A DNA stretch of 64,000 bases from Clytia hemisphaerica (Eukaryota; Cnidaria; Hydrozoa; Leptothecata; Clytiidae), in contig CACVBU010000616.1 of assembly GCA_902728285.1 (NCBI GenBank), forward strand, positions 1,425,209-1,489,208. The letters are read 5' to 3'. A program made the position numbers and the translations under genes. Positions 1 through 64,000 of the stretch are shown in pieces. The stretch's first letter is position 1. Every line of letters starts with the position of its first letter. A model generated the notes under the pieces. It searched no databases and was not told the origin of the DNA. It saw nothing but the letters and a program-made list of their open reading frames with translations.

Positions 1-722
1 TTTCCTAAGTAAAAACTATTCAAGAACATGTTTCGAACAGATAAAGAACATCTTAAGGCTTTGTAGAACTTCCAATTTCTCAAGAAGATGGACAAAAATG
101 CTCACAAAATGATGAAAGGAAGAACATTTTTAGGCTTAAAATTCAAAAATTCAAGTATTAAATATTTTTGGATATTTTTGTAAAAAAACGTGTATAGATG
201 TTAAGCATCTGTATTTGCGACACATCCTCACACTTATTTCTACTATATGTGTAGATAAGTAAACATACGTACTATATTGGTAGTTTCGGTAAATACTATA
301 TCTACCATTGCAGTATGAATAATACTTCTACGGTATTGGAAGAATTTCCAGCTCACTAAAGTAGAGACTTATACGCATGCATGATTTATCGTTCTTTTAA
401 CCGCTAGTCGTACAAAAAGTAATGAATATGTTGGGGTGGTAGTCACTGACCAAACTTGGGGTTTCGGACGGCGAAAAATGTCGCCTATTAAAGCATACTT
501 TTAAAACCTCAGTTAATGGGTAGAGAAGCAATGTTGAAATCTGATTTAACACATGATCTTACTGTATACGATATTCAAATTTAAAAAAGTGTCTTTTCCA
601 TATCTTCTTTTTTTCAATAAATGTAGAATCAAAATCTGTACACAGTAACTTGAAAAAGACACGTAAGAGGTCGAAATATCGTTTCAAAAAATGTGTTATG
701 TGTTATTTTTCTTTTTTTGAAG
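1..722. other. Non-coding flank, presumably intron of the macin gene
   Basis: No exon recognised. Bases about 340-480 resemble 53970-54120 (shared words around 'gagactta' and 'gcatgca' and a 'ggggtggta' block), so part of this stretch is a dispersed repeat. The last bases before 723 are pyrimidine-rich and end in AG, fitting a 3' splice site. Confidence 0.5.
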
Positions 723-901
723 GATATCTATGGAAAACCTGCCGTGACCGTTGTCGCATCTGTAGAAATCGACAGGATGGAGCTTGTGTTTCTACAACCA
801 AAGCAGAATGTGGTGCTAAAATGATGTGCAGATGTTCCGGTGGTTATTATCCTTACAAAAGAAGTCTGTGGGAATCGACAACCTGTAGATTGGGATTGTA
901 A
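723..901 (+). CDS. Macin-family antimicrobial peptide, terminal exon (partial gene)
   Basis: The exon encodes about 59 residues ending at TAA 899-901. It opens with GYLWKTC and holds eight cysteines spaced C-x3-C-x2-C-x7-C-x7-C-x5-C-x1-C-x15-C, including a C-R-C pair, and is rich in Arg and Lys. The G-x-LW-[KR]-x-C start, the three close cysteines and the late CRC are the layout of the C-terminal part of macins (hydramacin, theromacin and mytimacin type), which are secreted, cationic, cysteine-stabilised peptides that kill bacteria. The frame is open further upstream, but a pyrimidine tract ending in AG at 721-722 makes 723 the likely exon start, in a phase that takes one base from the previous exon. 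The signal peptide and first cysteines are missing and should lie upstream of the window. Family assignment is from motif recognition, not a search. Confidence 0.62.
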
Positions 902-2092
902 TACAAAAAAAACACTGAGATGACATGACACTGATTATCGAACGATCTATCTTGTTTTTTAAAACATTTTATGAGTGTTCGTCGTTGACAAGATATATAT
1001 TATAAACAATTTTAACAATCTTTTTGCTCTTCTTAAACTTTTATCTTTATTTTCCGTTGGAATTGAGTTATAGGCAAAAAATGCAATTTTGATTTGAGCA
1101 ACAAAAGTTAAAGTTAGAAAAAGTTAGAGGGGGTCCTATTTTCGGTATTTTCAAAGAATGATGACGCCATCAGGTGGCGATGACGTAATCAATGATGCCG
1201 AAATTTTAACTAAAGATGGCATGGTTTCATCCATATTTTCCAGTCCCCCTTTAAACAGCAAAAATTACCCCAGTAATTACCCCTTATCCATTTCTCCCCC
1301 CTCAATTTGAAAATCCATTTGTTCTGTGCCCTTATTTTCTAATCCTCTCTTAAATATTCTTCTGTTTTTCTAAAGTACCCCTTAGATTCTTTGCTTTCGA
1401 GATTGGGTATTGTCTTCAATATTAGATTCGAATCAGATAGATCTGCACTAACACACTTTGTAATGGTGTAATGTAATGGTAAAGCTCCCGAAGATGGCAT
1501 TCATAGCTTCAAGCATAAGGAAGTTAGGCAAACATCTCATAATTTTGCGTTTGTTTTTGCGCGCGTTTTTCAGTATTTTAGTTCCGCTTAACAGGAGCAT
1601 TCTTATCTTACGGTCTCTTTATTGTTTTATCATCATCAAAAAGACTTTTCCGGAGTTATTTTGATCTGATTACTCATTTTGAAATCTCAGTTTGTCTTTT
1701 TCTTATCCCTGAAGAGTTAATGAATCTAAGGAAACTCCCTTTTCTGGGAAATTCCCTTATTATACCACAAGTAGTTATTAAGTGCTCTTCATAGTTAAAA
1801 ATATTACTCTACTCAAATAAACGTGTACATTATTAAAATAACATATGAAGAGCAGTATCTTCAGATATACGCTTTTTATAGAAAAAACAGTTAGTCATAT
1901 GATTCTGGCTGGGCTGCTCTTAATTTGATATGAGTTTTTCAGGCTTAAATGTCAATATTAATGAAAATGGAAACCTGTACTTCTCAGTAATTTCTGAAAT
2001 CTGAGGCTCAGATTCTTCTTAATTTGTTTTTAGGTTTTGGCCAAATTTCAGCCTCGTATTCTTATGAAATTTTTCTTATAAAAAACGTGTAA
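902..2092. other. Intergenic, no gene seen
   Basis: AT-rich sequence with only short chance frames. Nothing recognised before the BEL/Pao target site. Confidence 0.5.
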
Positions 2093-2097
2093 GACAA
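2093..2097. repeat. Target-site duplication of BEL/Pao (left)
   Basis: GACAA directly abuts the left LTR and is repeated at 10369-10373 directly after the right LTR. A 5-bp duplication is usual for BEL/Pao integrases. Confidence 0.85.
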
Positions 2098-2907
2098 TGT
2101 GGTACACACAGTAAATTGACTCAAATTTGTAACGATGATGTGATATTGTTCAAAGTTCAAACTGAAAAAGTAAAAAAAACGTATGTTTAAATAATTGAAA
2201 AACAATGAAAATATGACAAAGTCTTAATTGACAAATGAATTTGAGGCTAATTGAAAATTAAAATACATGAAAAGAATTTAAGTCTGAGTCAATGAAATTT
2301 GTGAAAGAGAATCTAAGTCCAAAGTAAAGTTAAGTAAAAAAAACGATGAGAAAAATGAGTGAAATATTCTAAGTCCTAACTTAACCTAAGACACACCTAA
2401 AAAAGCAAAACAAAATGGCTGACACAAACAAAAACAAACATGAACCTACCAGGTGAGCCAAAGTTGAAAGCTGTGTGAAGTGTGTGTGTTGATACTTGAA
2501 ATTGATTTGAAAAAGTTGTTGAAACTATTTGAAAAGTTTGAAAGTTGAAAAGTTGTTTAATCCTTCCAGTCTGAATGCATAATTCTAATGCACATGAGGT
2601 GTGTTTGAAAAAAATGATTTTTTTATAAAGTATATGAAATTAATTAAAAAATACTTCTATTCCCTAGAGGTAATGAAAAAGTGATGTCATGAGACATAAT
2701 TATTGATAATTGGCCTAATTAAATATATGATAAACTAGTTGAAACAAAAGGATAAGACACATGGGACTGAAAAAAGGAGTGACAAACAAAAGACAAAAAC
2801 CTGAAAAACACTAAGAAGGAGAGACTGAAAAAAGCACAGAATGAAAAGTAATTTTTTTTTCGATTTTCTAATAAATAAAATATATAGTGAACTGCCATTG
2901 CATTACA
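2098..2907 (-). repeat. 3' LTR of BEL/Pao element
   Basis: 810 bp, TG...CA on the plus strand, matching 9576-10368 across its length. It contains a 16-base stretch (around 2306) that the other copy lacks. The short reading frame on the minus strand here is not a gene. Confidence 0.92.
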
Positions 2908-2961
2908 TTCCCAGCCAAAATCAACAAAAATTGCTTTCTCATTTGAAAGATTCATTTAACT

Positions 2962-3038
2962 TCAATTATTCAATTTGAATTTCATATCGACATTTTTAGC
3001 AATATCTCCCAATTCTTTCATGATATCACAATCATCCA
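2962..3038 (-). pseudogene. End of BEL/Pao reading frame beyond the MITE
   Basis: On the minus strand the bases after the MITE continue as ...DDCDIMKELGDIAKN... to a TGA at 2962. Skipping the MITE and one copy of its target duplication joins this to a frame ending ...LILIRSVDD at about 3611. It therefore looks like the original 3' end of the element's coding sequence, but the C-terminal integrase domain (DUF5641) typical of the family is not seen. Confidence 0.4.
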
Positions 3039-3601
3039 TAGCCTGGATATCCAGACCGTAAACTTTTTCACCGTCTAGTTTTTTATAATCTTGTCTCAGG
3101 TTTACGGTCTGGTTCAAGTAACTCGTCTGCAGGGATATCTGTCCCTGCATATGCGAGTGTCTCTAATTGGTTAGTACGCGCCCAGTCACTGAGCAGAATT
3201 TTCGCGGGGTTTTTGATATTTTTCGATGCGCGCGCATAATTTATGGAAAAAGCTGACCTTGCAAAAAAAGATAAACAAATGAAAATGAAAACGCAGGTTC
3301 ATTTCTAAACAAAATGGCTGATGGAAAGGAGCCTTTATGAATGTGGCTGACGTTTGGATATAGTTTAAAGTAGTTTTGAAAGTTTATTGAGTTTGTAAAA
3401 GAGGTTTTATGGTAAGTAATTATGTGTGTCTGCCTGGGTTTCCACATTTTGAGATTCTGTCAACAAGGGTTTACTCACAGACTGTGTCATTCAAAACTGT
3501 ATCAGACTTTTTAGTTGCACCAGACTCTATAATTTTAGAAACTTTGTATGTTGAGGTTAGAGTGTTTTTTTCTAAAATTTTGAGTCTGGATACCCAGGCT
3601 A
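3039..3601. mobile_element. Mutator-like MITE inside the BEL/Pao element (TAGCCTGG family, copy 1)
   Basis: 563 bp with terminal inverted repeats TAGCCTGGATATCCAGAC / TAGCCTGGGTATCCAGAC and a perfect 9-bp target duplication AATCATCCA (3030-3038 and 3602-3610). A second inner inverted repeat runs CCAGACCGTAAAC (3051-3063) to GTTTACGGTCTGG (3100-3112). No transposase. The same family occurs at 51812-52342, also with a 9-bp duplication. Nine-base duplications are characteristic of Mutator-like transposases. Confidence 0.82.
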
Positions 3602-3625
3602 AATCATCCACAGAGCGAATTAAAA

Positions 3626-5480
3626 TCAGGTTACGTAAACGTGGTTTAGTAGCCATGATTCGAACCAAGCATCATAGATTTTCGAGTTTTGGTCCAGTAA
3701 TTTCGTTGGATTAGATGAGATTATGAAATCACCTGTTGGACTTCGGTCATTGTTGCGTCCTAGAAGGAGACGATTTGGAGTGAGAAGGTCCATGTTTTCC
3801 ACATCGATGACATTTCCAATAGCAATGGGTAAATCATTTATGGAGTTTGAAATGATTGCAGTGATTGTCTCCCATTGTAGGATTGATAAACGTTCGTTTT
3901 GGATTGTTTTTTCCAAAGATGTGTTGACTTCCTTGATTTTTCGTTCCACTTTTCCATTCATGTTATGTGCGCCTACAGGACACGTTTGGAAGGTGACATG
4001 ATCTTTGTGAAGTTTGGATTGGATGTCCTTGAAGTTGAATCTCATGTCCTTGGATCCTTTAACAAGTTGAGTTCCTTCATCACAGTAGACTTGGTTTGGA
4101 AAACCATATCTTGAAGCAAATCGTGTGAAGGATTGGATAAAAGCAGTGCTTGAGTAATCATCCATAACGTTGATGAAGATTGCTGAGGTAACGCAGCAGC
4201 AGTAGACGACAAGCCATACTTTGATTGTTGATCTCTTGTGCAATGGAGAATAGGCTTTGTATGGTACACTGAGATCGAATTGCGTATTGTAGAACGAAGG
4301 AGCGATTGTGATGCAAGCTTCTGGTAGAGGTCCCATTGCAGCTTCAATTGTTCGTTTGTTGAGAAATCTGCATCGTTGGCATGACTTTTTGATCAATTTG
4401 ACTAGTGAGCGTCCTTCAATGATGTAGGTCTTTTTCATGATGTGACGTAATGTTGTTTCGATGCCAGCATGTTGCACGTCTTTGTGGTTCCAGTGGATAT
4501 CTGATGCAATGCTGAAGGCGACTGGTGAACTCTTGTCGATGACAGGAACGCAGAATGTTGATGAAATGAGGTCCAACATTGCTTCTGTGTATCGACCAAC
4601 AATTGTGATTGAGTTGCTTGGTAGAATTCGACCATTGTAGAGTAGGATACCATCCTTTGATGTGGTGATTGGTTCAAATTTCTTTGGAGGAAGAAATTGT
4701 CGTACTTCATCGGCTGCCTTCTTGAAGTAATAGTGTCCAGCAGCAGATATTTCCTCGTCAGTGAGTTGTGGCACTTCTTTGATGACGATGTTTGGAGTTG
4801 ATGTTGAGTACTTCTTTGAACGTAGATTTTTGAAATAGCGGATGACGTAAGCCATGATTCTGGTGACTTTGGTGAAGCTTCTGTAGTTTGGATCTAGAAG
4901 GTAATTTGAAAACGTATACCTCTTTTCGAATTCTTTCGTTGGGCACTCTGCATGATGGATGTTGATTTGGACTTCTTTCTGCACCTCTTCCATTTCACGT
5001 TCAGTTAGTTTGAGCTCCTTGGCTGATTTGATTGGAAATGAGTTTTGGTCGAGATGCATCCAGTCGTGGCCATTTATCCATTTGGAATCTTTGTCGACTT
5101 CGTTGAGTTTGGATCCTCTTCGAGTTCCGATGTCTGCTAACATGTTTGATGTGTCGACGTAATGCCATTGATCGTTGGATGTAAAACGTTTGATTTCGAC
5201 GACTCTGCTTCTGACCCATTTCTTCAGAGGTTTTTCGTCATTGTCAATCCAGTGTAGGACGATTTGGCTGTCAGTTAACTTGATTGATGAGCGGTGCCAT
5301 TTGGAGATGGACCGTCTTACTATCTCACCGGTGTGACAGTTGATGAGGGCAGCATACAGCTCGGCTCTTGGTTGAGTAAGATCTTTGAGCGTTCTTGTTC
5401 GAGCGAATATCAGTTGGGATGAGTATTCTCCATTTTGTCGAAGGAATCTGGCGTATATTGCAACACAGGCCATTGATTGA
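3626..5480 (-). pseudogene. BEL/Pao RNase H and integrase region (frameshifted from gag-pol)
   Basis: An open frame on the minus strand (open from 5551 to 3626) follows the reverse transcriptase in another frame; the homologous part starts near 5480. It begins with the Pao-type RNase H region (ACVAIYARFLRQN..., then DSQIVLHWI). Next come the integrase zinc-binding H...H...C-x2-C (ends CQRC) and the catalytic core with D in QFDLSVP (about residue 426), D in YCDEGTQLV (about 491) and E in NGKVERK (about 536), counting from 5551. All three acidic residues are present. The frame ends soon after WFESWLLNHV, where the normal C-terminal domain should start, so the protein is truncated by a local frame change and by the MITE downstream. 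Probably inactive. Confidence 0.85.
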
Positions 5481-8400
5481 GTTGATTGTATTGATATCTG
5501 TGTTGACGGCGTCTTCAGGAATGATGGCTCGTTTGAATTTAAGTTGACCAATCTCTTTCATCATTTCGAAATTGGATTCCCAAAGAGGTCGAAGGCTGTC
5601 TGGAATTTGGTCATCCCAGTCCAGTTGATGATGTAGTAGGTGTTGAAGATCTATCTTCATTGATGCGATCAGTGGTGCAACCTTGCCAGTTAAATCAAAG
5701 AGTTCAGCTACCTTGGAAGCACAGTGACGACGAGTGAGACGAGAGGGTATGATGTTTTGTAGATTTAAAGGTTTCTTACCCCGGTTCTTCTTAGCAAAGT
5801 TGAGTTCACTGACGTGTAATGATAGCATGTCTTCCTTGACGAACCATTTCATGCCAGCGACAAAGATGGTGCTGTTGTCTTCGCTGAGTGAGCTTGGCGG
5901 TTCCTCCCCCGAGAAGGCAACACCTTTGAGTTGAAAACCACCACGATTGAGGACGATTTCCAATTGATCTGATCGAGTGTGGGCCAGTTGACGAGTAGCT
6001 TCTCCGGTGAGGCAGTCATCAACATAGACTTCCTTGTGGACGATGTCGTGCACTTCTGGATATTCTGATTGTGAAACTTTTGCAACCTGACGAAGAGCAT
6101 GCTCAGCTTGATTGCCAGATGATTTTATGCCATAAATTAACGTTTTGATGACTTTCTCCTCTGGTTCCTGTCCTGGTTCGAATGTTGGATGCCAGAGATA
6201 GCGTTGATACGTCCAGTGATCTTCATGGAGTCTGATTGTATTGTACATCTTCTTGATGTCAGTAGCAATGGCAACAGGTTGGACAGTCCATCTAAGAAGG
6301 ATCTCCTGAAGTTTGTTAAGATTATTGGTGCCTTTTGCTAAGATATCATTGAGACTTTCACCGGTGGACGTTGGTTGGGATGCATCAAATACTATCCTAC
6401 ATGGGGTACTGATCGAATTGCCTTTCCAGACTGCTCTCCATGGGATTGTATATTGGACTTGTTCATTTTGAAGATTCGCTTGAATTCTAGGGGATAAGTT
6501 TGTGACGTAATCGACATACCCTAATTGATGTAGCTTTCCTTCTGATTCAAGGATGTCTTGCTTGTCTTGGAAGTTCTTTGGATTGTTGAGCTTTTTGATC
6601 TGTTGTTGGTACACTTTCATTGCCTTCTCACGGTTGTTGGAGAGACGTTTGGTTGGGTCAGCAGTGAATGGTAGATGAGCTGTTGTGATGCTTTTGTCGA
6701 AGTCGATTGTTACCGACTTGTTGATGATTGTTTGTTCGACTTCTTCTCTGATGCTGATGGTTTCGTTTGAGTCGTGCTTGCAGTCTTTGCATTCTCTGCA
6801 CTTGGGGCATCTGTAGGATATTTCACTGCCAGCTGCTTCTACTTCTTCGAACACTCGCATTGCTGTTGACAGGTGAACTTCAGTGTTGATTGGTTGAGCT
6901 GGATGTGTTGGTTTGAATCCAAGAAGAGGTGAATCTGGTCGACTGCGGATTCTGATGAACTGATCTGTGAAGAAGGTTGTCATTGATGATGACAGGAAGT
7001 TTTGATGAATGGCTGTGAAGGTTGGGTGAGGTCCACCAACGAGTCCTCGTCCACCAGAAGAATTGAAAAATTTGGATTCGTAGATGGCAAGTCCAGATTC
7101 AAGTTGAAATTTCATAATGGGATGAAGTGAAAGATGTTTGACACCGATCATTAGATGAACATCTCCACCGATGGATGGTGCAAGCTTTGGAAGGTTGCCA
7201 GATTGATTTGATAAGCTGTACTGATGATTGATATCTCGTTCAACTTGGTCCAATGGATACATCGGAAATGTTTCAGTGATTTTCTCAAGGCAAGCCCCAA
7301 TGAGTGAGACTTCAGTACCATCGTGGAGTGGAATCTTGACGCGATAGGTGCCAAGTGTTGATTGTGCTTGTGTTTGACCGACACCACCAATGCTGATTGG
7401 TTCAGATGATAGTTGTTCTGCAAATGGTCCAAGTAGTTTGATGGCTTCGTGACTAACGACAAAATCACTACATCCATTGTCGAAGAATATGACGAGGTCT
7501 TTGCCATTGACGCGAATTTTCTGTAGAAGGTAGATGCCTCTCTCATTGCAATCATTGTTGGAAGCTTTGTAGAGGTGAATTTGACGAGCAAAAGCTGGTA
7601 GTTTTGGGCTTTTGATGAAACGATCTACATACCTCTTGAGCAGTTGTTGATTTGATGGTAAGGCTTTGTGATCTTCGCAGAGTAGGACGTGCTTCTTGAT
7701 TGGATCTTGATGATGTGTGGGATGTGGACAGATGAAATCATGTTGGCATCTTCCATCTTGATGTTTACCTGTCGTTGAGCTGGCTCCTGGGAAGAGACAT
7801 TGGATACAGAAGCCTTTGTTGTTCAGGATCTTCAGACGTTCGGCTGGAGACTGTGTAGCAAACTCTTTGCAGGTGTAGTATTGCATGATTCTGGTTGATT
7901 TCGGACCAGATGTTGATACGTGCTCGTTAAATCCTTCAGGTGCATTGCAGATGGTGCAGACAGGATCTGTTGGTGGAGTTGGAAGGTTCGAGTGATGAGA
8001 TGATGGGCCACGCTTCCCACCACCTTGACGGTTGTCTTCCTTCTTGGCTGGATCATTCTTGATTGATAGCAATTGTTTCTGTTCGAGGACTTTCCTTTCT
8101 TTTGTCAGAAAGTCGATGAATTGATGCCACGTCTGCTTTGGTGTGAGTGTGTCATTGCAGATGCTTGATATGAAACGAGTAGATCTCCCTTCACCAATTA
8201 ATTGATTGATCTTTCCAAAGGTGTCCCCATAGTATAGGTATTCCTCAATCTGGTGCTTCTCGGCTAATGCTGATACCTCCTTCATGATGTTGATGATTTT
8301 GCTCAAGGTGGAAGGTAATTTCTTGGCATCTCTCTTGTGTGTTTCGAGTGAATCGATCTCTTGGACTTTCTTTGATAACATGAGTCGTGGATTGCCAAAT

Positions 8401-9413
8401 GCATCTTTGAGGCGTTGCCAGATTTCAGTTATTGATTCGAGTGATTTGACCATGGTGAGTGCTTGACCTGCCAAATAATTGTTCTTAAGCAGATCTGGTA
8501 AGAGGTTAGATGGTGTTTTATCATTGTACATTTTGTCAAAGTTCAATTTGAAGGTGTAGTAATCAATTGGTCCGTCGTAACCAGAAAACTTTTCTAGTTT
8601 GATGTTGAGTGATGCTTTGTTGAATTCTGTAAGTTTGTCGAGTTCACGATCTTTGATTTCTTTGACCAAACTGTTGTTGTATTTTTTTTTCAGTTCGTCA
8701 AGTTTCGAATAGCTTGCTTTGGTTTTCGTCATGGATGCACGAAGTGTTGCACTTGAAATTGGAGTTTCGAGACATTTTCTGTAGTTGTCCCGAATCTTTT
8801 CGTAGGTAGAGTTGATTGATGGAGTTTCGGTTCGCCAGTTGAGAAGTATGTTGGAATCAGCAGTTTCAACATCACGATCGAAAATTGTTCCGATTTCTTT
8901 GATGGATTCATTGACACAATCAAGAAGGAAGTTAACAGTTTCCTCCTTTACGGTGGCTGCACTGGCTTGTTGGGTTTGGTTGATAGATTTGTGATGTTGA
9001 GTTTGGACCTCATAAACTTTGGTGTTGAAGTCCTTTATTGATTGTACTGCAGTGGTGACTATCTCGTTGAATTCGTCTGGTAAGACTTCTTTTCTGAGTT
9101 TGATGGTGAGTTGTAATCGATTCATGTCGAAACGAATTTTTTCGACTTTATCAAAGATAGCAGTGACCTGATCTGGTTCCATGGTTTGAATTGGAGTTTC
9201 ATTTGTTATATCCGTGACAGCTTGAGACATGAGGACCAGCTCGACGGCATCTTTGCTGGGGTCGGCCATCTCAATTGACTCTGTTGATGAGGTATCGTTG
9301 ATTGATAGGTTTTGAAGTCTGGATGAAAGGTTCTCTTCAGTGATGGGAACACGTTCACCCGTTGAGTTGAGTTTGCGATAATCGATTCGAGGGAATCTTT
9401 GTTGTCTTGACAT
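5475..9413 (-). CDS. BEL/Pao gag-protease-reverse transcriptase polyprotein
   Basis: An ATG at 9413 opens a frame that runs to 5325; the meaningful part ends near 5475, where reading must shift by one base to continue into RNase H. In order: a long helical gag region; DUF1759 at about residues 270-400 (LEKFSGYDG...); Cys/His clusters at about 485-600 (CTIC...); an aspartic protease of the DUF1758 kind near residue 640 with FFDNGCSDF, where Asn-Gly replaces the usual Ser/Thr-Gly; and the reverse transcriptase with IKKMYNTIRL near 1050 and the catalytic YVDD near 1130. The polyprotein would assemble virus-like particles and copy element RNA in the cytoplasm. Apart from the single frame change this part is intact. 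Confidence 0.92.
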
Positions 9414-9575
9414 TGACTAATTTATTGACTAAGTCCACGATTGATGAGGACTGTTGATTGAACTGGTGTTCTGATGTCCACGATTGACGAAGACGGTTGA
9501 TTGAACTGTTGTTCTGAGATATCCACGATTGACGAGGATGGTCGATTGGATTATTGATAGGATCTTCTGTTTGAA

Positions 9576-10368
9576 TGTGGTACACACAGTAAATTGACTC
9601 AAATTTGTAACGATGATGTGATATTGTTCAAAGTTCAAACTGAAAAAGTAAAAAAAACGTATGTTTAAATAATTGAAAAACAATGAAAAAATGACAAAGT
9701 CTTAATTGACAAATGAATTTGAGGCTAATTGAAAATTAAAATACATGAAAAGAATTTAAGTCTGAGTCAATGAAATTTGTCCAAAGTAAAGTTAAGTAAA
9801 AAAAATGATGAGAAAAATGAGTGAAATATTCTAAGTCCTAACTTAACCTAAGACACACCTAAAAAAGCAAAACAAAATGGCTGACACACACAAAAACAAA
9901 CATGAACCTACCAGGTGAGCCAAAGTTGAAAGCTGTGTGAAGTGTGTGTGTTGATATTTGAAGTTGATTTGAAAAAGTTGTTGAAATTATTTGAAAAGTT
10001 TGAAAGTTGAAAAGTTGTTTAATCCTTCCAGTCTGAATGCATAATTCTAATGCACACGAGGTGTGTTTGAAAAAATGATTTTTTTATAAAGTATATGAAA
10101 TTAATTAAAAAATACTTCTATTCCCTAGAGGTAATAAAAAAGTGATGTCATGAGACATAATTATTGATAATTGGCCTAATTAAATATATGATAAACTAGT
10201 TGAAACAAAAGGATAAGACACATGGGACTGAAAAAAGGAGTGACAAACAAAAGACAAAAACCTGAAAAACACTGAGAAGGAGAGACTGAAAAAAGCACAG
10301 AATGAAAAGTAATTTTTTTTTCGATTTTCTAATAAATAAAATATATAGTGAACTGCCATTGCATTACA
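9576..10368 (-). repeat. 5' LTR of BEL/Pao element
   Basis: 793 bp, near-identical to 2098-2907. In element orientation it should hold the promoter. The flanking base run GACAA at 10369-10373 is the right-hand target duplication. Confidence 0.92.
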
Positions 10369-10373
10369 GACAA

Positions 10374-11558
10374 GGCACGGATGTCACTCTAAGTAGACTG
10401 TAAATCACTCCCTTGACACATTTGAAAGAATTTTATCTCAAGTGAGAGGCTCTTAACAAAAATTACTGTAGGGCTGAGATCATTCCTTTTGAACGCAAAT
10501 TCAACTCTATGTGTTCGTTTTGCTGCGGTGGTACCTTAAAATAAAAGGGAAGGGAAAAATAAAATAATATTTTGCATTGAGGATTTATTTATTCGATTAT
10601 TTTTAGTGGGGACAAAATTTGGAGTATAATTTTTCACTGGAGATGATATTTGGGCCATTTTTCCAGTGGGAAGGGGTCCAAGTGGGTCTGTGGTGAGAAG
10701 GGGCTGTTTTTATTACGAAAGTTAAAACTTTCGATGTCTATTTTCTTTTCATAGCAGATCAAAACATTCGATTACTACGATATTTTAAAATTTGGTCGGT
10801 TAAAAAAGTCTATAGATTATTCTTTCAGCCATATTAAGCTTTTTCTTTGTTTGTATCAGGGAAATACAAAGAGCAGGGTTATGACTTCTCTATGGTAAAT
10901 GTAACTATAATTGGCTCATGAGTAAGATCATTCATTATTCAGCATTTTTAAGTATTTAGAACTGAACCCAGTTTATTTTTTTACTTTAAAGTCTGAGACT
11001 TCGAATCTAAATCTTCAGTTTTCTCTGTTTAAGTGTATGAAGCAATTTGCAGGGCTTTTATGGCATTTAAATTTATATTTTATTATAAAGTGGGCCAGCT
11101 TTTGGTATTAAAAAGTGTAGTAGGTATTGCAACTGTGACGTTTATTGCAAAGTATTGTAAGTGTGTTAGAACAGGGGCCAAATAATTATTTCACCCTCTG
11201 GCAGGGCGACAGAAAAAGAAAATCTTCGAATTTTCATCCTTAGTTTACAACCTTTAACAGTATCTTAAGTATATTTTAAGTAAAAAAAACTTTGAAAGAG
11301 TATGAAAAGAGATTTGGATTCACATGAATTACTCCTCCCCCCCTTAAATTCAAAATTACTTTTTCTTTGGTCCCCTTAAACATAAAGCCCCCTCATTTCT
11401 GAAAATTTCAAAAGTTTTCCCCTTAAAATTTTGCCCAAACTTCAAGACCGCCCTTATTTTAAGGGGGGCTGAGCCATAATGCATCTCAGGATTTTACAGC
11501 TCTAATAGTTTTGATATAAATTTTAGAGCTTTTTTAAATTTTTCAGAATTTATGATGC
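10374..11558. other. Intergenic, no gene seen
   Basis: AT-rich, with short C- and G-runs around 11335-11475. No exon or element end was recognised. Confidence 0.5.
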
Positions 11559-12309
11559 AATAAACCAGCCGAGGCTGGAAGGTCAGCCAATAGAGCTTAG
11601 CTAGATAGCTTTAATAAGTGGGTTAACAGATGTAAGAGATGTACTGAAACAGAGTAGACTAAAAATGTTGAATAATGTACAAAATGTGAAACATTTGATA
11701 ACTTGATTTAAAATTATTTAAAACAAGCCTGAGAGCTCCTCCAACCCCCCCCCACGAGAAGCTCAAAGTATACTTCTATTTAGCATTGTAGCACTGTTTC
11801 TATGACATCAAACAATTAAGCTATAGTTCATTACTATAAAATAAAAGAGAAACATAGTGTAATTAAACTTTTTGTTAATTTCATTCCAGTCAGTTATGAT
11901 ACATTTTTTCTGTTGGATGTAGACAATATCCATATCTGACCAAGTGTTATCTAGAAATAAATAAGAAAATTGCCAAAACTTCAGAGCCAAAATAAAGATA
12001 TCCATCGAATATACATAGAAACTGTACTTTTTGTTTTACTTGATAAAACTCCGATAACACTTTAAACTAACAAGCTACAAACTTTAAGTCACAAAGCGCA
12101 AACTCCAGAAAAACACAATTTGCATCAAAAACTTTGCAAAACGTAGTTCATATTTATAACATTTCAACAGGAACTGTATTTTAGTAGACTTGGTCAAATT
12201 ACAGAAACCATTTGTCAGTTGTCTGCAAGGCCAATGAGGTACATAAAAACTGACTGCTATTCAGTCAAAGCCAAAATTTGGCAAGGTCAGAAAAACATAA
12301 TTTGCATCC

Positions 12310-13209
12310 AGTCTGCGCGGCTAGTTCGAAACACAGGTCACAGGTCACAGGTCAACGGCTCACAGGTCAACAAAGTGCAGACCGGAAAAAAGATAATAAG
12401 ATCATAACATATACATAACATAACATCAATACATAACGCATTAAATTACAAAAAAGTAATACATGTTATTCAGATATTATAAAATGACAATTGAATAAAA
12501 TAACAACCTTAGTGACACTTACTTACAAAAATAATGACAAAATCATAAAATATGATGCCTAACAAGACAAAAACACAAAAAATATTCATAATACAGAATG
12601 TGATGTTGATAGTGTGAATGGATATAAAACGGCACCAATCAGAAGCTTCTGAGGTCCCTAAGAAAGTGGTTTTAGAAGGATAAAACTAATTAATCATTCG
12701 ATTGTTATTTTAATGACTTAATGACAATTTTTGACAAAAATGTTGACAGAATCACAAAATATCATGTCTTACAAGAGAAAAACACCAAAAATATTTAGCA
12801 TACCAAATGTGATGATAACAATATGGCTGGATATAAAATTACACCAATGAGAAGCTCGTGAGTTCTCTGAGAAGGTAGTTTTAGAGCGATGAGTTTTATT
12901 ATATGTAACCATCATATAACATTACAAACATTACAATATGTAATATACCTGTTATACGTATAATATGGTTTTAAATTTTCTGGTCTGCGTTATGCACGGC
13001 GCAAACTGCGAAAGATCGATAAAAGCACATGGTTAAATTTTGATGTTTGAAATGGTTTTATATGGATGAAATTGCTTGAGAATTATGTTTTTGATAATTC
13101 TTTGTGTTTTCCAAACATTTTCCTCTGCAATGACATTGATTAGAGTCAACCAACCATCACTGACCTGTGACCTGTGACCTGTGACCTGCGTTTTGAACTA
13201 GCCGCAGTC
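12310..13209. mobile_element. Non-autonomous inverted-repeat element with internal tandem copies
   Basis: About 900 bp bounded by AGTCTGCGCGGCTAGTTCGA on the left and its inverse near 13209. It contains two direct copies of a unit of about 230 bp (around 12540-12690 and 12740-12890) sharing 'acaccaat' and 'gagaagct' blocks. No coding capacity. Class unknown. Confidence 0.5.
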
Positions 13210-13794
13210 TGCGTGAATAAATTTTGTAGTTTAGTACCGTCAAGTTACACAACATGCACACAACCATCTTGAAGACTTTGCTGGTCGCAAATGATAATCG
13301 AAAGCAAAACTTAAAATTCATAACTATGCAGGGAAGCTCATTTTCCCCCCGTTTTGCTTTAAACTCCCTTTTGATTGGTCTATGAATTTGGTCGCTTTAT
13401 CGCCTTGGCAGAATAAACACACGACCATAATAAATAAATTCAACAGGGCAGTGGAGTAGCAATTAATTTCAACTGGAAGTCCTCTCTTCTGTGCCAAGCA
13501 CTAGCAGTGTTTTTTAAACTTTAAAACAATGTTAAATGAAGACCAGATGGATCTGTTTGTTATGACTGTGCAAGTTGTGACAAGAGTGTGCATGTTGTGT
13601 AACTTGACGGTATAATTCATTAAATTCTAGAAACCATTTTTCATAACTTTCTGCAGTCCGCTTTCTGCAAGTCTGATAAGAGATACCGTGAGATTGGGTA
13701 ACTTGCATCAGTGGAGGCTAACATGCATAGCCCTCAAATGAAAGACCTGGCTGGTCATTAAAATACAAAGTTAAATCAAAACAAAAAGGGAATT

Positions 13795-14601
13795 CAAATT
13801 AAAACGCCCCAGGGCACACGTGACCCTGGCTTGTTTGTAACTGATCTGGATTTTGCTGATGACCTCGCACTTGTTGCAGAAAGTATTCAAAATCTCGAAA
13901 TTCTACTCCATTCTTTAGAAACTGCAGCAAGTCAGGTCAGTCTTTACTGTAACGAGAAAAAAACAGAATATCTTTGCTCCTCTGAAAACTTTCTCCCTTT
14001 ATTTTCTTTGAAAGGTGTTGACATTAAAAAAGTAATCGATTTCAACTACTTAGGCTCTCTTATCAACAGTTCTGATAGCGACTTTAAAACCAGGAAAGCA
14101 CTTGCGTGGAAAGCTTGTAATAAGCTCAACAAAATCTGGCAATGTGATCTTGACAATAACCTCAAGCTGAAAATTTTCAAGTGTCTTGTGGAGCCCATTC
14201 TTCTTTATGGTTCTGAAACCTGGACCATGACAAAATCTATGGAGAAAAGTCTTGATGGGTGTTATACCAATCTCCTAAAAAGGGTTCAAAATCTTGATTG
14301 GAGAGATCATCCCAACCTCGCCCAAATCTACCAAGGTCTCCCTAGAATCTCTTCTGTTCTTTTTTCCAGGAGGCTAACTTTCTCCGGCCATTGTTTCAGA
14401 GCAAAATCTGAAATCATTTCAGATATCTTATTGTGGTGCCCTACTGGTCCTAGACGCTCAAGGAAGCAAACTTTCCTCGACAATTTGAGGCGGGAAACAG
14501 GGCTCGAGTTAGAAGAACTGAAAACAGTTATGTCAGACCGTGAGCTGTGGAAAGAGAGATACTCGGTATTTCCGACCTAACGGTCGAAGGATGATGATGA
14601 T
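13795..14601 (+). pseudogene. 5'-truncated LINE, 3' end of reverse transcriptase
   Basis: The frame 13831-14580 encodes about 249 residues starting inside the reverse transcriptase. DLDFADDLALVA carries the catalytic F-A-D-D, followed by YLGS, then YGSETWTMTK and a conserved C-terminal tail ending at TAA 14578-14580. The DNA then runs into a (GATGAT) tail (about 14589-14604), as in RTE-like and related LINEs whose 3' ends finish in short microsatellites. The endonuclease and most of the fingers are absent, so this is a dead 5'-truncated insertion. It sits in the loop of the fold-back structure, so it inserted after or with that element. Confidence 0.85.
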
Positions 14602-15372
14602 GATGCACAGCCATAACAAACAGATCAATTTGGTCTTCATTTAACATTGTTTTAAAGTTTAAAAAACACTGCCAGTGCTTGGCACAGAAGAGAGGATTCC
14701 CAGTTGAAATTAATTGCTACACCGCTGCCCTGTTGAATTTATTTATTATGGTTGTGTGTTTATTCCGCCAAGGCTGTAAATCAATCGCCCAAATTCATAG
14801 ACCAATCAAAAGCGAGTTTAAAGCAAAACGGGGGAAAAATGAGCTTCCCCGCATAGTTATGAATTTTAAGTTTTGCTTTCGATTATCATTTGCGACCAGC
14901 AAAGTCTTCAAGATGGTTGTGTGCATGTTGTGTAACTTGACGGTTACTAAACTACAAAATTTATTTACCCAGACTGGAGGGGCCATCCATTAGTACGTAC
15001 ACAGTGAAGGGGGAGAGGGGGTTCAGCAAAAGCGTACATCTATTGTTTAAACAAAGTCATTTCTATTGTTCTCTGCGTACAAGGGGGGAGGGGGTGTCAA
15101 ATATTTGGAAAATCTTTGCGTACGTACTATATGGACAATGCTAAAGAGAAGTATACTTTGAGCTTCTCGTGGGGGGGGGGGGGGGGGGTGGAGGAGCTCT
15201 CAGGCTTGTTTTACTTAATTTTAAATCAAGTTATCAAATGTTTCACATTTTGTACATTATTCAACATATTTAGTTTACTCTGTTTCAGTGCATCTCTTAC
15301 ATCTGTTAACCCACTTATTAAAGCTATCTAGCTAAGCTCTATTGGCTGACCTTCCAGCCTCGGCTGGTTTAT

Positions 15373-18181
15373 TTCTATTAAATTCTAGTCTTGAAATCCT
15401 CTGTATTTCAGATCCCTGTCTCAATAAACCGAGTGATGTTTAAAGTTTGTTTAACTTTTTTTGATTCTCTGGGCTCTTTGCAAGGGAGACCTTTTGAAGA
15501 GGCTAGAGGGGTATTTTCCCTCCGGGGACGAAATTTTTGCCAAGTTTTCCAGCGTTTTATTCGAACGTTCGAAATTTAAAATTAGAAAGATTCGAAAGTT
15601 TGATTTTGAACGCAAGGAATTCGAAACCGGAAGTAAAACGAGTCTAAAATAAAAACTAAAAAATAAAAGTACTCAAGGCTCAGGGCAGACTAACGATCAT
15701 TGAACTTTTCACAACGATTCTTGAAAAAAATTGTATAATTTTCCTTAAGTGTTTGAGTACATCTCTAAAGAGGCTCGGTCTTCCTGGACCTGAGTAGTCT
15801 GAATCGCAGTCCTCTACAAAACCCCAGGTACTATAGGTCTGCTTAATGATCTACCAACCACTTTCCGGTTCAGTTTTTTTAATTCCATGTATTTTACAGA
15901 ATCTTGGCGAGTTAAAAATTTGATTGACATTGATGCGCGCGCAAAAACGATCGTTTCGAACATTTTTCAATAGAATGTTTAAACTCGAAATTCGAATCCC
16001 AGACCAGAAAAACAAAACAATAAGAAAAACAAAAAACAATCTGATGCACGCATTTTGTACAGTCTGTAAATTTATCAAAACTTTTCCTTCAGCTCTTTGG
16101 TCGAAGCTAAAAAATACAAATAGGAACAAAAAAGTGAAAGAGAACAACCAAAAACACTCCAATATCTTCAAAAAAATTGAAGCTAAAAGTACATGAAAAA
16201 GATAAACACAAAGGCCACACAGTATCGGAAAGTGAAATGCCAAAGTTGAAGAAAAGTTTTTCGTTTGTTTTGACATTTAACAAGGGAACAACAACACTCC
16301 CTTTTGTAGAATCATAAAGAAGTAATGTCATAAATATTCAATATAACCCCCAAAATGTACCGTATAAACATAACTAAAATACCTTGAAAAAAACTGCAAC
16401 ATATCTGTAGAACTGACAAAAAAATTATCTGGAGCCAAAGTGATCAACAAATCCAGTGTGGCAAAAAATTATACATCATACAAGTCCAAATTCAATCATC
16501 AAAATGTAGTTTTGTGAAGCAAAATTTTGTTGGTGCACACAGAAGATACATCAGGGCACTTAAATTCAATAAATCTAATTTCTAATCTTTTACAAAATCT
16601 CCACATTAAACAAGAAAGGAGGAAAAAAACAGGCAAACTTCCCTCCGCCTACTTTTTTTTCGAAATCCAATTATATTTTCCAATCTATGATTTTGTGTCT
16701 CACAGAAAATTTAAACATTACGTAATGTTATATTTGTAGACACTCGCCAGCTAAAAATGTCTTTAGCCGTATATATCGGCTAAAGGCGGCAAATTTCTGG
16801 ACAAAGGAAATATCGCTTATTAAGCATCCTCTATAAGGAGCACGAATCCGTTAGTGGATGCCAGCAGCCTAGGACCTGAGCAGTTGTCGGGGTTTCGCGG
16901 GGTTACATTTACGAATTGATTATGAATCTATTTTAACTATCAATTTCTAGTGCGTGACCCTATAAATATTTTGCTTGCAACTTGCGAATCGAGTGACTTC
17001 CCTGGATCGCTTCGCAATTCTTATACATATACACTAGAATGACTGAAACGTTTAGTATAGGGTTATTGTTACCAACTGAAAATAAAGTGATAATAATGAT
17101 ATGTACGTTTTTATTAAAATGTCTTTTCTCCAACAACAAAATAAAATTCAAAATAAAGGAATACAAAAGTATGAATGCAGATTGAGTTCTGGTTTAGGTG
17201 TAAGCAATGTTTTAAAACAAAATACATTAAGAAAGTTAACCCTGAAAAGAAAGAGACAATGTACCCAAAGAATCCAATTTTTTTAACACGCTTTTTGGTG
17301 AGAACAAGTGAGCCTCGGCTTTTCTTATTTTTGCAGGCTCATTAAAAATAGTTTTATTATGTTATTTGCAGTCTAGCTTACTTGTTTCACTTAAAGGGCT
17401 TCAAAGAGACTCAAAATAATCAGCCTTTTTTAATCATTTTAGAATACTATAAGCCTCTACTGCGTTCTTACTCTCGGGTACCTAATAGCCGGGGGGTTTG
17501 GAATAAGCAGGGGGGTTGGAAAAAATCTCAAAATTTAATAAGCGGGGGGGTTGGAATAAAAATGTCCTGGGTGGAAAATGCTCGAAAAGGAGGCTGATAC
17601 AGCAGAATTAGGGCAAAAGAGGGAACTTTCAAAAAATAAAAAATTAATCAAAAAAAGAATCAGAAATAAATCTAAATTAAATCTAAAAAACCTAACCCCT
17701 ACAATAAGACTCATCCTAAAATTTAAGTACGTGGATATTTATTTAGAATTTTCTAGAGACACAAAGTCTTGCCATGAAATTCCATTCACTATAAGTATGC
17801 ACTAGTATTTGTTTTACTTTCCGTTTTGTACGAATGCTTCAGTTTTATTCAATCATATGCTGCTCAAAGGATAATTCCGAGCTCTATAATGTGCGACTAA
17901 ACAAATTCCAAAACCTTTTGGAAATGAAAATGAAAACAAGAAGCCCGAGAGGGCGTTAACGATGTATCACTCGGGCAAATTACTGTTTTCTCCTTTGTTT
18001 AATTCCCTTTAAACCATACGATTACTAGTACTAATCAATTTAATGTATATTGATTAAAGGTAAGAGGGCGTAACCACACAAATATCCAATAAATAAAGAA
18101 ATAAAATAATTTTTGAATACAAAATTATGAAATTTTACCAAAGAACTCATTCAACATTGTCAAAACCATAAAACACGCAAT
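15373..18181. other. Intergenic repeats and MACPF 3' flank
   Basis: No gene recognised. Bases 16970-17045 share a block (TTGCTTGCAACTTGCGAATC ... GATCGCTTCGCAA) with 57172-57240. Bases 17455-17560 share the G-run repeat (CGGGGGGTTTGGAATAAGC) with 56575-56660. On the minus strand an AATAAA at 17849-17844 could be the poly(A) signal of the MACPF gene, about 340 bases past its stop. Confidence 0.45.
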
Positions 18182-18430
18182 TTAGTCATTTTTATCAAAC
18201 CATTTACATACCATTGTTACGCCGTTCAATGCAGTATCATCACCAGCACCACCACCCTGGTTTTTTTCTACTCGTGTTTTGATACCAGCTAAGCGATATC
18301 CTTTGGGACATTCTTTTACACCTGACCAGCCTCCCCAGCCACCTTCTTTACTTTTATGCCATTTTTCATCATCAGCACAACGTAGTTCTATTGCGTTCGC
18401 CGCTGTGTCGTCGTCAACATAAGCTTTTCC
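18182..18430 (-). CDS. Secreted MACPF-TSP1-VMO-I protein, exon 7 (VMO-I, second half, and stop)
   Basis: The exon starts after TTTTTAAG and opens GKAYVDDDTAANAIELRC, completing the domain begun in exon 6 in phase 0; TAA is at 18182-18184. It holds GGWGGWSGVKECPKGY and a last GDDTALNGVTMVC. With exon 6 the motif D-D-T-A-x-N-x-[IV]-x-[ML]-x-C appears three times, matching the three-fold internal repeat of the vitelline membrane outer layer protein I (VMO-I) beta-prism. A GTATGT within the last codons resembles a donor, but reading through is preferred because the final Cys of the third repeat lies beyond it. The exon encodes residues about 790-871. Confidence 0.85.
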   Translation of the reverse strand, partial: GKAYVDDDTAANAIELRCADDEKWHKSKEGGWGGWSGVKECPKGYRLAGIKTRVEKNQGGGAGDDTALNGVTMVCKWFDKND

Positions 18431-19398
18431 CTTAAAAATAAAGATACAAAACTGTATGAAATTTTTAAAGTATTTGCACGTTTTTTATTCAGTTCTTTCT
18501 ATAGATTGTAAAATTTGCAAGATTTGCCATAGCCTAGCCCTACGGCAAAAAGTTTCAGTTTTAATGACTGCAGTTTTTGAGAAATTCCATGCTTTTCATT
18601 GTTTGATCTGTCAAAGTTGAACTTGAGGGAATCACCTTTTCAGTAATGACATTAAATTCCTTAAATGCCATGACAGTAAAAATGTAAAGTGGAAAAGCTA
18701 TTAAAATAGAATCCCTCATGAGCAAATGCGAAATTACAAATGTCAGTTGGTCTAAACGCAGCCATACTTGGCATTTTTAATAGCTTGCAGTAATCTTTTA
18801 ATTTCAATTGTTTTGCGATATTGTTCAGTTTCATAAATGCCTAACGATGCTAGCGTGTTGGCATTTGAGATGCCATTTTCAGCGAAGGAATCCCCTTTTC
18901 TGGCATTTCAAATCAAACAAAGAAACCAAAACAAAGAGAAAAAATTACATTTTAGACTTTTTAAAGTGTTTGCACGTTTTCTATTTAGTTTTTTCTATAC
19001 TCGATAAAATTTGCAAGTTTTGCCGTACCCTTGACCTACGGCAAAAGTTGCGAGTTTAATGACCGAATTTTTAGAGAGATTCCTTGCGTTTCATTGTTTG
19101 AACTATCAAACTTGAACATTAGGGAATCACCTTTTCTGTAATGACATTAAAAAGATGATTCCTCGAAAAGTTATGACGGAAAATAAATACAATGAAAAAG
19201 CTATTAAAATTGAATCCCTCATGAGCAATTGTTAAATGCAAAATGCCAGTATGTGTAAATATAGCCTATGTGTAACCGCAGCATTATCTACAATCAAGGT
19301 CATAATATTTGAGAAAAAAGGGAAATCCACCGGGAAGTTTTTGAACCACAATCGATTTGTAAGTGCTCTAAAGTATGTTGGAAGGGTAGAGTTTTGAC

Positions 19399-20305
19399 CA
19401 GTGAACTGTTATCAGATAGAATAACATGTTACTTTGGCTGCGTCATCGTCTATTCAGATTCCTTTTTTTTAAAGTGATGATTGGTCGTAAAAAAGATTTT
19501 CTCAAAATCTGAGGCAGGGATAAAAATCTCTTTATAAGGATATATTTTCACTACATTTTGTCTCAGTTCAGAAAGATTTCATTTTAAAAAAGTTTTGAAA
19601 TTTGCAAATCTATTTCAGCTTACAATCTGAAATTTTAGGGGCTGAAGTTCAGTGCTTTCATCAATTTTCACTTCAAAAACTTTAATCTGAATTCCAATCT
19701 ACATGGAAGGAATGACTAATTTAGGCGAAAACCTGACAGCTAGATTTCTTTCCTAAGAAGTGCATTTTCAAATAGTTTTCACCACTGATGGATCTATGAA
19801 AGTAGCTGATTTCGAATACATAGTTTTCATTTTTACTGATGGGACCGATGTGCCCTAAATTTCCATTTGAAAATAATCAAATTGTGTTCATAATTTTCGA
19901 GAATTCAAACGAATCTGATAGAGCATGTGAAAATATGTAATTAAAGGGACATTAAAGTAGTGAAATGTAAACATTGCGCGAACCACGTGTCATTAAAGAG
20001 AACAATTAAAATCACGTGTCCAAAACAAACTTGTAAAACAATTGAACAATCAAAATTAGCCATATTTGGTTTGATTTTTTATTTTGACATGTGACATTTG
20101 TTTTGATTTTGTATCCGCCGCATACAGTTTGTTTACAAATTTCGCAAGTACTGGTATGTCCCTTTAATATACGATAACAATAAAGAAATGAAATTATTAT
20201 TACACACGTATAATAAAATTCCCATTGCAGCTAAGGAACCCCTTACAGACACGCTTCATTTTGAGGAAAAAAGCTTGTATTTATTCTATCTGATGATAGT
20301 TCTAT
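19399..20305. mobile_element. hAT-like non-autonomous element nested in an older repeat
   Basis: Imperfect terminal inverted repeats around ATCAGATAGAATAA, flanked by near-identical 8-bp sequences GTTTTGAC (19391-19398) and GTTTTAAC (20306-20313). The empty site is visible in the related copy at about 48135-48165, where the flanks are continuous. An 8-bp duplication points to hAT. Confidence 0.6.
19941..20167. mobile_element. piggyBac-like MITE
   Basis: TTAA at both ends followed by inverted AGGGACAT. 227 bp, no coding capacity, nested in the hAT-like element. Confidence 0.6.
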
Positions 20306-21012
20306 GTTTTAACTCTGAGTTTTAACATGAGACTTAAGACCAAACCAAAAGTTCAAAAATAGTCCAATAAGACTTAGAATATAGCCTGGAAGTCTGCCAA
20401 CCCGTTCCAAATTGAAATATTCCATAAACTTAAAGAGATAGCCCAAATTCGACTTTCTCGCCGGAATTTTAAATCTGAAAAAAACGTTAAATAAAAATTC
20501 TCAATATATTATGACGTTGATTGTAATTTGTAAGCAAAATACGGTCACTGTTACCACGGTTTCTTTTGTTCTCTCATGAACAGATACGGGATTTGCAATC
20601 GCAGTCTGTATGACTGACTGCGATTATCGTAATATTGGCCCCATACAACATTTGCATGCAATAAATGCATGATAAATGTAAATGGAAAATTGCACAGTAA
20701 AGTAATTTTAGAATCACAACAGGAACAAAATAGTGAAGCTTAGCAAGTAAACCATTTGCCCTGCAAACCTTTATTGCAATAGAACGACATTAAAATAAAA
20801 AAGTGATTAAGAATGGGTACGGTGTTGTAATTTGAGTAACCAAGAGAGACACTCTCTCCCATCTCCGAGTAGATAGTTATCGAAAAAGGAATCTTCTGAC
20901 CGCTCTCAACTGCAGTCGCAAAATCTTTTTATTTTGTTTTCTCCTTCTTTCTTTATGCTACGGAACTGTATTGCTAAGGCTTTAAAAGTTGGAAGTGTTG
21001 TTAAAATCTTAC

Positions 21013-21302
21013 CTGCTCCTCCTCCACTTTTAGTTTGAATGCTGTAAAACCACCAGGGCATGGCTTTGATTCAGTGTCAAAGCTCCCATCATCTGCAAAT
21101 TTGCTGGTTATAATGGTTTTACCATCATCATTGCATCTCATTTCGATTTTATTGAGCGCCGTATCATCACCTCCGGTATGAAAAGGCCCAAAAGCATATC
21201 CCCGAGCATCTTGAACTTTAGAGTTGAACGAAATAATAAAGTGTCCTGTTGGACAGTACTCATAATCACCCCAGTCGCCCCAGTGGCCCGGCACAGTAAA
21301 TT
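21013..21302 (-). CDS. Secreted MACPF-TSP1-VMO-I protein, exon 6 (VMO-I, first half)
   Basis: Acceptor TTTTTAG before 21302, donor GTAAGA after 21013, 290 bases. It opens EFTVPGHWGDWGDYEYCP and contains GGDDTALNKIEMRC and KPCPGGFTAFKLKVEEEQ. The G-x-W-G-x-W ... C-P-x-G opening and the DDTALN block are the hallmarks of VMO-I, a beta-prism domain first known from the bird egg coat and thought to bind or modify carbohydrate. The phase (one base from exon 5, phase 0 to exon 7) fits both neighbours. The exon encodes residues about 693-789. Confidence 0.88.
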
Positions 21303-23941
21303 CTAAAAACAACAAAAATCAGTTATTCTGAAAAGTTTAATTTATTTTTACTTTGTGGTCACTTGATTTTGCCTGCGTTGCTTTAAGGTGTGCATTCACT
21401 TCAATCACGTGATGCGTTTTTTCGATAAAAACTAGTCTTAACTGACGCTACGAGTGCCCCCGGTCTTAAACTTTTATCTAAATCAATTTATATGATGCTT
21501 CGATGCCCACACAATTCAAGATTTCTCTTACAATTGCTCCCTTACTGTGCACAAAAGTATGAAGATTTATTAAAACAATAAAACCATTTATCAATAAATA
21601 AATTTGTGGTTGTTTCTTGTCTGTGAACCTTCCAAATATTGGATGGATGGAAAGGCAATCACTGAAGAGTTTTATAAAATAAAACCATTTAATTTAGAAA
21701 TAATAAGGTAATGAAAGCATTCATAGTTGTAACTTAACTTTGATGGATTATCCATGAATTTCTCTTTTTTACACAAATAGTTTTGTCAGCTTTCTAGCTT
21801 TCTAGTTGTTATTTTTAGATATGAAAGAAGAGATATGATTGCTATTATAAAAGAAGTGGTGTGCACCCGTTGTTCTTTAAAAGAGATCACTTATATGGGG
21901 GGGGGTTGTAGGGGTTCGGAATACCGTTTTCCCGTCAAAATTTTTGCTGAATCCCGGAATCCCGAAAATTGAAAAAAATAATACCACCGTAACACCGGTT
22001 TGTAGAGGTTCAAATACCGGCAAAATGACAAATAATAATGTCAAATACCGTCACCGTCTGATTTTAAAATACCGTTTTCCCGTCTTTTTTTTCGTCTAAT
22101 CCCGTAATACCGTACCAAAAAAGGGCCAATCCCGTCACACCGTAAAAGTACGAACCCCCCCCCCCTTATATCATATGAGGGAAGACGAAACGACGACGAC
22201 GACGTACTATGTTTGCGACGTGTATGTCCGAGCCAAAATTCGAAAATCGACACTTTGAGAGAAAAACTTTGAAATTTTTGGGACTCTTTGAGAGATTTTT
22301 AGCAAAACTTTGGCCAATATTTACCAAAGTTTGGTCAAAGTTTCGAAAATCGTGACTCTTTGAGAGAAAAATTTCGATTCTAATGATTTGGGGACCCTTT
22401 GAGAGACTAACAAATGAATACGTACCCCTTTGAAGGACTTTTAAGATATGAAATAGGTACCCTTATGGCTTGCACATACCCGTCATTTGTTTTGCCCAAG
22501 TGCCCCCCCCCCCCGTGTTAAAACTGTTTGATTTTCGTGATTTTGGGACCCTTTCAGAGACTAACTTATGAATTTGTACCCCTTCGAGAGACTTTTGAGG
22601 TATGAAAAAGGGTACTTTTATAGCATGCACATACTCGTCACCCTCCTCCGGGTCAAGAAATTGGATTTAGCTGTTTTTAAAACCCTTAACCCTATTGTTG
22701 TCAGGCTTTTTCGGATTTTGTATTCTCAAGGGGGGGGCTTTCCACCAGTCTTGCATAACTTTTGATCTAGAAAAGACTGGAAATTTAGCAGAAATGTTCT
22801 TTATCATAAAAGGAGTTCAAAGAAAAAAAATTGGGTTGATGACGTCATCATAAAGGTGATGACGTCATCACAAAGGTTCACAATTGTGGCTGAGCAAGGA
22901 AAAAGTACTATTTAATAAAATAGCAATTAAAAATGAACAACAGAGATTTTTCAATTCTGTTTTGAATTTCTAAAAGCCAAAAAGAAAATCTTTAACATAT
23001 TTGCCGGTTTTTACCATATTAATAAAATTGACGTTTAAAATCCATGCAGAAAATGAGTAAATTTTTTCAAAAAACAATGGCGTCATTTTTAATGACGTCA
23101 GCAGTTTTTGAAAATTTTTAAAAAATTTTTAAAATGTTTTTATTGATACCTAAAACCTGTCAGAATTTGAAGTCAGTTGGATCAAAAGTTATGCTAAATT
23201 TAAGATTTTTGGATTTTACAGGGTTTTAGCTGGATTTTATGATATGCCTGCACAAAAAAGTCATAAAACCTAATCTGGTCGGTGTATAATTGTAGAATTT
23301 GGTATATATGCTGCTAATAGGATTATATTAAAAGTCAAAAACTTTCAGAGTGTTGAAAATCTTTTTCAGTGAGCTATTAGTAAAAGAGTGCCACCCTGGT
23401 GGAAAACACCCCCCTGATAAAAATAGGGTTAAGGAGACTGAAATTATATTGCGTGATTTACGACCCATAGTGGGATTTTGAAGATCCAAAAAAGGGACCC
23501 TTTAACAAACCCATATCCTCTTTTGCCTAAGTACCCACCCCGGGTATTTACTGCAAAAATCAGTAAAAAATTGACAAATTTTCAAAGTTAAATTCAACAA
23601 AAACAATTGATAAACAGTTTTAATTCGGAAGAACATGAGGCTGGAATTTGGCCAAAGTACGAACATCTGAACCTCAAATTCCCCTTTTTAGGCCCTTAAG
23701 AAAAGAAACCCAGGGTATTAATTAAAACCTCAGAGACTTTAAGCCTGTAAATTTCGAGCAGAGAGGCTGAGCCAAAATTTACAAAATTTACTGTTTCCTT
23801 TCGTGGAAACAATTCCTCAGCTGCCTAAAAGCTGTTGAATTTTTCGAAGCATGCCACGTAAGAAACTTGTTATTATCATTATTATTGTTATTATTAGGAT
23901 TATACCATTAAATGAAGGTGTGAAATGTTGAGCACACAAAC
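21303..23941 (-). other. Intron 5 of the MACPF gene, with low-complexity repeats
   Basis: Includes a short element at about 21890-22175, bounded by inverted G/C runs, that repeats ATACCG and CCCGTC words. It also holds a direct repeat at 22340-22660 built on 'gggaccctttgagagact'-type words. No exon seen; the frames here arise from these repeats. Confidence 0.6.
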
Positions 23942-24088
23942 CTTTGTCTGGGAAACAAGACTTAGGTCTACAGACTTCTTCGTTCTTTCTGTTTTCTCTA
24001 TTTTTGTTATCAGAACAGCCATTACATGTTCTTGTTCTTGACTGATGTTTGGATGAACATTTTGAGTTACATGACCATTCAGACCATT
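23942..24088 (-). CDS. Secreted MACPF-TSP1-VMO-I protein, exon 5 (TSP1 module)
   Basis: 147 bases, phase 1 on both sides, so the whole module is a symmetric exon of the kind moved by exon shuffling. It reads EWSEWSCNSKC...HQSRTRTCNGC...EEVCRPKSC. This is a thrombospondin type 1 repeat with the W-x-x-W ladder, the R-x-R-T-C strand and all six cysteines. TSP1 modules act outside cells in adhesion and protein or glycan binding, and also occur next to MACPF in complement components. The acceptor is CCAACAG before 24088 and the donor AAAG/GTTTGT at 23942. The module is too short to show as an obvious long open frame. Confidence 0.87.
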
Positions 24089-24173
24089 CTGTTGGTTTTG
24101 ATAAAAAGTAAGAAGAAGAAAAATTATAAAATTCTAGAATTCTAAACGATATTTTATTACACTAGTTCCTTTT

Positions 24174-25066
24174 CGGTTTGTGTAATTTACGATGCGCGAT
24201 CCAACGATTCACGATGCACGATGCACGATCCATGCATATATTATGTTAATTATTCTAATTATGCATTTACAGGTTTTAGTAATCACATATTTTAATTCCT
24301 TCTTTTGTATTCCTGGAAAATCAATGTAAAGCATGCGTGTATATATTTTAACCTCGACAATCAAATCAAATCAAAACATAAACTTTTTTGCCCATGCTTT
24401 GAATTGAATATCTTGTAACCTTTTTGCTTTCTTTCTTAAAAAAAAGGTTTCTCCAATTAAACCAACCAAATGCATTAAATTGAGACAGGGTTATAAACAA
24501 AAATTTACAATGTTGTGGTAAAGTAGGGAAGACGTTTTTTAATGAAGAGCGCGTGTATAAACTCACCTTTTTTGAGAAAGATCAAATGATTTAATTGACT
24601 TGATCATCAAACAAAGAAAAATATCAAACAAATAAAAGCACCAATTGAAATTCAGAATGTAGCCAATGATTCCTTATATACCTTATTCAATGTTCTTAAA
24701 AAATAATACACGTACAAAAATGAGTTTGTGTTATAATAAATTTTTCGCGCCAAAACTTTTCTATGACGTCAAGGCTTTTTCTTTCATTTTATAAACGAGT
24801 GAGGCATGCGGCGAACATTTTCTTTCTCTCGCTATCAATTTTGGGTTTTTCTACACTGAAGATATAAGTTATTTTAAACATTCTGATTATGATAAATTAT
24901 TTCCCCTTCTTTTTTTATTTTTTTTTCGTTATTGTTATATGATGTTTGTAGCTAGTATTATGAAAACTTATTCGTGCATAATTAGAATAATTAACATAAT
25001 ATATGCATGGATCGTGCATCGCGCATCGTGAATCGTTGGATCGCGCATCGTAAATTACACAAACCG
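24174..25066. mobile_element. hAT-like MITE in intron 4
   Basis: Terminal inverted repeats of about 95 bp, starting CGGTTTGTGTAATTTACG on both ends and containing repeated ACGATGCACGATGC words, flanked by a perfect 8-bp duplication TTCCTTTT (24166-24173 and 25067-25074). No transposase inside. Confidence 0.78.
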
Positions 25067-25101
25067 TTCCTTTTTCATGTTCAAACAAAGGAAAGTAACT
25101 G

Positions 25102-25887
25102 AAGTCTGTTCACATATAATTGGCAGTGGAAGTAAGAATGCCTGTAACTTTTGATAGTCAAATGCAATTGTAACAATTTTCTTTTCCTGTTTTAGTACTA
25201 CATTTGAATGTATTTTTGCTTGAAAAAGATGCATTTTAGCAGTTAAATTTGCGATTGAAAAAAATGAGTTTTTTTTCTACTTATGCTATAACGTTAATTT
25301 TTACACCAGTTTTTCACCTTAGGTGAAGAAGGCTGACAAGTTTCAAGGCAAACAGATAACTCTTTCTTAAGAGATGGGACCCGAAATACCCATTTGTAGC
25401 ACTTTTCTGTGAAACGTCAAATCTTTAACTTTTAACAAGAAACGGAGGTTAGGTCTCAATCATAAAAGTTTGAAAGAGTAAATACATTGGTAATTATCGA
25501 TCATTTTGAAATACAGCAAAATCAAATCAAAATTGTTTTTATTAAAAGCACACAGACCGTAAAAGAGTTTTTTAAGTAAACTGAATAACTCTGCTAATTC
25601 GCAAAACACTAAGCACAGTTTTACTAAGAGATCATTAAAGAGATCGTAAATAAATTTGTTATGATCGAAACACTGTTCTATCATCACTACCCCCGTTTCT
25701 TGTTAAAAGTTAGAGATTTGCTGTTTCACAGAAAAGTGCTACCAAGGGGTATTTCGGGTCCCAAATACATTCATATGTAACACTTTTGATTTTCTAAAAC
25801 AAGAAAAAAGATTTTCCCAATTGTATTTTGAGTATCAAAAGTTACAGGTATTCTTGCTTCCACTGCCAATTATATGTGAACAGACTT
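25102..25887. mobile_element. Long inverted-repeat MITE in intron 4
   Basis: Inverted arms begin AAGTCTGTTCACATATAATT and continue imperfectly for more than 300 bp on each side, so the element can fold almost fully. No clear target duplication. The frame on the minus strand at 25460-25687 is part of the arms and is not a gene. Confidence 0.65.
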
Positions 25888-26160
25888 TACTTAGTAAATT
25901 CAAAGACACACGACATGCAACACGACAAACCAAATAGCTGACCGGTAAGCGAAAGCAAAAAGTAATGGCATAAAATTCTTCAAAAAGCAGACAAAATAAA
26001 GCTCATAATACAAACAATCCAAATAATCAAAAATTACTTTTAAGTGAAAATTCAGGAAAGACAGGATGCTATTTGCAGAAAATTTCAATGTCTGTATCAG
26101 CAGTCTGTAAGACAATAATGATGAAACTAGTATAGTTTTCCTTGTTACAAAAATAATTAC

Positions 26161-27591
26161 CTGTGCACTGGTGCTCTAAGACTTTGATTTCTTCACTTAT
26201 TATATTTGCTAAAAAGCGTATCTTCTCTCCTTCATCCAGATTGTTGAAAAATCCTAACTTCGCTTGTTCATTAAGATGTGTAAAATAGATCATTTTATTT
26301 CCATCAGGCAACGTGTTAAAATATGACATTTTTCTGCCATCATCAGAGTCCTCAAAATGAAGGAGCCGATTTTTTATTTCTTCCACCCCATAGAAATAGT
26401 CTCTCTGACGTCTCCTCATTCCATATAATATGTTTGTCATAAAATAAAATTTGTCTTTATATGAAAGGTTTGTAAAATACTGCAGCTTCTTTGCATAATC
26501 GGGCAATTGAGCAAATTCGTTCAGCTTTTTTCCATCATACAAATTTTTCAGAATTTGAATTTTCGTTTTGTGGTTTAGATCGTCCTGGAAAACTTTTAAT
26601 TTCCTTTCATCAGGGAGAAGCGGAAAAGAGTACACTTTTTTATAATCAGGCAACCCTAGAAAATATTCAACCTTTTTCTCTTTGGGGATTTGTGCGAAGT
26701 ACTGTATTTTGCGGTCCATATTGATACAAAATGTACCTAGTGGACATTTGTCATCTATACCACAACCTTTTTTCGGAGAACAATCTAACTCCATCGTTTT
26801 GCAGTAATCCCAATACAATGGTAAAAACCATTTGCGAATTTTATAACTGTCCGTAACCTTTTTGCCATTTTCACTCTCGATGTTGTTTGCTTTTAAAATT
26901 TCATCAGTGAATAAATTGACAATAGGTGAGAGTTTGAACCGTATAGGAAATGGGGAAAAGTTTTCTTTAGACCACGACCTTATGTCCTTGGGAGTTGCTC
27001 CTTTTGTTACTACTTGACCGATGTAGTCATTTCCTTCCATTGCACTGAGACTTGTTTGGTCGCTTGATGTACACGAAGATTTATCCTCCTCTACTTGAAT
27101 ACCAAAGACTTTTGAACCTTCTACACTATTACAACTAGCTAATTTGTCATCGTTGAAGCTTTTCCGAATTTTTCCTGAGTATTTGTTGATTTGAAAGAAC
27201 TCAACACCGAGGTAGGATTCTATTAGAAAGTGGGTTCCGTATTGACCAATAAACATTTTGAAGTTTTGTTTGAGTTGTTTAGCCTTTTTAGCCGATTCTT
27301 GACTGCTAATTTGATTAAATGGCAGTGCAAATTGATTGGTCTGCTGTGAATGATGTAAACGCCATGCTAAAGACAATGAGGAGCCTAACGATTCGTTTTC
27401 TTTTTCTGATTCAACAGAAGCAGCATATAGCTCGGCAATAGCCTTTTTCAACGGCTCTTTTAATGGCGGATATTCGTAGGCGTTCAACTTGATGGCATAG
27501 TTGAGGCAATGACCCGTTACAATCGCCACCATGCCCTTTTTCTCCGTAAATAGCTTTTCAAGGTTCTGTGTGCTCGTTGAATCACTCCAAC
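26161..27591 (-). CDS. Secreted MACPF-TSP1-VMO-I protein, exon 4 (MACPF core, Cys segment, 12-residue repeats)
   Basis: 1431 bases: acceptor TTAAATAG before 27591, donor ACAG/GTAATT at 26161. It encodes residues about 167-643. The MACPF signature Y-G-T-H-F lies at 284-288 (FIGQYGTHFLIESYLG), with the expected polar membrane-insertion segments on either side. A Cys-rich stretch follows at about 429-456 (YCKTMELDC ... CGIDDKCPLGTFC). Residues about 460-636 are a run of some 14 degenerate 12-residue repeats with consensus (hydrophobic)-x-[YF]-F-x-x-L-P-D-x-x-K, for example VEYFLGLPDYKK, MSYFNTLPDGNK and MIYFTHLNEQAK. MACPF proteins oligomerise into membrane pores; relatives serve as immune effectors, developmental factors and venom components, and which applies here cannot be told from sequence. 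I do not recognise the repeat array from other MACPF proteins. Confidence 0.9.
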
Positions 27592-29132
27592 CTATTTAAT
27601 AAAATAATAAACAGATACTGAAGAGTTAAAAGCTAAGATTTAGTATAATTGATTGTGATGTAAATATATATCGATTAAGGACTAACCAGCTATTTTTTCA
27701 TTTTCGGATGTGTTATAGAGTGGCTAATTCTGAGAAACAAAAAAAATGCTTAATACAATATTTTGAAACCAGATTGAAAGTTCTCAACAAGAATAAAAAC
27801 TTTTTTCACTTAAAGAAAACAATGTGGGATTCCTTTTAATTAATTTGGATTTCGCTTTGTCGACGTTAGAAAAAGTGACGTCGAACATCTGTTGAGATTG
27901 AAGTCTTTCTCTGCAGCGTTTTGACTTTCGTTAGCGATTTTATATTGCCATATATCTTTTCCCAAAGGAGATGTTTTAGATCCGCATCAATGATATTTTT
28001 GGTAATCCTTAACCCCTCATTAGTACCCTTGACTAATATAAAATCTAACAATAGAATGCAGAAAACTTAAGCATTCCTCTATATTCAATTTTGAATACTT
28101 TAAGGGCAGAAACCTCGCGGGCAGAAAGTTTCGCGAGACCGAAAAGTCGCGAAATTCCGCGGATTTAAGTTTCGCGATTTTTACTTTTTGAAGAAAATTT
28201 ACTGACGAAACTTTCGCAGCTTTTTGTGAATGTTCAATTTTAGTAGCAAACACTTTTGCGAGTGGCTAGGGAAAGTGAATAAAAAATTATTTCAAATCTC
28301 ATTTTTTTCTTCAATCAAAAGAATGCTAATAAATGAAAAATAAACTATTTGCACTTCTTCCTCTCATTCCGAATCCTAGTCACTGCCATAACACCGATAA
28401 TATCGACTCTCCTCGGCGTTTAAAACTTGGAAAAAGCTTTCGCAATTTTTATGAAAATTTCATTTTCGCGAATTCGCGAAGTGAACTTTCGCGAATTTCT
28501 TGTTTAATTTCTTACCTGGCAGAAACTTTCGCGAAAAAATACCAAAAACGCGAAAACGTTTCTGCCCGCGAAAGTTTCTGCCCTTAAAGTAATCCGTTAT
28601 TTTACAGTCACTCTGTATTCTTCAGATTAAGGAAGATTATTTTTGAAATTAGACTCAGACTTCTCACTTTTCACAATGAACTTTTTCAAAGATTTTCAAA
28701 GCCACAATGTTATTTGTTCTGTAGCCGTTCTTGTAAACAATTTATTTTGGGCTAGTAATAAATAATCGCATTACAAAAGATGTACAAGAAAAAAAGCTAT
28801 TGATTTAGGCAATTTGCAGTATAGTAAAATAGCTTTTTGGGTTGACTAAGTGTACCTCATCATCGTAAATTCAGATTTAAACATTTATTGCTCATAGCAA
28901 AATGCTTGTTTTAGAGTTTTCAATTGTACGGTTATTTGCGTCCGATTTCTAATCAGAGCGAAATTTGAAAACAATTTCAAACAATTGTAAGACGATTTAC
29001 TTTTGTCGTGACGTTATCGGAAGTGATTTGGTGGTATGTATTGGCTGTCTTAAACGAAAATGTCTGATGCCTTCCCTAGAGGTTTATCCTTAACATAAGA
29101 AAATTATGACCATCATATTTAGGATTATTTAC
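27592..29132 (-). other. Intron 3 of the MACPF gene
   Basis: Joins exon 3 (phase 1, ...PPPFTR) to exon 4 (GWSDSTST...) in frame. Contains the MITE at 28096-28591. A short open stretch at 27687-27723 was considered as an exon and rejected. Confidence 0.7.
28096..28591. mobile_element. TA-flanked MITE in intron 3
   Basis: TA at both ends, then inverted CTTTAAGGGCAGAAAC continuing into GCGGGCAGAAA and GCGAA-rich arms, about 43 bp in all. The TA duplication suggests a Tc1/mariner-type source. No coding capacity. Confidence 0.72.
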
Positions 29133-29266
29133 CTCTAGTAAAAGGAGGTGGGATGGTTTCCTCGTCACTGATTCCAACACCCTCCATTTTAACACCAGCA
29201 GTAACTTTTTGTTGCACTCCAATTTGAAGATTCTCTCCCGTTTTCACATTATTCGTTACGAAGTCA
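29133..29266 (-). CDS. Secreted MACPF-TSP1-VMO-I protein, exon 3
   Basis: 134 bases. Acceptor GATATTTAG before 29266, donor TAGAG/GTAAAT at 29133. It encodes residues about 122-166 (DFVTNNVKTGENLQIGVQQK ... PPPFTR), the early part of the MACPF fold, with phase 2 in and phase 1 out matching exons 2 and 4. No long open frame marks it; it is supported by the phase match and by continuity of the MACPF chain. Confidence 0.8.
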
Positions 29267-30466
29267 CTAAATATCAAATACAACTCAAATTATTACGAAA
29301 ATAGCCTTTAAATTGGATCCAGCTGGATCAAAATATTGGTTCGAAGTTCATATAACTTAAAATCAACGTTAAATGGACGCTAATCTGACATTTTGTGTCA
29401 GCCTTACTTGAAATGTGCAGTGTAGCCACTATCAACTACCGTGAATAGCACAGGTCAAAATCATATATTGACACTGTGCCGACGAATCGAGATTCTATTC
29501 AGCGCGCAATCAACGAAGACAAAGGTAACCATGACGACCATCCAAGATCTTGGATGAGGTTCAAAGTTGAAATTTATTCCCGTCGTTGAAAACACAACTT
29601 ACAAAAAGTCATCAATGCTTTGTAAAAAGAGTCAGTGATAGAGAATCATAACATAAAGTCTGTCTCCCGGGGGGGTACTAGGGTTGCGAGCTGACGGGGG
29701 GGGTGCCGCCCGACTTTCGAACTTTGGACCCTTACCGGGACTAAAAAGGAGAAAACAAAGGAAAATTTTGGGAATTTAACGACCCTTAGCAGGACTTATT
29801 TGACTAATTTTGACCAAATTTCGATCTTTCAGGGGGTAAAAAGTTGAAATTTTCCTATTTTTCCGACCCTTACTGGGACTGAAATTTGATTTTCTAATTT
29901 TTCTGACCCTTAGCGGGACTTTGGAAGTCCAAAAAAGGTGCCCTTAAGGGCGGCACATACCGTACCCTCCATTTGCTTAAGTACCCCCCCCGGGTCTGTC
30001 TATAATTTCGATTCAATTAAAGTGACATTTCCATAATTAAAAGTTTAGTAATTACTGTTATACATTTGGGGATCATATAAAAGATTTCTTTCGAAATAAA
30101 CTCATTTCAATTACACTTGGTGGTGTCTGGGGAATTCGTAAATAGTAAACTGCATACTGATACAGTCTGCTAGACATTAATATGGTAATATTTGCTCTTC
30201 ATCTTTGATTTTTTGAACCTACCCCGGTGGGGTGGAGGTCCTATAAATTAACCTTTGTCCGTTCGTTCGTCCGTTCGTTCGTTCGTTCGTTATTAGCTTT
30301 CCTCGTGATTGGTTCATTAGTTTTTTCTGATTTTTTGCACAAAGATGTGTTACTATAAACCCTCGAATGTGACGGAGCCCAATTTTCGAATTTTTTATTT
30401 ATAAGAATCACTATTAATAAGCATACATCGATCGATCGGACAGGAAACCTTTGCTGTAAACAAATA

Positions 30467-30874
30467 ATGTCAACCTCAACCTTCACCAGTCAACAAACCA
30501 AAAGGACGTACCAGATCTTCCACAACGTTAACTGCAAAAGCACTCGCATCATCTACCTCCTGGAATGCAACAAATGTCACATCCAATATATTGGAAAAAG
30601 CGAGACCCAATTCAATCAAAGACTCAATAACCATAGAAGTAATGCATACAGACCACGACAAGAGACAATCCCAGCGTGTAAACATTTCCACCAAACCAAC
30701 CACGATTTCAACAGAGACGCAAAGTTCACCATCATCGAACAGATCAACGAGACAGATATAGAAAGAATGAAAAGGATAATACTACAGAGAGAAAACTTCT
30801 GGATCAAAGAACTGAGAACCCTCGCACCTCATGGGTTGAACCAAGAACTCAATCTTCTCCAACCGAGCGCCTAA
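30467..30874 (+). pseudogene. Penelope-like GIY-YIG endonuclease domain
   Basis: 135 residues. The core IIYLLECNKCHIQYIGKSE carries the paired Tyr / Y-I-G motif and is followed by FNQRLNNHRSN with the catalytic Arg. Later come FTIIEQI and ENFWIKELRTLAPHGLN, with the catalytic-type Glu. This is the C-terminal endonuclease of Penelope-like elements, which nicks target DNA for reverse transcription. The C-K-C insert between the two halves is typical of the group. The domain is intact, but the polymerase is absent, so it is a relic. Confidence 0.85.
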
Positions 30875-31039
30875 GTCTGATTTACACGTTCATTTTAGAC
30901 CAAATTCAACTTATCAGATGGCCCCATTTACACCAACCCATTTTCAAGCCGAAATCGCCTAAAATGACGTATTTGTCCAATTTGACGTCAAATAATTTTG
31001 TATAAAAACGCTTTTTTTTTTCTATAGAAATATCATTCC

Positions 31040-31070
31040 CTTGAGAACGGACCGAGTCCGAAACATGTCG
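31040..31070 (+). ncRNA. Degenerate hammerhead-like motif in the Penelope 3' region
   Basis: The stem GGAC/GTCC around CGA is followed by GAAAC, and TTGAGAA stands where the core CTGATGA would be. Hammerhead motifs are known in Penelope-like elements; this one has lost core bases and is probably inactive. Confidence 0.35.
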
Positions 31071-31790
31071 GGAAAAATCAAAATATAATAGCCGCATTCT
31101 TTTTCACCGTCCAACATAAGCATACATCGATGTTCTTAGTTAAATTACTCAATTTTTTGATGAGATTTTTTGCTCACGAAGTCTTGAATATGAAAGAATA
31201 TTTCAATAGCATGAAATTAAGGTTTGTAAACGTTTTTTTATAAGAAACAAACGACTAATTTTAATAGATCGTCACTATTTGTGTTCTGAATGATTGTTTA
31301 ATACTCACGCTCACGTAGATATCAATTATATATATGTTAAATGCATAACCAGGTAGGTCCATAGAAGTATCACTTGTTGTACAGTGACTAGATTGACACA
31401 TGCGCGATAAAATTTCTATTATTTGTCTTCAGTGGTTAATATATTTTTTGAAAACTTAACCTCTGATACTCAGGGTAACTATCAACAACATTAGGCGTAC
31501 CGACTTTCGCGAGCAGACTTGAGAAAAATTTTCAGAAATGTTGAAAAACTTTGAAACTTCAGAAAACTAATATCTATAGAATTTGGAAATTATTCTAGTC
31601 GTGAGTTGGGGAGTTTCGAGTCGGGGGTTGCTAGTTTAGAGCTGGGGAGTTAAAAAATTACTGGCTATACCGAAGAGGAATAACATACATCAAAAGTCGT
31701 TTCAAAGTAAATGTAAAATGAGAGTATTATTGCCCCCGCAACGAACGAAGTGAGTGAGGAGGCACTCATAGCTTCACGCGTAGATATTGG

Positions 31791-32477
31791 ACTAAAGTCT
31801 GTTTACGATAAGTGTGCACTCTTTTTTCATTTACCTATAGCTTTTGAAGGAATTCTTCAATCTTTATAAATTTGGTATCGTTTGAGAGATATTTGTGAGT
31901 GGAACCATTTGAAATAAAAAAGTCTTTAAAAAAATTCTAAAAACGAAGATGAAAATAAAGAAGAAAAAAATGAAGATCTTGTAGAAATGTGCTTTAAGTT
32001 TCATTTTCAGTAGAGAGATTCTTTGATCTTAGGAGGTCATCACTGTGAAGAAATTTCACTGAAATATTTATTCAATACAAACTTATGATACAAAGTTAAT
32101 AAGTGATTGACCCCAAAAAACAGCAGAAAACAGGGTTTTTAGACGTCAATCAGCTTATAACTTTGTTTGACATCTTTTGACTGAATGATTATTTTTTAGA
32201 ATTTTTTTCACAGTGATGACGTTCGATGATCAAGGATTCACTTCAGTGAAAATGATAGTTATAGCCCTTTCTATAAGATTTTCATTTTCATTTTTTTCTT
32301 CTTCATTTTCATCTTCATTTTTAAAAAAAATTTTGAAGATTTTTTTATTCCAAATTGTCCCACTCACAAATATCTTTCCAATGACACCAAATTTATAAAG
32401 ACTGAAGAATTCCTTCAAATTTTATAGGTAAAAGAAAAAAGAGTGCACACCTATCGTGAATAAATCGTGACTTTAAC
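31791..32477. mobile_element. Palindromic MITE, copy 1 (in intron 2)
   Basis: About 690 bp. The arms read ACTAAAGTCT...TCACGATAAGTGTGCACTC and the inverse, and much of the interior is also self-complementary. A second copy lies at 33136-33813. No coding capacity. Confidence 0.75.
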
Positions 32478-32798
32478 TGCTATCTTTTTGGTTTAGAAAA
32501 AGAGGCAACCAACAAAAGCCAAGCTCGAAAAGCAATAGGAAAACCATAACAAACACAAGATCTTCACAGGCTAAACATGATGCGAACACAGGCGAGCAGC
32601 GTTAGACACAAAAACAACCAAGGGAAATGAAAGGTCAGCTAAAGTGCTTCATGTAGAAAATCGCAAATGTTTAGCTCAACCCATGAATCAGGCCAACATT
32701 CTCGATGAATTCTAAAAAAGCTTCTTGAGGTAGCATGAATCTTTCAATATTTTCATAAAAGTGGATTTAGGAGGTTTTAAACATATGATGTGTCTTAC

Positions 32799-32967
32799 CG
32801 AAAAGATTTGATGTTGGTAAAAGAATGCGAAGACATTTCCTGCGTGCAATCATCCAAATCTTCCGCGGTAATACCATCGGCTAGGATATATCTACCGTCT
32901 GAATTCTTAACGGTCGCCTCAAATATCTGGTGCATGAATCCGGGGTCAACCTCAGCCAACGGGTCAC
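32799..32967 (-). CDS. Secreted MACPF-TSP1-VMO-I protein, exon 2
   Basis: 169 bases. Acceptor ATGAAG before 32967, donor TTTTCG/GTAAGA at 32799. It reads DPLAEVDPGFMHQIFEATV ... TNIKSF (residues about 66-121), the N-terminal strands of the MACPF domain. Phase 1 in and phase 2 out match exons 1 and 3. The GDPL...DPGF block just after a G-Y-N-L stretch is a pattern I associate with cnidarian MACPF proteins. Confidence 0.83.
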
Positions 32968-33135
32968 CTTCATGATAAAATAAGAAATAATTCAAGAATT
33001 CAGACACGTTTAGCTGGGATCGTTTTGTATACTGAGATTAAGTTCCTCCTCATCTCCTCATATTTAGGGATCTGACCCTGCTAGCTCATCAAAAACACGT
33101 TCGAATGATGAGCACCTTCCCCTAAAAAATTGAAA

Positions 33136-33813
33136 ACTAAAGTCTATTCACGATAAGTGTGCACTCTTTTTTCATTAACCTATAACTTTTGAAGGAATTC
33201 TTCAATCTTTATAAATTTGGTATCATTGGAAAGATATTAGCGAGTGGAACAATTTGAAATAAAAAAGTCTTTAAAAAAAATTCTGAAATTGAAGATGGAA
33301 ATGAAGAAGAAGAAAATGAAGATCTTGTAGAGAAGGGCTATAACTTTCATTTTCACTGGAGAGATTCTTTGATCTTAGGAGGTCATCACTGTGAAGAAAT
33401 TTCACTAAAATATTTATTCAATATAAAGTTATGATACAAAGTTGATTGACCCCAAAAAACAGAAGAAAACTGCAGAAATCAGCGTTTTTAGACTTCAATC
33501 AGCTTATAATTTTGTTTGATATCTTTTGACTGAATAATTATTTTAGAGAATTTTTTTCACAGTGATGACGTTCGATGATCAAGAATTCACTTCAGTGAAA
33601 ATAATAGTTATAGCACTTTTCTACAAGATCTTCATTTTTTTCTTCTTCATTTTCATCTTCATTCTTATAATTTTTTTAAAGATTTTTTATTTCAAATTGT
33701 TCCACTCGCTAATATCTTTCCAATGATACCAAATTTATAAAGATTGAAGAATTCATTAAAAAGTTATAGGTAAATGAAAAAAGAGTGCACACTTATCGTG
33801 AATAAAATTTAGT
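33136..33813. mobile_element. Palindromic MITE, copy 2 (in intron 1)
   Basis: Same family and length as 31791-32477, with arms ACTAAAGTCTATTCACGATA and inverse. The two copies sit in adjacent introns of one gene. Confidence 0.75.
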
Positions 33814-34104
33814 AAAATGTCAGATCGAAAGAAGTCGAGAAGTTGAAGGGAATTAACCCCTACCAGACATTTCAAGAGGTTGCAAAAGAGACCCTGCCCA
33901 GCGACACGTCCCCGTACCCATAGATGCCTAAGTGCCTCCCATGGGGCCTCTTTTCTCCTTTTTGAACAACAAAAAGGTATAAAAATTGTCCAAAAGTCTT
34001 TTTCTTGATTGCGTTTAAAAATCTTGATTTTGCAGTGAGTCTTTTTTTATGTATGGGCATAGAGAATTGTCGAGAAATTCCGCTGGTTTTTTTCTACTAA
34101 TTTG

Positions 34105-34210
34105 AAAGTGCAACGCAGATATTTTTCCGTCAACGGTCAAAGACCTACACTAGCGGCAGAAGATCTACGACCGCTGGTGTAGGTCTTAGTCCCTTGACGG
34201 AAAAATAATC
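34105..34210. repeat. Short hairpin repeat
   Basis: Inverted arms TATTTTTCCGTCAA and GACCTACAC with their complements around a short loop near 34160. A small fold-back element in intron 1. Confidence 0.6.
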
Positions 34211-34597
34211 CGCAGGTGCACCCTCAACCTTTTCACTTCAAATCCCTGAAAAGAAACCCCTTTTCCCGACATGGATAGTACTGAAGCTGGCCAAAGGAAA
34301 GAAGGAGACATATGGCTGTCCAACAATGAGCTTATAAATCCCTCAGGGGGATATAATGTTATAAAGAAAATAAAACAAATAAAACCCGCCTCCTGGCACA
34401 AATAGCTGTTTCAACGTTCATTCAACGTTATATCAACATCATAAATGTTAGATGCAGGTTGCAACAACGGTTTGTGCCAGCTGGGACAGTTAAAAAGTGA
34501 TGTGCATATTAATTATTATGATAGTCTACACGAGTGTAAAATTTATGCCTATCGAGGATAGTTTCCGGTAGAGCAAAACAATGTAAAGATATCTCAC

Positions 34598-34793
34598 CTT
34601 TTCGAAGATTATAGCCTTGAAGGGCGTACTCCATATTCGGATAAGGGGTCCATTCCGGTTTACAGTCGTCCTCGTGACATGTCTTGCGAGAGTTTGCGAT
34701 GACATTGACAACGTCTTTATTTGTGACGGCTAATCCAATAATATCATGAACTGTTGCGGTGAAGGTTAAAATGACAAGCAATGTGGCTGCCAT
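34598..34793 (-). CDS. Secreted MACPF-TSP1-VMO-I protein, exon 1 (start codon and signal peptide)
   Basis: The ATG at 34793 opens MAATLLVILTFTATVHDIIG, a short hydrophobic stretch fitting a secretory signal. Next come two cysteines (TCHEDDC) and WTPYPNMEYALQGYNLRK, ending at donor AAAAG/GTGAGA (34598). Across all seven exons (34598-34793, 32799-32967, 29133-29266, 26161-27591, 23942-24088, 21013-21302, 18182-18430) the lengths sum to 2616, a multiple of three, and every junction keeps phase. The predicted product is an 871-residue secreted protein with domain order signal, MACPF, Cys segment, 12-residue repeats, TSP1, VMO-I. No exon carries a stop or frameshift, so the gene looks functional. 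Confidence 0.85.
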
Positions 34794-35721
34794 TTTGCTT
34801 CTGACTTTTCTTGCATTAAGATCTCAGTAATTCTGATGAAGATGTTTTTGTTTTTAATCTCTCGTCTTTTGTAAGGAATCATCTCGCCAAAATCCAGTGA
34901 ACTTAATCTTAATTATGCAATTAATGCATCCATTATCAAGAATAAAGACATAAATCCAAATAAGCCATGTTATTGACTCAAAAGACAAAACGCTTTTTAC
35001 GGGGTCTGTATTTTACACGTAATATGATCGAAAAATACACCTTTTTCCATAGATTTAATGCTTCAGTGATTACAATCTCATAAATTAATTTTAAGATGAA
35101 CTTTAGACTTCGAATTTAAAAAAGAAGTCCGCTTTAGCAGCATCTTCGAGAACAGAAGAAGGCTAGCAAGGGCTATCAACAACGGGTGAGTGATCTAATT
35201 TACTTTAAATGGCAGTAAAAGACTTGCATTAATAGCTTCTCTCCCTACTCTATCCGAAACTGCAGTGTTGACATTGGTTTATTTTAGTTTTTCGTAGTCC
35301 TTGTTACAAGATTAATGTTTTTTTAAGCGCCAAGGAGACAGCGTGGAAGAAGAAATATCTATGAAATGAACTGTCTGCTTTTTCACAAGTAACTAAGAAA
35401 AGTCTGTTCCAAAAAAATTGGCAGTTCGTATACTTCTTTAAACATTGCTCTTGAAGGAAAAAAGATAAAAAAAACTTTAAAAAATAATTCTATACTTTTT
35501 GAAACCTTTTCCAAGACCTTTTTCGGAGGGCTGTAACTTTTGACCCGAAACGCCCGAAACAGATATCACAAATCAGAATATATATTTGAAATCAGCGGGA
35601 TTCAAAGTTTTGGAAAAGTATATACTACTTTTGGTAAAGTAGAAAAATGGTCTTTTTATTAAAAAGTTAAAACACAGAAGCGACTTCATTTTAGGTTGTG
35701 ATAAAATATTAAATTTATTTA
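34794..35721. other. Upstream flank of the MACPF gene
   Basis: Should contain its promoter. I see no clear TATA box or initiator that I would place with confidence, and no other gene. Confidence 0.4.
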
Positions 35722-35755
35722 GGACGTTTCGGTGTCATCCGATCACCATCATCAG
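35722..35755 (-). ncRNA. Hammerhead ribozyme motif (minimal stem III type)
   Basis: On the minus strand: CTGATGA, then T, stem II GGTG ... CACC closing a loop of nine bases, then GAAA, then CGTC with cleavage expected after GTC. All invariant core bases (CUGANGA and GAAA) are present. The very short stem III is the form known from Penelope-like and retrozyme hammerheads, which self-cleave mainly as dimers. Confidence 0.72.
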
Positions 35756-36021
35756 TTTATAAAATTGAATTGAAATTCTTAACCTGAAAATGTTCTCAAA
35801 TTGTTGAAAGGTCGAAGATAGAAAGTCAAAAAAGTATTTTGCGCATGTATGCATGTCATCATATTGACGCCATACATGTAAGAAATAATATGGTGGCAGT
35901 AGGTCAGGAAAATCGAATGTTGGGGTCAAGCACCACACACATACTGTCTTCTCCCAGCTACTTACCACATAGATTAAATTACCAAATCTAATCTACTCAT
36001 TCGTTGAGATGGTGGTGGTCG

Positions 36022-36087
36022 GGGATAGAACCTGCAACCCTTAGATTATACGACTAATGCTCTACAAACACATTACAGACTGCGCTA
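36022..36087 (-). promoter_or_regulatory. Internal RNA polymerase III promoter (A and B boxes)
   Basis: A box TAGCGCAGTCTG and B box GGTTCTATCCC, with 43 bases between them. The B box departs from GGTTCGAATCC at two central bases, so activity may be weak. Confidence 0.6.
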
Positions 36088-36498
36088 TTCTGTCATAAAT
36101 GTAATCCTAGCTGAAACACAGCATACCAACGTTACATTAACGTTATGAAAGTAAGATGGTCGTTATTTTGATGGTTTGTGCTGGCTAGGATATAAATGTG
36201 ATTTATTGAAATGCATCTTTTTAAGGTAGAATCTTTACTGATTATCTGAAAAGTAAGGATTTTTCCCTTTACAAAATTGATTTTCTATGTATGAAAGCAA
36301 GCAGAAATATCATTTTTCTGCACTTTTTCTTTATCGACCACCTAAGTTTTAACAGTGAAGAATATACAAATAAAATCTTGTTTTTGAATTGAAATCAGAT
36401 TTTTGGCTCGCTTACCTCCATAATTTGCACATGCTTAGATGTCGCACCACTTCTCAAACTATCCCTCCTCTTGAAAATTAACTCACCGAAATGTACAT

Positions 36499-36774
36499 AT
36501 TTATTTTTCTTATAAGCATTTACTTTATACGAATCAAATCAAAAACTCTTGATGGACGGTGATATACCTTTCGGTAATTAGTTCTTACAAGGTAAACATG
36601 GGTTGGTATACAATATGAGTATATTCATTTTTCTTATAAGCATTTACTTTATAATAATCAAATCAATAACTCTTGATAGACGGTGATATACCCTTCGGTA
36701 ATTAGTTCTTACAAAGTAAACAAGGGTTGGCGTACAATATCAGCATATTTATTTTTCTTATAAGCATTTACTTT
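36499..36774. repeat. About 125-bp satellite, about 2 units
   Basis: Units share CTTATAAGCATTTACTTTAT, AATCAAATCAATAACTCTTG and GATATACCTTTCGGTAATTA. The array continues after the LINE at 38449-38745, and a related array lies at 49100-49710. Confidence 0.85.
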
Positions 36775-38448
36775 GATGATGATGGACTCTCTCGCCGATT
36801 TCGACGGATGAGCGTTCAGCATAAAGTAGAGATGTTAAGAAAGGAAAATAAAAAGTTAAGAGAAAACTGAAAAATTAAAATTCAAAATTGATAAAAATCA
36901 TGTACTTTAAAATAGGAAGGAAAGAAAAAAGAGAGTAAAAGAAATTCATTTATCTATGTTTAAACGTTTGTGTGTAAGGAGACCGGCATTAGATCTTGCC
37001 TTGAAATTGCAGAGTTCACAAGAGAATTGCTCACAGATTGGCCTAGCTTTTCTTCTTTGACGTATAAGATTTCTATGCTCACGCCACTGTTCTTCAAAAG
37101 CTTTCAATGAGTTGAAACAGGTTGCTCTCCAGCCTGATCTGTTTTGGCAGAGATTTTCCCAATCATTTACTAAGCCTAAATTTTAAATATTGGCCTTAGC
37201 TTTATCTTTAAAGCGAAGAAGAGGACTACCAATATTCCTGAAACCTTGAGAACATTCACCATATAAAAGAAATTTTGGAATGCGCTTATCATCTATTCGA
37301 ACAACATGCCCTAGCCAACGCAATTGTGATTTCATAAGCATGCTTTCAAGGTCCATGCAAGAACATTTCGAGAGAATTTCGTTATTTGTATGTTTGTCCT
37401 TTAAAGAAACACCTAGAATCGATCGAATACAACGCATATGAAAAGATTCTAAACGATTGATGTGTTTTCTGTACAAAGTCCATGTTTCAGAAGCGTAAAG
37501 AAGTATCGGTATAATAATTGCTAGATAGACACTTATTTTTGTTTGCAATCTGATACCACAATCGTTCCAAAGTCTGTGTCTAAGACGTCCGAAGGCAGAA
37601 CTCGCCTTTGCAATTCGAAGTGGTAGTTCATTGTATAGAGTTGCACTGGAGTTTGCACAAGAGCCTAAGTATGTCAAATATTTCTCAGATTTTAAACAAT
37701 AGTCACCAATGTATACCTGAGGATCGGTATGAGACATATTAGGTTTTGGTGGAAAAAGAACTTCAGTCTTTTTTTGACTAATTGTTAAACCAAAAGCTCT
37801 CGATGCTAGAGAAAACCTATCGACTAGATGTTGGATGTCAGCTAAGCTACTAGCTACCAAAGCACAATCATAAGCAAACAAAAGTTCACGAATTAAGTCA
37901 TAATTTAACTTAGTGCGAGCCTTAAACCGTTGCTGATTAAACAATCCACCAGAAGATCTGAATTGGATTTGAATGCCTTTATCACAATCCTCAAAAGCAT
38001 GAGACAGCATCACTGAGAAGAAAAGAGCAAATAAAACAGGAGCCATTACACAGCCCTGTTTGGTGCCATTAGAGACATTGAATGACGTTGAAGACTCTCC
38101 AGCGGCATGAACTGAGGCTTTCATGCCATTGTGAAACGATGAAATAACACTAAGCATATTTTCTGGTATACCAAGCTTCCTTAGAACTTTCCAGAGAGCA
38201 CGCCTATTCACAGTATCGAAAGCTTTAGTTAGATCGATAAATACCATGTAAAGGTCATTGTTTTTTTCACGCGACTTTTCTTGAATTTGACGCAAAGCAA
38301 ATATCATATCGACAGTACCTTTGCCAGCTCTAAAACCACATTGTGATTCGGGATACACATCAGGGACAATATGAGTTATTATCCTATTAAGGACCACCCT
38401 AGCAATAATCTTACCAGCCACAGACAGTAGAGAAATACCTCTGTGGTT
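36775..38448 (-). mobile_element. 5'-truncated LINE inserted in the satellite, 30-bp target duplication
   Basis: The identical 30-bp stretch beginning ATATTTATTTTTCTTATAAG occurs at 36745-36774 and 38449-38478, one on each side. On the minus strand the element begins inside the reverse transcriptase (NHRGISLLSVAGK), runs through the 3' UTR and ends in CATCATCATC. Because the target is itself a tandem repeat, the duplication could in part be pre-existing satellite, but the empty-site junction reads as a normal unit. Confidence 0.82.
36946..38446 (-). pseudogene. LINE reverse transcriptase with lost catalytic Asp and C-terminal zinc finger
   Basis: The sequence covers most of the polymerase: QCGFRAGKGTVD, then FIDLTKAFDTVNR (motif A with its Asp), NGTKQGCVMAPVLFALFF (motif B) and LLFAYDCALVA (motif C). 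In motif C the F-A-D-D is changed to F-A-Y-D, removing one of the two metal-binding aspartates. An in-frame TAA follows ...DKAKANI at about 37183. The same frame continues past it to a C-x2-C...H finger (CEQFSCELCNFKARSNAGLL) and a natural stop at 36946-36948. Endonuclease and N-terminus are missing. The copy is inactive by truncation, stop and active-site change. Confidence 0.88.
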
Positions 38449-38745
38449 ATATTTATTTTTCTTATAAGCATTTACTTTATAAGAATCAAATCAATAACTC
38501 TTGATAGATGGTGATATACCTTTCGGTAATTAGTTCTTACAAAGTAAACAAGGGTTGGCGTACAATATGAGCATATTTATTTTTCTCATAAGCATATACT
38601 CTATAAGAATCAAATCAATAACTCTTGATAGACGGTGACATACCTTTCGGTTATTAGTTCTTACAAAGTAAACAAGGGACGGCGCACAATATGAGCATAT
38701 TTATTTTTTATAAGCATATACTTTATAAGAGTTCTTAAAAATTAA
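38449..38745. repeat. About 125-bp satellite, right part
   Basis: Continuation of the array at 36499-36774, about 2.4 units. Confidence 0.85.
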
Positions 38746-39616
38746 ACAACAATAGTTCTTAAATTGGTCTTATTTTTATAGCGATTTTAAGCCTCGTTGT
38801 TCTTGTAAAATTGTTTCACCAAGGCTCGATGTAAAGTAGATTTCAGATTACTTTCAATCTCTACTTCTTGTTTTTCCCATGTAGTTCAAATTGTAGGCGA
38901 AATTTTCGACTTCAAGTCGTCTTGTTTGAATTTACAATTGAATTCTATTTATTTTTCAATTTAAACACCCCTGTGTCACAGACCCGCTGGACCCCCGGTG
39001 GAAAAATAGGCCAAAAAATCGTGTGAGAACCACCCTTTTATGTTGAAATAGATTTATTTTAAACAAGAGCCACGAAGATGTTCTTAAATATTTCCTCCAA
39101 TAGCTCAGAGCGTAGATCGTAGTCGCAGTCGAACCCCACAGATTATCCTAAAGCCCCAACTTAGTAACTTAGATTTATTCAAACCTTTATATTAAACAAT
39201 ATCTGATGCAAAACAAAATATAACCATATTCCTGCTAGAAATTGTCGTTATTTCATAGACATGTTCACAGATGATATAAGTCTAAAAACTTGTTAATAAA
39301 TTGCATGCAAATGATAATCCTTTTAATACAAAAATAAATGTATTTTATTTAACTAATATTGGTTTTTACCTTCTTATTGCCGACCCAAAAAAATATCAGC
39401 GTTTTGATTGGTCGAGAGCATCGAGATATTTGCGATATTTCATATTTCTTTAGTATGGAAATATGACCGCGTTGACTTTTGGGGGACTGGGTAAGCGGCG
39501 GGAGAAAAATCAAAACAAAACAGCCGAAAACAGGAAAAGAACTGACTTTCAGAGAAACTATAACTTGGGAGTCAAAGGGAAAAACGCAACAAATATATTT
39601 TCAGATTAACTTTTAC
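38746..39616. other. Non-coding, possible degenerate SINE head
   Basis: No gene recognised. TAGCTCAGAGCG near 39101 and GCAGTCGAACCCC near 39125 resemble weak A and B boxes of a decayed tRNA-derived SINE. Confidence 0.3.
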
Positions 39617-40334
39617 CATAGTATAAGAAAGCCGCGGCTGGAATATGTACTGCATTGTCTTATCAGTTAATTGCTGTTCTATCTCTGTCTCCGAGCTTTA
39701 TAAGAACATCAAGATGCTCAGTTTATTATTGGTAGATAGTTTTTGAAATTGTTCTCTTATTTTCCTTCACTAAAAGTTTTGTTTGTTTCTAGATATCTTT
39801 GAATCTGTACCCAATAGAACAATTGAGCTAATTTTGGACATATTTTAGGGGTATTTTGTGGAAACAATAGTTTTTCGCTAAAATTGAAATTATAAGAACT
39901 ATCTTCAAGAGGACAACTTTCCTGTCAGTTTAAATGATAAATTTTAAAGGTGCTGGCTTGAAATTTTCACAGTATTATCTTGATGTACTTTTTCATTGAT
40001 TTCTAAAAAGATTTCAATGAAATATTGCGAAGGCATTTCGAGGCACCTCATTAATTTTTGAGTTCTTTCGGCGCAGCCATTTTGTGCTTGTTTAAATTTC
40101 TTAGTGTTGATATTTCCTTTACAATGATTTTATAATGCAAGTGTATTATCAAGAGCATATCATTAATGTCTAAAACGCACTGAAAAGTAAGTATTAACGA
40201 CAAACCAATAAAATTTACCATTAAAGATGGTACATTACTGATTTCTTGATCAACAAATAATCATCAAATACGACAGAGATAGAATAACAGAAATTCAGAT
40301 GTTATCATTCCAGCCGCGGCTTTCTTATACTATG
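39617..40334. mobile_element. MITE with CATAGTATAAG termini
   Basis: Inverted ends CATAGTATAAGAAAGCCGCG, at least 28 bp, flanked by a 7-bp direct repeat CTTTTAC (39610-39616 and 40335-40341). No transposase. Confidence 0.7.
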
Positions 40335-40341
40335 CTTTTAC

Positions 40342-42163
40342 TTTGGAGTTCTTCCATAAAAGACACTAAAATCTGATGAACTATAAGAAATTATAAAACT
40401 ACTTAAGACCACCTAAACATTTTTCAGCTTTTGGTATAAAATTCGTCCGTGTGATAACCAAACAATTTTTTATCAATGCATACAAAAAAACTTGAGATTC
40501 TTGAATGTTTGCCAATATTTTATTTCTCATAGCATAACAAGGGAAGTGAAATGTCTTGTATTAAACCAAATGACGAGTGATTTTTATAAAAGTTCTCTCC
40601 TAATTCTCGTTCTCAACGAGGTACGTCCTTGTTTGAATTTTCAACTCAACAATCATTACATCTTCCTTCTAAAATTAAAGCTTGACGATAATCAAGAAAG
40701 TATCCAAATTGTTTTGCTCTTGAAAAAATGTTGTTCTTTAACCATTATTACAAGCATACATTTCCATCATGGAACTCCTTTCCTCTGCTATTCTTTTCCA
40801 TGCATCAAAACAAAAACATAGAAAAAGACTGAATGTTATCAATCTGATTAATCCAATGATGAAGGGTTTCTTCTCTATCGAAAGTACACCATCTGCATTT
40901 TGAATTATCAATCTAGAAACTTTCAAATACATCTCTGAAAAATCTGCAACTCTTCAAAACAAAACTTCTGGATCGAAAATGATCGAAAATGCTTCTCTGT
41001 TTTGTTTTCGTGTCAATATTTTCGGCGGGAACATATCGAATGTTTTAATGTTCGAATCTAACGTTCGAATTAGATTTTCGAATAAAAACATTCGAAACTA
41101 CACAGAAGAGAGAAGCAGGGCGGAAGTAAGTTTTAAAACAAAAACAAAAAGAAATTCATATCAGGACAATTTTTTTGAGTCGACAATAAATTAGTTATCA
41201 AATGACTTCTCGTGCAATACTCGATATTTTACTCGTTCCGAGATTTTACCGATATTTTTCCTCGCCTAAAGGCTCGGAAAAATATTACGGAAAAATCTCG
41301 GAACTCGTAAAATATTTATCGTATTGCACTCGAAGTCATGCCATAACTAGTACATATTCAGGAAATACAATCTTAGATTAACAAGTTGATATTATTCTAA
41401 GACTTATCTGAGTAAGAAAATGCCAAAATATCTTGAGATTGTCTACTAAGGGACTAATATGGAAATATGGCAATGAATTTGGGAGATATCGAAATATGTT
41501 GTACACATTATTTTTTCATATGAAAAACTTCCTTGTCATCAATATTTTAAACCACCATAATATACCATTCACAAATAAAAAGTTACTCAAAGGGATCTCC
41601 TCCTTTGCAGATTTAGATTTCCAGTGCATAACATCTGTTCCTTATGGTTCAGTTGTTGCAAGAATTTTTATCTTTGTTCATATTCTCATTATGTGCAACA
41701 TTATCATTACACCATTGCCAGCAATTTACATTGCATTGTCAGCTTTAGAGGTCGTCACACTTTGTTGAATTTGTAATCCTGGCACCTGAATGTGAAAGGA
41801 AAGAAAAATTCAAAATTTCATAATGGGAAATAATCTCTTTACAGTAATCAATACCAAATGTGTGGTCATTCTGAAATCTCCCGAGAAAAAAAACTTTAAA
41901 AAGGCGAGACTCTGCTTGACGGTTAGGGCTATGTTTGCCCACTTAGGCACAGATATTCCAATATTTCCTGCAGAACCCTGCGGACTGACTTAAAATATGC
42001 TATAGCAACTTTTCGAATATTTATTTATCGGAACCTCGAATCCCGCCGCCGCCTGCGGGTTTCCAAATTTCACTGCGGGTTCCCTGCGGGTAATTTATAA
42101 ATCTTTAGTTATCGAAACCTCGAATCCCGCTGCCTGCGGGTTTCCAAATTTCACTGCGGGCTC
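40342..42163. other. Intergenic, mostly unassigned
   Basis: Short open frames at 40492-40821 and 41433-41768 match nothing I recognise. A near-perfect hairpin element lies at 41190-41351. Bases 42015-42180 are a 77-bp direct tandem duplication of a GCCTGCGGGTTTCC block. Confidence 0.45.
41190..41351. repeat. Hairpin element
   Basis: Arms of about 70 bases (starting near TTAGTTAT / ATAACTAG and containing GTGCAATAC / GTATTGCAC) around a short loop near 41268. Folds as one long hairpin; MITE-like. Confidence 0.7.
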
Positions 42164-42204
42164 GCTGCGGGTAATTTATAAATCTATAATAATAATAATA
42201 AAAT

Positions 42205-42955
42205 AATAAAAGGACCACAGGGAACGTACAAAAGGAGCCACAGGAGCCTACAAGAAGGACCATGGGGAGCCTAGAAAAGGTAAACGGGGAGCATACATAA
42301 AGATACGCGGGTGGGAGCATACATAAAGGTACACTGGGAACGTACAAAAAGGGCCACAGGAGCCTACAAGAAGGACCATGGGAAGCCTACAAAAGGTAAA
42401 CGGGGAGCATACATAAAGATACACGGGTGGGGAGCATACATAAAGGTACACTGGGAACGTACAATAAGGTACACGGGGAACGTACAATAAGGTACACGGG
42501 GAACTTACAATAAGGTATACGGGGAACGTACAATAAGGTACACGGTGAACATGCAATAAGGTACATGGGGTATGTACAATAAGATATACGGGGAACATGC
42601 AATAAGGTACATGGGGTACGTACAATAAGGTATACGGGGAACGCACAATAAGTTACACTGGGACGTACAATAAGGTACACGGTGAACATGCAATAAGGTA
42701 CATGGGGTATGTACAATAAGATATACGGGGAACATGCAATAAGGTACATGGGGTACGTACAATAAGGTATACGGGGAACGCACAATAAGTTACACTGGGA
42801 CGTACAATAAGGTACTCAGGGAGCGTACAAAAAGGTACCCGGGAACACATAAAAAGGACCAACGAAAAGCGTACAAAAGGTACCTTGAAAGCATTCAAAA
42901 AGGGCCACATAAAACGATACACGGGGAGCGTAAAAGGTACACAGGGAGTTAAAAC
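42205..42955. repeat. 23-bp minisatellite (copy 1)
   Basis: Unit like GTACAATAAGGTACACGGGG plus a few bases, repeated some 30 times. Since 23 is not a multiple of three, the minus strand stays open in all frames and shows a 23-residue super-period (VPYCTFP, YLIVRSP, CTLLYVP). These frames are artefacts of the repeat, not proteins. Confidence 0.88.
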
Positions 42956-43119
42956 ATCTATTATGCGTTGTTAGTAAAAGAGGTAACGATGTGGTAATGA
43001 TGTGGTAACGATGTGGTAACGAGTGGTAACGGGCTGGTAACGAGGTAACGAGTGATAACCAGTTGAAAACGGTAGCCCTAAGTCTCCAAATTTGAATTTC
43101 TTGATTCTGGTGTTTTTGC

Positions 43120-44240
43120 AACAGATGCTGATGGCCCTTGAGGTTCTGCAGCAGAACCTGAAAGATCTGGTGAATGTGCAGCAGGAATTGGAGATTCAGA
43201 ATGTTATAGTGAAGTTGATGGTTCTGGTGAATGGGATGGTAAATTTGGTTGTTTTGATGAATGAAATAATGGAAATGATGTTCTGGTGAATATGAATCAA
43301 AGATTTATAGTTCTGGAGGTTCTGCATTAGGAGTTTGTGATTCTGGTGAATGTACATCAGGAGTTGATGGTTCTGATGAATGTGATGGTTGAGTTGATGG
43401 TTATGGTGAATGTGATGGTGGATCCGATGGTTCTGGTGAATATGATGCTGGTGTTGATGGATCTTGCAGATGCAATGGTGGTGTTGGTGGTTCTGGCGAA
43501 TGTGATTGTGCAGTTGATGGTTTTAGTGAATGTGATGGTCGAATTGATGATTCTGGTAAATGTGATGGTGGCATTGATGGTTATTGTGAATTTGTTGATG
43601 GCATTGATGGTTCTGGTGAATTTGCAGCAGAAGTTAATATTCTGATAAATTGTTATTGAGATGTTATTCATGGATGTAATGACAACACAGTTATGGCGAA
43701 TCTGATTTGTTTTGCTAGTTAATGTTATCTCAATAACAATTTATCAGAATATTAACTCCTGCTGTACATTCACCAGAACCACCAACTCCACTATTGCATT
43801 CACCATTGCACCATTCCAGATCCATCCACACCAGCATTATATTCACCAGAACCACCAACTTCTGCTGCACATTCACCAGAACCACCAACTCCTGCTGCAC
43901 ATTCACCAGAACCACCAACTCCTGCTGCACATTCACCTGAATCATCAACTCCATTCCCCAGATCCACCAACTCCACCATTGCATTCACCAGAAACATCAC
44001 CTCCACTATCACATTCACCAGAAATAACAACTCCTGCTGCACATTCACCAGAACCACCAAATCCTGTTGCACATTCACCAGAACCATTAACTCCTGCTGT
44101 ACATTCACCAGAAGCACCAACTACTGATGCACATTCACCAGAAGTATCAACTCCTGCTGCACATTCACCAGAACCACCAACTCCTGATGCATATTCACCA
44201 GAAGCATAAACTCGTGATGAACATTCACCAGAACCATCAA
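43120..44240. repeat. 30-bp minisatellite arranged as a giant inverted repeat (copy 1)
   Basis: The left half repeats words like GATGGTTCTGGTGAATGTGA; the right half (43740 onward) repeats the complement, ATTCACCAGAACCACCAACT. The switch occurs in a perfect inverted repeat, 43627-43661 with 43727-43761 (TTAATATTCTGATAAATTG and complement), around a loop of about 65 bases. Open frames on both strands follow from the 30-bp period. Confidence 0.85.
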
Positions 44241-44468
44241 CTTCTGCAGTGTTGGCTAATAAAAGATGTGAATAGTAAAGTAAATAAAGATGGCATCTGA
44301 TTCTAGAACCGTTCTCTATGAAGTATATCTTTTAGCTAATCAAAGGCAAATACGATAAGTACAAAGCGGGCAGGACGCCCAAAACCTTAATATATGGGCG
44401 GAACCCAAAATAACAAATCTAACATTATAAGTATTATTTTTTCTTTTTCTAAATATTTTTATCTAAAG

Positions 44469-44598
44469 TTCAAAATAGTGTCGACGTTTGAATTCGTCGA
44501 CAAAAGTTACTTTAGGGGGTTCTATGGCGAAATCTTCTTTCCATTTTGTTTCTAAGGGTATCAATTTATTTACAGGTCTTTTCACTGTGTACAACTTC
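44469..44598 (-). pseudogene. BEL/Pao C-terminal fragment (duplicated piece)
   Basis: Same sequence as 47334-47463, the tail of the DUF5641 fragment, cut at the duplication border. Confidence 0.65.
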
Positions 44599-47463
44599 GC
44601 TGCGGGTAATTTATAAATCTATAATAATAATAATAAAATAATAAAAGGACCACAGGGAACGTACAAAAGGAGCCACCGGAGCCCACAAGAAGGACCATGG
44701 GGAGCCTAGAAAAGGTAAACGGGGAGCATACATAAAGATACGCGGGTGGGAGCATACATAAAGGTACACTGGGAACGTACAAAAAGGGCCACAGGAGCCT
44801 ACAAGAAGGACCATGGGAAGCCTACAAAAGGTAAACGGGGAGCATACATAAAGATACACGGGTGGGGAGCATACATAAAGGTACACTGGGAACGTACAAT
44901 AAGGTACACGGGGAACGTACAATAAGGTACACGTGGAACTTACAATAAGGTATACGGGGAACGTACAATAAGGTACACGGTGAACATGCAATAAGGTACA
45001 TGGGGTATGTACAATAAGATATACGGTGAACATGCAATAAGGTACATGGGGTATGTACAATAAGATATACGGGGAACATGCAATAAGGTACATGGGGTAC
45101 GTACAATAAGGTATACGGGGAACGCACAATAAGTTACACTGGGACGTACAATAAGGTACACGGTGAACATGCAATAAGGTACATGGGGTACGTACAATAA
45201 GGTATACGGGGAACGCACAATAAGTTACACTGGGACGTACAATAAGGTACTCAGGGAGCGTACAAAAAGGTACCCGGGAACACATAAAAAGGACCAACGA
45301 AAAGCGTACAAAAGGTACCTTGAAAGCATTCAAAAAGGGCCACATAAAACGATACACGGGGAGCGTAAAAGGTACACAGGGAGTTAAAACATCTATTATG
45401 CGTTGTTAGTAAAAGAGGTAACGAGTGGTAACGATGTGGTAATGATGTGGTAACGATGTGGTAACGAGTGGTAACGGGCTGGTAACGAGGTAACGAGTGA
45501 TAACCAGTTGAAAACGGTAGCCCTAAGTCTCCAAATTTGAATTTCTTGATTCTGGTGTTTTTGCAACAGATGCTGATGGCCCTTGAGGTTCTGCAGCAGA
45601 ACCTGAAAGATCTGGTGAATGTGCAGCAGGAATTGGAGATTCAGAATGTTATAGTGAAGTTGATGGTTCTGGTGAATGGGATGGTAAATTTGGTTGTTTT
45701 GATGAATGAAATAATGGAAATGATGTTCTGGTGAATATGAATCAAAGATTTATAGTTCTGGAGGTTCTGCATTAGGAGTTTGTGATTCTGGTGAATGTAC
45801 ATCAGGAGTTGATGGTTCTGATGAATGTGATGGTTGAGTTGATGGTTATGGTGAATGTGATGGTGGATCCGATGGTTCTGGTGAATATGATGCTGGTGTT
45901 GATGGATCTTGCAGATGCAATGGTGGTGTTGGTGGTTCTGGCGAATGTGATTGTGCAGTTGATGGTTTTAGTGAATGTGATGGTCGAATTGATGATTCTG
46001 GTAAATGTGATGGTGGCATTGATGGTTATTGTGAATTTGTTGATGGCATTGATGGTTCTGGTGAATTTGCAGCAGAAGTTAATATTCTGATAAATTGTTA
46101 TTGAGATGTTATTCATGGATGTAATGACAACACAGTTATGGCGAATCTGATTTGTTTTGCTAGTTAATGTTATCTCAATAACAATTTATCAGAATATTAA
46201 CTCCTGCTGTACATTCACCAGAACCACCAACTCCACTATTGCATTCACCATTGCACCATTCCAGATCCATCCACACCAGCATTATATTCACCAGAACCAC
46301 CAACTTCTGCTGCACATTCACCAGAACCACCAACTCCTGCTGCACATTCACCAGAACCATCAACTCCTGCTGCACATTCACCTGAATCATCAACTCCATT
46401 CCCCAGATCCACCAACTCCACCATTGCATTCACCAGAAACATCACCTCCACTATCACATTCACCAGAAATAACAACTCCTGCTGCACATTCACCAGAACC
46501 ACCAAATCCTGTTGCACATTCACCAGAACCATTAACTCCTGCTGTACATTCACCAGAAGCACCAACTACTGATGCACATTCACCAGAAGTATCAACTCCT
46601 GCTGCACATTCACCAGAACCACCAACTCCTGATGCATATTCACCAGAAGCATAAACTCGTGATGAACATTCACCAGAACCATCAACTTCTGCAGCACATT
46701 TACATGAATCACCAACGCCTACTGCACACTCCCTAGAATTACCAACTCCTGCTGCCTATTCATCAAAATCATCAACTCCTGTTGCACATTCACCAGAACA
46801 ATTAACTCCTGATGCACATTCACTAGAACAATCAACTCCTGCTGGACATTCACCAGAACAATCAACTCTTGCTGCACATTCACCAGAACCATCAACTCTT
46901 GCTGCAAATTTACCAGAATCACCAACTCCTGCTGTACATTCACCAGAACCACCAACTCCGCCATTGCATTCACCAGATCCATCAACAGCAGCATTATGTT
47001 CAACAGAACCATCAACTCCTGATGCACATTCTCCAGAACCATCAACTCCTGATGCATATTCACCAGAAGCATCAACCAATGATGAACATTCACGAGAACC
47101 ATCAACTTCTGCAGTGTTGGCTAATGAAAGATGTGAATAGTAAAGTAAATAAAGATGGCATCTGATTCTAGAACCGTTCTCTATGAAGTATATCTTTTAG
47201 CTAATCAAAGGCAAATACGATAAGTACAAAGCGGGCAGGACGCCCAAAACCTTAATATATGGGCGGAACCCAAAATAACAAATCTAACATTATAAGTATT
47301 ATTTTTTCTTTTTCTAAATATTTTTATCTAAAGTTCAAAATAGTGTCGACGTTTGAATTCGTCGACAAAAGTTACTTTAGGGGGTTCTATGGCGAAATCT
47401 TCTTTCCATTTTGTTTCTAAGGGTATCAATTTATTTACAGGTCTTTTCACTGTGTACAACTTC
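44599..47463. repeat. Segmental tandem duplication, copy 2
   Basis: 2865 bp, near-identical to copy 1 but longer. It carries about 420 extra bases of the 30-bp minisatellite (about 46690-47110), a 10-base TAACGAGTGG insertion near 45425, and small differences in the 23-bp array (44640-45395). The very low divergence means a recent event, or an assembly artefact. Confidence 0.9.
45570..47110. repeat. 30-bp minisatellite inverted repeat (copy 2, expanded)
   Basis: As in copy 1, with the palindromic centre at about 46072-46206 and a longer right arm. Confidence 0.85.
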
Positions 47464-47663
47464 TCGTTCCGAATATAGGATATAGTAACCCCTTTTATTT
47501 TCCCGTCTCGAGATGGCACAATTTGATCGACTGTTGCGGTCTTCCATAGGGCTCGACCGCAATTTTCTTCTAGTAATACGACATCAACTTTATTGATTAG
47601 GGGAAAATTGTCTTTGTTGTGTCTCTGGGTTTCTCTCAAATTTATGCGGTATTCATTAGTAGT
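47334..47663 (-). pseudogene. BEL/Pao integrase C-terminal domain (DUF5641) fragment
   Basis: On the minus strand the frame reads NEYRINLRETQRHNK ... VDVVLLEENCGRALWKTATV, then IVPSRDGKIKGVTI and YTVKRPVNKLIPLE. The L-R-E, V-V-L-x-E, L-W-K, R-D-G-x-[IV]-x-G-V and R-P-V-x-K-L-x-P-L-E blocks identify the DUF5641 domain that follows the integrase core in BEL/Pao. No start codon and no integrase core, so it is an isolated remnant of a different BEL/Pao copy than the one at 2-10 kb. Confidence 0.82.
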
Positions 47664-49099
47664 AGGGGATGGGGGGTTCTAGCCTAGAAAATGGGGGAAA
47701 AATTGGGGAAAAAAATTTTTAAATTAAAAAAAGTTTATTGAACAAATTTTCCAATTTTTTTTCATTTTCACATTGCTAAAAACCCCAACCCCCTCAAAAA
47801 TCTTTTTCAAAAAACTATTTTCAAAAAATATTCACTGAAACAAATATTTCAATGAAAGATTTTTTCTTCAAATTTTTTCCTCATTTTTAGAAATACTATT
47901 TTCATCTAACTCAACGTGTGTGTGTGTGTTTTCACCTTGACTACAATCATGGTCGAAATAAAATGAGAATTCCAGTTATTTTAACTCTTTTCAAGATTTA
48001 AAGTCGATTTTGGACTATCTCTTTAACTTAATCGAATATTTCAATTTGCGAGGGGTTGGCAGACTTCCAGGCTACATTCTGAGCCTCATTGGACTATCTT
48101 TTAACTTTTGGATCCTGAGATCCTAAGGTTGAAATCTAGTGTTAAAACTCAGAGTTACAACTCTACCCTTCAAACCTACTTTAGAGCACTTACAAATCGA
48201 TTTTGGTTTCAAATCTTCCCGGTGGATTTCCCTTTTTTCTCAAATATTACGACCATGATTGTACATTAAAGACGAGCGAAAGAAAAACATTTTCTCTCGA
48301 ATTTAATGTAGTCAAGGTTTCACACGAGCGTCTTTTCAAAATTTCTTTCAAAATTTTTGTCATGAGAAAAAAATTTTATTTCAAAAGAAATTTGAACAAA
48401 TAGATTCAGAATTAAATGGAAAAGATTTTTTAAAGAATAAAACTTTTATTCGCTCATGTAAAAAGAGAGAAAACATTTTTCAAGAAGTTTTTCAGAGTAA
48501 AATTTTTAGAGAAATATCGATGAAAAAATAATTCGAAAAAGAATTATAATTTAAGTTGAATGAATGAACATCACTTAAACATAAAAGTTTTTTTTCTTTC
48601 CCGTTCTGACCCATGTATGTCACCTTGACTACATTCAACACGTGCATGTGCTCCATCTAAAAAGAGAATTTTTTTCTTTCTCGTTCTGAACCATGTTTGT
48701 CACCTTGACTATGTTCAACAAGAGCATGTGCTCCATCTAAAAAAGAAAATTTTTTTCTCGAGTCAATATCTATTTGTCAAAACATTGAGATGGTATTGAA
48801 ACAAGAAGATATTAGAGATAATAGGTTTTATTATTTATGGTGTTGGTCATGCGAAAATAATTATAGGTCAAAAGAATTATATAAATGTGGCGTACGCACG
48901 TACTTTCCTTGTCATTGCTTTTAACTGACCTTTTTTGTGATTTTAAGTAATTGCCCCGCAGGGGCTTTGTTGCTTCACGTAGCGGAGTTGCTCGCCAGAA
49001 AAATATTCATGTTCAGACTCATGTTGTTTCTTCCGATTCTGAGCGGGCCGCCGCGGTTAAAAATGTTCGCGCGCACCTAATATTATATCTCTTTTATTG
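47664..49099. other. Intergenic repeats
   Basis: A tandem repeat of about 100 bp, two units, at 48597-48755 (CACCTTGACTA...GCATGTGCTCCATCTAA). Bases 47980-48262 are an inverted, uninterrupted relative of 19290-20470. No gene recognised. Confidence 0.55.
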
Positions 49100-49710
49100 C
49101 TACTTGGTACTTTATAAGAATCAAATCGATAACTCTTGATTGAAGGCCATATACCTTTCGGTAATTAGTTCTTAGAAAGTAAACAAAGGATGGCGAAAAA
49201 ATTGAGCATATTTATTTTTATTATAATCATCTACTTTATAAGAATCAAATCAATATCTCTTGATTGAAGGCAATATGCCTTTCAGTAATCAGTTCTTACA
49301 AAGTAAACAAAGTATGGCGAAAAATATTAGCATATTTGTTTTTATTATAAGCATCTACTTTATAACAATCAAATCAATAACTCTTGATTGAAGGCAATAT
49401 ACCTTTCGGTAATTAGTTCTTACAAAGTAAACAAAGGATGGCAAAAAAGATGAGCATATTTTTTTTTATTATAAGCATTTTCTTTATAAGAATTCAATAA
49501 CTCTTGATTGAAGGCAATATGCCTTTCGGGAATTAGTTATTAGAAAGTAAACAAGGGATGGCGAAAAAGATGAGCAAATTTATTTTCATTACAAGCATTT
49601 TCTTTATAAGAATCAAATCAATAACTCTTGATTGAAGGCAATATATCTTTCGGTAATTAGTTATTAGAAAGTAAACAAAGGATGGCGAAAAAGATGACTT
49701 TATAAGAATC
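49100..49710. repeat. About 120-bp satellite, about 5 units
   Basis: Diverged relative of the array at 36499-38745: same AAGAATCAAATCAATAACTC and CCTTTCGGTAATTAGTT blocks, with GATTGAAGGCAATAT in place of GATAGACGGTGATAT. Confidence 0.85.
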
Positions 49711-50487
49711 AAATCAATTTCAGAATTTTTGGCGTTTTCACTGTGATAACATGTGAGCGATAACTTCTCTTTTTGAGATGTGAGCGACCGTCTATCCAAT
49801 GTCATCTCAAAAGTAAAATTGAAACCACGCTTTCTTCCTCCGACTTAAATTTTATCGATAAAACGAATTTAAAATCTACACATGCGATGCGTTGTTTTGC
49901 TTACTTAGGGATATTTCGAAAGGAAGCTCTGCGGGGCATTTTTAGCGACAGCTACTTGCTAGTTTTATGAGCTTTTTTGCACGGTTTATTTTTACAGCTA
50001 ACACTTGGAATTTTTTCACTTTTAGACCGCCGGAGGCGGTTTCTTTCATAGTGGTACGCTAATCTCGTTTTGCCTTGGCTCATTACTTTGTCTACCATTT
50101 ACTTTCGGTTTTTTTAACTAGATTACCCTGGTGTTTGTCTTTTTTTTTCCTGAATGTCTTTTATTCGGAATTGAATAATCGAGACATGAAACATGACTAT
50201 ATTGTATTCTGTTTTCAATGAATAATCCAAAATGTACTGGAGATGACATGTAAGCGTTAATAATGTGCTCGCGCTCTTTCGCGAGCGTGATGCGTGATGG
50301 AAGACGGTCGTTTCAGTGTGGTTTAGATCCACACTGTGACCTAGTTATTATGAATTATGAACCCAATTTTTTGATGGTTTGAAACTTAGCGCTTTTTTAC
50401 CTCACAATTCTTACTTTTATTCTTACTTTAATTAATAAGTATTTTACTTACCTTAACAACCATAGTAAATGAAAGTACCTATACGCC
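49711..50487. other. Intergenic, no gene seen
   Basis: Short frames only. Confidence 0.45.
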
Positions 50488-51141
50488 GATTCCCGGACAA
50501 TTCCCCCCTGGTGAATTCCCCCCAGTAAATTCCCCCTTGGTGAATTCCCCCCCCAGAAAATTCCCACTCGGTGAACTAAAAAATCATGTAATTTGAAATA
50601 AGCCATTTACTATTTATTATATAAAAATCTGTGAAGACGACTATCATGTAAAAATCTTTCAGTACTTTTCTCAAATCAAAAAAAATGGGCGTTGTGATTC
50701 TTATAACTTTGTAGACTATCATGTAAAATCCTTGACCCTAAAATTGGAGGTTTGTTTCGATTGAAAGTTTTAAATTAGTCTCTCTAAGGGTCGGAAAATC
50801 CAGGATTTTTAGGAAATTTTTTGATTTCCAGAGAAAAAAATTGTAATTAAGTCTCTCTAAGGGTATGACTTTTTTCAAAAATCGAAAAAGAAAATTCAAA
50901 AAGTCTCTCTAAGGGTCACCTTTTCAGCAAAAATCAATCTCTCTAAGGATCGGTTTCGGAGGTCCAGTCCGCACATACCTCTCATTCGCCAACCCTAGTA
51001 CCCCCCCCCCACGGGGTTACAGTCCATGATTTCGAAACTTAAAAACACATATGAAAATATATGGGTGGGAATTCACCGGGTGGGAATTTTCCGGGGGGAA
51101 TTTACTGGGGGGAATTCACCAGGGGGGAATTGTCCGGACAC
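50488..51141. mobile_element. Inverted-repeat element with 10-bp target duplication
   Basis: The ends contain CCGGACAATTCCCCCCTGGT followed by repeated GAATTCCCCCC words, inverted at the other end. They are flanked by a perfect 10-bp duplication CCTATACGCC (50478-50487 and 51142-51151). The interior repeats TCTCTCTAAGGGTC words. No transposase. A 9-10 bp duplication fits a Mutator-like source. Confidence 0.78.
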
Positions 51142-51151
51142 CCTATACGCC

Positions 51152-51811
51152 ACATTTTATAGGGAAAAACACACTTAGGTTTTTGCGAAGCGAATATACA
51201 TGAGCGAAGCAGTTTTGCTATAGTGTGTGCGTACCTTTAAACTCTATATACCAGGGAAGCGCAGAAGGAAAATGAAAATTTAGTTCCCATCTGTTAAATG
51301 TAGATAAATATTTCGTTCAAGGTTGTGTTTCTCGTTCAAATATAGGTATCAATCTCGGTTTGGTAGATGGTTTCGTTAATAAAGTTGATCTTTACGGCAC
51401 CGAAATTGTCCGAGTTAGGGCTTTTTTCCAAAAGAGACATTTCGTCGTTTCCGTATATTTTGTATCTCTTCCTTCACCTATGAGACAGCTGATTGGTTGA
51501 TATTTTCGTACTATCAGACAACTGATTGGTTGATATTTTCGTTGTTATGGTCTCGATCTTTTTATTTTTATTCATCGAAACCATTTTGTGAATTTTTTAT
51601 TCGAAGAATATTTACTGGAAGAATTTTATCGACCTGGAAGCTTCTGGAAAACCAACTAGCTACCAGTTTAGTGATTCTCAGGTTTTTATTCATTGTATAT
51701 AGTGTTTTAAAAAGTGAAAGTGAAAGAAAGTGAAATTATCATTTGGAAAAATCATATAATCAGTTTCATCCACCATAACATTTTGGATTCAACAAAACAC
51801 AACACATAACT
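51152..51811. other. Intergenic
   Basis: Contains a short direct repeat GACA(G/A)CTGATTGGTTGATA near 51485-51540. No gene recognised. Confidence 0.45.
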
Positions 51812-52342
51812 TAGCCTGGATATCCAAGCTCAAAATTTAAGAAAAAACAAAATTTACCTCAACATACAAAGTTCTTAAATTATAGAGCTTGGTCTCCCTA
51901 GAGAATGAAAGTGAAAACCCATGTTTCCTAGCCAACCCAGGGCAGCAAAACAGAAATTAATAAAAAGCAGTCTTACAAGATCTAAAACTATTAAAAACAT
52001 CCAAAGATTACACCAAAGTCCATAAAAAAGTTTGCATGCATTATCATGACCAACCATGTTTTCTTGGAAAATGAACTTGCCTCTGTTTTCTTCTTTTTCA
52101 TGTTTTCGTGTAACAGAAAGCCCTATCTTCACTAGCAGCTGGAGGACTATCCTATTTTTGCTTTAGAATTGCTCAACGCCGTGTAGATTGGCCCTTACGG
52201 TTTTAGCGAAGTGAGCGCAAGCAAGCGGACTGCATTCTCATACGAGAATGCAAAACGCTCTAGGGAGACCAGGCTGTAAATCAGAACATAAAATATCTAA
52301 AACTAGACTGTGAAATAATTTACAGCCTGGATATCCAGGCTA
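51812..52342. mobile_element. Mutator-like MITE (TAGCCTGG family, copy 2)
   Basis: 531 bp. Begins TAGCCTGGATATCCAAGCTC and ends with the inverse of TAGCCTGGATATCCAGGCT. Perfect 9-bp target duplication CACATAACT (51803-51811 and 52343-52351). Shares internal sequence in inverted order with 3039-3601 (for example CAACATACAAAGTT). Confidence 0.85.
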
Positions 52343-52351
52343 CACATAACT

Positions 52352-52683
52352 TTGTGCACCAACAGGGAAGTATATATTTGTTGACTTTTTCCTCACTTTT
52401 AGCAGTGGGAAGGAAATTGCACTCCACCTTTTATAGTCATAGTTTTCTTTTCACTTTGAGAGAAATTTTTCTTGACACAAGAGTTAAATTTCCCAGCATC
52501 CTGTCTATCTGTCTGTAACTATCTGATCTGATTAGGAAATATCAACACCGACAGACCGACACTTTTTAAATAAAAAATTTGACGTCCGACTAAAACAGAA
52601 CAGTCCTAAATATCCACTATTTCTATATTTCTCTCATCTTGTTCGTCAAAATGTGAGGACAATCAAGACTTTTTCCACTAGGG
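52352..52683. other. Intergenic
   Basis: Nothing recognised before the USP-like frame. Confidence 0.45.
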
Positions 52684-53545
52684 GCTAAAAAATTTGGGCC
52701 AAAATGTCCAAAATTTTTTAATTCTGTTATTCAAGCATTATATTCTGTCGAAAGTTTTCGTGACTTTGTTCATAATTTTGACATTAACTGTGGTAACTCA
52801 GGAAAGTTAACGATTAGGGAATTGTTTATCGCTATGTCAAATGCACCGATTGAAACATACCATTTGATTCCTTCTTTTTGTCTTGGGACGGATTATGATC
52901 ACACTCACTTTCAACAGTTTGATGCTCAAAAATGTCTAATATATTTGCAGTACCAAATTTATGATTTAAATCTAAGTTCGTGCATTACTAGGGAATCTAA
53001 ATTTGTTTCCATTTTGATGGTTGAGAGATTCAATTTCTTGATTGCGAAAACAGGACAATTTTATAATTTTCACTGACTTAGGTTAGTTTTTTAACTCAAC
53101 CTTGGAGCAAAATGGACTGATTGATAATTGGATTTCACTGAGTTCTGCACCAGAAGAATCTGTTTTTACCATATCTAGCTTAGAGTGTATATTATGTCAA
53201 ACATTTTATAATGCTTCAGAGAAAACTACATATGAAACTATCTGTCATATTGAGTTTCCTAATCGTTTTAACCATCATTCAATAAAAAATGAAGTTTCAA
53301 GATTAGTTAATGCCCCACATGGACAGTTGCTTCAAGACTTGTATGATTCTGCAAATTGTCCATCTCGCACAATAGCTACGAAAAGTAAAACAATTATCAA
53401 CATATCTGAATATTTGATTGTCTCACTAAAAATATTTTGCTATGATCAGGCATCAAACACTTCAATAAAATTAGTTCCCAACCTCAATATTGAAACTCAT
53501 TTTGAAAATGCATTACTAGGGAATCTAAATTTGTTTCCATTTTGA
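52684..53545 (+). pseudogene. Ubiquitin-specific protease (USP)-like sequence, degenerate
   Basis: The first open part reads CPKFFNSVIQALYSVESFRD, then SGKLTIRELFIAMS and HFQQFDAQKCLIYLQYQIYD, and the frame runs on to a stop at 53076. This matches the Cys-box and QqDa box region of peptidase C19, which removes ubiquitin. The residue aligned with the catalytic Cys appears to be Lys (a Cys lies two residues earlier). The second part (53102-53545) has C-x2-C and SEYLIVSLKIFCYDQASNTS, like the strand before the catalytic His, but the His box is not reached. The two parts are separated by a 166-bp sequence duplicated at 53509-53674. Truncated and rearranged, possibly carried by a transposon. Confidence 0.5.
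52981..53146. repeat. 166-bp direct repeat, copy 1
   Basis: Identical to 53509-53674 except for one base near 53073. It starts TGCATTACTAGGGAATC and ends near CTGAGTTCT. It breaks the USP-like frame. Confidence 0.88.
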
Positions 53546-53674
53546 TGGTTGAGAGATTCAATTTCTTGATTGCGAAAACAGGACAATTTTATAACTTTCA
53601 CTGACTTAGGTTAGTTTTTTAACTCAACCTTGGAGCAAAATGGACTGATTGATAATTGGATTTCACTGAGTTCT
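53509..53674. repeat. 166-bp direct repeat, copy 2
   Basis: Second copy of 52981-53146, 528 bases downstream. Confidence 0.88.
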
Positions 53675-54252
53675 TCTTCTTCTACAACATTGACTTAACT
53701 GGCAAGTAAATTAGAAAAAGGTGAACCGGGGGATGGAACCGAGATGAACTCATCTGGTAAACCGGCTAAATCGAGGTGAACCCAGAACCCAGCTTCTGCA
53801 GAACTTACTTTGAAATGTTCTTTGTGCATTTTTTGAATGTGGAAAAGTTTTGTTGTTAATATACTTGAAAACTTTTGCCGTAAACTTTTGAACCTTCTTT
53901 GACATGCCTTTTGTCGTCAACTATAAAAACTTTGAAAAACCTTTGTTGCTTATGAGTTAGTTCATCTAATATTTCCAGCTCACCCAAATAGAGACTTATT
54001 CGCATGCATAATTTTGCGTTCTTTTAAACCATATGTAGTTAATTCCTGTTACAAAAAATGATGAATGAATCTGTAGGGGTGGTACAGTCACTTTCGGTCG
54101 GGGTTGTGGATGGCAAAATATGTTGTTCTTTGATTAGTTAGGGTTTGTTGTTCTTTTTTTGGTGCTTTTTAATAGATATTTGTCGTTCTTTTTAGATGGA
54201 CTGGAAACGTTAGATTAAAACAGTCTCTTTTCTCCTTTTTGTTCGCATACCT
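53675..54252. other. Intergenic repeat
   Basis: Bases 53970-54120 resemble 340-480. No gene seen. Confidence 0.5.
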
Positions 54253-56476
54253 TACACTCTCAGTTTTAAAGGTCTTTATTAAGACCTTTTGGGTGTATCA
54301 GGTAACGATCCGTTATCGCAGAACGTTTTGGGTCTTGTTCTAAATCAGACCTTAAGGTCTTGATTTTAATAAGACCTTTATCGCGCCCAATAGAGACTAT
54401 TCTAGATCCCGAAAGAGACTTCAAGGGTTCTGATTCTATCATACCTAAAAGGTCTTATTTTAAACGAGACCTTTCGAAAAAAGTCCGTTATCGCAGAACG
54501 TTTAGGGTCTTGTTCTAAATCAGACCTTTAGCGCGCCCAATAGAGACTATTCTAGATCCCGAAAGGGACTTCAAGGGTTCTGATTCTATCATACCTAAAA
54601 GGTCTTATTTTAAACGAGACCTTTCGAAAAAAATCCGTTATCGCAGAACGTTTTGGGTCTTGTTCAAAATTAGACCATATAAGTGCCTAAAAGAAGCTAT
54701 GTTTAGTACTCGTTTTTGAAGGTCTGTAATTTTCAAAAGGCCTAAATTGCCGAAACAAAACCTAACAATAATTAAGAGAAATAGAGAATAAAAATACTCA
54801 AGAATTTCAATCTAAAAGATATATTATACCCAATAGGATTTCTAGATATTTTTCTAACAAATATCCATTATATTATGTATATAATAGTTCTTTGATATCG
54901 AAACGTACAAGAGATGTATTGTACGTGTCCAGTTTGTTCATGACAATGATGATGATTCACGACAAAGTCTAGCTGTTTATGTAAGTACGACTGTAAACCA
55001 GATTGTCAAACAAACGTCCGTGTCCAAGAGTTGAAAATTGAATAGATGTTTGTTGGTGACGGTGACACAAAACTTTAATGAACTGGATAGTTGCGTGCTA
55101 ACATGAAAGCTGGATAGTTGCGTGCTAAAAAATTCAAGAGAAGTGAGATAAAGATCACAAAACTGGTTTTTAGGCCTATTATTACTTCATCGAAATGTCA
55201 TTTAGAAAATTTGAAAAATTCTATACTTTTGATCCAGCTCTTCAAAGTTTTCCAGAAAAAAAAAATTGTGCAAACATACAGTATATTCAATTCTTACCTC
55301 AGCAGAGAGTCGATTTTGTTCTGGCCATACTTTAAACAAACGTTTAGAAAATGTGATGGTGGGATTTACAGCGACAGTGACATGGGCTCACATGATGTTG
55401 GGTTAGATTCTCGTTAATGTCGAAGCTGAAAAAAATAATATAATAAAAGATTTAAAACGAATATTGCACAAAAAATAAAATAAAATTTCGTAAAAGCTTA
55501 GCTAGTAGGATCAATAAATACAAGCACAAAATTCGATCGAGCCTCGCCAAAACTTTCCATGGGTGTATTTGCAACAATAAAGCTCCATGTTTGTGGAAGA
55601 AAAAAGGACTCATCCGATCAAAAGATATATAGCTCCAGTTGACAAAAAAAGGATTTTAAGAAATTTTATTACGTGAAGATTGTGTTACTTACCTTTTTTT
55701 CTTTTTGCTTTTCAGACCGTCTTCACCCTTTTGGCTCCAAAATTGTTTTGATTTTATTTCTGCACTTTGATCCAATTTTGAACTTTTCGAATTTCGAACG
55801 ACGTTCGAAATATTCGAAAATTCGAAAGAAGTCGTTACACTGCTCTAGATTTTTTAAAGCGCGCGAAATCGAGACCTTTAGAGGTCTTCATAAAAGCCCT
55901 TTTTATCGTGTCTATTGGATGTTCACTATCGTGTCTATTGAAAAGGCTTGTAAATGGCAGACCTAAAAAGGTCTTGTTTCAAACCAGTGAGCCTTTAGAA
56001 GTCTTGAAGGAGACCTTTTTGGCGACCTTTTACAGCGCGCGAAATTGAGACCTTTAGAGGTCTCCATAAAAGCCCTTTTATCTTGTCTATCGGATGTTCA
56101 CTATCGTGTCTATTGAAAAGGCTTGTATCAGGCAGACCTAAGAAGGTCTTGTTTCAAACGCGTGATTGAGACCTTTAGAAGTGTTTAATAAGACCGTTTC
56201 CAAGAACAGACCATGAAGGTCTTATTTCGAAAATACAAAGGAGACCTTTTTGGTGTATAGAACAAGACCTTGCTTGAATGGAAACCTTGCAAGGTCTCAA
56301 TCGGCCACACTAGAGTTTCAATTCAGACCTTTCATGATATACTGACATCTAAGTAAAAATTAGACCGGCTAAGGTCTCAAAACTAAACCTAAAAGGTTTG
56401 AATTCAGACTGATAAGGTCTTTCTTCAAATTAGCATCTAAAAGGTCTCATATAAAACCCTAAAAACTGAGAGTGTA
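54253..56476. mobile_element. TA-flanked inverted-repeat element packed with AGGTCT/AGACCT motifs
   Basis: The ends are TA-CACTCTCAGTTTT and its inverse ending CTGAGAGTG-TA, giving 2.2 kb. Both subterminal regions carry about thirty AGGTCT or AGACCT hexamers, often paired as inverted half-sites a few to 30 bases apart. The left side also has a tandem duplication of about 170 bp (54305-54665) containing CCGTTATCGCAGAACGTTT. The middle (54730-55850) lacks the motif and shows only short frames. It looks like a large non-autonomous DNA transposon. Confidence 0.7.
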
Positions 56477-57357
56477 CAAATGTGGAAATAAATTCTGTTT
56501 TGAACTTGATACCTATATAATTGTGTTTTAAATGTGGAAAGCTGTCAATTTGGAAATTTTCTTCCACGTTTGTCTAATACTCTCGGTTAGTCGGGGGGTT
56601 TGGAATAAGCAGGGTGCAGGGGGGTTGGAAGAAATCTCAAAATTTAATTAGCGAGGGGGGTTTTCCCTCCTTGCAATCTGTTGGGAATTATGAATATGAC
56701 ATTGCTTTGTCCTGTTTTGAAAGTTTTTTCCTTTTTCTAACATTATTAGTATATTATGATAATGCAAAATGACTATTTTTTTAATTATGAAATTTTTTGT
56801 GAAGGTGAAGCGTGACGCTACAGATCAAATCTGTGTTTTGACTGGACTCACCAACCTTTATGATTATATGGGTACAGTTTGTTTTTTATGTTTTTAAATT
56901 CAAAATGCCCTGAATGTGTTACTGTAGTGTTTTCATCTTACTTTTCTTATATTGTTGTTTCTTTAAACTTTTTGCTATTTATTCTAGAAAATGAAAAATA
57001 GAACGGTTGAAGCTTCATTTTTCATCAATGAGAGAATCTACAGATGTCATTTTTATAGAGAGGGACTATAAAATTTTTGCGAATGATAGGATATTCGGAA
57101 AGACTGCAGCGAATGTATTAAGTAAAAGTTCACAAATGCCATTGAATATACAGTGTTTGTATGTCTTAAATTTCTTGCTTGCAACTTGCGAATCGAGGAG
57201 GCTCTGGATCGCTTCGCAACTTTTATATATATACGGCTTGTACTAAAACAGTTTTGAAGTTATTTTTACTTGTGGTTTATTTAGTTATTTATCTTATTTT
57301 TTAAAAAGTATTATATTATTTTGTTACAAATGGTACTAATATAAATAAATGTTGAAT
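56477..57357. other. Intergenic repeats
   Basis: Holds the G-run repeat shared with 17455-17560 and the CTTGCGAATC...GATCGCTTCGCAA block shared with 16970-17045. The frame at 57007-57246 overlaps the latter and is not supported. Confidence 0.45.
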
Positions 57358-57528
57358 TTATGACACAGCCTTTATTAAAGGAGGTAAAACAAATGGAAGT
57401 GTTGCTGCCAGTATAGCCCCAATAGCGCCACCATATTGTGCTTTTCTTCGTTTTGTCTTTCCACCTTTAAATTTCAAAGTTTTTGGTTTTTTTTCCGCCT
57501 TTGAAAGCAATTGAGCGCGATCTTTTGG
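57358..57528 (-). other. Small basic-plus-hydrophobic reading frame, unassigned
   Basis: The minus-strand frame reads KGGKTKRRKAQYGGAIGAIL followed by AATLPFVLPPLIKAV and a stop. There is no in-frame ATG; an ATG at 57532 lies in a neighbouring frame. A basic patch followed by Gly-Gly and a hydrophobic Pro-rich helix recalls small core or minor capsid proteins of adenovirus-like elements (Polintons, adintoviruses). This is an impression only, and the frame is short. Confidence 0.25.
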
Positions 57529-57597
57529 TCATTTTGGTTGTGAATGATGTTATTTGAAATATTTTTTATCATCTATATATTAATACGCTTATCGTGT

Positions 57598-57798
57598 TTA
57601 TTTTTTGTTTTGATCGTCAAACGTATTGTTTTTGGCTTCAATCGGCGATATGGGCCTTTCTACATTGGCATTTTCTTTATTTGGTCCGTGAAAAGGATTG
57701 TTTTTCTCCAATCTAAAATAGCCCTTACAATCTAAAGTCCGTTTTACACGGTCCTTTAAACCGTAATGAATAGATGTACATAGGCATTTAGTATACAT
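57598..57798 (-). other. Short hydrophilic reading frame, unassigned
   Basis: The minus-strand frame is rich in Asn and Lys (LEKNNPFHGPNKENANVERP). No family recognised. It lies just upstream of, and on the same strand as, the small basic frame. Confidence 0.2.
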
Positions 57799-58139
57799 CT
57801 TTTCGCAACAATTTCGCGGGGTTTAGAGTGTCGATAATGTGCATGGCTTTAGGCGGTTTCTCATTTTCTTTAACCCCCGTCTTTTTCTTTCAAATATGGA
57901 ATGCTTCAAGCGATAGGTCTCTTTTCGGTCAGTTTCAAAATTGACCGATTGAGCATAGTCAGTGAAGAAAGTTTCTTTAATTTTGAAGATTGCTATAGTG
58001 CTATAGTTAGCTATAAGAATATATAAATTTGATACTTTAAAGTTTGGCTTTTAAAATCGGATTGCTTTCTGGAATTTAACTTTTATTCCTACCTATATTT
58101 CTCTTTTTTTATCAATACAATGAAAGCTGTTTATATGTT

Positions 58140-58625
58140 TTTTTAGATTAATTCTTAAATTAAATTGAATCATAAATTTTTATCCATTAGTCATGCTTCA
58201 ATTTATTTATTATCTTTCACCGTTTGTATCCTTTGAGTTTGTATCTCCATGCAAACTCCATCATTGCTTTTGACTTTGATTTGAGAATCTAATCACTCTC
58301 TTTTCAACATCTGCTGATCCATCTATCTTCCTTTCTCAAGATAAACAATTCTGCCACTGACCTTTGAACTTGATGTTTTTTAAGAATTGATTAAAGTTAA
58401 ATTGCATCGTAAATTTTTATGCATTAGTCATGCTTCCATTTATTTATTATCTTTCACCGTTTGTATACTTTGGGTTGGTATCGCCATACAAATTCCATCA
58501 TTGCTTTTGACTTTGATTTGAGAATCGAATCACTCTCTTTTCAACATCTTATCCATCTATCTTCCTTTATCCAGATAAACAATTCTGCCACTGACCTTTG
58601 AAGTTGATGTTTTTTAAGAATTGAT
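58140..58625. repeat. About 240-bp tandem duplication
   Basis: Two units (about 58140-58385 and 58376-58625) share TTAGTCATGCTTC, CTTTCACCGTTTGTAT and CACTCTCTTTTCAACATCT blocks with a few percent divergence. Confidence 0.8.
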
Positions 58626-58655
58626 TAAAATTATTGTTGCCAATTTATTTTGACC

Positions 58656-58835
58656 ATGATGGAGAACTTAGACGATAGCGAGAATTTGGCTCCTTTGAAT
58701 GATAATTTGCCGCCAAGAGAATTGCCAAGAGAATTGCCGCTAAGAGGTAGAGCCAGAGGAAGAGTTGAAAGAAGAGCACGGCGCAAGAATTTCGCTCAAA
58801 ATCTCCCACTTGCCGATTATTTTGAAAAACAATAG
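58656..58835 (+). CDS. Small Arg/Pro-rich protein, hypothetical
   Basis: An ATG at 58656 gives 59 residues: acidic start (MMENLDDSENLAPLN), then PPRELPRELPLRGRARGRVE and RRARRKNFAQNLPLADYFEK, stop TAG. The strongly basic middle could bind nucleic acid. No family recognised. It is followed 200 bases later by another unassigned frame on the same strand. Confidence 0.3.
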   Translation: MMENLDDSENLAPLNDNLPPRELPRELPLRGRARGRVERRARRKNFAQNLPLADYFEKQ

Positions 58836-59036
58836 TAAAAAATTTTACGGTAACGACAATTGATTTCCCGGTGCAGTTCTCTTGTATTTTTATTTTCGTT
58901 TGCCGTTAAGTTTGATGTTGTTTTGAAAATTCCATTTTCACGTGCAGAGCAATTTGTGGTTTGTAGCAGTCTTGTCTTGCGGTTAAAGAATATATTGTGA
59001 TTTCTGTGGTTCTCTTTCTTTTAATATCAATATAAA

Positions 59037-59474
59037 ATGGTTGAAAGAATGAACATGTTGTTTTGGAAAAAACGAGAAGATGACTTGAAAAGTTTTGAAA
59101 CCAAATGGTACAGACAGAACGTGAACAAGTCAAAAGATATCGACTATTCAATGGGAGGTAAATTGGACAATTCTCTTGAAAAGATTATTGGAAATCACCT
59201 TTTAATTGCAGGGCCCCTTGTCGACTCTTACTTGAACGAAATTGGCAGGATGTTTTACGACCGACTCAGAAGAGGTCACTTGACTGGCATGGTAGAATTT
59301 TGTCTCTCTCATTATTCGTTGATAATTAATCCCATTCAAATACTTACATCAAGAGATTTCCCTAATCTTCTCTTAGTTCTTCTTAATTTACTTTTTGCAG
59401 ATTTGCCGTCAACTGTCGGAATCAATGCTAAAATTTTCCCAATTATATCTTTAGTTACACTCATTATTAGTTAG
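59037..59474 (+). CDS. Hypothetical protein with hydrophobic C-terminus
   Basis: The ATG at 59037 gives 145 residues. The N-terminal half is charged (MVERMNMLFWKKREDDLKSF...), followed by MFYDRLRRGHLTGMVEFCLS. The last 50 residues are strongly hydrophobic (LLLVLLNLLFADLP ... IFPIISLVTLIIS) and could form one or two membrane segments. No family recognised. It is the longest frame not explained by a repeat in this stretch, and 145 codons without a stop is unusual for such AT-rich DNA. Confidence 0.35.
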   Translation: MVERMNMLFWKKREDDLKSFETKWYRQNVNKSKDIDYSMGGKLDNSLEKIIGNHLLIAGPLVDSYLNEIGRMFYDRLRRGHLTGMVEFCLSHYSLIINPIQILTSRDFPNLLLVLLNLLFADLPSTVGINAKIFPIISLVTLIIS

Positions 59475-60223
59475 TTCTAAAAATAAAGAGATTATATGAA
59501 AGATTAAAAACAGTTCTGAATTTTAAGTTGCAAACACTTAGAACTCCAAACATCCGCGTAGGCATTTGGCTCCTTCGTGTTATCCAAAATGACTTGAGAA
59601 TTCTCACGAGTCCCCGAGACAATAAGGGTGTTCGATTTAGTTTCGAAAGAAAAAGTCGGATATAAAGTACACAGAATGACAACTAAACACAAGTTTTATT
59701 TAAGATAAATGTAATTAGTTAATAAAAATAAGCATAACAAACTTTTTATCATAAATATTCAAACATTGTCAATGAATAGTCTTGGTTTGTCATACAAACG
59801 TCCAAATAGACAAAAATAGAATGCAAAAACATAAGAGATAATATATATGAAAACATGAGTTACTGGAATACAAATATGATTTGGCCAATATCGTTTCCAC
59901 AGTAGAGTATGGACTTCCTACTTTTTTTTAAACCCAAACCTTTTCAGAAATTCATTCCATCATATAATTACCACTTGTAAATTGTAATGCTTATTCAGCC
60001 AATTTAAAGATGGCCATACAGGCAAAAGAAAAGTCAAACAGATAAAAATAAAGAAAAAAGGAAACTCAAAATTTTTAATTTTGATGCGATTTTAAGGATA
60101 GCTAAAAATAAATTCCCTATAAGATCAACCCATATTGTTTTATATAGAAAATATAAATATCATACATCGGGTCTGCACATACCCAGCATCCTCTAACCCT
60201 AGTACTTCTGGGTCATACATACT
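59475..60223. other. Intergenic / 3' flank of the zinc-finger SAP gene
   Basis: Short minus-strand frames at 59467-59692 lack a start codon. No gene recognised. Confidence 0.45.
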
Positions 60224-61126
60224 TTAAGCATCCATTGCTAATGCACCTCGTAATCTTTGTTCTAAAACGTCCCTTTTACCTTTGATTGGAAGCCCCATTT
60301 GAGATAAGTGTTGTTTGAGGTCTTTCACCTTCAAACGAGCTGGGTTTATATTGTTTTTTGAAATAATAACAAGACTTACTTTTTCGTGAACGTTAGTCAT
60401 ATGTACTTGTTTTGCAGGTAGATCTGGAAATCTTTCCTTACATTGTAGGCATTTTATTGGTTTCAGAATGTGTAAAATGGCTTCTGATAAAACACCATTC
60501 CTGGCACTTTCCACCAAAGCAAGTGATTGGTTGCATATGTTGCATAACGTGGCATTCTTTTCCAATTTTCGTGAGCAAATACAATAATCGTCTTCCTCAT
60601 TTTCATGAACTAAAGGCATACGGGGTTGATAATGTGAATGGTACGTGTTGGTGAAAGCTGGTAAGTGATAAGGTAAATAGAAATTCCTCATGAAACTTGA
60701 TCGCATTAACTGATACCATTTGCCACGTTCGTCTTCTGCATTAGATCTGTTAGAGCAAAGTTTCAGCTGTTGTTTGATTGCTGAGTGTTTAGCTTCCTTC
60801 CCCTGCATTGTTAATATCCCATAACCAATGGAATAATTTTTACAGATTAAATCGGCATGGTATGGGATGACATATCCCACAGTCCACACTGTGATGTTGC
60901 AATGTTGTGGGAAAAACAGTGCATAGATGTTGAAATAAAGGGAACATAGATCTGTGAGTTTGGAGATGTATGCTGGACTGGTCGAAACCGAATTCATCAT
61001 TGACCCAATGTTGCGTAATGTTTCATACAGTTTTGCTAGGGCTAATCGGTTGATAATCATTCCGTTCGATTCATCCTCTGTTGTTAAACAATCAATTAAC
61101 CGATAACCGAATTGTGCCAGCAAAAT
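60224..61126 (-). pseudogene. Zinc-finger/SAP protein, C-terminal part
   Basis: The minus-strand frame begins LLAQFGYRLIDCL without an ATG. It contains CNITVWTVGYVIPYHA and GYGILTMQGKEAKHSAIK. A four-Cys cluster follows (CICSRKLEKNATLCNIC), then a C2H2 finger (CLQCKERFPDLPAKQVHMTN...) and a C-terminal SAP-type helix pair (LKVKDLKQHLSQMGLPIKGK...), stop at 60224. SAP motifs bind DNA. The block order and the WTVGY...PYHA and Q-x-K-E-x-K-H motifs fit a repeated gene family I associate with cnidarians, probably mobile-element derived. It is cut off from its N-terminal part by about 220 bases of non-coding sequence. Confidence 0.6.
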
Positions 61127-61343
61127 ACCGGGTGACCCACGAAAAAGTTCGGACCTTTCTCGGCGTCTTGAGGCCGAACAAATGTCCCAAAGTGCTTGGA
61201 GTTTTATTATCTAGAAAGTAGATATCCTAACTTAAAATCCGAGCCATCACTTTTTAAATTTGACGCACAAGTTCCCTAGTTATGAGCTTTTAAACTCAAA
61301 ATTCACTTTTCGGAAAGTGTAAAAAACAGGTAAAAAAGGGGTA
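61127..61343. mobile_element. Non-coding insertion splitting the zinc-finger/SAP gene
   Basis: Lies between ...KIKEHYE and LLAQFGYR on the minus strand. It starts near ATACC on both sides (plus AATACCGGGTGACCC; minus GATACCCC), with no GT-AG intron borders and stops in every frame. Most simply a small transposon relic. Some host codons may have been lost at the junction. Confidence 0.45.
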
Positions 61344-62815
61344 TCAAATTTCATAGTGTTCTTTAATCTTATTTGCCACTAACTTGATACCACAGCCACC
61401 TTTTGACTTTGGTAGTCGGAGAATTTGATAAAAAAGGTGGTATTTATCTCGTCGTACGGATTCCAGATATAACACATTTAATAAATGCTGCCAGCTATTG
61501 ATTTCCAAATGGAGCGGGTCTGGCCTCTGACGATCAGCAAAGTCTCCAATTCTTGGTTCCCCTAATTGCCTGATGCCAGTCTCTGCCATAAATGCCAATT
61601 CCTCCTTGTGTTTCTTTTGCGGTGTGATATCTTTTGGCAGAGTTTTTCGAAATTCATTCAGCTTTTTCAACTCTTTCTTTCTGGTAGCCATGTCAGGAGC
61701 TTTCCATTTACTGTTGTCATTTCCGATTGAACCGCCTACATGAGTAAGGTTGCCTTTGTGTACATTAGCGAAAGGGGATGGGTAGGTTGCACTTGCGGAA
61801 AGTACATTATTAGCCCAGAACTGCCAGGACTGATCAGCAGAGGGTTGGAATTCTAAAGTAACCTTTTTATTGTTTATTGTAAGTACATTACTTTCAATCA
61901 ACATCATTTCTTTGGTGTGATGCTTCCATAAGGACTCACAGATCACATCCTTCTCTTGTGCACTGACAGTGTGAATGGGATAATGGTATTCTCTACTACG
62001 AATCTTTTTACCAAAATTCCAGAGAGACAACGAACCAATTGACATCGTAACTTCACGGCTTTCTGGGACACCATCATCCGAAAACTCAACTATATAGTGG
62101 TCTTCATTACCATTGAACCACATGAGATCCTTGTGGAGATTTGGAACTTTCGAATGAAGATCAACTATCATTGTGACCAGAGCAGAAACTGTGCGAGATA
62201 CCCCGGAATAGCCCTGGATAAAATGAACCTCCCCAATGTCGATGGCTTTTGCAAAAGCATTGACTTTATCGTGTGAAATAAATGATATTGTGAGGTCTTT
62301 TTCCATTTTCCCATAATCCACCGGGTCAGCAACACCATCAGATTCAAAATGACTTTTTTGAATTTTGCAAATAGTACGGTATTTTCTTTCTGAAAGGAAT
62401 GAGTGGTATTTGATTGCAAGAGCTTTTTTCAAAGCAACATCACTAGACTTTGCCGCTTTACAAAACCGCCCCTTTAACTGCTCAATGAATCTACCTCTCT
62501 TGGGAATTTTAAGTAGCTTTTCAAGCTCACTTAATGTCAATGAAGAAGAAAGAAAGTCCCATGCCCCATTTATGGCACCCTTTTCACCTCCATGAATGTA
62601 GTCTAAAAGCATTTTGGTTTCGTCTCGTCGCCTGTAACAGGTTGAGCTTGAGGAGTTTGTTATCATTGTTTCAGTGGTTGGATTTTGCTGACGTTTTGTT
62701 TGGGCATATTTCTTGTGTGACAGCAGCTTCGCCAACTTTTGATACTCTTCAGACAACGTTTGTGTGTTCTTCACCAGCTCCAAATAATGTTCCCGAGCTT
62801 CATTGGTTTGAGATG
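61344..62815 (-). CDS. Zinc-finger/SAP protein, central exon
   Basis: The minus-strand frame follows acceptor TTTATAG (62816-62817) and encodes about 490 residues, starting SQTNEAREHYLELVKNTQTL. It is charged and coiled-coil-like at the start, followed by a globular part (RRRDETKMLLDYIHGGEKGA ... RPDPLHLEINSWQHLLNVLY). The -PDPLHLEINSWQ- box is the most distinctive motif. The reading ends abruptly at ...KEHYEI, where the insertion begins. No enzyme motif is seen and the function is unknown. No ATG is needed because it is an internal exon. Confidence 0.6.
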
Positions 62816-62993
62816 CTATAAAAAAATAATAATTTAGGCTTAAAAATGAACGAAACCTTCTTGGAAGAAATTTTTGCAGGAATTTAATTTCACGGACGGC
62901 TCAAAGTCAGGGTAAAAATGTTGAAAATACACCCTTTTAGGACCTAAATAAAAGTGAAAAACTTTAATTTCAAAAGTTAAAATTATTGCTTAC

Positions 62994-63184
62994 TTGAAGC
63001 TTGTAATTCTTGTTGCAAAACACTTAGATCATTCTTTAATACGTCAATACTTTCATTCAATTGCTGATGTTCTGCTTTCTTTACTCTTTGGGTTTCTTTC
63101 CAATAAGGATGGTATGTTCTCTTGCTGTCACACTTTCCTCTGTGTGAAAGGATTTTCGAACATTTCCTGGATTTGTTGCAAAGA
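62994..63184 (-). CDS. Zinc-finger/SAP protein, upstream exon
   Basis: 191 bases. Acceptor TTGTTTCAG before 63184, donor TCAA/GTAAGC at 62994, phase 1 into the central exon. It reads LCNKSRKCSKILSHRGKCDS, a Cys-rich patch, and then a helical stretch (RVKKAEHQQLNESIDVLKND...). Joining it to the next exon gives a continuous coiled-coil-like segment. Further 5' exons and the start codon were not found before the Helitron sequence. Confidence 0.62.
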
Positions 63185-63780
63185 CTGAAACAAGAAAGAA
63201 AAAGTTTGCATTAATTCATACCGTTGTTTGGGTTGTAACAATAATTAACTCCAAATCACCGACCAACCAAAGCTCTAAAATGAATTGTTTATCTGAGCGC
63301 AACGCAATACTTGCAGTTATTGCTACCATTTTAGAAATTCTTTTTCTGCTCACAGGCAGAATAATTTGCTGAATTGACTAGCGCAAGAAAAAAAGTCACG
63401 TGGTTGGTTTGAAAAATAAATTATGCAGGATGAAGTTATTCTAATAATCTAAAATTTTGCTGCTTAGGTTGGTCAGGCATTTGATGGCTATGCATGTTTC
63501 CCTCCATTCATGCAGGTTACCCAAACTCATGGTATAAAAGTTACCCCTCGTTTATGAAGGTAACCCCAAACGATGGTAATACAAAGAAATGTATACAATA
63601 ATACTGTGCGATGCTCTAATTTTGGATCCCTTTCTCTTCTCCCGACGCAGATCCACACAATAGATGATATTATGATTGTGGAACTTACAATAAACTTCTG
63701 AGAATCATGCGGTGCATACCAAAATAGGTAAATTACTACTGCGTCGCTAAATTTTGACTTTAAAATTTCAATCAGGGTGA
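63185..63780. other. Intergenic / intron, no exon recognised
   Basis: Includes a short inexact repeat of GGTAACCC-like words near 63520-63560. It may contain the 5' part of the Helitron. Confidence 0.4.
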
Positions 63781-64000
63781 AGTAACCGAGTAATTGTGGT
63801 ATACCCACAAAACAAGCCTCTTCAAAGATTGCCGTTGACTTCTTCTAACATAGATCCTATGATTTATCCTTTGATTTATTCTAGAGGGGATATTGGCTGG
63901 GATATGAATATGTGTCATGCTGCAAAGCGAGCTACAAATGTTAGAAATCGTGTGACTATGCTTGAACATTTTGCTTATAGATTGGCTATTCGTCGAGAAT
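63781..64000 (+). CDS. Helitron Rep/helicase protein, N-terminal-domain fragment (runs off window)
   Basis: The plus frame reads NRVIVVYPQNKPLQRLPLTS, then NIDPMIYPLIYSRGDIGWD and NRVTMLEHFAYRLAIRRE, open to the window edge. The D-P-x-x-Y-P-L-x-[FY]-x-x-G-x-x-G-W box and the R-V-[ST]-x-x-E-x-[FY]-A-Y-R-L box are characteristic of the helitron-like N-terminal domain that precedes the rolling-circle Rep motifs. A TGA lies just before 63781, so the N-terminal part is in another exon, frameshifted or lost. The rest should lie to the right of the window. Confidence 0.82.

Follow-up and report, generated by a model that had tools for sequence, protein, structure and literature searches.

A 12-residue repeat array, predicted to be helical, in a loop of the cysteine-rich linker of one MACPF gene of Clytia hemisphaerica

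How does a long array of short repeats come to lie within a gene for a perforin-like protein, and what might it do there? The question is raised by a 64,000-nucleotide stretch of Clytia hemisphaerica DNA (the window), in which an earlier note had reported some 14 degenerate 12-residue copies at residues about 460-636 of a predicted protein. The interval given there is exactly exon 4 (1431 nt, acceptor AAATAG, donor GTAATT) of a seven-exon model on the minus strand, the GT-AG introns of which have matching phases and which splices to an intact-looking gene for 871 aa (Table 1). Exon for exon the order matches that of P0002, a database protein of 636 residues, and the product runs from a signal-like start through MACPF, a Cys-rich linker and a TSP1-like module to VOMI.

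Table 1. Features of the MACPF gene, in positions of the window
Feature	Position	Strand	Content	Basis
Exon 1	34598..34793	-	start codon, hydrophobic signal-like stretch, CxxDDCxPxWTPYxNM motif	tblastn of P0002; GT donor and frame
Exon 2	32799..32967	-	N-terminal module (DPGFMHQIF..GITAEDLDDC)	tblastn of P0002, P0009, P0010; splice sites
Exon 3	29133..29266	-	(ENLQIGVQQKVTAGV..TIPPPFTRG), initial MACPF part by alignment to relatives	tblastn; splice sites
Exon 4	26161..27591	-	remaining MACPF, Cys-rich module and repeat array	Pfam MACPF; AF2 model
Extra 41-residue stretch inside MACPF	27284..27406	-	exon-4 protein 62-102 as aligned	alignment A1, AF2
Cys-rich linker module up to loop	26726..26803	-	C263, C270, C276, C282, C288 (exon-4 protein numbering)	
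12-residue repeat array	26174..26707	-	534 nt, 178 aa, ~14 units, no cysteine	
HQC-T: closing cysteine C475 of module, then splice donor	26161..26173	-	aligns with HxC near exon end in relatives	
Exon 5	23942..24088	-	TSP1-like module, six cysteines	44% identity to P0002; Pfam TSP_1 below cut-off
Exon 6	21013..21302	-	first VOMI part	Pfam PF03762, 54.9 bits (cut-off 25)
Exon 7	18182..18430	-	remaining VOMI and stop codon	Pfam PF03762, 59.2 bits (cut-off 25)

The domain assignments differ in strength. Exon 4 scores 44.6 bits against the Pfam MACPF profile (PF01823; curated cut-off 21.5), exons 6 and 7 both lie above the curated cut-off for VOMI, and exon 3 on its own has no Pfam match. The TSP_1 profile (PF00090) reaches 12 bits in exon 5, below its cut-off of 21.6, and we take this exon to be TSP1-like from its WxxWxxC-type motif (EWSEWSCNSKC) and six cysteines. 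In an alignment of the window gene with 10 database relatives (A1) G118, T119, H120 and G128 are invariant, in a YGTHF...G region that we take to be the MACPF signature; profile matches include perforin-1 (6.8e-8) and C9 (6.8e-6), and the best Foldseek match of the exon-4 AF2 model in the PDB is MPEG1 at E 1.7e-4, but with TM-scores of only 0.20-0.22. The extra 41-residue stretch, which precedes the YGTHF motif, is gapped in all 10 relatives and is largely helical in the AF2 model, with long helices at low confidence. The gene is best explained as encoding a perforin-like MACPF protein that is secreted, has a VOMI head at its C terminus and is predicted to form pores.

The window also holds mobile and repetitive sequence in and around this gene. 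Pao/BEL-type retroelement frames occupy 3629-9413 on the minus strand, with Peptidase_A17 above cut-off in one frame and an integrase zinc-binding match below it; reverse-transcriptase frames lie at 13831-14577 on the plus strand (RVT_1 21.6 bits, below the 29.6 cut-off) and at 37186-38421 on the minus strand (RVT_1 90.8 bits). The intron between exons 2 and 3 holds a frame with a GIY-YIG domain (30359-30871, plus strand, 30.1 bits), presumably Penelope-like, and fold-back and direct repeats are found in introns of the gene at 31783-33821 and 24174-25066, exon 2 (32967-32799) lying between two repeat copies spaced about 1.35 kb apart. At 42162-47200 a block of ~2.4 kb is present in tandem duplicate, 99-100% identical over parts, together with 30-base and 23-base satellite arrays that give rise to long mock reading frames. 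Two neighbouring minus-strand frames at 60227-62783 encode a SAP-domain protein (34.3 bits) and 479 aa with no Pfam match at E <= 0.01.

The 12-residue repeat itself is real. In the spliced model the array occupies residues 462-639, close to the span first given for it. Counting by eye gives ~14 units, 12 of them in a 12-13-residue frame; an irregular middle stretch of 28 residues (FYFMTNILYGMRRRQRD/YFYGVEEIKNR) was left out of the set of regular units (n=12) together with the last residues of the array. The consensus of the regular units is [LIVM]-x-[YF]-F-x-x-L-P-D-x-x-K, with [LIVM] at column 1 in all 12, [YF] at column 3 in seven, F at column 4 in 10, [LI] at column 7 in 10, P at column 8 in five, [DE] at column 9 in eight and K at column 12 in 10. 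BLOSUM62 autocorrelation of the array gives z = 8.7 at lag 12, with echoes at 24/25 and 37, a score that none of 5000 composition shuffles reached over lags 5-40 (largest shuffle 4.8), and the degenerate copies picked out by eye are thereby borne out as a regular period. No such period is present in the MACPF part of exon 4 (maximum z 1.8) or in the TSP1 and VOMI tail (z 3.0, a value that 353 of 5000 shuffles also attained). The same conclusion comes, less strongly, from a fitted-profile test (149.3 against a shuffle mean of 121.5, sd 8.6 and maximum 144.2, in 200 shuffles), and the two halves of the array are still alike, with 18 of 57 positions identical.

Tandem Repeats Finder reports no DNA repeat inside the array, which is therefore not a recent satellite. 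Identity between the 12 units at codon positions 1, 2 and 3 is 0.427, 0.598 and 0.356, against 0.255, 0.354 and 0.268 for units with codons permuted inside each unit, giving excesses of 0.17, 0.24 and 0.09. The test is biased towards constraint, the units having been chosen by their protein pattern; position 3 also exceeds its permuted value. That the smallest excess falls at position 3 fits old units kept similar as protein, and constraint on the array at the protein level has in this way support short of proof. The composition of the array (29 of 178 residues aromatic, no cysteine, 30 basic and 26 acidic residues) also suits a folded domain.

The array had been placed between the MACPF and TSP1 domains; that order is right, and more exactly the array is contained in the Cys-rich module joining the two. 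After MACPF come C263, C270, C276, C282 and C288, followed by a loop and, at the end of the exon, by HQC; C276, C282 and C288 are invariant in alignment A1, and C263 and C270 are present in 10 of its 11 rows. The array is internal to exon 4 rather than a separate added exon, and begins 6 residues past one cysteine and stops 2 residues short of the next. The loop of the window gene is thus 186 residues long, and removal of the array leaves INMDRK-HQ, a C-x8-C loop of the 8 residues found exactly in 8 of the 10 database relatives (9 in P0010), so the array can be placed within one loop of one module. In P0011 a Gly/Ser-rich stretch of 59 residues precedes the next cysteine, seemingly in the same loop, and either the loop may tolerate inserts in the family or this stretch is read-through into an intron. 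The canonical EGF domain has a C4-x-C5 spacing; five residues separate C282 from C288 here, and Pfam gives no EGF match in the module at E <= 1.

The cysteines also bear on how the array is held. P0011 is without both C263 and C270, a joint loss that suggests that these two pair with each other, and since six other cysteines are present within the TSP1-like exon itself, C276, C282, C288 and C475 would then be left to pair among themselves. Should the closing cysteine pair back into the linker module in this manner, the ends of the array would be held together and the array would loop out sideways; we infer this disulfide closure from one co-loss and from cysteine counting.

The protein searches covered about 5.8 billion sequences by a method that needs shared 5-residue words and similar length, so that absence from them is not proof; they yielded the 10 MACPF relatives, none of which has the array, among 5753 candidates, nothing at E <= 1 for the array region among 441 candidates, and only P0002 among 1153 candidates for residues 380-660 of the full-length model. 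Two of the relatives, P0009 and P0010, belong to the same MACPF family and carry another tail, of repeated YLDRHxxxC...RYxYxCC modules with no Pfam match at E <= 1. In the assembly that contains the window (417 Mb, 951 contigs) a search with exon 4 gives 27 matches, several of them exons of one gene, distributed over 18 places that include the window, and 14 of the 17 other MACPF places were read (L002-L015; the second place on C18, and those on C653 and C884, were left out). A readable module is present in 10 of the 14 (L002, L004-L012), each with a loop of 7-9 residues, which amount to fewer than ten independent genes if the near-identical pairs L004/L005 and L008/L010 are alleles. The remaining four are rearranged or broken (L003), carry a different Cys-rich tail (L013) or are too divergent (L014, L015), and the array was not seen in their printed frames. 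The array alone drew 4 candidates from the same assembly and one match, to itself, and neither an orthologue nor a transcript with the array was found in the searches made. VOMI exons lie near the MACPF matches on C827, C419, C569 and C727, and at L003, on C419, MACPF pieces stand on opposite strands within 1 kb, by local inversion or misassembly.

Judging by the 92% identity of P0002 to locus L002 over 226 compared MACPF positions, this database protein is from the same species as the window or a close one, and is a paralogue of the window gene, to which it is 49% identical over 245 positions. A FastTree tree puts the window gene in the neighbourhood of L002, L003 and P0002; its first grouping, weakly supported (0.60-0.61), is however with two long branches, L014 and P0011.

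More distant searches were equally negative for the array. Pattern scans found no relative in bacterial and archaeal contigs, using the array and a two-row half-array profile (A2), or in viral contigs, using the array, the MACPF alignment and A2. PDB sequence searches gave matches at chance level only (best E 0.075 for the array, 0.1 for A2), NCBIfam gave nothing for the array, and in PHROGs the array reached E 0.021 at best, exon 4 nothing and P0002 one weak match. A MACPF protein with such an array was not found in the literature, a weak negative with subscription journals mostly uncovered, and the accessible parts of PMC8104411 and PMC11514114 have nothing on 12-residue units. The claim that no array of this kind was known in MACPF proteins has held up in the 10 database relatives and the 10 readable loci, and no named Pfam domain lies above cut-off on the array.

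A solenoid had been proposed for these units, and structure prediction on the region goes part of the way. AF2 on the array and its flanks as a single sequence gives a mean pLDDT of 38 (block means 24-56); on exon 4 with the 10 relatives it gives 28-52 in the array and mostly 56-82 in MACPF, with 42-43 in the 41-residue stretch. In both runs helix calls fall on unit positions 9-12 and 1-4, in at best 6-7 of 12 units in one model and 4-6 in the other; at unit positions 6-8, the 'LP' step, just 2-3 of the 12 units are called helical. Several units, the first two included, have no helix in either low-confidence model, and one model shows two short strands. The mean hydrophobic moment of the array is highest at 120 degrees (z 3.7), whereas an ideal helix would have its maximum at 100, where z is -0.7; the 120-degree peak reflects an i/i+3/i+6 spacing and is not diagnostic. 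One short helix per 12-residue unit is the most likely fold on these low-confidence models; partial helix-per-unit predictions fit a solenoid of putative geometry.

The reading that we favour, and to which we give about an even chance, is that the array is a paralogue-specific alpha-solenoid side arm with both ends held by the disulfide module, providing an extra binding surface; its fold, its closure and its binding role are all inferred. A 12-residue unit would have been amplified, in this one paralogue, within the final loop of the Cys-rich linker module, and the resulting copies would make up a domain of helical repeats, most likely an alpha-solenoid with one helix per unit, in which each helix spans D9-x-x-K12-h1-x-Y3-F4 and breaks at L7-P8. 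Because the same disulfide-rich module would hold both of its ends, the array would project as a side arm at the joint between the pore domain and the target-binding head; speculatively, the two half-arrays could fold back on each other at the irregular middle, bringing the ends together. VOMI shares the beta-prism fold (accessible parts of PMC8878817), and in a bacterial MACPF protein the membrane-binding site is carried in a beta-prism (accessible parts of PMC10344926). An arm at the joint of pore domain and VOMI would be in a good position to bind a partner or an adjacent subunit and thereby to steer assembly. Its most likely job would be to offer a further surface on which a partner, a receptor or a neighbouring subunit could bind, and so to set the place and time at which this paralogue assembles.

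It would seem decidedly unlikely that the array is instead an in-line stalk, a rigid spacer keeping the VOMI head away from the pore domain, as the earlier note had supposed. The order along the chain (MACPF, array, TSP1-like, VOMI) and the helical repeats predicted in part would both suit a spacer, but the array sits within a loop of the Cys-rich module, a loop of 8 residues in most relatives, with the closing cysteine just beyond it, and should that cysteine have its partner in the module, the array would not lengthen the connection between domains; the stalk was set aside as a leading idea on account of this cysteine-bracketed loop. Less improbable, though still unlikely, is an expansion that is flexible or in part disordered and lacks a fixed fold, the period being no more than a record of its growth. 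The low pLDDT of both AF2 models is in keeping with it, as is the apparent insert in P0011, which may mean that inserts are tolerated in the loop. Structural constraint is favoured instead by the fixed placing of aromatic and hydrophobic residues (F4 and [LI]7 in 10 of 12 units each) and by an excess identity that is larger at codon positions 1 and 2 than at position 3. The array might also be missing from the mature protein, through an unannotated intron or a silent gene, since the database searches found no protein of the window gene whereas a near-identical relative of L002 is present, and among 56 in-frame GT-AG removals that were tried several retain both cysteines, leaving loops of 17, 18, 20 or more residues. 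Against it, none of the 56 restores the C-x8-C loop of the family, the donors look weak by eye, and the array has 178 stop-free in-frame codons with a protein period, so that we rate this as very improbable.

Just as doubtful is the reading in which the array was not grown locally but captured, by exon capture or microbial transfer, as an MgtE_N/FliG-like domain. In its favour, MgtE_N (PF03448) is the sole Pfam match to the array, in two stretches. None of ten controls (nine shuffled arrays and one reversed) matched it. The match scores only 18.1 bits (E 0.0039) against a cut-off of 25.9, however, and as three of the same ten controls matched other families at E 0.018-0.19 this E value is not far above chance. 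Neither half of the array alone matches MgtE_N at E <= 1, and the three MgtE_N matches elsewhere in the genome (E 0.0089-0.12, none above cut-off) are short-unit tandem frames, only L019 being of PPEL type. The negative scans of bacterial, archaeal and viral contigs speak against capture, as does base composition, GC3 of the array (0.36) matching the rest of the exon (0.38) with GC slightly lower (0.33 against 0.38). Membership of MgtE_N was dropped on the sub-threshold profile score, and we treat the resemblance as one of pattern, not kinship. It is informative all the same, domains of the MgtE_N type being superhelices built from short helices, and counts towards the solenoid reading of the array.

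The array may further represent a new family of single-helix 12-residue alpha-solenoids, born by local unit duplication in the loop of one paralogue as its own recognition arm, the other paralogues keeping a loop of 7-9 residues; we hold this more tentatively than the side arm itself. What is new is a MACPF protein with an unusual insert, a predicted helical repeat, seen in one gene. Should the predicted fold be right, the array would be a repeat domain observed as the innovation of one gene, a structured arm set into a defined loop; it would reveal a site beside the targeting head at which MACPF proteins can accommodate a large insert, and would extend helical solenoids of very short period beyond the bacterial MgtE/FliG group.

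Amongst known systems, MPEG1/perforin-2, perforin-1 and C9 have the MACPF fold in common with the window gene and differ in their C-terminal modules, and we know of no 12-residue array in any of them. The insecticidal Mpf2Ba1 and Photorhabdus Mpf1Aa1 place a pore domain before a beta-prism with a membrane-binding site, which is also the fold of VOMI, but these bacterial proteins have two domains, and hence neither a Cys-rich/TSP1-like linker nor an array, according to the accessible parts of PMC10344926. The ARM-like superhelices of MgtE_N and FliG resemble the array as predicted in having one short helix per repeat; the accessible parts of PMC11870540 describe MgtE_N as short helices in a right-handed superhelix and FlgY as a four-membered right-handed superhelix in 56 residues. 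These domains are, however, bacterial, belonging to a Mg2+ channel and to the flagellar motor, and the sequence match of the array to them lies below cut-off. P0002 and locus L002 share with the window gene the order of modules, the cysteine framework and the end of exon 4, and differ in having an 8-residue loop without the array and a MACPF domain without the 41-residue stretch; array-free paralogues such as these, in the same genome, are natural controls that make the comparison testable.
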